Shown here piece after piece: positions 1 through 64,000 of a stretch of DNA of 64,000 bases. Source of the DNA: Owenia fusiformis (taxonomy: Eukaryota > Annelida > Polychaeta > Sabellida > Oweniidae); contig CAIIXF020000003.1 in assembly GCA_903813345.2 (NCBI GenBank), positions 31,414,651-31,478,650 of the forward strand. The letters are read 5' to 3'. Below the pieces are notes generated by a model. That model was not told the DNA's origin, made no database searches, and saw only the letters and a list, made by a program, of their open reading frames with translations. Made by a program: the position numbers and the translations under genes. Position 1 is the stretch's first letter. Each line of letters begins with the position of its first letter.

Positions 1-2050
1 ATTTTTGAAAAAATGAGAAAAGTCTACAGGGTATAGGATAAAACATGCAGTTATGTACGGTCAGTTTGGATATGGGGGTTATTCCTCGTGAGATATGCAC
101 ATACCTTCGGTCCCTCAGGTAGATATGCATATCTCCCCTGGATACCACATCCAAAACCTCCCAGTACATAACCCTTATTTATCCCACGAGTAGCCTATTG
201 TGTTATATGGACAATAACATCCAGTGATATTTCTGATATTATTCTGATCCGTGTGATATTTTTCCGAAAATCGTTTATCAGCCTCATATGATAAAACGAT
301 TTCGATTCTTTTGAATTTTTGATTTTTTATATTTATGGGATAAAACACATATCTGATAATTTCTAGTGCTATCATTTTATTGCCTTGTAGATATAAACTC
401 GTCTATAAAAATGATATCACTCAAAATAATCTGATAATCTGTATTTATCACGTGCGTATGTCCCTTCCAAGATACACCAAAACATTGATATTTTCCTATG
501 AATGTCAGAAAACGAATTGCTTTTATTTTTTAATGAATTCGTAATACGAAGACATTTTCGCTTTGGATTCTCACTGATTATGATCAATATTTTTGGTCCT
601 TTCATAAACATGAGAGAAGAAAAGAGAATTCATTATTTAGATAGATGATACAACATCTCTGTCAATCAAGGTATCTGGTTGTAAAGAAAACAAATATACC
701 GTACAACGTGCATTGCGAAACGATATCGGTTCAATTACAAATTATATTTGTGTTTTTAATCGAAGCAAGTATTTGTTTTTCATTTTGACAACATAATAAT
801 TATATTTTTGTTTATGTTTCTTTATTTCCCATTATAACTGGATCAAGTTTCCTAAATAAAAGGGCGATGAATAAATTATTTCGATTACGATTCTTGTGTT
901 ATATTGTCTCCATTCTTTTACAGTTTTTTCATGTCTAGTTAATTGTGCAAATTTATAAAGATTGATTGAAACTACACAAGCACCTTATTATTGGGCATAG
1001 GATTGTGGATCACCTGGTTACCTTTATAACAACATAGATGAAGTTCTGTCGGAGGAAATATTTATTCTTATCTGTGGGGAGGATCAGATTTTGAGGCCTT
1101 TTTTGCTGGGACCAATTTTAGGGAGGGGGACTATGTCTGCCACTGACTGCTTCCATCTTTCTATCGTCTTTGTACCAATGGTTTCTCCACATCAGAAAAA
1201 ACTAAAATTGGATGAACTATGAAAGTAGCAGTAAAACTTGTCATGTACTATCAATGTGTAAAAACAATTTATTTATAATTCATATACACACATCCTCTTT
1301 AAATTTGAATTGTTCCAAGTTTGGCGTCTTAGAAAATCTGATGTGCACACAACAAACATGAAAGGCCCGACAAAAGGCAAACGCTTTTATTTTCAATTAA
1401 CACCTTGAGAACCACTCCTGCCAGGTCAGAACTCTCAATACTTCGCAGTAAGCCGTTATCTACAAAACCCAACTTTCATTTTAATCAATTAAAGGCTCAC
1501 TTTACTTAATTTAGAATAAAAAATAATCATTGAAAGATGCTACTCACACACTCGTTCAAATATGACACAAAGTTTGATTTGCTTTAATATTGAACCAAGA
1601 AAAGATTAACTCACCTAGAAAAAAGCATTTGAAGTTCAGAGATCATTAGACGTGCATGCACATGTTAAACAAAGTCCATGTTTTAAATTACTGTTGATTT
1701 AAAGGATGGCGACACTTCTATAAAAATGAATGTATCATGTAGTACAAACAACTTTGCCATCTTTCAATGACATTGATAAAAACTTGATATATAAAGCTTG
1801 ACAAATTGAAAATATTTTTTTGATAATTTATTGTAAGCTTTGATGTGGTCTGTTTGAGCTGTTGTTGGTGTCAAATGAAAGATAAGGTTCTTATCAATAT
1901 ATTGGACATACTTTGAAATTCAAATGAAAGTCTTTATTTTGCCCAAAAACGTTTAAAATACGCAAATTGGGCCTTTAATGTCCTCTGGTGTTTTAATGCA
2001 AACATGTTACAAGCCACCAACGGTCGGTGACCATGTACTGCGCGTTCATT
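1..2050. other. AT-rich intergenic DNA, no gene seen
   Basis: Only short frames without recognisable domains occur on either strand, and I found no convincing splice-bounded coding segment. The sequence is AT-rich with short homopolymer runs. From about 2085 to 2190 the short phrase AGTGAACACCT recurs several times, marking the start of a repeat-rich stretch. Confidence 0.5.
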
Positions 2051-2301
2051 GCCGTTCAAGTCCAACCTTTAGTAAAACCTGTTTCAGTGATCACCTCTCT
2101 CTAGTGAACACCTGGGTCTAGTGAACACCTCTTCGCAGCACATACTCCACCGATTCTGTATAAGATCCCCTCTCTGTAATGAACACCTTCCTACGGTCTG
2201 TATTGGAATTTTCTAGCGACTGTCGTGATGATGAGATTGATTTCGTGTCAATTATACTGGTATTGCATAATTGCATATGCAGGGAACACTTCAACCATTT
2301 T

Positions 2302-2512
2302 ATGTAATAAGTTATTGAATGATTTGAAGTGCAATACAGGATATATTCTGCTTGAGAAATTCCGTATTGGAACGAGACGAAGTCGAGTGCCAATACAGAA
2401 TATCGAGACAGAATGAAAGTCTCGACTTCGTCTCGTGCCAATACAAAATTTCTCAAGCAGAATATATCCTATTGCACTTCAAATCATTCAATAACTTATA
2501 ATATCGTGAATT
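2302..2512. repeat. Foldback (hairpin) repeat with arms of about 95 bp
   Basis: The left arm (about 2302-2400) and right arm (about 2412-2510) are near-perfect inverted copies around a short loop. Arms carry the phrase TGCAATACAGGATATATTCT and its complement. A shorter hairpin with the same arm sequence lies near 6525-6606, so this is a dispersed family. Frames on both strands here are by-products of the palindrome. Confidence 0.85.
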
Positions 2513-2867
2513 TGCTTATTTATGAGAATTATTGCAAATCTCAAACGATAAGAGAATTTTGTAAGTTTTCTCAATATTCAGTATTCCCCAAACATGCCAA
2601 ATCATCTAAGCATTAGCATGTGGATGACTTCAAAACAATTTGAAACGTTCTTGTTTGTTACTAATTAATTTTCTTTTATTAGAAACACACATATTTTGCG
2701 ATATCAGTGGGAGAGTATCTAAGAATAATATGAATTAAAGTACCTCTATTAGTTATATAAAATATTAGATAAAAAGTGGAATGCAAAAGATTATATTAAT
2801 GTAAATGGTTCAGTATAATTTCACTTATGCCTTGGTCAAATTTGCTCCGATTTTCACTACGGCGCCC

Positions 2868-2933
2868 GGCCGATTGAGTATTTTGATCAAAATTGAATAC
2901 AATATTAAGCAAAACACTCAATCGGCCGGGCGC
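2868..2933. repeat. GC-rich short hairpin
   Basis: Arms containing GCGCCCGGCCGATTGAGT and its reverse complement (right arm ending CGGCCGGGCGC) flank an AT-rich loop of about 20 bases. It stands out as a GC-rich perfect palindrome in AT-rich DNA. Probably a small transposon remnant; function unknown. Confidence 0.75.
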
Positions 2934-3489
2934 AGATCAAATTTTTTCCACGAGAAAATATGAGATTGGGCTCGGAAAATATCCTATTGCCACTCGGGCT
3001 GTCGCCCTCGGTCAATATATTTTCCTTGGTCAGTATCATATTTTCCCTTGATATAAAATTCATATTTCATCCCTCTTATAAATAACCTCTATACATCAAA
3101 TTAATGTAATGAATTGGTAGATATTCTTCATTAATAACTAATGAGCCTTTTATCCACCAGGTGTGATATACATGTAGCTAGATTGGAACAAATTATTCAC
3201 AAGGTAAATGGTTGTTAGTATTGTGTAGTCTGAAAATGCTAGGTGATTTAATTGTTCGGATCTCATAAAAATATAATTTTGGAGAAAAGAACGTTAAACT
3301 CACAAAAACATCACAGGGAATGAGTTATTTGATAATTGTATACATCTTAGTCATCAATGCTGCATCGTTTTTAATCAGACATGAAAAGTATATCTAAACA
3401 ATAGAATCTGGATTCAATAAAAGTATTATAACAGACTATCATTGTGTTTATATGCTTTTTCTTTACATCTTCATTTTAATTTTAATTTC

Positions 3490-4700
3490 ATTGCACAACC
3501 CATAAGTGACATGTAGTGTTTCATGTCAGACAGTATTCTTCAGACAATAAATAAAATTGAGAGTCCATCCTCAGGATTTGTACTACTATCAGCAGTGTCA
3601 GGCCTAAGATTTTGTACAAATTCCTTGTAGCATCATGAAAGTCCACCTTCAGGATTTCTACTATCATGGCTCATGAAATCACACCCATTTCTTGAAGTTT
3701 CATGTGAGTTCACCTCAAGAACGTGTACTATCATGAGATCACACTTGACTTGTAGTATCATGTGAGTTCACACTCAAGATCTGTACTATCATGAGATCAC
3801 ACTTGACTTGTAGTATCATGAAAGTTCACCCTCAAGATTTGTACTATCATGAGATCACACTTGACTTGTAGTATCATGAAAGTTCACCCTCTGGATGTTG
3901 TACTATCATGAGATCCCACTCAGTACTTACAGTATCATGTAAGTTTACCCTCAGGATTTTACTATCATGAGACCACACTTAGTACTTGTAGTATCATGTG
4001 AGTTTAACCTCAAAATTTGTACTATCATGAGATCACACTCAGTACCTGTAGTATTATGTGAGTTCACCCCCAGGATTTGTACTCTCATGATATTCCACTC
4101 AGTGCTATTGGTATCATGTGAGTTCACACTCAGTGCATGTAGTATCATGTGAGCTCACCCTCATGATTTGTACTATCATGAGATTCCACTCAGTACATGT
4201 AGTATCATGTGAGTTCACCCTCAGGATGTCTACAATCATGAGAGCACACTCAATACTTGAAGTATCATGAGAATTCACCCTCATAATTTGTACTATAATG
4301 AGATCACACTCAGTTCTTGCAGTATCATTAGAGTTCACCTTTAGGATTTGTACTATCATGAGATCACACTCAAGACATATATGATGATCATGATAAGTAT
4401 CACAAGTGTTCACCCTCAAGATTTATACTTTCATAAGATCACACTCAGTATTCATAGTATCATGTGAGCACACTCTAAATACTTGTAGTATCATGAGAGA
4501 TCATAATTAGGACTCAAAGTATCATGAGAGTCAACCCTCAGTATCATTTGTCACATAAGTTTACCCTCAAGACTTGTAATTTCATTAGACTTCACACTCA
4601 AGATTTGAAGTATCATGAGAGAGGATTTTGAGACTTTCATGACAGTTCAAGATCAAGACTTGAAGAATCATGCAAGTTATAAGTAGAGTTAACCCTGAGA
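3490..4700. repeat. Satellite-like tandem array, 60-bp period
   Basis: The array repeats a 60-base unit built of two diverged 30-base halves, each with a core like ACTATCATGAGATCACACTC or GTATCATGTGAGTTCACCCT. It is most regular between about 3640 and 4450 and decays on both sides. Because the period is a multiple of three, open frames with 20-residue periodicity exist on both strands; I do not regard them as genes. It begins within a few tens of bases of the ENTR1-like stop codon (4716-4718) and may be transcribed as 3' untranslated sequence. Confidence 0.9.
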
Positions 4701-4715
4701 AGACTTGTCGCATCC

Positions 4716-7700
4716 TTAGACTCCACCCTCTGAACATGTTGATGGTCCTTGTTCTTCAGTAAACTTGTCTATTGTTGATAAGATTTGGGATAACATTTTC
4801 AATTGATCCACTCCAGTGAGTAATTGTCTGAAATGAAAAAATGTAAAATAGTACTAATTGTTAAAGATCTAGCTTACTCAGAATTGTCCCATACACTAGT
4901 CTGTTTGTTCAATGTTAATCATTTGAGGGGTACATCAAACTCTCATGATGTATGTCTCACCATCGGATCTAGACGGGGGCATGGGGGGCGCATGCCCCCC
5001 CTAAAAAGTCGAAAAATTCGTGTTTTGCCTCATTGCTTTTTACAAAATTTGAATCTTTTTTTAATTCGCTCACAGTTATCATCACATGCCCCCCCTAACA
5101 CAAAATCCTGGATCCACCCCTGTGTCTAATGTATAAACATGGGAATAGGAAGTAAAGGAAAGCTGCCTTGTCAAACTTTTACAGAAAAATATTCCTACAT
5201 GTTTTTTTCCAATGTAATCTGTTAAAATGAGTCAAATGATAGCAATAAATCCCCTTTAACTAAAATTTTCCTCATCTATTCAAAATTGCCTTGCCTATTA
5301 TGAATCCTGTAATGACACTGGCCAAAAATGCTCAAATTGGCAGGTCAAGTTTTTTTAACCTGGTAAACTATGGCACATCAAAACAATTAAACTGAAAAAG
5401 TGTTTAGATTAAGAGGTGTTCAGAAAGTTGTTAAAATAAACAGGTTATACTACATCTGACTTACTTGAGTTGTTGTTCAGCCCCAGTGGCCGCTGTGCTA
5501 AGTTGCTGAGAGGCATACTTCGCCTTCTCTTTCATACTCTCTATTCCCAGGTCACCACTCCTCAATGCTGCATTCTCCTGTTGCAAGACTTGGATATCTT
5601 CTTTTAGTTTGGCTACCAGACCCTCGGCTTTAACTGCACGTTTCTACAATAGATGATAATACAATGATGGCCGATGGTCAGAGGGTACAGGGAAACAAGG
5701 TGATTTCTCAATTTGTCAAATTTGTTGATGCTATGTAAGTTTGGCAGGGTTAATGTCACCCTTACCACCAGTTTTTAAAACTAAGGTACATATATCACCC
5801 CGGAAAAGCCTGACAACGGTAAAGTCAGATACCGTTGTCACAAATGGCGGACATAACTGTCGCTTCAAATAGATTTTCATGAACTGTATGTTTAATAGAG
5901 CACCTATCAATCAAAGTGTCTTAATAATCATTGTACAGTTAATAATGTTCTACCATTGAAATAAAGTCTTTTAATTACCATATGCTGTTGTCTTTCTAAA
6001 TTACTCAAATTCAGATTCCGTTGTCATTGACGATATGGAAGACGCTATATTGTGGCGATTCACGACCCAATTTGATCGAAATTGGGATTTCATATGGAAC
6101 ATCATCACAAGAGCTTAATACATGCACAGAATTAGCGACGATAAAATCCCATGAAATGAGGACCAAGTGATTAAGCAGTTGAAGCGATGGTTATGTCCGC
6201 CATTTGTGACAACGGTATCTGACTTTACCGTTGTCAGGCTATCCCAGTGTGATATATGTAGAGACCATGACATGATTGCAAGGAACATTTCAAATTTCAG
6301 AACAAGTGTGCCCTTTAATATGCTTATGCCTGATTTTCAATTCTTTATAGAATTGATGTTTTGAGGTCTTCAGTTTCTTAGAATCTAAATGAGATTTGAC
6401 AATTAATAAAACTGGGAGTATGGTAATCCCATCTTAATTCTTACTGTAGTAATACATATCAGTGTTTTATTCAGTATTCGTTTTGTGGCATTAGAGATGC
6501 ACGAACTGACTGCCCAATGAACAGTGAAGTGATTTGGAGTGCAATACAGGATATATTCTGCTCGAGACTAAGAATATATCCTGTATTGCACTTCAAATCA
6601 TTCTAATAACGTTTTTATCATGTGATCCTCTGTATTGCTACTGAGAATGTCCCCTCCGTTCATTTTACAGATCATACGATAAATATTCTTACTGTAGTTG
6701 ACTGCAGGTTTGCCTCTACTTGTTGCATCATTTCCTCCAGAGCCTTGGTGTCTTCTGACTCTCTCTTCTTGATTCTTTTAACCTCAAGCTGCAGCTCAGC
6801 TAACCTACAGATGAAAAACCAATCCTACAAAATGTGATAATACAATGTCTCCCTCATCTTAGGATTTCAAGTGAAGATATCTCTTCACCTCATATAAAGC
6901 CCCTCACCATGGGTTATTTAATGTGAGATGTGACCAATTGACCTTTTGCGATCAGAATTCAGGAATTTTGTTTATGGATACTGTTGTCACGTATTTCGTC
7001 TTATTGGTATGACGTCATATAGAAATGATATTAGACATGATGGAATCACGAAATGACGGACACGTGGCAGTTTTGAGCTAAAAATATTGTCGTTTCTTAT
7101 ATGAAAACCATGGGTCAGATATTTAACAGGTATGCCAATTTGACTAGATCATGAGTATATCTATATATGTGCGAAGTTTGGGTGAAATTCATACTAAACA
7201 TCGATGCCTTTAAGCGCCCCCCGTTTTTGTCAAAATCGGGGGGCGCTTAACTGCTATCTAAATCATGTCAGTAAGACCTTAGACTTGGTATGTGCTTAGA
7301 ATGAATGTTGATCTAGTCAAATCGAACGCTTTCGTGAAAAATAAATCAATAAAGCACGAAATATAGAAGATAATCTCTCAAAATCAAGCATCTAAAGCTG
7401 GGTGACCTAATTGTGACGTCACTAAAAGATAGAATCCATTCGGTGATCGCAAATCATCAATTGAAACAGCTTTGAAAATTTAAATAAATGCCTCTTACCA
7501 CACAAAATTAGTACTATTATATTTTGAAGAAAATTTAAAAAGTAAAATGAAAGGAATTAGGTTTGGTGATCCCTCTTAACAAAAATATGGTTAGAATGGC
7601 ACATAGGTGAAATTTAATTAATCTATAAAGGGCTTTCTACCTTTGTGAGTCTAAATGGCTTTTCTCTTCAGCTTTCAAGAGAGACTTTTTCAGTTCTGCA

Positions 7701-10700
7701 TTTTCCTGAAAATGACAAATTTCAAAATTTCAAATTTTGAATAATGTAATTTAAGCAACAATATATTAATACTGTTCAAGATTGTATGCTAATTTCGAAA
7801 GTGATTTAGATGAGATATACAGTGGTATTTAAACAAGTTTAGATGATTTCATGGTCTAAATTAAGTTGGTTATATGAATAAATATTTTTATTTTATTTCA
7901 AAAGTTCAGGTAATACAATAGGTAACCATACAATACATGGAGTTGAAGATTACTTATAGTCAAAACTATCCTCAAACTGAAAATTATAAATTGGATACTC
8001 AATAAAAATCTTACCCCCTTTCACATACCTGTCCACCTGCATAGTTAGAGTCTATCCAAAACATATTTATAAAAATACAGGTATATTTACCTTTGCCAGA
8101 TTAGACACATCTTGACTGCCATTGAGCACTCCACTTATAAAATCATCATTATCATCATTCTCATCATCATTATCATCATGTAGACTTAAACTGTGCACTG
8201 CATTGTCTGATAAGAAATCTGGTAAATCTAAATGTTTTTGACCTGAATCAGGCACCCCATTATTCAATGTCAGATAGTCAAGCTGTGACACACTGTCTGA
8301 TACTTGTGGCAGCACATCAACTCGTGACGTAAAATCAGGCAGAGATGACGTAACTTCTTCATGGAATGGTGTATTGTGGGTAACAGGACTGTCGAAATCT
8401 GGAAGATCTGATGTAAAGTCTGGGAGATGTTTTTCATTGCTAGCTTCTGCATGAACTTTAACTCCTGTTTTGCTTATGTTTGAGTCTTTAGTTAAAAACT
8501 TCTTAAACGAAAATGGGTTTGAAGACTTAACCTTTGAAGCAGATTCTCCTGGAACATCTGCAAAATATAGGTACAATATGACGCATAGATATACGGCTTT
8601 GTATAAAAAACCTCCTACCTCATACCCACCTACCCATCTACGTGGGACATGATGTAGTCATTGAAGGGTTCAATCTTAAAGATTTTTAAATCTCAAAATA
8701 GCTCTAATTATTAACATTTCTACAATTCCGGCTTTATTTTATGACTAGATGGATGACAGATCCATAAATAAAGGCATATGGGTGCATTGTAATGTGTAAT
8801 GACCCGAGGGCACCCCAGGGCAATCATGCAGGTCCAACAAGCCAGATAAAGAAATTGAAAGAAAGTGTGCTAAATTCTATGCCCGAGTGGGAATTGAACC
8901 AAGCTCGGCTGTAGTAGCAACTTGCTATCAAGGGTTGTTACAAATGCATCTATGTATGATTCATTATAAACTAAGATCTTTAAAATTGAGCCCTTCAAAG
9001 ACTGCATCATGTCCAACATACGTGGGTAGGTGGGTATGAGGTAGGAGGTTTTTTATACAAAGCCTAGATAAACTGTACATGTAAATGTATTCCTGAACAA
9101 TATGATGCAAGATTGATCTATTCAAGTACCAAGGACTAGTTCAGAAAATACACAAACATTGGTCTGTAGAGCACTGGCAGATCCAGGGGGGCCATAGGAC
9201 CTTGGGTGGGCCCAGAAAAATATTTTTAGGGCCTCTATTAGTGGGCGGTCCCCCAGCCCCCCCCCCCCCTCCTCCAAGATCAGCCAGTGGAAACCCACAT
9301 GTGGACTAACGACTAACTAACGCCTGGCGTAACCGTCACCATGTAATTCAGTGTTTTTAAGTAGCGCAAGGATCCTACCATGACCGTGGTAATGTTATCG
9401 TGAAAGCCTGGTATAACCGCGACAATGCTGTATTATATTGCAATGCCTGCCATGACCGTGACAATGTAATATAGTTCTGCAAGGCTTGGCATGACCGTGA
9501 CATTGTAATATAGTACTGCAAGGCCTGGCATGACCGTGACAATGTAATATACTGTAGTACTGCAAGGCCTGGCATGACCGTGACAATGTTATATAGTTCT
9601 GCAAGGCCTGGCATGACAAGTTCAGGTATGAGAGTGGTAATGTAGAAATTTATGATTTGGACTGCAATAACCGTGACAATGTGTATTGCAAAGCCTGGCA
9701 TGACTGTGGCAATGTAATATAGTACTGCAAGGCCTGGCATGGCCGTGACAATGTAATATAGTTAATAGTATTGCAAGGCTTGGTATGACCGCCGTGGCAA
9801 TGTGATATAGTATTCCAAGTTCGGGTATGAGAGGGGTAATGTAGAAATTTATGATTGCTATAAGTGACAGTGACAATGTGTATTTGAAAACCTGGCATGA
9901 CCGTGACAATGTATTATGGGATCGCAAAGCCTGGTATGACCGTGACAATGTAATATAGTATTGCAAGGCCAGGTATGAGGGTGGCAATGTAGAAATTTAG
10001 GCTTAGTCCTACTATGACCGTTATAATGTATTGCAATGACTAGTAAATATGTATGACATTAATGCCAGGAATATCCTTAACAATTTTAAGTGATAGTCAT
10101 TACAATTAAACAGTTTAATACTATGATCATGGTGATTAGACTTAACTACCTAATCATGTCAAAATCAAAATTACTACCATACATTAATCTTCACATTCGC
10201 TTATAAACCACAATAAAGGCTACGGTCGCGCCAGGCTTCCAGGATAACACTTCCAGGGTCATGACAGGCCTTGCAATATAATACAGCATTGTCACGGTTA
10301 TACCAGCCTGTCACGGTTATACCAGGCTTACACGATAACACTACCACGGTCATGGCAGGATCCTTGCACTACTTAAAAACACTGATTAATAACATGGCGA
10401 CGGTTGTGGCAGGCGTAACTCTTGCAGATAGCATGTGCACATGTGGGTGGATTAGCAGTTCCGTATGGGTACATAACACTGGAATACTACAGTATGATTC
10501 TCTGGCAATCATAGCACATACTTGAGGATTATTTTGGCAATGATAATCCAAGGTTGACAACAGAGAATACCTTATATTTACAAAATATTATATTTTTGGT
10601 CTTGATTTTGAATTGTAGAAAACCCGGAAGTAATAAAATCTACCTTCATTACTTGTACTCTGGTTCTGTTCTTGCACTTGAGGGTCTTGAACATCAGGAA

Positions 10701-10812
10701 GATCAAATATATCTATTTCAGCATCAGGTGCTTGTGAAGTAAGATCACCTTTAGACTTTTTACTGACGAACTTTTGAAATGAAAATGGATTTTGACTTTC
10801 GTCTTTCGCCAT
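4716..10812 (-). CDS. ENTR1: ENTR1/SDCCAG3-like endosome-associated trafficking protein, complete, six coding exons
   Basis: Exons, 5' to 3' on the minus strand: 10644-10812, 8091-8557, 7641-7705, 6693-6804, 5465-5643 and 4716-4827. All joins are GT-AG with matching phases, giving 367 aa from ATG at 10812 to TAA at 4716. An NPFSFQKF motif lies at residues 8-15 and a second, NPFSFKKF, at 70-77, followed by several LPDF/DLPD repeats and an acidic Asp/Asn stretch. From about residue 213 the protein is a charged heptad-rich coiled coil (ENAELKKSLL, then KRAVKAEGLVAKLKED), and a helical C-terminal segment ends in FTEEQGP. The Asn-Pro-Phe-Ser-Phe motif with a C-terminal coiled coil is characteristic of ENTR1 (SDCCAG3), which in mammals works in endosome-to-membrane sorting and cytokinesis. 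The family name comes from motif memory, not a search. Introns 1 and 4 contain foldback elements. Confidence 0.78.
4955..5124. mobile_element. Small hAT-like MITE remnant in the last ENTR1 intron
   Basis: The stretch has partly inverted ends: GGGGGCATGGGGGGCGCATG on the left, and on the right ACATGCCCCCCC followed by GGATCCACCCCTG. Read from the complementary strand the right end begins CAGGGGTGGATCC, typical of short non-autonomous hAT elements. The left end is degraded. A similar isolated end (GGCAGATCCAGGGGGGCC) lies near 9176. Confidence 0.4.
5786..6262. mobile_element. MITE with inverted repeats of about 80 bp in ENTR1 intron 4
   Basis: The left arm (about 5786-5870) and right arm (about 6180-6262) are inverted copies. 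Both contain ACAACGGTAAAGTCAGATAC and a following GCGGACATAA, with outermost bases TACATATATCAC. The roughly 310-bp interior has no coding capacity, so it is non-autonomous. It lies wholly inside an intron. Confidence 0.8.
6525..6606. repeat. Short hairpin of the 2302-2512 family
   Basis: Inverted copies of TGCAATACAGGATATATTCT lie on either side of a very short loop, with the same flanking phrase (AATGATTT complement) as the larger hairpin near 2.4 kb. It ends about 90 bases left of the ENTR1 exon at 6693. Confidence 0.75.
6930..7465. repeat. Degenerate inverted-repeat element centred on a perfect hairpin at 7210-7251
   Basis: At 7210-7251 the arms TTAAGCGCCCCCCG and CGGGGGGCGCTTAA form a near-perfect stem with a short loop. 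Further out, TTGACTAGATCA (about 7139) pairs with TGATCTAGTCAA (about 7310), and the outer ends share an inverted TTTGCGATCA phrase. The whole could be one decayed foldback transposon; only the central hairpin is certain. Confidence 0.5.
8596..9066. mobile_element. MITE with inverted repeats of about 80-110 bp in ENTR1 intron 1
   Basis: The left arm (from 8596) contains GGCTTTGTATAAAAAACCTC followed by a CCTACCTCATACCCACC phrase. The right arm (to 9066) is its inverted copy, and similarity continues inward through GAAGGGTTCAAT. The 250-bp interior is non-coding. The element starts only about 40 bases from the splice acceptor of exon 2 at 8557. Confidence 0.8.
9170..9300. other. Unassigned intronic sequence with C-run
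   Basis: The stretch has a GATCCAGGGGGGCC phrase resembling a hAT-type end and a homopolymeric C run near 9258-9270. No second end is recognisable, so it is noted only as probable repeat debris. Confidence 0.3.
9305..10425. mobile_element. Foldback element with internal 39-bp tandem repeats, ENTR1 intron 1
   Basis: Outer arms at about 9305-9470 and 10230-10425 are inverted copies; both contain GTTTTTAAGTAG and CAAGGATCCT phrases, followed by TAACCG-rich sequence. Between about 9400 and 10020 a unit of about 39 bases (core GCCTGGCATGACCGTGACAA) is repeated more than a dozen times with small indels. The same short phrase also makes up part of the arms, so the arms and array seem to come from one monomer. 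Long frames across the array are periodicity artefacts. Confidence 0.8.
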
Positions 10813-10907
10813 TTTTTCTTTACTAGATGGCGCTGCACACCTTGCCGTTTTCGTCTAGTGCTAAATTAATGTGGCAATCCCGGGATACCAACCTACAGTA
10901 TGTAAGG

Positions 10908-11752
10908 GAACATGGGGCAAAGCGGCCCAAAAAATTTAATTTTAAGTTGTTCTGTACGGGGTATTTTTGTATCTGTCAATCATCGCGCACTTTGATGTTC
11001 CACTTTATAAATGGTTTGTGGTTTACATTTTTCGAGTGTTTTATACTTTCCTAGGACTATCTTCTGTGATTTTTCAATGGTCAAAAATATTGTCGAGAGT
11101 GGGGCAAAACGGCCCATGGGTGGGGCAAAACGGCCCACCCTCTGTTACATGGGTTTTGAAACCAAAATTAATCAATCACAAGACTCGTCCATAAACATCT
11201 TATCTCAGACGTTCAAACCTTTGACAGATAAAGTATTCTTAACCCCTACCATAATTCTAGTCATTCGATATGTGTCGGAAGGAAATAAGGCACAAGCCAG
11301 ATGTCAAAATTGTTACATTTGAAAACCAATTGTTCTTGCACAATAAGATTTTTGTATGTTATAACATGTGTGGGCCGTTTTGCCCCAAAGACATGTGAAT
11401 TTTCAAATAGACGTCATTTTAATTTGCCTAATATTTGAAGCTCGAAATTTTTACAAATAAAGAATAAATGTGCACACTCTATGTAAAATGTTAAATCAAA
11501 ACGATATTCTATTGTTGCCGGATTTTTTAGAGATTCTCGTGAGAGGGGTAATTTCCAAAAAAGAGGGTGAAAAGTAGAATTACCTCTTACGTAAAGCGAG
11601 ACGCTGCTTGGTTAAAAATGGACGGTCGAGAAGGTGGCAGATATTTCAAAATTCGATTTTGTGACTTTTGAAGAACCATCTTTTTATAGTTCAAAAGATA
11701 TTTCGATGGGCCACTTTGCCCCAGAGGGCCGTTTTGCCCCATGTTCCCCTAG
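10908..11752. mobile_element. Non-autonomous TIR element just upstream of the ENTR1 start
   Basis: The left end reads AGGGAACATGGGGCAAAGCG and the right end is the inverted CCGTTTTGCCCCATGTTCCC, apparently flanked by TA. Extra copies of GGGGCAAAACGGCCC occur inside in both orientations (about 11100, 11120, 11370, 11710). There is no transposase-like frame. The left end is about 95 bases upstream of the ENTR1-like ATG, so the element lies in the promoter or 5' leader region. Confidence 0.75.
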
Positions 11753-11829
11753 CCCGGGGGCCGGGTGCAGATACTTACTCAGACCTACTCAGGTAAAACA
11801 ACACGATTGTCATTTTCATCACAAGTAGG

Positions 11830-12860
11830 GGCCAAACCCGGGGGGAGTTGATAATAACATACGGCTATGATTGAGAGTTTTTTAGAATTATTGTTCAGTT
11901 TCCTTTTTTTTAGTTATGCGTAAGGCATTTCAAGACTTTTATAGAATTATCAGTTAAGGTGTTCTTCAATTTTATTCTATGTATGCTTTCTTTTTGTTCT
12001 TGTGTGATCGAATTATGATATTCTTGATTACTTTTATTTGTCCGATCACTTTTTATCAAAGTTCTAATATTGGGTTCCATCAAATGTGATATTTTCATCT
12101 TATGTAGTACCTACATTAACATTCCTTTCATCTTGGTATCTTATCTCAGAGTTTACCGACAGCTTTAAAGAATAACAATTTGTGTGAACTTTTAATATTG
12201 GCTTTGATCTTTTGCTATGATTGTTCGATGAAGGGACACCCCAGAAGCCCCAGAGAAAAGGGAGTTAGATTTTAGAATTTGACTAGACAAGATGTAGTGA
12301 AGCTACACAAAGTGTAAATTATAAAATAAAATAATTATATATTTTAGAATATAAACAATGAGGTTGAGTTTGAATTATATGTAAAATTAGTCAGAAGGAA
12401 GAACCCAACAATTACAGAAAACAATTAATGTTTTTAACGTTAATCTATTCAGTGGTACAAGTTGGTACAGCTCTATTTAGTAATTATTATGGTGTATCTC
12501 AAGATCCGAAATAGGCACCGATGCCATTTATTAGTCACTATATAACTGCCCAATGATAACATAATGTACGGCAATAATGCGTTTTTTGTTCAATGACCCT
12601 CCAAACTGATTATATAACATGTTTTATCATTGACGTATCATGTTATCATTGTACATTCTAAAGACAGAAAGCATTGTTAAATAAATTAAAGGCGTACAGT
12701 GTCTATTTTTCATTCTAGAATACATAAACGAACATTGAAAAAAGCAGATTAATTAGTTAATGAAATCACAGAATGAAATCCCGTAACACTAAGCTGCATC
12801 ACCACTTCACTTCGTTACAAACCTTTTTCTGTAAATATGAGCTTGAAAAATAATTATTGA
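11830..12860. other. AT-rich intergenic DNA, nothing recognised
   Basis: No domain-bearing frame, no clear repeat structure and no RNA gene were seen here. Composition is strongly AT-rich. Confidence 0.4.
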
Positions 12861-12864
12861 TGCT

Positions 12865-13470
12865 TTGCTGTATATTCTAGGAATTATAGATGTCTTTCAT
12901 TGTACCCCCCTTAAAATCATACCAATGGGGTATAAATCTGCATACCATAGTAACCATTAAACCAACACTGATGAAACTTTCATGATAGTCAAACATAATG
13001 ATGTGAATAATACCTGTTAATTTCAAGACAAATGGCTCTTTATTTTCTTCAAAAATTGGACACAAATAAAGAATTCTTTGGAAAAGTACCACGTCCCCTT
13101 TCTAAATTTATTCGCATTGCCATATAATCATCAGCAATATATTCCACTATGTGGATAAGATAAAACAGCTGTTGATTTAATATTATCAAACATACACTGA
13201 ATGGTGATTCTTCCCAATTTCATGAAAATAATATGTGTTTTATCTCACGGGGTGTCTTACATTTTGACGAAAATGTGTACTTTTTAACATATGATCTTCG
13301 TTACCATAGCAACCAGTTGTTCAACTTTGATGGAATTTGTCATAATGGTAGGACATGATAAGTAGATGCTTACCTGTAAATATCAAGATGATTGGTTGCA
13401 AATTCTAGGAATTATATATGACTTTCCTAGTACCCCTCTTAAAATTACAACAGGGGGTATAAAAACTAGA
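12865..13470. repeat. Diverged direct repeat, unit of about 525 bp
   Basis: The phrase TTCTAGGAATTATA with a following GTACCCC..CTTAAAAT segment occurs near 12877 and again near 13403. In between, an ACCATAG.AACCA phrase followed by GATGAA..TTCATGAT-like sequence recurs near 12944 and 13302. The copies are diverged but collinear, indicating an old tandem duplication of a repeat of unknown class. Confidence 0.5.
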
Positions 13471-13578
13471 CGTTTGGGATCTGTTTACAAACTTCATGAA
13501 ACTACTAGAACGAGTAGGTCCTCCAGAACTTTGAGCATGCTCAAAATTTTCTGGTGATCGTCAAAACGTTGCCGAATC
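13468..13578. repeat. Fragment of the CTATCACACC palindromic MITE family
   Basis: The phrases GTTTGGGATCTGTTTACAAA and GTAGGTCCTCCAGAACTTTG, and the palindrome TTTGAGCATGCTCAAA, match the fuller copies near 32.8 and 35.2 kb. The fragment stops where the LINE 3' end begins. Confidence 0.55.
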
Positions 13579-13645
13579 GGTTTTATTAATAATAATAAGA
13601 TTTTATTTCATATAAGGCCTCTGGCCCATTGTGTACATAGTATGT

Positions 13646-14155
13646 TTACAATAGTTTAATATTGGTTGCTTCAATAATTAATAGTGATAACTTCTTTAGG
13701 AGGATAGCATTTTTTGTTTTCATCAATTGGATGAATTGATCTGTGCTATAGTTTTCTACAAAGGTAATGTCAAGACTTAATCTAATATTATGGTATCTAG
13801 GACACTTACACATTACATGGTACTCATCCTCTATTATTATGGTACAATATTTACACATTCTATTGTCTCTTACAATATTACGGTGTCTTCCCGTTTCAAT
13901 TTCAAAACAGTGGTTCGAAATTCTAAATTTTGCTAGAGCTTTAATACATCTATATTCTAAATTACATAATAAATAAAATTCAGGCTCTAAAATATTTTTA
14001 AATTGCATATATGTATATAATTTGGGGCTTTCCCTGAGTTTCCCTAGCCAAGCTTGGCTGTACATATCCTGAAGTCTTTGCTTAAATATAAAAATAAAAT
14101 ATAATTGGTTCCCTACACTTTGCTCAAACCATGCATGTCCAAATCCCAGTGAAAA
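13646..14155 (-). pseudogene. LINE C-terminal Cys/His segment, frameshifted from the RT frame
   Basis: This frame continues the LINE protein after the A-tract frameshift and carries a CKYC..EYHVMCKC pattern, the post-RT Cys-Cys-His-Cys motif common in LINE C-termini. It ends in a helical segment just before the short 3' untranslated region. Confidence 0.75.
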
Positions 14156-16969
14156 AAAGCAAATATTTGATTTTTGATGCCCAAGTTGTTTTTCCCGATT
14201 GATCTAGTTGATAAAGCATTGTATAGCATGATTTAGGATGTCTATGATTGGGCATTTCTGTTAATTTTATCCAGTATTTTAAGGTTTTAAGCATATAAGT
14301 GGTACAAAGTGGAAGTCTGCCACATTCGCCTAATGCTGCTGCATCATTTGATTGTGGTCCCACACCTATATAATATTTACAAAATTGAGCTTGTGTACAT
14401 TCAATTACATTACACCATTCATATCCCCACATCTCTGAACCATAGCTCAAGATGGGTGTTACCATGGCATCAAACAGAGAGAACATAAGTTTAAGTGGTA
14501 TTCTTCCACACTTTTGGTTAAGTTGTTTGAGTAAAATAATAGATTTCTTTGCTTGTGAAGCAAGCTGACTTTTAGCTGGAGACCAGGAGAGTCTTATGGA
14601 AAATAGTATACCTAGATATTTATAATATGATATTTGTTCTATCTCTGCTCCTTCAAAATAAAATTTTTCATTTTGCCTGAGGGGACCACCATTCCTGAAC
14701 ACCATCACATTTGTTTTGGATAAATTTACTTTCATTCCCCATTTACGTGAAAAGCTACCTAAGGTATCAAGTTGTTTTTGCACATTTGGTACAGTGTTAC
14801 CTATACAATTTAAGTCATCCACATAACACAATGCCATTATATTAGGGGAACCTTCTACAATATGGATTCCTTGGCAGTTTTGTTCCCTCAGCATGTTAAA
14901 AAATGAGTTTACATACATAATGAACCACGTTGGGCTGAGTGAATCTCCTTGAAATATACCCTTTGTACATGGAAAAAAAATTGTAATTCCTTTTACATGT
15001 TTAATAGTATGGATATCTTGCTCTATATTTACGTTTATCTCGCATTTAACACAGCATTGAAGTTTACTGTACATCGATTGATATAGTTTTAACACGTTAC
15101 CATGGATACCTGTAGTCATCATTTTATAAAATAGGTGGCGGTGGGGTATATTATCAAACGCTTTTGAGAAATCAATAAAAATACAATAGAACCTTCCACC
15201 TGGTGTTGACAAATGTTTCTGGGTCATTGCTGATAAAGTGAAAATATTATCAATTGTACTGTACCCTGGTCTCGATCCCGCTTGGGATTCATCTATAACG
15301 CTGTTACCTTTACTCCAATTTAACATCCTTATATTGAATATTGAATTAAACATCTTTGCTAAGGTCTCAAGAAGTGAAATACCTCGAAAATTTGGACATA
15401 TATAGGTTCCCTTTTTATGAATAGGGCATATTATTGCTTTGCACCAGTCATCGGGGTAAGTCCCTGACTTTAAAATCGCATTATACAGTTCCACCAATTT
15501 AGGGGTAATGATGTCCTTTGTATGTACAATAAATTCATTTAAGAATCCACTCAGTCCATGTGCTTTGTCATGTTTTAGTTTATTTATACAGAATGTAACT
15601 TCCTCCATTGAAATTGGATCATTTAATATATCTGGGTCATTGTTATCACATTCAATACACAGGTTGTCATGGAGTTGCATGGTATGATCTATCAGTATTT
15701 TAAATTCCTGGTCAATATTTACAATTTCATCATTCAGTAGTGAATTGAAATAGTCTTTCCAATCATTAGGGTCAATATTGATATTAGGTTGTTTCTTTCT
15801 TAACAATTGTTTGATTGTCGCCCATTTATTGTCACGGTCTTGTATTAATCCACACATCTTTGCTTTCAGTTTGTTCTTCTTAAGTTTAACTGATGTCTTG
15901 AATTGATTCCTGTATGTTGTATATTGTTCGTAGTCGGTTTGGTTGCGTGTTGTCCTGAAAATGTTCAATTGGCGGTATTTCTTGGCTTTCAGTTCCTGTA
16001 GTTCGTTATCCCACCATTCTGGTTGTTGGGGTTTGTTTTTTGCCCGTTTGCTCGATGATTTTTGTTTCATGCTTGCACCTGCTCTTGTGTATATATTGTT
16101 CAGGACATTTATACTTTCATTGATGTTGCCATCATTTATCAGACGTGAAAAGTTCTGCAGGAGAGCTTTTGTTTCATCATCACACATGGTTCTCTGAAAT
16201 GTTGGTTCTTTATCATGTTTCCATTTATAGGAATCGGTTTTTATTATTTGCGGGTTTCGGTTAATGTCTTGTTGCTGTTCATGGAGGATATTAATGTTTA
16301 ACTGCAGGAGTGTTGGGTAATGGTCAGATTCGTCAATTGTTAGTACAGAAAATTTTTCAATTTTATCAAATAATGAATCTGGTGCTAATGTGAGATCTAC
16401 TTGGCTGAGTCCATCATTTGATGTACATGTGAATTCTCCTTCTGGGTCACCCTTTGTTCTTCCATTTACGATGTGAATGCCAAATGTTTTACATATATCA
16501 ATAAGAGATCTGCCATACTGGTTATCTACTTTGTCACAGTTTGCTCTTGGTTTTTGAAAGTTGTCAAGGTTATATAGTTCAGGAAAAGGGATATTCTCTG
16601 CTGTGTCTGATGTGATATAGTCTCGCAATTGTGCAGTTCTACAGTTTGTATCACCGCTTAATAATATGTCACATTCTGGCACTTTCTCCAACAAATGGAT
16701 GATTTTTGTTTCCAATAGAGATATTCCGTCCTCTTCATGGTTATAAAGTGAAGATCTTTCTGGAGCTACATATATGCACAATAATCCAATATCTTTATCT
16801 AATCCGAAGTAATGTTTACTTAGTTTAAAGGCTACAGATTCTTTTAGGTTATGACATACATGTTTGATCCCATCTAATAGTGATTTACGAACGAATACAC
16901 ATATCCCTCCATGGTATCTGCCTCTTGATTTAGTTTTAGGTCTGCTTAGACCAAAGCATTTATGCGTAT
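14124..16969 (-). pseudogene. LINE endonuclease remainder and reverse transcriptase
   Basis: The frame begins right after the LTR element and contains the rest of the endonuclease (GGICVFVRK; LLSGDTNCR with catalytic Asp/Asn; DESDHYP with the C-terminal Asp-His pair). Next is a Lys-rich linker, then a reverse transcriptase: IHKKGTYICPNFRGISLL, IDFSKAFDNIPH, GIFQGDSLSP, the catalytic CYVDDL box and the following KTNVMVF and YKYLGILF blocks. All catalytic signatures are present. The frame ends early at 14124 because of an apparent indel in an A7 tract near 14151; the adjoining frame continues at once with matching C-terminal sequence. The open frame extending right of 16969 is LTR sequence and not part of this protein. 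Confidence 0.88.
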
Positions 16970-18946
16970 TGTCGCGCGCCAGACTCCCGCCGAGTACCCG
17001 TACTCCCTCGGAGAAGGTCTGGTGGCGATGATAAGGGATTCGGAGGTGTTTATCACGGGCGCCGAGCTGGTTTGGTGCTTCAGCTGTCACTGAGCTAGGA
17101 GATGGAAAACACAATGTAAAAAACAATCAATTACGGGATTTTAACAATCTATTCAACACTATAATTACTATAACAATCAATTTCAAAATGTCCTCAAATG
17201 CCTTTATGGCCAGTAATACAATAATGTCTCTATATAACAAAAACTCTGGCTCTGAGTTGTCTGTCTCTATGCTACTCTGCCATACTCTGCTCTTTGCTCT
17301 GCTTGTCTGCTCTGCTCTCTCTGATATACTCGGCTCTGCTCTCTGCTATGCTCTGCTCTCTGCAATACTCTGCTTGTCTACTCTGCTCTGCTCTGCTTGA
17401 AAAGAGCTCTCCCTCTTGAGCTATCTCGTCTTTGGGAAGGAGCCCTGGCTCTGGAAGTAACCTCTGCTTCGGGAGTCGCCTTGTCACGGGAGTAACCACC
17501 CTTAAACTCTCCTCAAAAGAGTGCTTTCACTCTTTGAGCTACACTGTCTCTTGGAAGGGGTTCAGGCTCCGAGAGTAACCTCTGCTCTTGGAGTCACCAC
17601 TTTTCAGGATATACCTCTCTACAACCTCTGCTCAATTCACTCTTGAGCTACACTGTCTCTCGGAAGGGGTCCAGGCTCCGGGAGTATCCTCTGCTCTTGG
17701 AGTCGTCACTTCTCAGGAGAAACCTCTGCTCTCCAACGAGATCCACACACTGGGAGTACCTCAGCCCCGGGAATCGCCTCGTCTCAGGAGTAACCTCTAC
17801 TCTTGAACAAGATCCACACACTGCTAGTACCTCAGCCCCGGGAATCGCCTCGTCTCAGGAGTAACCTCTACTCAAAGAGTGCTCTCACTCAATGAGCTAC
17901 ACTGTCTCCAAAGAGTAACTTCTACTCAAAAAGTGCTCTCACTCAATGAGCTACACTGTCTCCAAAGAGTAACCTCTGCTCTCGGAGTAACCTCTTCGCA
18001 GGAGCAACCTCACTACAACCTCTGTAGAGAATAACAACTCTAGAATGTCGATCAAAGGATGAGATTAGACAGAGCTGTTATCTCTCGCCTTGGAGCACCT
18101 CAGTTCCGGTAATGTAACCTTGGCTCCGATGAGAGTAAACCTTCCTCAACATACAACCCTGGGTGAGAGTCAGATCGCCTCGACAAAGTAGGAGCATTTA
18201 TAGCTTGGAGGGGTAATGACTAGGAGCCACCAATACTCAGAGCAGAATGACTCACGAATATCGATCAAAGAAATGAGATTAGACAGAGCCAAATCTACTC
18301 AGAGAATCTGGAGCTCAAAACTTCTCAAAATGACGTCACTTCCTTCAAAATCAAAGATGGCCGACCGCCGGGAATTGTGGGAACAAGAAAGCAAGATGGC
18401 GGACAGCTAATTACCCATTTATGCCAACCTCAATCAAGAAAATGGTTAACTCACCAAAACACTGGCTGTTGTCTTGTATTTTCTTCAATAGTCGCACCAA
18501 ATACAATCTGCATCTAACGATTACTGCAACTAATCCAATATATCCAAAATAATGCTCCAATAAGTCCACAGATTAAATAAAACACGCTTGCACATAAATA
18601 AATCCAAACTGACGAGGTGTTGTATCTTCAAGATCTTGGTTTACTCTGATTCACGTGGTTAATTACAAACAATAAAATACAGACACCTCAAGTTGCATCA
18701 TGGGAAAACTACAACTTAAGTTGGAGGGAAATTCAAATAAAAGAATCTGATTGGCTGATCACCGGTTGCTGGGTACTTAATTATTCTAATTTATTCCACT
18801 ACAGTCTGCTGATCAGTAAACATCCCAGTGCCTACGTGACATTCTGCATGTACACATTTGAGCAATTAAACTCTCTGAAAGAGTCGACTGACTCCACATA
18901 TAAAAGTTCAAAATAAAACAAAAATGAAACTCACAATTTTGTCACA
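16970..18946 (-). repeat. 3' LTR (1,977 bp)
   Basis: Same sequence and length as the 5' LTR at 22816-24792. It begins directly after the GTAT duplicate at 16966-16969 inside the LINE endonuclease coding region. Confidence 0.92.
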
Positions 18947-18960
18947 CTCCCTCCTCCCAG
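18947..18960 (-). other. Polypurine tract next to the 3' LTR
   Basis: On the minus strand the bases just before the 3' LTR read GGGAGGAGGGAG, the expected plus-strand priming tract. Position and orientation agree with the primer-binding site at the other end. Confidence 0.75.
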
Positions 18961-19144
18961 GATGGATCGCCCTCGATCCAACAAGGAAGATATAACATAC
19001 ATGTTTCCTAACTAACAATAGAGCTATAAATCTCAAACTTGAGACTTCAAAACATGAACAATACAACTCACGATTAATATAACCCATTATCTCTAAAACA
19101 ATCAACGATCATAGTCGAAAATGTCTCTTTATGATCACACAGCA

Positions 19145-19837
19145 TTAATCACGAATGTCTGCTGGTGCAGACACAACACAACTGTAATCCTTCAAGTATG
19201 TAGGAACATGTCTTCTCCGTGTGGAACGAGGAGGTTTCTTCTCTCTGGATGACTGTTGGAGTTCACTCCTCTCGTGGTCGTCCATAGAGCTATCCTCACT
19301 CTTTCTGGGTAACTCTTCTCTGAAGCTTGATTTAGACTCAACAACTTTCCCCTCGTTGGCTTTCTTCCTTCTCACTTTGGGTTTTACCTTCTTTGGGGAA
19401 GGAGAGCTCAAACTCTCAGAGTCCATCTTTCTCTTTCTCAGGCTCAACGTTTCATCTTCTATTCTTTTCAAATCAGTCAAGGGTTGCTCTGGTAATGAAG
19501 CACATTCTGGTTCTTCATCAGCCGATATCCATCGGGACCAGGAAGCAGGTAGCTTGCACTCAAATGGTTTCAGAAGATTCTGGTGAACCACTTTTGGCTT
19601 CCCTGTCTTCTTCTCCTTGATTCTGTAAATCACTGGAGAGAGTCGACCCACTATCTGGTATGGCCCTATCCATCTTGGTTGTAACTTTGGGGACTTGCCA
19701 ACTCTTGGGAACTCTATCTGTAGGTCCTCTACTGGAACAATATGACTCCTCGGACTTGACTTGAGTACAGTCATCTCGTTCTCGCCAGTGTAGATCTGGA
19801 GCTCTTTCCATGTCCCATGGTCTCCTGCCTCCTCCAT
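19145..19837 (-). CDS. Integrase C-terminal (GPY/F-type) tail of the LTR element
   Basis: The sequence LQPRWIGPYQIVGRLSPVIY with a following VVHQNLLKPFE is the GPY/F module found at the C-terminus of Ty3/gypsy integrases. A long charged Lys/Ser/Arg-rich tail follows. The catalytic D,D-35-E core is absent upstream, so this is the 3' remnant left by a large internal deletion. Whether it is translated by frameshifting from gag-protease is unknown. It starts at an ATG at 19837 but may have no start of its own. Confidence 0.8.
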   Translation of the reverse strand: MEEAGDHGTWKELQIYTGENEMTVLKSSPRSHIVPVEDLQIEFPRVGKSPKLQPRWIGPYQIVGRLSPVIYRIKEKKTGKPKVVHQNLLKPFECKLPASWSRWISADEEPECASLPEQPLTDLKRIEDETLSLRKRKMDSESLSSPSPKKVKPKVRRKKANEGKVVESKSSFREELPRKSEDSSMDDHERSELQQSSREKKPPRSTRRRHVPTYLKDYSCVVSAPADIRD

Positions 19838-19999
19838 TAGATTCCGGTCTTCTCCAACACCAGTGAGACCTGTTTCTTCTCCTCTGGTTGTGTTCTACTG
19901 GAGTGCAGTATCTCGGTCTCTCCTTCCATCTGGTCTTGCACTGTCTTCTCTCACGAGGCCACTGGTAGAGTCCTGTCTTCTGGACAACAACGTTCTCCA

Positions 20000-22778
20000 C
20001 CATTAAAACATCCTCTTCATGAGAGAGTGAAGGAGCACTGGCATCTCTCTGGATACTCAGCTTCCTCCCAGACTTCCGAGACTCTCTGACACTCCTAGAC
20101 TCAATCGTGGATGCTATACTCTCTTGTACACTGTCAGCCTTTGGTACAAAGTCCTTTTCCATTTTCTCCATCACCTTAATGGAATCACCATCATCCTGAG
20201 TCTTCTGTGCTATTTTCTCCTGTTTGGCTCTCTGTCTCTTGCCTTGAGATTTCCTTTGTCTCTTCTTCTTGGAGCTACTTGGTCCCTGGTCTGCTCCAGT
20301 ATCTCTCTTTGAGCTGAAGTTCTCCTGCTCCACAGGAAACTGGATTACCAGTCGGCCATAATCAATGACTGCCTTGCTTGCAGTGAGGAACTCTGAACCC
20401 AATATTCCATCATGAGTTATATCTGCTACTATAACTTCTAAAGGCATCCGTCTCCCATTTACATCTGCTTCACAAGTGATTGTCCCATACACCTCCAACC
20501 TAGAGCCATCTGCTTGTGAAAGAACTGGCCTAGAAGGTTTAAGAGTTGGACGTCTCCGATATGGGATGCGGTTGAATGAATGCAATGACATCAATGTACA
20601 GCATGAGCCAGAATCCACCACAAAGAGCATAGGACTATTCTTAATTCGGACATGCGCAAGGATCTTCTTACTCTGGGAATCAGTCTTCTCCTGTCCATGT
20701 TCATTCACCATCTGGACTGAGGAGACACCAATCACATTACTGTTCCCACTTGATGCAGCTACAGGAGCTTTCCTGACTCGCTGAGGTCTTGTACACTCAT
20801 ATGCTAAGTGTCCTGCTTCGGAGCAGTTGAAGCAGATAATCAAGGGACATCTCTTCACTGTATGCCCTTCTTCTCCACACTTCCTGCAAATGAAGGGTGT
20901 CCTCTTCCCTTTAGAGGTCTTAACTGCGTCAACAATCTCCTTTATTCCCTCCTTGAACTCCCTTAACTCTTTAGTCATTCCCTCCTGGTACTCTTTCATC
21001 ATCTTAATGAATTTTTCTTCTTGGGAGTCATTGGTAACAGCTGCAATTTGGTGATCCCGCTGTTTTGGCTTCAGGCCTTTCCGGATTCGCTCTGACTCCA
21101 AGTATGCCTCCTCCTTCTGAGCCTCTTCTATGGCCTGATCAAGAGACTTGGGGTCTCTCCGATGGACAGCTGCTCGCACCTCATCATCTGTTATGGCATT
21201 CTCATAACATTTCCTCGCCAACCTATCCTGAGAAGAGCGAGGCATCTCGGGATATGCAAGAGCAGCTAGTCTCCTTATGCTCTGGCCAAGACTTTGTAAT
21301 GACTCCTTGGGCTTCCTTGTCCTTGTATTGAGTTCTGCCTCATACATGGAAGCCTTTTCACCTGGTCCAAACCTTTTAGTGAGTGCTTCAAGCAGCTCAT
21401 CATAGGAGTGGCCTTGCTCCAGCTCTTGCACTACCTGCTGGGCATCCCCTCTCAACTGGTTTGTCAACTGTTGCCGCTTCTCCTCATCACTCCATCCATT
21501 ACTGTCAATGCAGTTCTGGAAATACACCTTGTAATCGAGCCATGGTGTCTTCCCATCAAACAACTGGTTAGGCTTTATCTTGGTCTTCTTCTCGGTATTA
21601 GATGAGCTCAGTGCTTTCACCAACTGCTCATTGTTTGATTTGCACATTTGCATGGCCTGCTCAGCAAGAAGCAGGGCTCTATTGGTCTCTTCAGCTGCAG
21701 AATCTCTTGACTTCTCAACTAGTTTACCATGCACTCCTTCAGTGGTATCCTGGTCAGGGATAGTAGGAGCTGGTCTTCTCTCTGGGGACACTCCCACTGG
21801 TTGAGTTTCAGGTCTCTCTGCAGGTATAAACATTCGATCCTGTCTCCTTAAACTCCAAGGTTTGGACACGGGAAACATCCCCACAGGGGCCTCAGGGAGT
21901 CCAGGAACAGGACAACTCTTAGAGCCTCTCGCTTCCATCTCTTGATCATCAACAGGCATGGGACAATAGGAGGGCTGCTGTTGATGCTCTGCCCACTTAG
22001 CAGTCTCTGGCACATTCGACCTCTCTGGAGTCTTAATCTCTGGAAAGGAAATTCTACTCCTTGGTTCATCAGCATGTGTCCCTGGGATACGCTGCCATTT
22101 TTCCCTCTCTGGCATCTCTGGTTTAGGGGGAGGGGGCCTTTCCTCTCTCCATGACTGTATTGGTTCTTGTAGGCGAGGTGGACTTCTCCTGGTTGCAGGC
22201 ATAGGCAACTGATCCTGCCATCTTCCTGTAGATAGTTGAGGGTTATCTTCACGAGTAATCAAACTCAACCTCCTTGTAGTCTCTCGTAGCCGTTTCTCAG
22301 GAGCACCTTCACTTGATGTGGGCTTCTTGGCCATTCCATGATCACTTTTGATCTCTGTGGAGGTAACAGGGAAGGGCTGGTCCTGTCTGCCTAGTACTCC
22401 AGGAGTACGAAACTTGGAGGGAGTGAACTCACTCTGCATCCTGGACTGCATCCTTGACTCTGACCAATACCCAGTACTGTCTTGGGCCACTCTCTGCCCT
22501 GGTCTCTGTTCAGGTACATGCAAATATCTCTCTGTACCACCCATGGCACCATACTTCTCTGGATTCAGACCCGAGTCCCTTGGCTCCAAAGGAAGAGTAT
22601 CTTGGGTCTCCAGCTCCAGGTTTCTGGGGCCACCTTTAAAAACCACTGTGTCGTCTGGCTCCGGTGTCCTCCTGAGTGTCCTCCCCTTTGGGATACCCAT
22701 TGGATCATCAATTGAGCCGCCGTGGTGAGAAGTTCTTGGACTTCTCCCTGCCTCTGACATCTCCATGCTTCTCTCCAT
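20000..22778 (-). CDS. Gag and aspartic protease of the LTR element
   Basis: The frame opens at an ATG at 22778, inside the element next to the primer site. It has a long Pro/Arg/Glu-rich N-terminal region, a retroelement capsid-type helical domain (PWLDYKVYFQNC, LRGDAQQVVQEL), two zinc knuckles (CRKCGEEGHTVKRC and CFNCSEAGHLAYEC) and a protease with the FVVDSGSCCTLMSL active-site loop and an ILGSEF strand. A basic Lys/Arg/Gln-rich tail follows. Instead of reverse transcriptase the frame runs into unrelated sequence, then overlaps the integrase tail in another frame. The coding end near 20000 is approximate; the frame stays open to 19560. Confidence 0.85.
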
Positions 22779-22795
22779 CTCTAGGAACAGTGAAA

Positions 22796-22814
22796 AATCC
22801 CACCGCTGCCACCA
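22796..22814 (-). other. Primer-binding site for tRNA-Leu
   Basis: The plus strand reads AATCCCACCGCTGCCACCA, one base from the 5' LTR. This matches the 3' end of eukaryotic tRNA-Leu ending CCGCTGCCA plus the added CCA (from memory of tRNA sequences). The reverse complement is therefore the element's primer-binding site and fixes the minus orientation. Confidence 0.85.
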
Positions 22815-22815
22815 A

Positions 22816-24792
22816 TGTCGCGCGCCAGACTCCCGCCGAGTACCCGTACTCCCTCGGAGAAGGTCTGGTGGCGATGATAAGGGATTCGGAGGTGTTTATC
22901 ACGGGCGCCGAGCTGGTTTGGTGCTTCAGCTGTCACTGAGCTAGGAGATGGAAAACACAATGTAAAAAACAATCAATTACGGGATTTTAACAATCTATTC
23001 AACACTATAATTACTATAACAATCAATTTCAAAATGTCCTCAAATGCCTTTATGGCCAGTAATACAATAATGTCTCTATATAACAAAAACTCTGGCTCTG
23101 AGTTGTCTGTCTCTATGCTACTCTGCCATACTCTGCTCTTTGCTCTGCTTGTCTGCTCTGCTCTCTCTGATATACTCGGCTCTGCTCTCTGCTATGCTCT
23201 GCTCTCTGCAATACTCTGCTTGTCTACTCTGCTCTGCTCTGCTTGAAAAGAGCTCTCCCTCTTGAGCTATCTCGTCTTTGGGAAGGAGCCCTGGCTCTGG
23301 AAGTAACCTCTGCTTCGGGAGTCGCCTTGTCACGGGAGTAACCACCCTTAAACTCTCCTCAAAAGAGTGCTTTCACTCTTTGAGCTACACTGTCTCTTGG
23401 AAGGGGTTCAGGCTCCGAGAGTAACCTCTGCTCTTGGAGTCACCACTTTTCAGGATATACCTCTCTACAACCTCTGCTCAATTCACTCTTGAGCTACACT
23501 GTCTCTCGGAAGGGGTCCAGGCTCCGGGAGTATCCTCTGCTCTTGGAGTCGTCACTTCTCAGGAGAAACCTCTGCTCTCCAACGAGATCCACACACTGGG
23601 AGTACCTCAGCCCCGGGAATCGCCTCGTCTCAGGAGTAACCTCTACTCTTGAACAAGATCCACACACTGCTAGTACCTCAGCCCCGGGAATCGCCTCGTC
23701 TCAGGAGTAACCTCTACTCAAAGAGTGCTCTCACTCAATGAGCTACACTGTCTCCAAAGAGTAACTTCTACTCAAAAAGTGCTCTCACTCAATGAGCTAC
23801 ACTGTCTCCAAAGAGTAACCTCTGCTCTCGGAGTAACCTCTTCGCAGGAGCAACCTCACTACAACCTCTGTAGAGAATAACAACTCTAGAATGTCGATCA
23901 AAGGATGAGATTAGACAGAGCTGTTATCTCTCGCCTTGGAGCACCTCAGTTCCGGTAATGTAACCTTGGCTCCGATGAGAGTAAACCTTCCTCAACATAC
24001 AACCCTGGGTGAGAGTCAGATCGCCTCGACAAAGTAGGAGCATTTATAGCTTGGAGGGGTAATGACTAGGAGCCACCAATACTCAGAGCAGAATGACTCA
24101 CGAATATCGATCAAAGAAATGAGATTAGACAGAGCCAAATCTACTCAGAGAATCTGGAGCTCAAAACTTCTCAAAATGACGTCACTTCCTTCAAAATCAA
24201 AGATGGCCGACCGCCGGGAATTGTGGGAACAAGAAAGCAAGATGGCGGACAGCTAATTACCCATTTATGCCAACCTCAATCAAGAAAATGGTTAACTCAC
24301 CAAAACACTGGCTGTTGTCTTGTATTTTCTTCAATAGTCGCACCAAATACAATCTGCATCTAACGATTACTGCAACTAATCCAATATATCCAAAATAATG
24401 CTCCAATAAGTCCACAGATTAAATAAAACACGCTTGCACATAAATAAATCCAAACTGACGAGGTGTTGTATCTTCAAGATCTTGGTTTACTCTGATTCAC
24501 GTGGTTAATTACAAACAATAAAATACAGACACCTCAAGTTGCATCATGGGAAAACTACAACTTAAGTTGGAGGGAAATTCAAATAAAAGAATCTGATTGG
24601 CTGATCACCGGTTGCTGGGTACTTAATTATTCTAATTTATTCCACTACAGTCTGCTGATCAGTAAACATCCCAGTGCCTACGTGACATTCTGCATGTACA
24701 CATTTGAGCAATTAAACTCTCTGAAAGAGTCGACTGACTCCACATATAAAAGTTCAAAATAAAACAAAAATGAAACTCACAATTTTGTCACA
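22816..24792 (-). repeat. 5' LTR (1,977 bp)
   Basis: The plus-strand sequence from TGTCGCGCGCC to GTCACA matches the other LTR in length and apparently in sequence. It carries a CTCTGCTCTG-rich block and repeated GAGTAACCTCT phrases. Open frames in it on either strand are repeat artefacts duplicated exactly in the other LTR. Confidence 0.92.
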
Positions 24793-24960
24793 GTATCAAG
24801 TAAATCGTCAAAATCATGATTCGTTTTTGCCCAAGTTTCACAGATATTTATAATGTCATATGATTTGAAACGTTCAAGTAGTTCCCCTTTATTTGTATGT
24901 TGTGATAGACCATGTGCATTCCATTGTAATATAGTCAATATTGTTTGGTTTGTTTGTTTC
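24793..24960 (-). pseudogene. LINE endonuclease, N-terminal fragment
   Basis: Translation of the minus strand gives a typical start of the APE-like endonuclease domain, with QWNAHGLS (substrate-proximal Asn) and ICETWA (catalytic Glu region). The frame runs into the LTR at 24792, where the target duplication GTAT begins. The first Met is not resolved. It is the 5' end of the coding region at 14124-16969. Confidence 0.8.
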
Positions 24961-24995
24961 GGGCCTTGGCCATGTCCCTATCTGTTTTTATTCAA

Positions 24996-25376
24996 CTTGA
25001 TAACTTAAACTGTGTGCGAACTGAATGAACGTAGCTACAACGTTCTACGGTCTGTTTACGAACTTCATGGACTTTCCCGGACGGGGAATGTGATTTAGAA
25101 TTTTGAATCGATTCAAAATTCGATGGTGACCATACCGTTCTGTAATCAGGTCATGATGACCTTCTAGATTAAGGGACGCGTTATACGACGTTGCACACCG
25201 ACGTGGTGCGACCTGAACGCACTGCGAATGAGATGGACGTATTGAAGACTGTTTATGAACGAAGTAGCTAATTATTTTAGACATATTTCCCGACCACAGC
25301 CAGATTGAGCCCGTTTTACGACGTTTTCGTAGGACTGGCAAGAACGGGTAAGAACTAGTTTGGTGTGATAGGGGGG
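24996..25376. mobile_element. Palindromic MITE of the CTATCACACC family, left end missing
   Basis: The right terminus AACTAGTTTGGTGTGATAGG matches the family end. The interior (TTTGAATCGATTCAAA palindrome, CATACCGTTCTGTAATCAGG) is nearly the same as the complete copy at 33150-33566. The left terminal repeat is absent; the LINE 5' end abuts at about 24996. The 98-residue frame across it is not a gene. Confidence 0.75.
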
Positions 25377-25462
25377 TTAGGCACGTGTAACCTCACAGTG
25401 CCTGGAACGGATACTTGGGTAACGGAAACTGTTTGGAACGGACACGTTCGTCGTGGGAGTCC

Positions 25463-25468
25463 TTTATT
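25463..25468 (-). promoter_or_regulatory. Polyadenylation signal of the membrane-protein gene
   Basis: The plus-strand TTTATT is AATAAA on the minus strand, about 86 bases past the TAA stop at 25554-25556, a plausible position for 3' end processing. Confidence 0.6.
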
Positions 25469-26897
25469 GCACATCTTGTGACATATCATTACACCGAGCA
25501 GTCCTTAAAATTACAGTTTGGTTCGTAATTATTTTGTCCTTCTAGTCGTACTTTTAGGCCATTGCCACATTATCAGAGCCCATTTGGGTCTTAACCTTTT
25601 CTAGCATGGTCGTTAAATCGTCCATGTTAGTACCGAAATTCGTTCTTTGCTTTAACATCGCTGGCTGTCGTCTGTACATAACAGGTAGAATAACTATGAC
25701 ACATATAGCGATGAACAGAATTATCCCCAAAGTGATTGTGATTGTTCTTAAGATGGCCTTTTCATGATCATTTATGATGGCCTTTGCTGTAGTGTTTGTC
25801 ATGTTGGATGCGCCAGTTGCTTGAGTGATTGCAGATGAAATTGTTGATGTTGATACACCGGCCTGAGTTCTGGTAGCTGACGATGTTGTCGTGTTGAAAG
25901 TACTAGTTGCCTCAGTGATTGCAGATGAAATCGTTGATACTTCGGCCTCTGTTCTGGTAGTAGAAGATGTTGTCGTGTTTAATTTAATAGTTTCAGTGAT
26001 TGCAGTTGAAATTATCGATGTTGATGCTTCGGTTCTTGGAACAGATGTCATTTTTGTTGGTGCCGTCGTTGGGGATGCTTCGTGATAAAAGAGTGCATAA
26101 ATATCATATCCCGGAGCAGCCCTGTTTGCCAATTTTAAATCATATTCACCGTTTCCAACAGGATTACAATATCTCAGATCACAATTCACAAACCGCGTCT
26201 CCCCATTACTATAGTAGTTGATGACATTGGCTCCATTTATACAGGCATATAACATACATTGTCTCAAGTCCCTAACCTGGTAAGTCTCAACTGATCGATT
26301 GCACGTCGACATAAAGCATTGGAAATAAAGTCTTTTTATAACGAATAAGGAAGAGTTGCAGACTGGAGTTCCTGGGAAGGGCTGAATGAGCCACTCAGAG
26401 TGAGTTTCTTCATCTAAACAAACATCATGCTCAAACCTGTATTCCCATCCAGTTCCTTCGTAGTTACTGGGACATGTATAGGCCACGGAAGAATTACTTG
26501 AGTTAGATAAATATGTCACAATATTAGAGCCAGCTTTACAGAATACCTCTTCAACGGAGCCTTGTCCACAAAGAGGTGTGTTAAAACAGACTGGTCCAAA
26601 TGGAAGTCGTACTGGTACCGTTTCCAACTGTCTGTAAATGTCGCAATGTAAGGCAAGATGAGAAAGGCTATAGATCATTACTTGTTCAGTCGAATTGCCA
26701 ATGTTAAAAAAGTAATCATCGAACTCCCAATTACAATACCTCGTGTCACACAACTTTGGTAATTCATTTGGATAAAAGTTGATAACATTTGCCATGTTGT
26801 TACACGCAGTAGACATGCATTCACGCAGGTCAGTAACATTCGTTATACTCATAGTTGTGCATCGAGAGAGGAATGATAATGGAAACCATCTTCTCAT

Positions 26898-28629
26898 CAG
26901 GCCCGTAAGACACTTTTTTCCAAGGGGGGTGCGGTTTTTAGCTTACTAAAGAAAATATAAAATTGTCATTTTTTTTGCCGCGTAAATCAAATCGCGTAAG
27001 ACAGAGGCGGGGGGGGGGGGGGGTCAGTTACTCCCTATATTGGTTTGGAATTAACAAATGCAACTTCCAAACGTTCCAATTGTTTTGTGGGGGGTGTGAG
27101 GAGTGGTCCACTCCCCCTAGAAAATTTTACAGTTTTGAGATGCTATTTGGTGCTTTCTGGGCACTTTCAAAGTGTAAGTTTCTAAGTAGTACGCCACCAC
27201 CACAAGAATAAGAGTTGAGTGATCAAAAAACTGAGCATTCAGGGGGTCTGGGGGTTCTCCCCCAGGAAAATTTTGAAATTTGCTTGTATTTGGAGCAAAT
27301 TTGCAACCATCTGGTACGCCTGTGCGTTATGATCCAATAAGAATTTTTTTCAAATTCTTTTGGGGTTGTCAAAGAGGATGAGAGGGTGAAGTGGGGCGGG
27401 GTGCCAGTAGGGGAGCAAGGGGTTGTCCCCCAGAAACATTGACCATATCAAGATGCTATTTGATGATGTCTGGGAACTTAAAAAATGTCTGAGACAATAC
27501 ATGAGATTCAGAATATTTATTTTGTTTTGTGGGGGATGTGAGGGGTGGCTAACTCTCCTTGAAAATTTTACAATTTAAAGATGATATTTGGTGCTTCTGG
27601 GCACTTTTAAAGGTATTAGTCAATAAAAACATTGAAAAACAATCACAATTTTTTCAAATTTTGGGGGTGTCAAAGGGGAGGAGGGGTGTCAGAGGGGGAG
27701 GTGGGGCTGGGGTGCCAGAGGGGAAGCAAGTGTTTGTCCCCCATATCAAAATTTACAATATCAAGGTGCTATTTGATGAAGTTTGGGCACTTTAAAAGTG
27801 TCTGTGCCTAAAAGCGCATATTTCCCAAGAAAATTTTACAATTTTAAGATGCTATTTGGTGCTTTCTGGGCACTTTCAAAATTGTATGAGTCAATAAAAA
27901 AATTTGAAAAATCTCAAGTTTTTTTGGGGGGAGGGGGGTGTTAAGGGGGGGGGGGGCTGCCAGAGGGGGAGGTGGAATGGGGATGCCAGAAGGCGAGTAA
28001 GTGTTAGTCTTCCAGAATCATTAACTTTATCAAGGAGCTATTTGATGATGTCTGGGCAATTTAAAAGTGTCTGAGACAATACATAAAACAAATTCAGAAC
28101 TTTTCCATTGTTTTGTTTGGGGTGTGGTCCCCTCCCCCTAAAAAATTTTACAATTTTACGACGCTATTTGGTGCTTTCTGGGCATTTTCAAATTGTATGA
28201 GTCAATTAAAGATTTTGAGAAAATCACATTTTTTTGGATGGGGGGGGGTCAAGGGAGGCGCCAGAGGGGGGGGGGGGTTATGCAAGTGCAAGATGCAAGA
28301 GGGGGAGCAAGTCCCCCAGAAACACTAACTATATCAAGGAGCTATTTGATGATGTCTGGGCACTTTAAAAGTGTCTGAGACAAAACACTAAAATAAAAAC
28401 TTTTTCATTGTTTTGTGGGGTGTGTGAGGGGCGGCCAATACCCCTAGAAAATTTTACAATTTTAAGATGCTATTTGGTGCTTTCTGGGTACTTTCAAAGT
28501 GTATGAGTCAATGAAAAAAAATTACAAAAAAAATAATTTTTCTAATTTTTTTTTTCATATTTATTTTGGGGGGTAACAAAGGGGGGTGCGGTCGCACCCA
28601 TCGCACCCCCCCCCCATCTGACGGCCCTG
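26898..28629. mobile_element. G-rich TIR element inserted in a coding exon (copy 1)
   Basis: The left end is CAGGCCCGTAAGA and the right end is the inverted TCTGACGGCCCTG (two mismatches in 13). The element is flanked by CTCAT on both sides (26893-26897 and 28630-28634). The interior holds tandem units of roughly 300 bp, each with long G runs, a CCCCCTAGAAAATTTTACAA phrase, GATGCTATTTGGTGCTTTCT, and a related GAGCTATTTGATGATGTCTG segment. There is no transposase. A second copy lies at 36340-39066 and a short relative at about 44188. The ends suggest a cut-and-paste non-autonomous element; the superfamily is unresolved. Confidence 0.85.
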
Positions 28630-29779
28630 CTCATGAAATAGGAACTATGGCACTTTGGTATATACGGATGAGGTCGTGCAGAAATATGTCCCTTCACATC
28701 TTCATCCATTACCCAGTCATAGTTCCAGTTAGTGCCATTCACATTCGACTCGCATTTATATATTCCACAAAAATTTGTGTTATTTCCCCGATAGTTGTGT
28801 TGTATTACATTTCCTCCAAGTTCACACGCCTTTGCAAAACATAACTGACTCGTGTTGTATACAGCTTCAGTTATATCAAGCGCTGGGCATGATGGGTTCC
28901 CATACAGAATATCTTGCCGCCTCGTTGCTGGTATGTAGTCACCATGGTAACAGTCACCTGAAGTACCCATATTTAATTGAGAAACAAAAATAAGCTTTTC
29001 AAAATAAGACATATTAGCGCAAAGAAAAAAGGTGCATTGTCCTTATCAATCATATATATTCTTTCTATTATTATCATACCAAACATCCAGAGGTTTATTG
29101 TATGTATACTTTGACCAAATGGAGAGAATTTCAAAACATTTCGATAATATGGTAAAAAGTTAGAAAGGATGGAATAGAACAACTCCCAGAATTGTGAGTG
29201 TGACGTTTTACCATAAATTGACATAATAAATATGGGAAATCCAAGATTCCAGCTACGTACTCAATAAGGGGATCTTGTGATCGAGATGAAATCAAACTGT
29301 TAGTTAAGTTAGGAGGAATACCCCGTTTTAAAAAGGTTTCAATCCAAAAAAACTTCGTGAAAAATATCAGTTATTAGAAAAAAATAACAGTCTGATTAAT
29401 GATACCATTTTGTGATGGAAGTTGAGGTAATATCCTTCAGATTCAGATTCAGAAGTTCCTTTTCAGTTCAAAATTAGGGGTAGGGGTGACATATATGACA
29501 ATAAACTTCAAATTGTAAAATAATTACAACCCTTAGCCTTTCTCAATCAAGCATAAATATGGTATACATCCTACACTTAGCTATTCATATCAAAATTTAT
29601 GTCAGATGAGACCTGTGTAATATAAAAATGTGTATCTTGAGCAAAATGGTTACATCCTATTCTTAATTTCACTGCTACTTAAGGGGTAAATCATCTAAAA
29701 ATCGTGTTTTAGGCTGGTTTTGGGCTTACCATACTTTTCTGTCAGTGTGTTAATGTTTATTTCAAACCTGTTAGTTATG

Positions 29780-32036
29780 ACCAGTTTGAGACGGACTTTT
29801 AAAAGAAAACATACGGTACCTAGAGGATATTCTTGAATATTCTAAGAAAAAGTGCATTCCAGGCATTATTTGCATGGTCGATTTTTTTAAAGCCTACGAT
29901 AGTGTTGAATTCGAGTATATAGAACATGTGTTGAGACTTTTTAATTTCGGGGACACACTAATTAAATGGGTAAAATTATTCTATACAGATATAAAGAGTT
30001 GTGTTTTGAATAATAATAGATCAACTGGCTGGTTCGATATTAAAAGATCATGTAGGCAGGGGGACCCCTTGAGTTGTTTGACATTTATCTTAGTGATAGA
30101 AGTTCTGGCAATTAGAATTAGACAAGATCAGACTATTAAAGGGATCCGCTTGGGAAATAATGAGCAAAAGATCGAGTTATTTGCTGACGATACAACACTG
30201 ACAGTAGATAGCAAAGAATCTCTTAAACTGGCTTAAACATTTTTGATGAATTTAAAGATATTTCTGGATTATGTATTAACAAAGAAAAGACAGAATGTAT
30301 GTATATTGGTTCAGAAAGATCTAAAACTGAGGATAAGTTATACGGTTTAAAATGGGTTAAAGATCCAAGTAAATTTCTGGGAATTTGTGTCTCATATAAT
30401 AAGAAATCAAATGATTTTGTTAACTTTGAGAAGAAATTAGACTCGCTTCAAAAAGTATTGAAAATGTGGTCAAGAAGAAATTTAACTTTATATGGTCGAG
30501 TTCTGATAATCAAAACGCTTGGTATTTCTAAACTGGTATATTCCATGTCAATGACAAATACCCCAAATGATATATTAACAAAGGCACAACAGATAATTTA
30601 TTCATTCCTATGGGGTGGAAAAACGGAAAAGGTTAAGAGACGAACTTTAATTGGTGATTACGACGAGGGTGGTCTAAGAATGATTGACATGTTTTCAATG
30701 GAAAAAGCACTTAAACTGATATGGCTAAAAAGATTAATCGAACCTCGACAAAGTCATTGGAAATATATTCCAGAATTGTACTTTAAACCGCTTGGGGGAA
30801 TTAAGTTCTTTATACAATGTAATTTTGATATTAAAACAATAGCCCACGACGTGCCAGAATTTTACTCAAATATTTTACAAATTTACTCTGATATAAGGAA
30901 TATGCAAGCTCCAAGAACTAGTTCTGAAGTTAAAAGTGAAATACTCTGGAATAATAGATTTGTCCTAATTAATAACAAAGAGGTCATAAATAAGCATCTT
31001 ATGGATAATGGGGTCGTTTACGTAAATGACCTCCTAAATGACCAGGGACATTTTTTACAGTATTATGATTTTAAGGCAAAATACAACGTACAAATTAATT
31101 TTATTGATTATTATGCTATAATATCAGCTGTACCGAAGGAGTGGAAACGTTTATTGAAGCGAGACTTAACTTCAGTTTTTGAACCGAGCCTACAAACGGA
31201 TCTTGTGCATTTAACACTTGGCGAAAAACCAGTGTCATTGAATGGTTTAACAGTGAAGTCAATTCAAAAAATATTAAATAGAAACAAATATTTGGAACCA
31301 CTATATAAAAATGAACATGATCGTGAGTTAGGAAGAATAGATTATTTTAAAATGGCTTATAGCTGCACGAAACAAAATAAAATTCGACAACTTCAATTTA
31401 AGATTCTACATGGTATTTGTACCACAAATGCTTACTTAACGCAGATTGGAATTAAACAGGATGCTAGATGTAGTTACTGTCCATTAAGAGACACTTTAAA
31501 GCACAAGTTTTGGGAATGTAGGCGGGTTCAGATTTTTTTGAAAGCTATTAAAGAGAATTTGGGGAAATTATTCAATGTAAATCTTAATTTTTATTAGAAA
31601 TGAACAATACAACTTCTGAACTATTTATTTGGCGCATCGCACAACAAATAACAAGTAACAAATACAAACAATGACCGATAAAAAGATGGGGATTATACAG
31701 GATCCAACCTTCTTCCCCTAGGATAGATGTAAGATGTAAGATGATATGGTGTTCGGAAGATCTGTAAATAATGAAAACACTTTGCTAAACAGGCTATCAC
31801 TAGCAATCAAATATTATATATATGCAAAACAATTTAATGAGGTAAATCCCAACTTGGACGTGACTCAATTTGAAAATACCATGTTTATGTATATACCAGA
31901 ACTTCTGGGTATGACTGTTGCGAATGTCTGAATGAATGGAGGTGGTGTGAAAGTGGTTTAATATTTTATCATTGCCTTGTTTAATGTATTATTTTATGTT
32001 TGATTCAATAAAAAAAAGAAGAAAAAAAAGAAAAAG
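29780..32036 (+). mobile_element. 5'-truncated L1/Tx1-like LINE in an intron
   Basis: A LINE fragment starts inside the reverse transcriptase (VDFFKAYDSVEFEY) and ends in an A-rich tail at about 32005-32036 after AATAAA. It lies opposite in orientation to the host gene, between its exons at 28957 and 32359. The endonuclease and ORF1 are absent, as in typical incomplete reverse transcription. Confidence 0.85.
29790..31931 (+). pseudogene. LINE reverse transcriptase and zinc-binding C-terminus, frameshifted
   Basis: Reverse transcriptase motifs MVDFFKAYDS, SCRQGDPLSC and the catalytic LFADDTTL box are followed by a frameshift near 30236-30299. The frame then resumes with WVKDPSKFLGI, a thumb-like region, SFLWGG..KRRTL and GGLRMIDM. 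The zinc-binding domain of RT follows (LHGICTTNAYL, CSYCPLRDTLKHKFWEC). A further break after 31597 separates the last segment (LLNRLSLAIKYYIYAKQFNE, to 31931). Blocks such as FLWGG and the C-terminal knuckle are typical of the L1/Tx1 group. Dead copy. Confidence 0.82.
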
Positions 32037-32757
32037 TCACATTAGTGAGTTTGTGAAACAATGTTTTTAACCATTGCTAACTTTTTTACATTATTCTCAT
32101 CTATTTTTTTAAAAAAATTTCCACCATGATTAGTTATTTACAATATTTACCCCATATGCCTCCAAGAGTTTGGTAATATTATACAAAATATTGTTATGAC
32201 TGATCAAGGACCATGTACCTTGTTTGTCCAAAAATAAGGATTAGATCTTAAGTTTAGTTTTGGCATATTATGTTGATCACTCTTACATGTACGTAAATAG
32301 AGTAATAGTAAATAATTTTTATCTATAGTTTGTTGTTTACTCTCGAACAACATCTTACCTGGACATGTTGGGTATGTAGCAGAAGCAAAAGCGAGATAAG
32401 CTCCGTGCAAAACAAAGAAAAATACTAGCTCCAGAGTAAAATGGTTAGTGTGAACCTTGAATGAAGAAAAAACAAGGTTGAACTTAGACACCCGCGTATC
32501 AGAGCCGAAAATAAATTCAGTGGTGTATTGATAATTGCCAATGATATAATAATTAGGGATGAAAGCACGTTATGTCAACAGTCTAATTGATAGTGCAAAC
32601 ACATTCATTATACTTTACATTCATAATGTATTCAATAGCTTTTGTTTGTCACCTGCATTTAAAAGTAGGTTTAAATTAAGAAAACAAAGATCTTAGAGCT
32701 CGAACACAAGCAGTTTCTCCATTTTGTTATTTTGATGTTATTCAAAAGTAACTAGTA

Positions 32758-33149
32758 ACCCTACTATCACACCAAACTAGTTCTCACTACGTTCTCGAAA
32801 ACGGGCTTCAACTGTGTACGAACGGACTGGACCTACTAAGAACCGTTTGGGATCTATTTAGAAACGTCATCGAACGTTCTCGGACGGGTAGGTCCTCTAG
32901 AACCTAGACAATGCTCAAAATGTTCTCGTGGTCGTCACGTTCTGCAATTAGAACGAGTGACAACGTACAAACCACGACCTGGACGTACTACGAACGGAAC
33001 CGTCGTACTTCAATCCTACTAGGGACGTTTTAACAACGAGTTGAACTGTCTGAGGACGTGTTGAGAACGAGGTAGAACTAATTGCAAACGGGTTTAAACT
33101 GATTAAGAACGTATTTAACACTGCTTATGAACGAGTTAGCAAAAATATA
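32758..33149. mobile_element. CTATCACACC-family MITE, right end missing
   Basis: It begins CCCTACTATCACACCAAACT, the family terminus, and continues with the usual ACGAACGG-rich interior. No closing terminal repeat is present before the next copy starts at about 33150. Confidence 0.65.
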
Positions 33150-33566
33150 GCTATCACACCAAACAAGTTGCCACTGTGTTCTTCAAAACTGGTTTTAAAC
33201 TGTGTGCGAACGGAATGAACATAGCTGCAACTTTCTAAGGTCTATTTACGAACTTTATGATCGTTCTCAGACGGGAATGTGATTTTAGAACTTTGAATCG
33301 ATTCAAAATTCGATGGCGACCATACCGTTCTGTAATCAGGTCATGTTGACCTTCTAGACTAAGGGACGCGTTCTACTACATTGCACACCGACGTGGTGCG
33401 ACCTGAACGAACTGCGACGAACGAGATGGACGTATTGAAGACTGTTTAAGAACGAAGAAGCTAATTATTTCAGACATATTTCCCGACCAAAGCCAGATTG
33501 AGCCCGTTTTACGACGTTTTCGTAGGACTGGCAAGAACGGGTAAGAACTAGTTTGATGTGATAGTG
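33150..33566. mobile_element. CTATCACACC-family MITE, complete copy
   Basis: Terminal inverted repeats CTATCACACCAAAC (left) and GTTTGATGTGATAG (right) bound about 415 bp of non-coding DNA. Its central palindrome TTTGAATCGATTCAAA and flanks match the truncated copy at 24996-25376. Confidence 0.75.
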
Positions 33567-33635
33567 GGGTTAGGGAACTTCATCATAGTATGTCCAGGTT
33601 GTATGTACTGAATGAGCAATAAAACGCTAACGTAT

Positions 33636-33721
33636 TAAAACGGACCCGTCCTGTTATAGAAGGTGTTACTATAATTAAATGGTAGCGTTAAAATACCGAA
33701 CGTGACCTCTGGTTCGTTACA
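33636..33721 (-). repeat. 3' LTR of the miniature element (86 bp)
   Basis: Same sequence as 35036-35121 apart from a G-to-A change at the second base of the plus-strand end. It is directly followed by the CCCCCCTTTT complement of the purine tract. Confidence 0.88.
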
Positions 33722-34039
33722 TCAACCCCCCTTTTGAAAACCTGACCTACCACGGTCAGATGCCACTTTAACTTCACAAAGTTAGAAATGACAAAAAATG
33801 GAATGGAGACCCATAATGGCCGTTACATAAAAATAAAAATGTCCAGCAGAAGTCTGGACTCACAAATAGTACCATACATAAAAAGGTTCATACAATATAA
33901 ATACAGGTATATAAAAATGTTGTTAAAGCTTGGCTGTAAAACTGCAAAAATGAAAATATAAAATGTCTCTGTATCACTGTCTCAGATATTGGTTGAAGTT
34001 TAACAAATGTCACTAGTTGATTACACATCACATATAAGT

Positions 34040-34798
34040 CTATCTGAATGGCTTCCAAGCCGCTGCTTGGACCTCTTCTCTTGTGGGAGGGGTGAGTTGT
34101 GACTCTTGGAGATTCAGGTCAAATGTCGGACTTGACCCTATCTCCAAGGTGAGTCTCTTCTCTGCTACGTCCGAGTATTTATCGTCCTTGATGGGTGAAA
34201 TCCCAAACTCTTTTTGGAGTCTGGTTTCTAGCGACAACCTCTTTCTGGGGATAATGTATTTTGATCTTTTGATGTTCTGCGCCACCGTTAGAATCGCTTT
34301 CCTCTTCTTAGGTGGTTTTGGTGGTGGTGGAAATGGCTCCTCGTGAGGGGGTGTAACCTCGCCCGGCATGGCTGGTTCCGGCTCAGGGGACGGTGAGCGG
34401 GGACGCTCTGCTGGAGATTGATCTCCTTTAGATACGATCTTGAGACCCCAATCATCCAGTAGTCCTTGTAGAGAAGCTATCACATTTTCTCTACAGGCGG
34501 TCCCTATTGCAGTTTCAAGGGCCTGTAACTCCCCGGGTGCCATGGACTGGATGGCTTGAGTTATGATGGGGTGACACAGGGACGGTGTTGTCGCGCGTGA
34601 CGCAACCAATCCCTCCTCGGAAGTCACTGTTGCCGCGGGTGGTGCTGGCTCCTTCGGGGGACGTGGGATGCAGTCTTCGAGACGCAGGGATGGCATTGTC
34701 GCGTGTGACGCAACCAATCCCTCCTCTGATGTCGCTGTTGCCGCGGGTGGCGCTGGCTTCTTCAGGGGTCTCGCAAGGACAGTCTGGGACGCAGTCAT
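34040..34798 (-). CDS. Second ORF of the miniature LTR element, Pro-rich, unrecognised
   Basis: The frame is 252 aa with an internal duplication near the N-terminus: the phrase PPAATATSEEGLVAS and a variant recur about 33 residues apart. A helical segment (GELQALETAIGTACRENVIA), a Pro-rich stretch (PPPPKPPKKRK) and a basic region follow. It may be gag-like by position but has no zinc knuckle or known capsid motif. Its ATG overlaps the stop of the preceding frame as ATGA. Confidence 0.55.
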   Translation of the reverse strand: MTASQTVLARPLKKPAPPAATATSEEGLVASHATMPSLRLEDCIPRPPKEPAPPAATVTSEEGLVASRATTPSLCHPIITQAIQSMAPGELQALETAIGTACRENVIASLQGLLDDWGLKIVSKGDQSPAERPRSPSPEPEPAMPGEVTPPHEEPFPPPPKPPKKRKAILTVAQNIKRSKYIIPRKRLSLETRLQKEFGISPIKDDKYSDVAEKRLTLEIGSSPTFDLNLQESQLTPPTREEVQAAAWKPFR

Positions 34799-34974
34799 AG
34801 ATTGGTGGGGGAGGGGGGTGTTCCTAGGTCGACGTCGTACTTCGGCGTGTTCAACGTAGGAGACATCATGGCCGGGGATAACGGGATGTCTACAATCTGC
34901 TTCCAGAAATCTGCTGCCGTCTCGTCATCCTTGGTGGGTTCTATTCCAACGATGTAGTTCATTTCCTGTGTGGA
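34795..34974 (-). CDS. First ORF of the miniature LTR element, short
   Basis: Starting from the first Met beyond the primer site (MNYIVGIEPTKDDE), the frame encodes about 59 residues and ends in PTNL with a TGA that overlaps the next ATG. The frame is open upstream through the LTR, but that part is not likely coding. No family is recognised. Confidence 0.4.
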   Translation of the reverse strand, partial: STQEMNYIVGIEPTKDDETAADFWKQIVDIPLSPAMMSPTLNTPKYDVDLGTPPSPTNL

Positions 34975-35015
34975 TAACACTTTTGTATACTGTAACGAAC
35001 CAGAGGTCACGTTGG

Positions 35016-35034
35016 TATCCCACCGCTGCCACCA
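35016..35034 (-). other. tRNA-Leu primer-binding site of the miniature element
   Basis: The plus strand reads TATCCCACCGCTGCCACCA, one base from the LTR. It differs from the site in the large LTR element (22796-22814) only at the first base. Shared primer use suggests dependence on the same or a related helper (inference). Confidence 0.8.
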
Positions 35035-35035
35035 C

Positions 35036-35121
35036 TGAAACGGACCCGTCCTGTTATAGAAGGTGTTACTATAATTAAATGGTAGCGTTAAAATACCGAA
35101 CGTGACCTCTGGTTCGTTACA
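35036..35121 (-). repeat. 5' LTR of the miniature element (86 bp)
   Basis: The plus-strand sequence starts TGAAACGGACCCGTCC and ends GGTTCGTTACA. It matches 33636-33721 at all but one position. Confidence 0.88.
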
Positions 35122-35146
35122 GTATAATCTATATTCTCTAATATAC

Positions 35147-35383
35147 CCTACTTTCACACCAAACTAGTTCTCACTACGTTCTCAACGGGATTAAACTGTG
35201 TACGAACGGATTGGACGTACTTAGAACCGTTTGGGGTCTATACAAACTTCATGAATGTACTCGAACGGGTAAGTCCTCCATGCTAAAAATATGTTCTGAA
35301 CGAACTGCGAATGCGATGGACGTTTTACGACTTTTTGGTAGGGTTCGAAATAACGGCCGAGATCTAGTTTGGTGTGATAGGGA
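35147..35383. mobile_element. CTATCACACC-family MITE, short complete copy
   Basis: The ends are CCCTACTTTCACACCAAACT on the left and the inverted AGTTTGGTGTGATAGGG on the right, about 235 bp in all. It begins about 25 bases from the miniature LTR element. The internal phrase GTACGAACGGATTGG is shared with the other copies. Confidence 0.8.
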
Positions 35384-35489
35384 GTGAAATGTTAACGTTC
35401 ATACCATATATGACTAATACATTTAACGTGTATGTATCAAGGCACGAGCAATTTTCAGTAAAAACTTCACAATTTTGAGCCGTAACATT

Positions 35490-36170
35490 TTTTAGAATTG
35501 TCTTTTCGTGACGAGGGGATATAGAGGAGCCCATCCGTTCGAGTTTCCAGGTGATACCTCAAATACCAGTTGACGGACTTCATTTAATAGGTTTATGCCT
35601 TATGGGTGTTCGACCTCTGATCGAGAAGGAATTTCAACATGTATGCTCAATCCAAAATGACCGCCATTTTTTTTTAAAAATTTAATATTTATAACTCGAA
35701 TATTAGTTGACGGATTTTGTTCAAATTTAATATGCTGATGCCTAGAGACAAGGAGCTTTGTTCAAGAAGAAATTTTCAGGATAGATACTGAACTTCAAAA
35801 TGGCTGCCATTTTTCGGAAAAACGTAATCTTAGATAACTCAAATTTCAGCGGCCGGATTTGGTGCCATTTGTCGTAAAGTGTAATCATTGATAACACAAA
35901 TACCAGTGGATGGATTTGGTTCAAAGTTTGTATACTTATCCCTGGAAACAAAAGAGCTCTGCTTGAGAAGAAATTTTCAGAAGACAGCTGAATTAAAAAA
36001 GCCGCCATTTTCGCGACAACGTTATATTGACAGCTCAAATACCAGTTGACGGATTTGATTAAAATTTTCTATGCTGATATTTAGGGACAAAGGAGCTCTA
36101 TTCAAGAGGGAATTTTCAAGATGGCCCTATCTATCAAAACATATTCTGTTCGGCGGGATTTGTTACTTTT
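35490..36170. repeat. Diverged tandem repeat, units of roughly 150-180 bp
   Basis: A phrase of the form CAAATACCAGTTGACGGATT recurs near 35555, 35700, 35840, 35900 and 36035. Each is followed by variants of TATGCTGATGCCTAG.GACA and AAGAAATTTTCA. The copies are diverged and partly nested, indicating an old expanded array. No gene is present. Confidence 0.65.
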
Positions 36171-36339
36171 TGGAATTGCTGTTTTCTAGATATTAAATAC
36201 ATTTAACTCATTTTTACAGTGTAATATCTACATCTATGTCTTTAAGCATCGATTTCGGGTTGCACTACTTAAACTCCTATCTAATAGGTCTTATGATTGA
36301 TTTGTAATTATAAATTGCACATTCCCCTGCGATATGTAT

Positions 36340-39066
36340 CAGGCCCGTAAGACACTTTTCTCGAAGGGGGTGCGGTTTTTAATAAAGAGAAAATAAAATT
36401 GTCATTTTTTCCGCGTAAATAAAATCGCGTAAGTCAGAGGGGGGGGGGGGGGGGGGGGGGGGGTTGGGGGGTCAGTTACTCTCTATATTAAGGTCACTCA
36501 GCCTATTTTGTAGTATTCTATTGTTTTCATATTGTTTTTAGTATGAGCAATTTGGAGAAGCATTGGAATAGGGAGGGTGTGCTAGAAGGCAATAGAATCA
36601 ATTTAAAGTGTCTCACATATTCGATCAAAATTTGCCATGCAAACATGTTAGTCTACTTTACTGGCCCCCCTTGCTGTAACAAGGAACCCAAAACACATTA
36701 AAACGTAAACATAAACCAATTAGTCACTTCACTATGAAAGTGAGGGGTGTACGCTGTGTGCATGGACTAACACAATACCAGTGGTCATTTACTGTGTCAA
36801 CTTAGTAACCCTTGCATATCGTGCTCACTCAAGCATTGAATAATGTTTTTATGATCTAAATGTTTGTGGTTTATAAAAAAAAGTGATATGTTTTAGTTAG
36901 AAATACATTAATTAATATATTCATTCAAACAGCACTAGAATGCTGGAAGAAAGAGCAATGGTGACAAAATGCAGACAGAATTTTCCGTAAGGGTTTCAAA
37001 CATTTCTGAACACAATCATACATGTACTTCATGTCTATACTGTTATTTTTAGTGCTATATTTATAGAAATAATTTCACGTATTAAAATCATATTTTCCAG
37101 CAATGACTTCTAATTCGGAACCACACCCATATCATATTTTCTTCAATAACTCCAAACATGTGTAAACATTGACCATGTGCATATAAATTCAGATTTCACG
37201 AGCTCTTTCCTATTCGAGTACCTCATACACCCCTGCATGGATTTGAGTTGGATTCGCCTTTTATACGTGAGCCGACACACTCGCAAACGCTGATTGGATA
37301 AAGATTGCGAGAATCTTTAAAGAAATTCTGATTTTTTTCTTCTTTGAGGAGCTAGTGGGCAGCACAGGAAAATTTTACTAATTCAAGATGCTGTCTGGTT
37401 AATTATGAGCACTTTTAATATGTTTGAGTAAATGAATGCTTTAGTTTTTGGGATGCGGTGTCAGCATTATTTATGATTTCATTATGTCACTTGGTGATTT
37501 CTGGGCACTTTTAAAGTGTAATTAAAATAACAAATGCAACTTCCAAACATTCCCAATTGTTTTTGGTGGGGGGATGCAAGGAGCCCCTCCACCTAGAAAA
37601 TTTTACACTTTTGAGATGCTATTTGGTGCTTTCTGAGTGCTTTCAAAGTGTATGAGTCATAAAAGGATAAAAGGGTGAGGTGGGGTGGGGATGCCAGAGG
37701 GGGAGCAAGGGGTTTTCCCTCAGAAACATTGACCATTTCAATGTGCTATTTGATGATGTCTGGGCACTTTAAAAGTGACTCTGAGATAATACATGAAATT
37801 CATATTTTTCATATTCTTCATATAATTCATATATTTGGTGCTTTCTGAGCACTTTTAAAGTGTACGAGTCAATAAAAATGAACAACAATCACACTTTTTT
37901 CAAATTTTGGGGGTGTCAAGGGGGGGGGGGCAAAGGGGGGAGGGTAGGGTTGGGAACTTTTGTCAATTGTTTTGTGGGGGATGTGAGGGGTGGCCTACTT
38001 CTTTAGAAAGTTTTACAATTTTAAGATGCTATTTTGTGCTTTCTGGGCACTTTTAAAGTGTATGAGTCAATAAAAAAGATTAAACCATATTTTTTTCTAT
38101 TTTCTTTTTTTTGGGGGGAGGGAGGGGGGGGGGGGGTGAGGATGACAGAGGGGGAGCATGTGTTAGTCCCCCAGAAACGTTGACTATATCAAGGAGCTAT
38201 TTGATGATGTCTTGGCACTTTAAAAGTGTCTGAGGCAACACATAAAATAAATTCAGATCTTTTCAATTGTTTTGTGGGGGTGTGAGGGGTGGCCCACTCC
38301 CCCTAGAAAATTGTACAATTTAAAGATGTTATTTGGTGCTTTCTGGACACTTTCAAATTGTATGAGTCAATAAAAAAAAGAGAAAAAATCATATTATATA
38401 TTTTTTTGAGGGGGGTCCAAGGGGGGGGGGGTGCCCGAGGGGGAGCAAGTGTTAGTCCCCCAGAAACATTGACTATATCAAGGAGCTATTTGATGGTGTC
38501 TGGGCACTTTAAAAGTGTCTGAGACAATACATAAAATAAATTCAGAACTTTTCAATTGTTCCACTCCCCCTAGAAAATTTTACAATTTTAAGATGCTATT
38601 TGGTGCTTTCTGGACACTTTCAAAGTGTATGAGTCAATAAAAAAGATAAGAAAAAAATCATAATTTTTTTAAATTTTTTTTTGGGGGGGGGGTGTGTCTA
38701 AGCGGAGGGGGTGCCCGATTGGGAGGTGGGGTGAGGATGCCAGAGGGGGAGCAAGTGTTAGTCCCCCAGAAACATTGACTATATCAAGGAGCTATTTGAT
38801 GATGTCTGGGCACTTTAAAAGTGTCTTGAGACAATACATAAAATAAATTCAGAACTTTTCAATTGTTTTTGTGGGGGTGTGAGGTGTGGCCCACTCCCCC
38901 AAGAAAATTTAACGATTTCAAGATGCTATTTGGTGCTTTCTGGGCACTTTCAAAGTGTATGAGTCAATGGAAAAAAAGTAGAAAAAAAATCTTTTTCACC
39001 CTGGAGGGGGGGTGTCAGAGGGGGGTGCGGTCGCACCCATCGCACCCCCCCATCTGACGGCCATGC
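36340..39066. mobile_element. G-rich TIR element (copy 2), upstream of the sulfatase-like gene
   Basis: It has the same ends as the copy at 26898-28629 (CAGGCCCGTAAGA, and TCTGACGGCC on the right), flanked by TGTAT on both sides. The segment at about 36480-37500 is more complex and unlike copy 1. After it come at least five tandem units with the GATGCTATTTGGTGCTTTCT and GAGCTATTTGATGATGTCTG phrases separated by long G runs. It is about 1 kb longer than copy 1, through extra units and the complex segment. Confidence 0.8.
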
Positions 39067-39252
39067 TGTATGTGTATATGCTTTTTTATTTATTTATCCC
39101 TGACATTTAAATGCTTGAACATAAACATGATATCAATACACGAAAGGTGTATAAACAGCTTCAGAATGCTCGTGATACACTGAGGCCAATTAGTTCATTA
39201 TACTAGGAATATATGAGACACATGCTTGTGCATGTATCAATTGGTAATTAGT

Positions 39253-42200
39253 ATGAATCGAGAATGTGGCTTGAATTTGGGACTACTGATGGCGACGGCA
39301 TTTTTGTTAGGTAAGAAACAACCAAGAGGGGTTGACCCCTAGCATTAATTCGCGATCTTTTAGATCTTTTGACTGACTTGGACCGATTTGGATATAATAT
39401 TACTACAATGTGCACGTCCTACCGACTTACTTATTGGTCTGGAGATGGACATCTTTATTATATTACTCCCATTGTTCCATGCCAGTCAAACAAGAAGAAT
39501 ACTGGTAGTCTATCCTTGACGTTAAATCACTGTCTATATGTTCTATGCATTTCCTACTGTTTACGAAGACACTTGTTGTATAATTCTTTGAAAGAATTCC
39601 ATTTTCATCCAATTCACCTTAACTCCCATAGGTCCAATTGCTTTCTCTGGACTTTTAAGTGCCATAGATAGCACTAGTCCATGATTTTAGATCAATATGT
39701 AGAGGTTATTTAATGGGAAGGATGGAATATGAATTTTATTCCGAGGGAAGATATGGCATTAGCCGAGGAATTACTGTCTGAAAACTAGACCTGAAACTTA
39801 TTTATTTTATTTCTGTATTTTGTAACCCAGTGATGGTAACATAAAATACTACAATTTAATTTATCATATAACATTTTCAACTTTATTATCACGTTTTGAA
39901 ATAGATCGAAAAACGTAAAAATCGAGAGAATAGTTCTGATATGGGATTTTTGAATATCAATTCAATTCTATTCCCTGTTTATTTTAAAGGGAAAAGATGT
40001 TAATATTGAATTAATGCTATTGTAGGTTTGACAAAATGTCAAACATGTAAGAATACCATATGCAAGAGAGGAGATCTAGAAAGGCTAACTAATGAGATAT
40101 CTGGGAAAATTTCTAGCATGGAAAATGAATTTGGTAAAATTACCGCTGTCATATCTGAAATGAGGGACGAAGTAAGTGAACTCTCAGGTAAAATCTCCAT
40201 GATGCAATCAGAAATGACAAAGCAACACCTCCAGGAAAATAAATCGATGGTTGATAAATGTGCTTCAAACCAAAGCAAAGGGAAAGGTAAATATATTTTT
40301 AGAATTCTCGGTTTAATATTTTTAATACCTTGTATGTTTGGTTTGCTCCTTTTGGAAAGGAATGTAAATAAATAAAAATTGGATAATCACACTTTGAAAT
40401 GTCTGAGAGCCGCACTTTAGAATTACGTGAACGTATTGAATAGTGTTCCCGTGTATTGTAGTGACATACACTTGCTTATTTTACTGAATTTTTTTTGTGT
40501 TATACATATTTATTGGATTACATTAATAGCTATCAGCTAATACAAAATGTTTTCCAAAATATAAAATGTTTGTTGTTTGTTTTACTGAAATAACACATGC
40601 GTTTCATTGTAAAGTATAATATGTTTCATGTTTTTCAAAATTATTTAAAATTATAATTTAAAAAACGTGTCGACGATCAGAATACTGACTCTTTACCTTG
40701 TTTCTATAACATTGGAATGAAACACAAAGTACTAGTCTTCTAATTTTTAAACCATCTTTTTGTTTTCAGAGGATGCCTTGAAGCCACATATTGTCCTCAT
40801 AATTGCTGATGCACTCGGCTACAATGACATTGGCTTCAGGAATTCTAAATTTCTGACTCCTATTCTGGATGAACTTTCAAAGGAGGGCATTCGACTGGAT
40901 AATTATTACGTAGATGCAATGCCAACAGCATTTAGAGCCAGTCTAATGACGGGGCGATATCAGGTTAGTGTACAGTTGTCTATTCATTACTGTGTGTCGA
41001 GGTAATACCACGGAGAGAGCTAAATATCTCTTCGACCAATGGTTATAAAAAAGTAGAATTAAATAGTACAGATGAATGTGAAAGTTTGATATTAGTATTC
41101 TGGATACATCAATGAATACATCAACAATTTCTATTTATTGCAATTGTACAGCCAAACACTGGCGCGATGTCAATCATCCCTGTGGCGACGGAACACTGTA
41201 TCCCCCATAGGGACCTCAACCTTCCCGAAAGATTACAAAATGCCGGATACTCAACGTACTTCATTGGAAAATGGCATATGGGGTATTCAAAGCCATCGTG
41301 TTTGCCAAGAAGTCGAGGATTTGATTATTTCTATGGTAATGTTTTATATAGCTCGGGATCAAGTTGTGTACGTGCGTATATTCAAGATCTTTTTAATTTA
41401 GACGTTCAATCTTGCCATTGCATCATTGCAGTTGTGATAACCTGTATTGTGTTTGTTTGGTATCTCTCATTTCTAGCCTTGTCAACTTTGGTTTGGTACA
41501 TTCAGGGAGCTATACCGGAGAATGGAAAGATCACTTTAACCACATTCTGGAAGGGTGCGTACGAAAAGGGAATGCAACTACGATTGGGAAAGCATACTGC
41601 CTTTATAGAGGTAGAAAGATTAGGGATTGTGCGGGCAGATGCTGGTCGAAAGATTTTCACTACAGTGGTAATTATCTAAGATTAAATAAAATATAAAATA
41701 TGTAAAATGTCGTATAGAATGTTAATTAATATTTTCTAATTTGGTCGAAATCTGTCTCTACCACACATAGTGTCAAGAATATCACTTCATTTGCACATTA
41801 CCATAATTTCTGATCCGTGACAACAACAAGTTTTAAAGGAATCGATCTGAATGAAAACGAGGCACCAGTGCTCGACTCATATGGTGAATTCGGAGCAGAC
41901 TTATTGACAAAAAAGGCAACTGAGACGATCGAAAACCACAATCATGAGCGTGTAGGTTTATTTCCATGAATTGTTCGAACACAGATTAATTAAATGTAGT
42001 GCGGGGTATTTTAGATCAAGTTTTTTGCTGCATCTATGGTTCTTCCCGAGAAGTCCATGGAAATCAGCTCTGTGCAAAATTTGATTTTTTCATTATGTGC
42101 AAGGTTTCCGAAATAAAACAAAATCATTATTGTTAATCCTCCATCTTTGTTTTTACATTATATGTTAGTTACCCTAATATGTTTTTTAGCGCATGTTTAT

Positions 42201-45200
42201 GACAATTGCCTACGACACAAAGTCTCCGGATGCCACAGGGGAATATCGCAATAAAATAACACAAATACCCGATGGTAAACTAGGAGTTGAAAATATTCCA
42301 AGGAAAAATGTGGCAGGTATGAACCGACTTTCATTCGTGTTTTTCATTACTATATACGCTTTATTTGATGAAGTTTCCTTCCTTGAAACTGATGCAAAAA
42401 CATCTTGTTGGACCCTTTGTTACTTTGAGACCTCTGGATTTTGAGACAGGTGTAAAAGGGTAGGTGGTCCTATCAACTTTTGGTCCTACTCTCTATTGAT
42501 TTATATGGTGACCTAATTACAAATATTTTCATTATTATTTATACACAGTCAGGGCCAGTAAGGTCCGTAAGAAAAGGGAACCATAATTTCTTTTAACCGG
42601 GCCCCGTGTCACACACATCACAGCATTTTAGACTGGTATGCTCCATAAGTAATTAGTATCCACGACTATTTGTATTAGAATATTGGTAGGGTATACTTTT
42701 TTACTTATTCTTCAAGATATATTGTTTTGACTTCGGTACGACTAAAATATCCCATTACCAGCATTTCTGGATTGTAATAATGGCTCTTGAATAATGAGGA
42801 AGGGGGAGGGGGGTGGCACTTTTTCGTTATAGCTTAAAGATCTATCTATCTTAGGGATATTGTGACTATGTTTACTTATAACCGACTTCTCTCTTAATAT
42901 TTTCCATGACTTATAAGTTTTGATACTTTTTGATATTTCAAAAATTTACATCTATTGTAGCAATGGTTAATGCGATTGATACAGGAGTAGGCAAGATCAT
43001 CCAAAAGCTCAAGGAGACAGGAATGTGGGAAGACACTGTCCTCTTATTTACAAATGGTAGATATATTTCGCACATAAGTATAAGAATTCGTTTCCTTATG
43101 TTACATCACGCTGTTTAGCTTCGATAAGCAGTTATACAGGGTGTCGTTCGATAAGCAGTTATACAGGGTGTCGTTCGATAAGCAGTTATACAGGGTGTCG
43201 AAAAACTTGATCGTAAGAAAGTTGGATAATTCGGTCAATTTTGCTTTTGAAATTTAAGAATTATTTAGTTCATTCATTGAGAATTTTGTTGTGAAAGTTT
43301 CACGATAATCTGTCTATTGTGTCAAAAACTACAGTACCTTACAAAACATGCTCAAAGTGGCCATCTATGCACAAATGAATCCTGCGAACAAAGTTGTTAA
43401 TGACCCTGACCTATACACATCAATGTGGATGTACATATTGGGGTAGTCATTGCCCTCTTAAGATTGTTAGGGACCTGCCAGTATACACAGTGGCTTTGAG
43501 AAATCCCCAAAGATAAAAATCTGAGAGATTTAGATCTGGGGATAAAGCTGCCCAGAGTTCTGCAACTGATGAACTGACCACCAAAGCATTGCCTATCTCC
43601 TTAGGTGCCCTTTCTGGTGCTTAGTAACCTCTAAAACTTAGTGAGAACTTGAATATACCGGTCCGTGGTCATGGGAAAGCATGTCCCCATGTCATCTTCG
43701 AACCAAAAAGGACTGATGATTCAATGTTTGCTCATTGCCACCCAGGCAGTGCATTGTTCAGAATGCAATGGGCACTGTAACACTTTATCAGGAGGATATA
43801 AGCCCAAGTAGCAATTGTTCTTGGAATAAACTTATCCATTCAAAAAGAAATGTGTGTAGGAGAATCATCAATAACTTTGTTCGCCGGATTGAATCGAGCA
43901 TAGAGAGGAGAGGTGCACATTTGTGGCATGTTTTGTAAGGAACTGTAGTTTTTGTCTCAATAAGCAGATTATTATCAAACGTTCACAAAATTCACATTGA
44001 ATGAACTAAATAATTCTGACATTTTAAGGCAAAATATGCAAAACTGACCGAGTTATTTAACTTTATTACGGTCCTGTTTTTTGGACACCCTGTATGTACC
44101 TAAACATCACCGGAACGCTTTAAAACCAGTGACAAGAGATCCATGTCCTTAGTTGTTCTTGAAGAAATCGAAATAAAATGAGGTTTAGGCCCGTAACCAG
44201 CTTTTGTCTCGAGGTGGGAGTTATTTATTGCTTCGGGCTTTATCCAATTGAATATGTGTTCAATTGTATCAAACTAGAAAAGGGAGATTTTTGAAGGAAT
44301 AATTACACCCGCTCTCCCCTTAATTACGGGCCTTCATTCCGTTATATATTTAGATAGAGGAGGACATACAAAGAGTAACAACAACTGGCCATTACGTGGC
44401 TCGGCGTTTAATTTCTTCGAAGGTGGCATTCGGGGAATAGGAATTGTGGCTGGTCCCGTCACAAAGAAAGGTGATCTCGTATTTCAGTCGATTCTTATTT
44501 TACAAATAATCTCCAAAGCCTGGTTACTTATATATCTGCTTTAAATGACCCTTTTAGCCAATTGCAGATTATTGATGTAGATGTACTTGGGATTCATCTG
44601 TTTCGCTCTTTTTATTATTATCTAGCAAAGATGTATAATAATTCCAATTCACAATTATATCACGTGGCTGACTGGTATAAAACATTCCTGGATCTCGCAG
44701 GGGCAAATGTAGGCGACTCAGGGGCAGACTCACACGACATTTGGTCATCCATTAGGTAATATCGTTTTTGTACTTGGGTCGTTTCAATTGAACCCCTATC
44801 CACCTATCTAAATAAACATGATACTTTATAATATTCGTGTCTAAAGTAAAACAAATGAAAAATATGGGTTTGGCTGTATATTGGAAATTTAAAAATATTT
44901 AGCTTAGACACTACAAGCCCAAGAGATGAGATCCTACACAGTATGAATCCAGTTATGCCGAAACTTGGAGAACCTCTCTACAGAGATACATTTGACAGCT
45001 CTATACATAGTGTGTTAAGAATGGGCGATTATAAACTGTTCACTGGAAGTAAGTGTGTCTTTGCCATTTCGATTTAAACGGCAGATATAGTTGAATAAAG
45101 AGGATGTATATTTAGTATTTCTAATTGAGGAATGCAAATATAAAAACTGTTCTGTCAATGGATACTTAAAAGGTCAATCGTATCTGTTGAGATTTAAAAT

Positions 45201-47974
45201 GTGAACACCATCTTATATTTAATTCCTATTTGAATTTAGGGACTTTTTCGATTGGAGGATTCACCGGATGGATGGCTCCAGTAGAATATCCCGAACTTGA
45301 GACTATAGAGCCAGACCTCAATGATACAAGCAATGTCCATCTGTATAACATCAAGAGCGACCCACTTGAGAAGAATGATTTAAGTACTAAACTAATTTCA
45401 AAGGTACATCCTTGTACTGTATGGCATATACCAGTACATGTCACCTCCAAGAACTGTTATACACTTCAGAGAGAGCGTGGTGTAGCTACTGTAGTGGGAG
45501 GGGGTGCTGGTTATGGACCCGCTAATGGGGCAGTGGCGTAAGGCGAGATGTTAAATTTCTAGCATGATCAAGTTATGAGCTGAGTGACCAAATAGTAAAA
45601 TAAAACAATTAAAACCACGAGAAAATGGCTGATTTCATACATTTACAATAAGCAAAACTGATGAAGAATGTGTAAATTCAACAATTTCATGCATCATCAC
45701 ATGGTATAGTTTATCGCATCAATGAATGTGTTCGACCACTTAGTTTTTATGCAGATCGAATGAGAAATGTTTGTTGTTACTATTTTAATGTTTAATGAAT
45801 GATATTTGATCTATAGATGACATAATATGTTGAATAAAAACATACGTTTTCCGAATTACCTATCTTCGGCCATTTATAGGTAATTACGTATCGCAAACCC
45901 TGTAACTTAGGGAAAATACCGCTTAGTGCAATAACAAACTACGGAATATGTAAATGGGTTATTAGGGAGTTTCAGATTAGCGTAAATAACCCATTTACCT
46001 ATACCCCCTAGCAACACCCCGTCCCAACTACAGTAGCTACACCACACTCTCCTTGAAATATATAACAGTTCTTGGAGATGACATGTACTTGTATATGCCA
46101 TATAAGCCATCGCATGGTTTTCATTCTATAATTAGTATGTTAATTTTATCATAAATAGCATACGGTTTCGTAGCCTTTTACGTTAATCTTAAACTCATTT
46201 TGCAATACGTATCCGTAACATACATACGGATAGGTACACGTATATTTTTACGCTAATGTTAACCTCCCTATACCCTTTGCATTCGTTTGACTTCACTTCT
46301 TAAAAGAGAGCTTCGTCTTCAATCTTTCAAACTAAAATAAACCTGTGAACTCAATCAGTGTTCGTCGGCCAAATTTGACCGACGTTCTATATATGGTCAT
46401 TCCTTCTGACGTCATCGTTGAGTCCGGAATTGACCAATGACATGCGCATATTTAATTAGAACCCATTTGGCGTATGTTTCTTCAAGCTCGCTGATTGGAG
46501 GAAGAAAGGTTAGCGCGTAGAAAAGTGATTTATTACCCAAACTGTTACCGGTACCCGTCGTGGGGGCGGAGCTACTAAATTGTAATATGGTCTCTACTAG
46601 GCAGAGTGTAGTTTAACTAGACTCTGCACGCAGTGTAGTTTAACTAGATTCTGCACGCAGGGTAACCTCCATAATATGGACCAAGCGTACGTGTGAAATT
46701 CTAAGAAATACAACTATTTTGCCATGCTTTATTAATTTAAGTCATGGTCAAATTTACGATATTTGATATTTTTTGAAATCCATGAGATTCAGCTATTCTA
46801 CCACATCCTGCGCCATGTGTATTGATATCAACGATATAATATGTGTGCTATCGTGATGCCAACATAACTGTTTACCATGAATATGCGATATATTGCTTAT
46901 TATTTCTTAGAAACAGCTTTAATGGTGTTTTTTGACAAAAATCAAATTTTGCTATGGAGACTCGGACAACATAACCAGATATGCATCAAGTCCCTCGATA
47001 GTTTCTAACTGGTTAATAAAATATGTTTCCCACCATCTCTCAAAACTGGTTGTTTGATATGTAGTACTCATTAAAAAACACGTTTCATAATGTACATATG
47101 TTTTGTATCCTCCAACACATGCCCAACATATTCAATTTACTAAAAAATTGAGATTTTATATAACAATCATTTAAATACTAAATTGGATTAGTCTCCTTTC
47201 TAAAAATATTTTTTGAAATCATTTGTGTGCATTGATGAAATCTTAATGTTTGGAGGATACATAATATTGAACAGCAAACCCATCTTGTCTGATGTTTTCA
47301 TTGTCTGTCATTTAAGAGGTAACCCTTAAGGGCACTTTCTGGCGAAATCTTAAGAAATGATGCATCAGCAATATGTTAATTTAAACAGTGTGTTGGAGGA
47401 TACAAAATATTAGACAAATGGTATATGCATAGAAAACGTATTTCATTGCATGGGTAACACACGTCTAACATCGCCCTTTTAAGAGCTGATGTCAAACATA
47501 TTTTTTATGCAGTTTGGAAAATGTCAACGTAATCGATGCTCTGTGTTTGTTGTAATACGATTTTGTATCACCACAAACAAAACAAAACTTTGTTTTTTGA
47601 GAAAAAATCATCATTTAAGCTGTTTTTGAGAAATAATAAGCAATATTCTCAGTTAACATCGCATGATTATGTCAACCAGTTGTGATGATTTAGAATAGCA
47701 CTCATCAAATGTCACTGGTATCAACACACACGACGCAGGCTTTAGTAGAACAACTGATTTTGAAAATATCAATTATCGTCAATTTGCCCCCATGTTGATT
47801 AGTGGACCCACTTATTAATTTAAGGTGAAAGAGATGCTAGATAGGCTTGCTGAACTCCAGGAAGACACCAAGGCTGAACCTTATCCTTGTCCTGACCCTA
47901 GAGGGCGTCCTGTGTTGGTTAGAAAAGGGGCCACTCCTGACGAAGATGTTTACGCGTGGAAACCCTGGTTATGA
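39253..47974 (+). CDS. Secreted arylsulfatase-B-like pseudoenzyme with N-terminal coiled coil, complete, 13 exons
   Basis: Exons: 39253-39310, 40026-40286, 40770-40963, 41152-41335, 41506-41667, 41839-41951, 42190-42316, 42961-43056, 44360-44470, 44626-44755, 44903-45048, 45240-45403, 47825-47974. All are GT-AG and phase-consistent: 1,896 nt, 631 aa. A signal peptide is followed by Cys24/27/32, a coiled coil (about residues 36-95) and a sulfatase fold: PHIVLIIAD, TGRYQ, GKWHMG, NNWPLRG, EGGIRG, SDPLEKNDLS. The order and motifs match arylsulfatase B/I/J. The catalytic CxPxR is replaced by PTAFR (Pro at 158, Ala at 160), the metal-binding Asp-Asp is Asp-Ala (120-121), the His of the VHEP region is Ser/Lys, and the DNGG metal loop is shortened to TNGG. 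Only Lys211/His213 of GKWH remain. It cannot make formylglycine, so a binding or scaffold role is more likely than hydrolysis (inference). Confidence 0.88.
43110..44096. mobile_element. Degenerate Tc1/mariner-like element in intron 8 of the sulfatase-like gene
   Basis: Long inverted repeats (about 43187-43380 and 43900-44096) begin ATACAGGGTGTC and end GGACACCCTGTAT, next to TA. The arm phrases AGAATTATTTAGTTCATTCA and CTACAGT.CCTTACAAAACATG occur in both orientations. At the left end a 27-bp unit (CAGTTATACAGGGTGTCGTT...) is repeated three times. A plus-strand frame at 43735-43938 resembles a transposase C-terminus (NFVRRIESSIERRGAHLWH), but the rest is decayed. Confidence 0.72.
44188..44334. 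mobile_element. Short MITE, AGGCCCGTAA ends
   Basis: Perfect 10-bp inverted termini AGGCCCGTAA and TTACGGGCCT bound about 145 bp of non-coding DNA in intron 8. The ends resemble those of the G-rich TIR elements (CAGGCCCGTAAGA), suggesting a shared transposase source. Confidence 0.6.
45415..46110. repeat. Inverted duplication of about 100 bp in the last intron of the sulfatase-like gene
   Basis: The left copy (about 45419-45530) has TGGCATATACCAGTACATGT, CCAAGAACTGTTATA and GTGGTGTAGCTACTGTAGT. The right copy (about 45990-46106) is the same order in reverse complement with a few changes. The left copy starts about 15 bases after the splice donor at 45404. Frames on both strands here are artefacts. 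Confidence 0.8.
46604..46664. repeat. Two-copy 30-bp tandem repeat
   Basis: The phrase GTAGTTTAACTAGA.TCTGCA followed by CGCAG occurs twice in a row. It lies inside the last intron and contains the palindrome TAGTTTAACTA. Confidence 0.7.
46742..47803. mobile_element. Non-autonomous TIR element ending just before the final sulfatase-like exon
   Basis: Diverged inverted arms of about 200 bp are visible. TTGATATTTT.GAAATC, TTCTACCACATCCTGCG.C and GCTTATTATTTCT..GAAACAGCTT on the left correspond, inverted, to matching phrases on the right (about 47590-47800). The interior has no transposase. The right end lies about 20 bases from the acceptor of exon 13 (47825), so the element may contribute the branch-point region. 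Confidence 0.65.
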
Positions 47975-48174
47975 ATCTTTCTCTGCAAACTTTATATTAT
48001 ATTAACATAACAATCAAGATAAAAATCAATATAATTTCAATGATTTGTGTATTACATGAATTCAAGAGATGGTGTGTGTTTCATATTTTGTTAAATTTGA
48101 CTAACATAATTGAGTAAGGCCAAAGAACATTTGTGCATATTCACAATTCAAAGTTAAAAATGAAACCGTATTGA

Positions 48175-48180
48175 AATAAA
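48175..48180 (+). promoter_or_regulatory. Polyadenylation signal, sulfatase-like gene
   Basis: AATAAA lies about 200 bases after the stop codon (47972-47974). A second AATAAA at 48217-48222 offers an alternative cleavage site. Confidence 0.55.
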
Positions 48181-48229
48181 CAAGTGTTGAAATTGAAAAC
48201 GCTGGTGCTTTATTGAAATAAACAGATTT

Positions 48230-49093
48230 AAGATGCATTATTAAAAAACCAAAATTGAGTTTTGTTTTGCAATATTTATTCTAAAATATCCCGTAACATA
48301 AGATTTTGATGTTCATGATGATATTGGACAAATATTTAAGAAATATTTTTAAAATATCCATCTTTTCAATATCCATCTTTTCAATTTGTAGTAAATGTTT
48401 AACAAAAGTATCTTGGCTACATCGATTACATATCTCATCAAATTATGAGTTGACATAATCCCTGCCACCTTTTTGTCATTTTCTCTTAGTTAAAGTCAAG
48501 TATACCATATCCTCTAGTTTCCACAATACGTGTTTTTGTGTATTTCTATCATTCTTGGATAAAATAGGTCTTCTCGAATATCGATGTCCCTTTGCGTGTC
48601 GAATGTATCGCAATTTTTTAGAAATAAGATTTTTATTTACAATAAAGATACATATTTTCTGGAATAAAAGCATTATGAAAGATTTCAACTTGAATATATT
48701 AAAGGCAGAACCAGATCTACAGGGGGATAAGCTTACACAACGCAAGTAACATGTACAATATACCTACCAATATATTCCTTACGATATCAAATACAACATC
48801 TGTCAAAAGATCTGCAATATTTTTATAAATTGGTGAAGTTATTAAGGTTTCAATGAGCAAAAATGTTTAAATTCTCCCAAATAATAAAAATGCTAACCAT
48901 ATTTATCGGAAAATAATACATTATTAAAAAATCTTTAGTTTAGTATTAGGCCTACTTTGGAGATTCTTAGAAAATAGACATGACAAGGAATGATATGAGT
49001 CAAACATATTCTAAAATTGAAAAAACAATTTTTGTTCGATATATCTGATTCTCTCTATAAATTGGTATTTAAACGTATTTATAGTTCTATTCC
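48230..49093. other. Short convergent intergenic region
   Basis: AT-rich DNA separates the 3' end of the plus-strand sulfatase-like gene from the 3' end of the minus-strand EGF/Ig gene. Both untranslated regions must fit here. Two overlapping frames near 48476-48749 have no recognisable features, and I do not call them genes. Confidence 0.5.
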
Positions 49094-49193
49094 CTAGTCC
49101 TCCTCAGGAGTGTCGAATATAGACTCAGCCATGTCGTAGTCTTTGATTGCAGCTTGCGGCTTGCTCAACAGACGGCTGTTGACTTTATTTCTC
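49094..49193 (-). other. Terminal coding exon of the modular extracellular gene
   Basis: A TTTCAG acceptor at 49194-49199 joins in phase to the 82-bp exon at 50557-50638. The product ends in an acidic tail (SIFDTPEED) with TAG at 49094-49096. I saw no clear AATAAA downstream on this strand. Confidence 0.75.
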
Positions 49194-52100
49194 CTGAAAT
49201 CATACAAACACATACCTGTCAACTAAAAAATAATTAAAATCGGGAGAAATCGAAATATTTTGAAAGAGAATCGAAGTGAAAATCAGTATTTATTTTGGAA
49301 AATCGAGATTTAAAAAAACATCGGGAAGAAATCGGGATATTATAAAGGAAATCGGTAGAAAATCGGGATTACAAATACTAAACAATAATTTTAAAAAGTC
49401 TGGAGAAAATCAGGATAACTAAAAATAGTTAGAACAATCGGGAGAAAAATCGGAGTTTGAAATACTAAATCAATAAATCTAAAAAGTCGGGATAACTAAG
49501 TATAAATCGGGATATTATATAAGAAATCGGGAGGAAAATCAGGGTTACAAATGCTAAACAATATTTTTTAAAAGTCGGGAGAAAATCGGGATTTATCTGA
49601 AAAAATTGGGAGTAAATGTGGATGTCATAATATAAACCGGGAGAAAAATCAGAGTTAGAAATACTTAATAATCAATAAATCTAAAAAGTCGGGTGGAAAT
49701 CGGGATAACTAAAAATAAATCGAGAAAAAATTGGGATTGATTAGGATAATCGGGAGACAATCGGGAGTTTACAATAAAAATCGGGAAGAAATCAGCGTTT
49801 ACAAAAGAAAACCAGGAGAAAATCGGAACGGTGAAGAAGAATCGGAGTTTTCAATAAATTATCGAGAGAAAATCGAGATGGCATAACATAAATTGGAGTT
49901 TACATATGGATAATTTGATAAATACGTTTTCGAATTGCATTTGGGCCTTTTACTATCTTTGTTTATTAATATATACATGAGATATCATCTGCATTAAACC
50001 AAGTAGCACCCTCACAACTTGACGTGCAATTTAACCTAGCATTAATCATGGTTTTCCGTATCCATTTGGATCTCACAGCACATTACTTGCAATAGTTATA
50101 AATATCAGAAATAATTATGTAATCTACATCTCGTCCTCACATAATCAATTATCTTTCTGATGAAGCAAACCAGGGTAGACCCCAATAACATGATAGGAGC
50201 GTTTGTCCAGACACTAGCTAGTTTTCGCTTCTCAGAAAATTGTTATTAGGGGTAGACAGAAGTGTGACAGAAAAGCGGACCATTCCATCTCACCAAAAGG
50301 TGCTTATAACACTTAATAAAAATGACCAAAACGAGGCTGAGCACCAGTCATGGAGATTGAACACAAGAAATCTCATTATTTGCCAAACATTTGTCAACGG
50401 TTAGAGCATACATAATTCCATAAACAAGACAGAAATTTTTAACAATAATGAGGCTAGTTTATAAACAGAATGAGCAACCCGAACAAATACTAGAGTAAGT
50501 TTTCTATCCATGGGTAATACAGGTACATGTAAAATATTCAATTATTATATACTTACGCTTTCATTCTCCTCAGTGTTCGAATGCAGCGCCATTTATGCTG
50601 ACCAACCAATGTAAACGACGTATCCCTGCGACACGGAACTAGAAATATAACAGAAAGAAGCTTGGAAAGTATAGCAACATATTTCAGACAGTCATATGTT
50701 GGATTTTGTCTGTTTTCTGAGGATTAAAACAGATGCATATGTTAGTCAATGCATTACATAAAGGAAAAGAAATCATAGAGATGATAAAATAATTTGGACT
50801 TTGAGACAGGGAAGGTGCGAACAACCCACCCACATGTTTTGTTGGATGCAAAAAATATTGAAAAAGCAGGGATGAAAGGGATTGGAAATCAGGACAAAGT
50901 TTCAGAAAAAACATGTGTGTGGGTTGTTTGCACATTCCCTGTCTCAAAGTCAAAATGATTATATCATCTCTATGAGTACTTTTCCAGGAGGAAATGCATT
51001 GGCCTAACATATGCACCTGTTCAAATCCTCAAAAAATAGCCAAAATCCAATCTGACTGTCTGAAATCTGTTGCGATACTTTCCGTCCTCCCATATTATAT
51101 GAATAGGAATTATTTACAATTTATAAAAAATTATACAACAGAAATGAACCACTGTACGTTCGATACATTAATAACTGAGGTGTGTTTTAGATTTTAGCTC
51201 TGAAGATTTATGGTCAAGAGAAGAAAGAATACTAACCACATATCATTTTCCATTTGTCATCCGGGTATAGTTCGTGTCCATACGGACACTTTGTCCCTCG
51301 TGTAATAACGAATTTCGATCGATCCAAAGCATAATATGTTTCAACATCAGTCCGTTTAGTCAAAATCTGCTCATTTTCGGATAATTCCTCAAATCTTTTC
51401 AAAATGCTATCTAACAAATTCGACCAGGTTTTGAAAACAGCTTGCATCTCATTGTAATCTTCTCCGTTCATTATTTTGTATTTCCCAATACGCAAGTGAA
51501 GGTTGATAGTCCCACCGTCAGTATTACCATTGCTTGTAAGACTATGAAGGACTACCAAAGAAGGCTCTTCTGTCTCACGTAATATCTTCTTCATTGCCCA
51601 TATTATGTATGGCTTTTTTCTTTTATGGTACACCAAAGGGCGCTTGTACTCCGTGTGAGTGCTGTTATAGCCTTCATTCACTTCAATATAGCCGAGTTTC
51701 AGATTTATGCTTGGGAATGCTACACTAGCTGTCATTACTCGTAGTCTTGCTTGGTCAGACCACACCCCACCATGCCTGTTGTTTGCTACGCATAAATACT
51801 TGCCCGCGTCAGACATTTGAGGAGATGATATCACTAATTGTTTCCCAGTCGAATTTAATTTTTCACTCTTTCCACTTCCAAACACCCGTCTCCATGTGAT
51901 AGTTGGTGTTGGTATACCGTTAGCAACACACTGAAATTCTGCACCTCCAGGATTTCCGACTGTAGTCACCGTATATTTAGGATGTTCCACAATGGTAGGT
52001 GACTCGATTAAACGAAGATAAAAGTTTGCTCTGACCGTAGCAATGTGATTAGATGCTACGCATGTATACTCTCCTTCAGAATCCATGCTTGCAATTGTAT

Positions 52101-55100
52101 CGATAGTGTCACCATTTGATCCATTATAGCGTTCCCCATCACGTTCCCAATATATGTCAGGTTTAGGGTCTCCAGTTGTCTTACACACAATGACAACCTT
52201 TTTGTCAGGTTTAACTTTAACTTCAGTTGGTATTGTAACTTTAGGAACTGTAGCGCAGAATACTTTTGTCTCCTTTGCGATTTGAAGAACTTCCAAAATC
52301 CTAGCCGACAATTCCATTGCATTATTGTTTGAAATATTTTCATTATCAACGATTTCTGAAAATAATTCAGCCAGTTCAAGGGTCAAGTATTTCATTTCTT
52401 CTGCACCAGGTGCATCTGTAATGTTATACATGTCAAATAGTTCAGAGAAACTAATAAGCATACAGTCTTTAAATCCACTGCATCTATCTTCTTCCCAAAA
52501 GGTGGCAGTTGCATTGTCCATTCCATTTTGCCACAGCAACATTAGTGGAAACGCTTTGGCGTTTTGTAACTGTTTCTTACTTTCAATGTTTGCCTGGTTA
52601 ATCGTGCTACCCAGTTGGTTCACGGACTCATCTTGATCAATATTTGCGTCCTTTATTGTTGCAATCAATTGTTCAGGAGTTATACCATAGTTTATAAAGG
52701 CATCGGTAACATTGATACCAAGCTTTCCCAAACTATCAATTGTCAATTCATCCATGTTGATCCCAATAGAACCTATACCTGAAGAGTTCTGATCATTTTT
52801 GTTTAAATCATCTTTTGAATTATCAATTCCTGCTATTGTCTCATTTGTGATTTCAAAAAGAGACTGAGCAGCTCCAGAGAGAAACTCCTCAATTCTTTTG
52901 AATTTTTCACATTTTCGTTTGAAATCTTTGATTCTAATGGTTGTTTCATCTTCATCTGCAGTTTTATTCAGTGTTTCATATTCTTCTGTTGCATCAATCG
53001 TACTGTTCACAATGTTTGCCAAAATATCACTTTCTATACCATCAGAAATAAGTTTATATAGATCATCAACACCGCGAAACTTTCGATACAATCTATGGAC
53101 AATATGAGTCTGCTTGTATTCTATTTCCCGCTTCCTACGTCCGAAGGAAATTAAACTAGTCAGGTAATTGATGACAGATTTCGCTGCATTCCATAGTGAT
53201 TCTAATAAGTTGCGGAAATTGATAGTTATCTTGATGTTCCTCCACCCAAGTCTAAACGCATTAATTTCACAAAATACATCAATGACGAACAAATCTTTAG
53301 TTGATAGTTCAACTGAAAATCCACATTTCTTAATATCTATCAGACTCTGCAGACCAAATTGGATTATCCAGCCAGCGAGTTTTAGACCTATTCTGACCTA
53401 TTTTGACTGCCTCGAGAGCCAGCTCAACCCCTCTTAGAATGCCTTTAGCTCCTTCCAGCCCAACCTGAGCAAGAGTGAGAATTCCTTTGGCAACCTCTAA
53501 TACAACCCTGGCTTTGTCGACAATGATCTGGGCCGCACTAAGAGCTGCCTTTGCAAGGTCAAATGGAAGCATAAGGGCCCTCACACCAAGTTTGGCCAAC
53601 TCGAGGGTCCCATAAGCAATTTTCCTAACCACCCAGCATGCGGCATTTTTAGCGAGACAAAGTACATTTGGAATTTTGATCATACACCTTGTCCAATCGC
53701 AACATGGGTATGGGACCTTAATGAACCACACTTTCTTCCAACAAATCTTGCATTTGATCCCAGGGATGCACAGAGGCTTACAATCTGTAATCTTACAAAG
53801 GTTGTCAACTTTCTTTTGAGCTGCATCTAATTTGTTTAACGCGGTCTTCAATGGTCCCTTTGCTCTTTCAACAGCTTCCTTTGCCCTTTCTAGTCCTTCA
53901 ACGCCTCTATCGAATACAACATTAGCTTTGTCTACATCACTCTTTTTTGCCTCGAGCCTTTAAAATAATGTATAATATGATGTAATATAGTATAATAAAT
54001 TACAATATTATATGATGTACAAGCGAATTATCAGTTTATCAGATTTACACCATGTACATGTACATGTTAAATGTACCAACTAAGTATATTAATAAAATCT
54101 CCATCTGGTTTGATTGGATAGCAATTTACATATTAAAGGTCTCATTTGTTGAAATTCTGGAAAAGTTTTTCTATATAAAGCATGATCATGAAATTGCTAC
54201 TTACCATTGCTGAGCTCTGGTGAGACCACCTCTTGCTGCTGCAAGTCCATTCTGTGCAGCAGTTAAACGATCATTTGCTGCGTTTGCAATGTTTTGAATA
54301 GCATGCCGCAGTGCATCACCAAAGCTTCCTTCAAACGAATCATCTCCACCAGGTAGAAACTGAACAGTTACTTTGTACAGTAAATCTTGAAAAGGAGTGA
54401 ATCCTGGGACAGAGGCCTCTGCGTCGATTCTTGCTCGGAATATGTTAAACACATTTGCCTCAAAACCAAAGCCAAGCTTAAACAGAGATATGAAGACATC
54501 AACTCGTGCTCTTAGACCGAGGAAATTAGCATTGGCGATAAGGTGCACAATTGTTTTTTCTTTTGCTTCCTTGCTGAATGCTATCTCTAATCCATATCCA
54601 TTTGCTACTTCCAAGAAATATCCAAGTTCCTTGTGAATGGTAAAGACACCCATTGCCCGCAGTGCATTCTTCCCTTTCAGTAAATCATACATATAATTAA
54701 ACCGGCTACATTGTCCTAGTGATCCAACACTGTACACAAATTCTACATCGAGAGAGGGAAACTGGAGCCCAAATATTTCAATGTCCACATATGCTTTTAA
54801 ACCATAACCGGAATAGTTTTCTGTCACATCCATGATTTGACCAGTTATTTTCTCAATCAGTGCTTTGGTATTGTTCTTTATTCTTTCAACTTCACTATCG
54901 ATAAATTGTGTAACATTGGATTTTAGAGCATTGGCATCGAATTCAATTTCATCTTTAAATGTTTCCCATATGGCCTTTAAGTCGTCGATTGCATCTTTCA
55001 CTGGTTTGATTATATCTGGAATTGATGGAAATTTGCCATTCTTTATACCATTAATTGCGTTCTTAATCACATCAATTAGTTCGGAAACTGCATCCCTGAA

Positions 55101-58100
55101 CGTGTTGACAACATCAGCAGCGGTTAAAGTCAGCGTCTCTAGAAATCTTGCAATATTTTCAGTAATTAGAGCCTTGAGATTTTCCACAATAACTTGAACT
55201 TCCAGAAGATCATTCCAAATACTATACGTTGGAAGGCTCTCCATATCATCGGACACTTCATAAGTAAGAAATCCATAAGCAATGATGTCGAAATTGAACA
55301 CAAATTCCTGCAGTATGGGTACTTCTCTGAATGGGTTAACGGTTAGGTAGAACGAGGCGAACATACCAGGTGGATTAGCGTTTGGAGCGCACCATTTTCT
55401 TAGCTCAAGACCTTAGAAATCAGAAAAATTTAGTCTGTTTACAGTGACATTTAAAAATTGTTTTGTAAGTTGTGTATGGAGGACAAAGACAATATTTTCA
55501 TTTAATTGTAATTTAGTTTGTTGACATGAATCGACATACAGTTTACCTGGTTAACGTATACATAAAAATATTGGGCGAGACTTGAGATAATGTATGCGGC
55601 GCCAGTCAAAATTGAAACTTCTGATTGGGTTCGAAGCCGAGATGCCCGGATATGACCCAGCAAAAGCCGGAATTCACGTGATTTTTCACGAAGAAGGGGC
55701 GGAGTTTAAGCGAGACCCATCGAGACTTCTCCATTTAAGGAAAGTGTCAGTCCGCTTATAACTCCGCCTTTTTGCCCTTAAATGGAGAATGCCATTTTCG
55801 AAGGGGTCCTTTTTAGGGGAGATTTTCATCGGTTTTTTCCTAGATCTTGAACGTTTATGGAGTTATTTCAACCATTCTTTGTCAGTGTACACCTCTCGCC
55901 AATATTCATCTTAATAACCTATTGCCGAGTAATTTATTTTTTTGATTTGACAAAAATTCGATCAGAAACTCCAGTGATATAAGCTAGGCTTGGTCCAAGG
56001 GGCCCGTCTTAAGTGCGTGTTGAATTAAATGGAGCCCGGGTGTGGTAGTGATGAGTTTGAATTATGTCGATTATTCGATTGTTATATATAAATAAACATC
56101 GATCTTCGGCGAAGATAAAGTAAGAACAACATATATATCCGAGAAACATGTTGGTAAGTACAGTATTTCATTTATAATGGCAGAAAATCAAATTGAATCG
56201 AAATCGAATTTTCAACTTTTTCAATTTATTTTCGTTCGATTATTTTTATTTTGATTTTAATTTTTATCTTCTTCGTCCTGCGGGACTATACTAAGCATAG
56301 GCCCGGAACATGTATAACATTGAGTCAAATTCACTTACAGAACATGCTGTTAGCTTTATTTCTTTACATTTTTACGGGCCTATGCCTGGGCTATGACTCT
56401 AGTTTATTATATAAATATATTCGTCTACTATTAAGAGTAATACTATCTTCCCTTAACTCTCATTAAGATCGATATATCAAACGCATGTTTTGCTCATTGA
56501 GCAAACAACCAGTATTTTTTACTGAATTGTATAAGGTTACAATACATATCTTACCACCAATATCAAGCAAAGCAAATGTTCCAACTAATCCTGTTTTAGG
56601 CATTGATATGGTATACATCTTTGAGAATAGCTCAAACGACACAGCGACATCAGCACCACCTATTGCTTCGACCAAAACGTTCCACTTCTCCAAAAATACA
56701 CGGGTCAGGATCTATAATCAAAGAAAACACAATCATATCACAACATACGTTTATGCGTATCAAAATATCATATCATGAAATAAGATATCACGAGCATGGG
56801 GTTTGGAACAATATCACATTGGGTTTAGTGAAAAAGGGATGGATATATACCTTCATGGGGTTCGGAACGGTCACAAAGATTTGCATGTCTGCTGAAATGT
56901 TAACAGAAAGCTCTTTACTCGTTTTTGCCATATGTGCTTCACCGGCAATCCATACATGAGCAGCGGGAAACAACCTAAATCATATCATATCATATCAAAA
57001 ATAGCAGCTGGCATGGTTTGTCATATCAAATAAATATGGAATTATTTGAATGAATGAAAAATATTTGATGTGAAGAGAAAATGTTTTAATCAAATTAAAC
57101 TCAACATACTTGTAATCAAAACGCTGATCTCCATTCCATAATTCTACTGCAGTCGAGGTTTTCGAAAAACGAGACGTAACTGCCAATTGTTTTGTCAGTG
57201 AGAATCCCATTCCTCTGATACATATATCGAATCCAGTTGAATTCTCAATTTCACCAACCATGGGTATTTTACTAAGAACGTCACAACCGGAATAAGTATC
57301 TCGTTTCCTCCTGGACAGTGGAGTCGGGAACATTAGAATAACTGTTCCGCCAAGGTCTTGGCATAAATCTACGATCACGCAAAACTGCTGCCCTTGTACT
57401 ACAGGAATCGTCACCTCGTGATCAAAAACAACCAATTTAGTATCTGTTTCAAATCGAAATGTCGAATATATCTTGTCCTTGAAAACAGGGGCTCCTGCAC
57501 ATGGTTTTACAAGGGATAACTGTTCTCCTGTCATGACGCTAGATTTCAGGTTAGTTGTCCCAAGAAGGGTTTTGTCGGTTGGAAGAATGCTTATCCACTT
57601 TGGAAGGAGGTTCGTCAGGCTGTTGAAATATGTGTTGATAAAAGAGTTACCTTTAATGAAGTCCTGTACATCTTGTAAAGTAAGTGAAATGTTACAACCA
57701 GGCTTCCTAGGAGTGTTTAAAAGTGTTCCATCCATTTCCTTCCTGTATGAACTAACCAGAGAAAGTTTCCAATTTGAACCAGTTTCAACTTGAACTCCTC
57801 TAAGTGAAATTGGTAACGGAAAGCTATTGATGACGACAAATGCAATTCCAAGAGTAAATTTAACATTTGTATTTGAGTTAAGCTGATACCATTCCGCCGT
57901 AGAAGATAGTCCAATCTCGGCATCAAACACAGCTGGGCAACTGGTTAAAGCCAGTGGAAAGCATCCACCAGGCAGAATCTTTCGTGCAAGTTTTAAACGT
58001 GCAAACACATCTTTGACAAACACTTGCAAATCTTCGACAAAATCAAATATATCTGCATCAATTCCAGAGAGAATGAACTTGATTGTTTTTACTCCAGACG

Positions 58101-61100
58101 AAATGCTTTTCACGTTAAATACACCGGATGTTACATCATTTGTCATTTGTAAGGATGGAGGTAGGAACGAGAGTCCCGGGGCAGTAGGAGTAATAGTAAG
58201 ACTGGTATCTGGCTTTGCCTGCACTTGAATGGATCCCGATTTCTGTCCAGAGTTGAACGAATCATCAATAATATTAGACGTTAAGATTCCTCTATCACAC
58301 AGCATGCCTCCGAATCCCGAGTCCCCGCATGCGCAAACAAAACCGTAAACATTTCCAGCAAGGGAACAATTTCCACCATGTTTACAAGGACTTGGGTGAC
58401 AAGCATCTGTAGGAAATAGTATACTTAACAACAACGAAACATAAAGATTTTGGAAAATTATGAAAGCTTCTAAAAATCAATCTCAAACCTAAAGTCATCT
58501 TTGAATTCCCGACAAATTGTGGATTATATTAAAAAAGATATGTTCAGTTTAAAGCAATATCAAATTTGACCTTGAAATAACTTGTCTTTAGTTTTTGAGA
58601 AATAACCTTTTGACCATCAATATCTCAAAATCTAGGCAATATTTGAAGCAGATTTCTTTGCAGACCATTTTGATGCAAGTTTGTGACCTAGTTTGATGAT
58701 CAAAAGTGTAAGGTCAGATTTCAATTGAAGGCAAATTTAAAAAAAGTTAAGAATAATTTCTTGACCATAAATTTCTCAAAATCTAGGCATTTGTGTCAGA
58801 TTTGAATTAAAGAACAATGAATACTCATACTTAACAATGAAAAAATTAGGCAAGCTTTGAATAACTCGAAAATCCTATATTTGACCTCGATGTTGACCGT
58901 GGCATAATATCTAAGTTGCCCCAAGTTAAGCCCAGGTCCTATAAGAGGACCCCCAGATGACCTCCTAGGTAATAGCAACAAAAGTTAACTTAATTTGATC
59001 AAAAAGTAACAATCCATGTTGAGGGTAGACTATAGATATTTCTTTCGATGTATGTCCACGTTTACTTTGTTTAAACAAGTTGTCTTTCAGGTCCGAGATT
59101 TAAGGGATAAAAGAGTAATATGATACGTTTGTGTAATATACTTTAAAACTACTATTTTTTTTATCATACATGTTAATAAAATTTAAAATGAGTTCCCACC
59201 TTTAATTGTCGACTTATCAATGCATGTCAACTTATCAGGACTAAGAAGAAAACCATCGGGACAGGAACATACAAAACTGCCATAGTTATCAGTACAGGTA
59301 TGTGTACAGCCACCATTATTTGTAAGACACTCATTTATTTCTGGAAATATATGATGTCAACTAATCGGTACAAGTCACCGTATATATGAGCTTAAAAGTG
59401 AACGGCTGCTGTTATAGAGTAATGGATTCTCTGTATGATTAAACTTTCTCTGTTCATAATAATGCTTATCTGTTAACCAGTACTTTGGTTTGCAGTAAAA
59501 ATCAGGATTTATTTAAATGGTATCATCTTTTTATATTCAAATAAATATCTTTCAGGAAAGTATATATGCAGATTCGATTACATTGTCATGTTTCACCCAA
59601 TACAATCAAAAGGTTCAATGTAACACCAATGTATACATACAGTGTTGATAAAATCTTTGACGACATCTGGCATTTAAATGAGCTAATTTTATTTCCCTAG
59701 AATGTCCTAACTTTTTATTAAATGTAAGGACATCCTCTTTGAGAATTTTCATTGGAATTCAAATACTCGTTTTGTATATGTAATACATTGGGGTCTGTAT
59801 AATATTTCGTGAAAACACACGTTTGATGTAAGGTAGATGTATCGTCGTTATACCTGCGCATGATTTCCCATCACTTTTAAGAGAAAACCCAGGCTTGCAA
59901 GTACACCTAAATCCCCCAGGGGTATTCACACAGCCTTCTGCACAACCATCCGAGTCTTGTGCACACTCATCGATGTCTGCAGCCAATCAAAATACTACTA
60001 CGTTTATTCAATTATGTTATGAACACTCAAAGGGGTTAAGTTGTAGATTAGAATCAACGAATCAGAAATTGTTCAACATGAAACGTCCTTTTTGATATTC
60101 GTACCTGTGCAGGTCACACCATCATCATGAAGTAAGTACCCAGGATTGCAGTCACAGTTATAGGAACCAATGACGTTCTTACACATCTGTTGACATCCAG
60201 CATTGAATTCCAGGCATTCATCAATATCTGTAAGGGTGATGAAATTTATTTCATGAATGTTTTTTTACCTATTCCAAGTGATACAGGCTAGATAGAACAC
60301 AATAAAACAGCCATGGCATCACGCCGTTCTATGCTTTGATCTTTCAAACTAATTTAACCTCAATGTGGGAAGTGAGTAGGGGGTAGAATGACCCCCTCCA
60401 GACCCCCCTGTATTTTTCTGCCATGAAAAATATATTTCTGTAATCGTAGTAGCTAAAGCTACAGATACAATACTATGTTTGATAAAAAATCGAGGTGATC
60501 GGGGGTATAGTGGTTGAGAAAGTATAAATACACCAAAAAATCTCCCCCCCCTATATTACTTTGATCTACTTCTGACCTCAATTGACCTACTTGACATCTT
60601 AATATACCTCTCTCGAGGGCGTTGACGGGCTTATAGTATGGTAGTTTTTACTGTACCTGTACGCCCGCATTAGGGTTAAAGAAATCAATTAAAATCCATT
60701 CATACTTTGAAAAAATGAATAATGATTCCAGTGAAAATAGAATTATATATTTATTTTTCTTATTTACATTTATATTCGAGGTGTATTTACTCTTGTTTGA
60801 AATCATAAACTGAACATGCTAAGAAATAAATTTTTTTCCTCACTGACTTACCTTCACATGTTTTACTCGTTTCATCTTCAAATGTATACCCCTTGAGACA
60901 ATCACAACCAAACGAACCAATAGAATTGATGCATTTCATTAAATCCGGATCACATCCACCATTATCGATCTGACACTCATCAATATCTTTAATCAAATCA
61001 GAGCATGCAAACGTGTAAAATGCGAGGCGGAGGGTATATCGAAATCATTGAAATGCGTATATTTATACTCATTATTGATCAATGGAGTGTACTGTATATA

Positions 61101-63703
61101 GAAAAAAGCTATTTCTGAAAACGTCGTAAAATAATGTAAAATGTGATTCTCTATATTTAAAATACATGAGTTTTGTTGAGTTTTGAAGAAGTGTCAAACT
61201 GTTTGGCATGTATTTATTATTGTGTAATTTTTCAAAAACTTTAAATTTCAAATGTAACTTTGCGAACGGATGTTGAGCCTTTGAATTGCCTATGGACTTC
61301 GAGACTGGACTTTATCTATCCCACATCATTTGAGACTGAATACTCTATCTTTTATGAGTACTAGTATCTACACCTATTTTTGATGGTATGAGTATTGGCT
61401 ATCAATTTTTTTCATTTTTTCTTCAACATGTATTGTAATGACTTCAGTATGAATGAAATGTCCCTTGGTGTTCTGGTCCTGGATTGTGATATTGGTTCTC
61501 GATTGGAGGGAGGGGGTGTTAGACATTGTTTCTTTTCACGTTAGATCATGGTTTTTGGATATATAGGGTCTACTTTTCTTATGACAGATTTACACTTACA
61601 GTTTGCTTTTCTTGTTGGGTTTCTTTAAAGTTTTTAGTCACCCTTCCCTTTGGCATTTGTGCTTATATATTTAATATAATAACATGCTAACGTTGGTATC
61701 AATGGTGCACACAGCATACTCTTACCTGAGCAAGACCTCTCATTACTTGCCAAGATATATCCCTCATTACAAGAACATTTGTATGATCCAATAGTATTGT
61801 TACAGCCTTGGTCACAAAGGTCTTTGGCACACTCATCTTCGTCTTAAATTTGAGATAAAATGACATTGATCAGATATTGCAAATAGGCAAATGGAATTTC
61901 AACTCAAATATATGCAATGAGAACTCCTTGGTATTTCATCAACCTAAATAATGCAATCAAATGTATGTTGATTTTGTAAGCATGCACCACTAACATAATT
62001 TTTATTATTTCCACTAAACTTAGGTAGTATGTTATGTAATTGATTGACACATTTGTTACACGCCTCTTGAAGGAATTGTGATATATTTGGGAACCGAACT
62101 CATTTTTGGTTTTCGCAGGGTTATAGCTAATTGTTTGTTGTTCCAAATGGTGTCACTTTCTCTCGTCGTACCTTTGCATGATTTCTTGTTGTCATCTAAG
62201 ACGTAACCAGTATTACAAGAACAGCGATATGATCCAAGTGTGTTTTCACACGTATGTTGGCAGCCTTGGTCTGACTCAGCACATTCGTCAATATCTGCAA
62301 AAAACAGAAGTAAATGTGAGAAGTGTGTACTATTAAATGTATATGTTTATATCTTTAACGTACGAAATTATCGTAGTCTCTCGCTATATTGCATCTAATA
62401 TAGCCACATGAAATTTAGCAAATGAAACTAGCTAGTGACTTACTTTATTATTACAGAAAAAGGCCAGAAATAGGAGACATTGTAATTTTGTTTGAACCAT
62501 TGTTGGCAGCAATGCATAAAAATCAAAAATCTTGATACTATGCCTTCGTTAATAATTTTCATTATTTATTGAAAAGGTATGTTGCATGCATGAAACAGTA
62601 CACTACCATCACAACTCTGTCCATTCAGTTTATATCCGGCGTTACATTCACAACGAAATGAACCCTGGGTATTCACACAGCGTTGGCTACAACCGGCATT
62701 TAGTTGTGCACACTCATTGATATCTGAAACGAATGGTAAATCAATAAGCCTTTGTTTCGGATGATTCAACAAGTATTGGATTGTAAACACTATTTTTGGA
62801 AAGAAACGTCAAGAAAGAATGATATTATCACTATTTTGACAAAATCATTATAATTATTCCTAAAATAGAATGCCTGGGCACTTCCCAATACTTTACCACT
62901 GCATGAAAACCCGTCTGACTGAAGAGTGTATCCCCCTTGGCACGAACATCTGTAAGACCCAAGTGTGTTTATGCATCCATGTACACAACGAGAAGTTCCC
63001 AGTTTGCACTCGTCAATATCTGCAGTAACATTAAGTACTTTAATATAATTTAGGAGTGCAATTTTCGACTGCCGTAACATAAAGGAGGACAAGTTACAGG
63101 AAACGGGTATAAAACAAAACTAAATGTAGTTTTGATTTGAATAAATAAGCTGTGTACATGTGTACCTATACAACTGCGTCCGTTGGTGGTGGAAAGACTA
63201 TACCCTGCTTTACAAGAGCACGTGTAACTTCCGACTGTGTTTGTACATGTTTGTGCACATCCACCATTTCCACTGTTACACTCATTGATATCTATTAACA
63301 TGAAGAAGAACATGCTTAGATCCGTTAAAAATCCACACAATTTTTTTTGTTTAACTATTTCAATCCTTTACCTGTTTTTTCATCCGACACAAGTCTTGTC
63401 ATGTTACGCACTTACAACAATTGCACAAACCCAGTGATGAAAAAATATATATATAGTATAATTGCGAAAGGACCAAAATGTGATAGAATGGGGAGAAGCG
63501 TCTTGATTCTAGACATGTGATCTTTGTAGTGATTCAATTGGTTCTGCAAAGAGGCTAATTGAAGATGACGTGCGCTGACTTCTTACCCACACACGCCTTT
63601 CCATTAAGTGCATAGCCTGCTTTACAAGAACATCTGTAACTGCCAACAGTGTTAATGCATGTCTGAGCACATCCACCATTTCCAGATGAGCACTCATTGA
63701 TAT
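49094..63703 (-). CDS. Large modular extracellular protein (EGF array, unknown domains, Ig pair), 3' part; continues off the right edge
   Basis: Visible exons 5' to 3': 63587-63703, 63166-63291, 62897-63019, 62607-62723, 62172-62294, 61726-61842, 60852-60986, 60106-60227 (one edge off by a base), 59854-59976, 59200-59340, 57110-58406, 56851-56974, 56555-56711, 54205-55411, 53388-53957, 51237-53344, 50557-50638 and 49094-49193, ending in TAG at 49094. Phases agree at all joins. About 2,300 residues are visible: ten calcium-binding EGFs, one more EGF, a long unrecognised region, a helical Cys-containing block, a furin-like RRKRE site, two I-set-like Ig domains and a tail with spaced Cys. No transmembrane helix is evident, so secretion to the extracellular matrix is likely. 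The 5' end, including the signal peptide, is outside the window. I do not recognise a named orthologue. Confidence 0.82.
49215..49925. repeat. Degenerate tandem array, AATCGGGAGAAA-type monomer
   Basis: The phrases AATCGGGAGAAA, AAATCGGGATAAC and TAAAAAGTCGGG recur for about 700 bases with irregular spacing. The array occupies the last intron of the EGF/Ig gene. No coding potential or terminal repeats were seen. Confidence 0.8.
50670..51078. mobile_element. MITE with inverted repeats of about 160 bp in an intron
   Basis: The left arm (about 50670-50835) and right arm (about 50915-51077) are inverted copies. They share ATTTCAGACAGTCA, AACAACCCAC.CACATGTTTT and GACTTTGAGACAGGGAA. A loop of about 80 bases separates them. 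The element sits between the exons at 50557 and 51237 and starts about 30 bases from the acceptor of the former. Confidence 0.8.
51237..53344 (-). other. Large exon: furin-like site and two immunoglobulin I-set domains
   Basis: The start ([14 protein letters not shown]) is followed within about 65 residues by GRRKREIEY, a candidate processing site. A long helical, acidic and Asn-rich region comes next. Ig domain 1 runs from about [16 protein letters not shown] (with WERDG and [12 protein letters not shown]), and Ig domain 2 from [15 protein letters not shown] (with ITWRR and [11 protein letters not shown]). Both have the paired Cys, Trp and DxGxYxC hallmarks. A C-terminal region with [11 protein letters not shown]-like helices and a [14 protein letters not shown] motif leads into 50557-50638. 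Confidence 0.82.
53345..53387 (-). other. 43-nt possible micro-intron (or frame-breaking insertion)
   Basis: The frames on either side differ by one. Removing 43 bases between an AG/GTCTAA donor and a GCAGAG acceptor restores a continuous frame with coherent sequence on both sides (exon phases 2 and 2). The same 43 bases are also bounded by short GGTC repeats, so a duplication or insertion could equally explain it. Confidence 0.5.
53388..53957 (-). other. Exon with Ala/Lys amphipathic helices around a Cys cluster
   Basis: Heptad-like helices ([35 protein letters not shown]) flank a cluster of about ten Cys ([33 protein letters not shown]). The pattern suggests a disulphide-stapled helical bundle. 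It joins the next exon across only 43 bases (53345-53387). Confidence 0.65.
54205..55411 (-). other. Large exon: about 400 aa, helical then beta-rich, unknown domain
   Basis: The N-terminal part has repeated helical segments ([48 protein letters not shown]). A beta-rich middle ([19 protein letters not shown], then [19 protein letters not shown]) looks like a lipid-transfer or glycan-binding beta-sheet protein, but I cannot assign it. It ends in an Ala-rich helix ([18 protein letters not shown]) that continues in the next exon. Acceptor and donor phases are 1 and 2. Confidence 0.7.
55420..56550. other. Intron with unassigned repeat-like sequence
   Basis: Between exons 54205-55411 and 56555-56711 there is about 1.1 kb with no coding segment. 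It includes a GC-richer block at 55600-55830 (GGGGCGGAGTTTAAGCG and CTCCGCC phrases in opposite orientation) that may be a transposon fragment, and an inverted AGGCCCG/CGGGCCT pair near 56300 and 56378. Confidence 0.35.
57110..58406 (-). other. Large exon: EGF domain followed by about 390 aa of unknown fold
   Basis: It starts with a non-calcium EGF ([13 protein letters not shown]...[10 protein letters not shown]) and then leaves known domains. The rest is beta-rich with sparse Cys ([42 protein letters not shown]) and contains a dibasic [12 protein letters not shown] sequence typical of a furin cleavage site. In contrast to the small EGF exons it is intronless for 1.3 kb. The frame joins in phase to 56851-56974 ([14 protein letters not shown]) and 56555-56711, which appear to extend the same domain. 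Confidence 0.75.
58410..59195. other. Intron, weak repeats only
   Basis: The intron between the last calcium-binding EGF exon and the large EGF exon contains loose repeats of TTTGACCTT, AAATCTAGGCA and GAGAAATAACCT-like phrases. No gene or transposon end is recognised. Confidence 0.4.
59200..63703 (-). other. Array of ten calcium-binding EGF exons
   Basis: Each exon is 117-141 bp, starts and ends in phase 1 and encodes one EGF unit with six Cys. Most start D-I-N/D-E-C (DINEC, DIDEC, DEDEC, EINEC) and carry the Gly-Ser-Tyr/Phe and CxCxxGY pattern of calcium-binding EGFs. Examples are [14 protein letters not shown] (63.2 and 63.6 kb), [17 protein letters not shown] (62.6 kb) and [19 protein letters not shown] (59.9 kb). 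Uniform phase allows exon duplication, and the 63166 and 63587 exons are especially alike, suggesting recent tandem duplication. Confidence 0.88.
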
Positions 63704-64000
63704 CTGGAAAATGATATGTAACTTGACACCAAGGAGGATTGGCTCCCAGAGTGCAACATCATTATTCTGCCCCATATATGGTCATGTTGTGATACAAATT
63801 CGAATTCAAACAACCGCCATTTTGTTCACTTCAACATTTGAATCCTGAATTTCTTAACGAAAAATTCCCCAAAAAATCAAAACATTTTGGTTCAAATCTT
63901 TTGAACTATTTATTTTGAATTTATAGTTAGCATATTTACAGAAAATAACGACATTTCGACGTTTTCATTGTTGGAAAATATCGAGTCTCGATCTTGAGAG
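63704..64000. other. Intron at window edge, nothing recognised
   Basis: This is AT-rich sequence upstream (in gene direction) of the first visible EGF exon. The gene continues beyond 64000, since the exon at 63587 starts in phase 1 and needs an upstream exon. Confidence 0.5.

Follow-up and report, generated by a model that had tools for sequence, protein, structure and literature searches.

The window, by which we mean the whole 64,000-nucleotide stretch of Owenia fusiformis DNA analysed here, carries on its forward strand a gene related to arylsulfatase B (ARSB). The sulfatase part consists of 11 GT-AG exons (exons 3-13; 40770-47974, + strand) that join in phase into 527 codons and a stop. 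The initial annotation had placed 13 exons in this interval; 11 lie there, and the count of 13 is reached when two predicted upstream exons (39253-39310 and 40026-40286) are added, giving a full model at 39253-47974 (+ strand) of 633 codons with no stop. Junctions were selected with a simple consensus splice score among in-frame pairs within 30 bases; all 12 are GT-AG and each is the best in-frame option, with a tie at the junction of exons 11 and 12. The features of the model are:

39253-39310, + strand: exon 1, predicted; carries the start codon and a signal-peptide-like segment, MNRECGLNLGLLMATAFLL, based on an ATG frame, a hydrophobic stretch, the donor TTAG/GTAAGA and an in-phase join to exon 2
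40026-40286, + strand: exon 2, predicted; encodes CxxC-x4-C and then a coiled coil of ~7 heptads, based on the heptads, a helix prediction and an in-phase GT-AG join to exon 3
40770-40963, + strand: exon 3; start of the sulfatase domain, with D53 kept, D54A (40811-40813), C91P (40922-40924), R95 kept and TGRYQ
41152-41335, + strand: exon 4; GKWH (K145 and H147 kept) and CLPRSRGFD
41506-41667, + strand: exon 5; holds a Cys-rich stretch outside the 1fsu alignment
41839-41951, + strand: exon 6
42190-42316, + strand: exon 7; Ser at the H242 position (42223-42225), the proline two residues on being a gap
42961-43056, + strand: exon 8; ends with LLFTN plus the first base of codon D300
44354-44470, + strand: exon 9; DRGG (D300 kept, N301R at 44356-44358), NNWPLRG, K318A (44404-44406) and EGGIRG
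44626-44755, + strand: exon 10
44903-45048, + strand: exon 11; SPRDEILHSMNP and SVLRMGDYKLFTG, aligning to the C-terminal part of 1fsu
45240-45403, + strand: exon 12; alternative start at 45258 with equal splice score
47825-47974, + strand: exon 13; C-terminal CPDPRGRP...WKPWL and stop

At the stop rate of the introns, the probability of finding no stop in 634 codons is ~7e-19. The GC-content of the introns is 0.340, relative to 0.472, 0.405, and 0.410 at the codon positions.

Several other elements were observed in the window. Direct repeats lying 5846 bases apart at 16970-23827 show no difference over the pieces compared (300, 85, 115, and 69 bases) and flank a gag-like frame (19560-22895, - strand); this element looks like a young LTR retroelement. 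Long frames at 14124-17126 (- strand) and 29790-31597 (+ strand) resemble LINE reverse transcriptases by eye. Within the gene, intron 8 contains 78-base inverted repeats that are 79% complementary (43289-43988) and a fragment that resembles a transposase by eye (43447-43620, - strand); a 27-base unit in three exact copies adjoins these repeats (43120-43200). Intron 12 holds 79-base inverted repeats that are 90% complementary (45420-46102), probably a small transposon. Downstream, long frames occupy 51232-58476 on the - strand. The frame at 51232-53397 has two immunoglobulin domains, no Pfam match above the cut-off was found for three other - strand frames, and the region is perhaps one large extracellular protein gene. 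Finally, several exons at 62056-63781 (- strand) resemble calcium-binding EGF domains by eye.

The best solved relative of the 527-aa protein is human ARSB (PDB 1fsu; E 1.4e-78, the next best being 1.4e-37). The match spans residues 5-140 and 183-507, and in an alignment of four sequences the protein is 37% identical to the aligned 1fsu stretches. Among the best 60 of 78 matches to solved sulfatases, bit scores were 268 for 1fsu, 133 for 6b0k, 114 for 7stt, and 74-83 for ARSA, 4fdi, and steryl-sulfatase. The sulfatase domain PF00884 was recovered with an E-value of 3.5e-39 (135.3 bits relative to a cut-off of 25), while the C-terminal sulfatase domain PF14707 remained sub-threshold (18.4 relative to 30.9) and all NCBIfam matches fell far under their cut-offs. 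By this similarity ranking, which is not a tree and has ARSI and ARSJ outside the comparison, the protein is of the ARSB lineage and is nearest to ARSB among the solved sulfatases in the best 60 of 78 matches. These results agree with the earlier description of an ARSB-like frame that runs open, in phase, and without a stop across its exons.

To compare individual residues, we built an alignment of the protein and 82 relatives, comprising 79 bacterial loci, two chains from bacterial PDB entries, and human 1fsu. The collections scanned for relatives were bacterial/archaeal genomes and viral contigs. Eighty bacterial loci were fetched and one (L078) was left out as over-long. They were retrieved by two peptide patterns derived from an alignment that contained the window protein, so that agreement is biased at residues 12-20 and 259-267; the first pattern is present in 60 of the 79 loci and the second in 21. 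Scans of viral and bacterial contigs with a single protein matched a pattern in 3 and 15 stretches, none of them confirmed as a relative, and a scan of viral contigs with the alignment gave five loci, which are outside the comparison set.

We take the catalytic and metal positions of ARSB to be D53, D54, C91, R95, K145, H147, H242, D300, N301, and K318 (human numbering). Five of these ten are kept in the window protein (D53, R95, K145, H147, and D300) and five are lost: D54A, C91P, H242S, N301R, and K318A. The formylglycine motif CxPxR reads PTAFR, the two metal pairs have changed from Asp-Asp to Asp-Ala and from Asp-Asn to Asp-Arg, and in the sulfate-contact and catalytic set R95, K145, and H147 are retained with H242S and K318A changed. 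Relative to formylglycine-dependent sulfatases (SulfAtlas S1), the protein departs in the [CS]xPxR motif that gives formylglycine, the metal ligands, and the catalytic or sulfate-contact residues. For comparison, 78 of the 82 relatives have lost none of the ten positions when Cys, Ser, or the Ala of 1fsu is counted as kept at C91 (Ser occurs in two relatives and Ala in PDB 1fsu). Under this rule C91 is lost in none of the 82, and the four that are not intact include two incomplete loci with gaps (L060 and L067). D54 is Asp and N301 is Asn in all 81 relatives with a letter there, although the first pattern admitted just Asp or Ala at D54. Two bacterial loci (L025 and L027) differ at K145, H147, H242, and K318 and keep C91 and the metal ligands; they may form a separate hydrolase subgroup or be misaligned.

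The alignment bears out most of what had been read from the letters, namely PTAFR in place of CxPxR, the first metal pair as Asp-Ala, the missing catalytic His of the VHEP stretch (P244 is lost too), and the retention of GKWH, NNWPLRG, EGGxRG, and TGRYQ. In contrast, the metal loop reported as shortened to TNGG results from a mis-splice: the exon 8-9 splice 43056/44354 has the top score among seven in-frame options and gives TNDRGG, in which D300 is kept and N301 is Arg. K318A is a fifth active-site loss that was absent from the initial annotation. The minimum number of nucleotide changes between the present codons and a codon for the ancestral residue is 2, 3, 2, 2, and 2 for D54A, C91P, H242S, N301R, and K318A, respectively. 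The five losses thus need at least 11 changes and do not reflect one sequencing error; a single base error hiding CxPxR is likewise ruled out, the C91 codon being three nucleotide changes away. An alternative exon or a paralogue carrying CxPxR was looked for within the window and was not found. Indeed, the CxPxR pattern has one match in the 64-kb window (57626, - strand), which has a stop inside and offers no usable second exon, and tblastn of the protein recovered just the gene's own exons plus three matches at chance level (E 2.7-8.1), so no active paralogue adjoins the gene.

Formylglycine derives from the Cys of CxPxR, and the metal pairs serve sulfate hydrolysis. The modifying enzyme is described in PMC7279497 as recognising CxPxR. 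C91P takes away the residue converted to formylglycine, and with D54A and N301R each metal pair loses one ligand, so the protein is not expected to hydrolyse its substrate through the known mechanism. Loss of the known sulfatase chemistry is well supported by these substitutions. The protein might instead be an enzyme with changed chemistry, for example with the Thr of PTAFR as nucleophile, and we consider this very improbable. In other members of the alkaline phosphatase superfamily a Thr acts as nucleophile, and D53, R95, K145, H147, and D300 are kept. Against this reading, the Thr lies one residue off the nucleophile position with Arg95 in register, each metal pair is short of one ligand (D54A and N301R), and Thr would not give formylglycine according to PMC5066984.

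The same substitutions could mark a decaying pseudogene of an ARSB duplicate that is free of stops by luck. Half of the catalytic positions are gone, and 6 of 39 other invariant columns have changed as well: G (residue 25), P93, T (200), P (219), P244, and G (367). Inverted repeats resembling transposon debris lie in introns 8 and 12. We examined whether the losses are concentrated at the active site. Among columns conserved at ≥95%, 33 of 39 are kept outside the ten positions versus 5 of 10 inside (P = 0.033; Fisher test). The corresponding counts were 40/53 versus 5/10 at ≥90% (P = 0.13), 40/48 versus 5/10 at this threshold when the human residue must agree (P = 0.036), and 22/24 versus 3/5 at ≥98% (P = 0.13). 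Once the columns of the search patterns were removed, they became 29/35 versus 4/8 at 95% (P = 0.07), 36/49 versus 4/8 at 90% (P = 0.22), 36/44 versus 4/8 with the human residue agreeing (P = 0.07), and 19/21 versus 2/3 at 98% (P = 0.34). Over six variants of the column choice, P was 0.13, 0.036, 0.033, 0.033, 0.13, and 0.13 with all columns and 0.22, 0.07, 0.07, 0.07, 0.34, and 0.34 without the pattern columns. Clustering of the losses at the active site is not significant in most variants, which counts in favour of a pseudogene. The concentration is suggestive only, because P varies with the choice of columns and rises from 0.033 to 0.07 without those biased by the search.

The open frame argues in the other direction, with 633 codons lacking any stop or frameshift, 12 usable introns, and codon positions whose GC-content differs from that of the introns. 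Neutral drift sufficient to explain the losses predicts ~6 stops at the rate of 6/39 (6.05 expected, none seen; probability of none 0.0024) and ~25 stops at the active-site rate of 5/10 (none seen), in a rough model that ignores indels and takes all columns as intact in the ancestor. If drift is assumed at 10% or 5% of the codons, 3.8 or 1.9 stops are expected, respectively, with probabilities of none of 0.022 and 0.16. Such low expectations imply that the lack of stops is not decisive, but the open frame carries more weight than the clustering of losses as a sign of constraint. Overall, we regard a decaying pseudogene as improbable. The central claim of the initial annotation, a catalytic core lost in a gene that was kept open, holds: 5 of 10 positions have changed through at least 11 nucleotide changes, there are no stops in 633 codons, and 33 of 39 other conserved columns (29 of 35 without the biased ones) are kept.

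Because the first sulfatase exon has a phase-1 acceptor, another exon must precede it. We scanned 33001-40769 for exons that open with an ATG, have a hydrophobic start and end in a phase-1 donor. This yielded three candidates at two places (34254 and 39232/39253), of which the gene-adjoining one is 39253-39310; a further in-frame ATG lies upstream at 39232. The hydrophobic start MNRECGLNLGLLMATAFLL was found by this simple scan. The protein may be secreted, based on this signal-peptide-like exon upstream of the interval first annotated. Exon 2 begins with CQTC-x4-C and continues with a heptad repeat. In its best 49 residues, positions a and d carry a large hydrophobic residue (I, L, M, V, or F) in 13 of 14 cases versus 3 of 35 elsewhere, a pattern reached by none of 3000 shuffles. 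A structure prediction covering exon 2 alone (AlphaFold2 without alignment) gave one helix at residues 2-84 with a mean pLDDT of 93.1, and a search against the PDB gave four matches with E-values of 0.043-0.073. Together, the repeat and the predicted helix make a strong case that exon 2 would form a heptad coiled coil. The donor of exon 2 (AAAG/GTAAAT) joins exon 3 through G/AG, coding for Glu, with a score of 25.6. The union of exons 1 and 2 with the sulfatase exons in transcripts is predicted from these junctions.

Alternatively, the locus could be split in two: one gene for a signal-coil-membrane protein whose frame stops at 40375, and another, with an unseen first exon, for a pseudo-sulfatase from 40770 onwards. 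Read past its donor, the exon 2 frame encodes KYIFRILGLIFLIPCMFGLLLLERNVNK before it reaches a stop (40287-40375), and AATAAA occurs at 40367 and 40371. This read-through includes a 19-residue stretch with a Kyte-Doolittle mean of 2.46, and only 8 of the 1076 frame ends of the window reach 2.3, this one included. These features would suit two genes, but another intron read-through is just as hydrophobic (2.69), the scan revealed no ATG-led exon with a signal-like start in 40286-40769, and the donor of exon 2 is in phase with exon 3 with the highest score of the 12 junctions. We therefore view two genes as unlikely. It is possible that 40287-40375 encodes the end of a membrane-anchored coil-only isoform made by intronic polyadenylation, or that it is a chance T-rich read-through.

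Taken together, the most likely explanation in our view is a single 13-exon gene encoding a pseudo-sulfatase of the ARSB lineage that would act by binding. The predicted protein has a signal peptide, followed by a Cys cluster, a coiled coil, and then a full-length sulfatase domain, which would be unable to cleave sulfate esters through the known sulfatase chemistry. It would be secreted by means of the signal peptide of exon 1, and its coiled coil, perhaps locked by the CxxC cluster, would assemble it into oligomers in which several dead heads could jointly bind a ligand, most likely a sulfated glycan or a protein partner. Such binding would draw on the remnant of the sulfate pocket (Arg95, Lys145, and His147), and the Arg that has replaced the metal ligand N301 could supply the charge of the missing cation. 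A binding role, perhaps for sulfated glycans, had been proposed initially, and we infer the same, since the coil and the kept Arg95, Lys145, and His147 fit it. K318 and H242, which we take to face the substrate sulfate, are lost, and sulfate binding is therefore expected to be weakened. The more specific proposal of a multivalent sulfated-glycan lectin, in which the coil bundles dead ARSB heads, an Arg at a metal-ligand position takes over from calcium, and the pocket holds sulfate uncut, appears doubtful.

The pseudoenzyme might also be a dominant-negative or regulatory partner that contacts active sulfatases, the modifying enzyme, or receptors through its coil or its sulfatase surface rather than binding a glycan. 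This is a special case of a pseudoenzyme and the two roles are not exclusive. A coiled coil suits assembly, and PMC12406646 reports that heparanase 2 both binds glycan and contacts its active paralogue; in contrast, no active paralogue adjoins the gene in the window by tblastn. We hold a partner of this kind to be possible, though less likely than not.

Among known systems, human ARSB (1fsu) shares with the pseudo-sulfatase the sulfatase domain, GKWH, NNWPLRG, EGGxRG, and the C-terminal part (37% identity). It differs in that the window protein has C91, D54, H242, N301, and K318 replaced and a predicted N-terminal coiled coil outside the match. Animal sulfatases without the Cys have already been reported in insects: as described in PMC6823443, coleopteran Sulf2 has Ser (Gly in Tribolium) and lepidopteran SulfB has Gly in place of the catalytic Cys. 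The same text describes three flea beetle paralogues with His changed to Asn in the second signature, whose activity was barely detectable and was not raised by restoring the His. Sulf2 and SulfB are thus likewise animal arylsulfatase homologues kept without the formylglycine Cys, whereas the window protein differs from them, as they are described, by Pro in place of Cys, four further losses, and the coil exon. In PMC5066984, Ala occurs at the Pro of CxPxR in 369 sequences, which indicates that the Pro-to-Ala change alone would not exclude a sulfatase; nine bacterial sequences are given there as possibly inactive, and 30 proteins containing Thr were not accepted as functional sulfatases. Animals can also have large sulfatase families, from which such paralogues could naturally arise: 29 and 36 arylsulfatase transcripts are listed for two salivary gland samples of a triton snail (PMC5519703). 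Heparanase 2 is also a dead glycan-degrading enzyme kept in animals, and PMC12406646 describes it as a pseudoenzyme that binds heparan sulfate with high affinity; it belongs to another enzyme family and provides an analogy and functional precedent only.

Dead members of catalytic families often acquire binding or regulatory roles, and little is written on sulfatases in this respect in the open-access literature searched: the term 'pseudosulfatase' was not found there, and work on heparanase was all that was found on pseudoenzymes and sulfatases together. Collectins are coiled-coil multimeric lectins with a signal, a Cys cluster, a coil, and a C-terminal head. The window protein has this layout in common, with a sulfatase domain as the head instead, and the likeness noted here is one of layout. 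Five active-site losses in an intact 13-exon frame with a predicted coil thus raise a testable question: could a sulfatase fold without its Cys serve as a reader of sulfated glycans?
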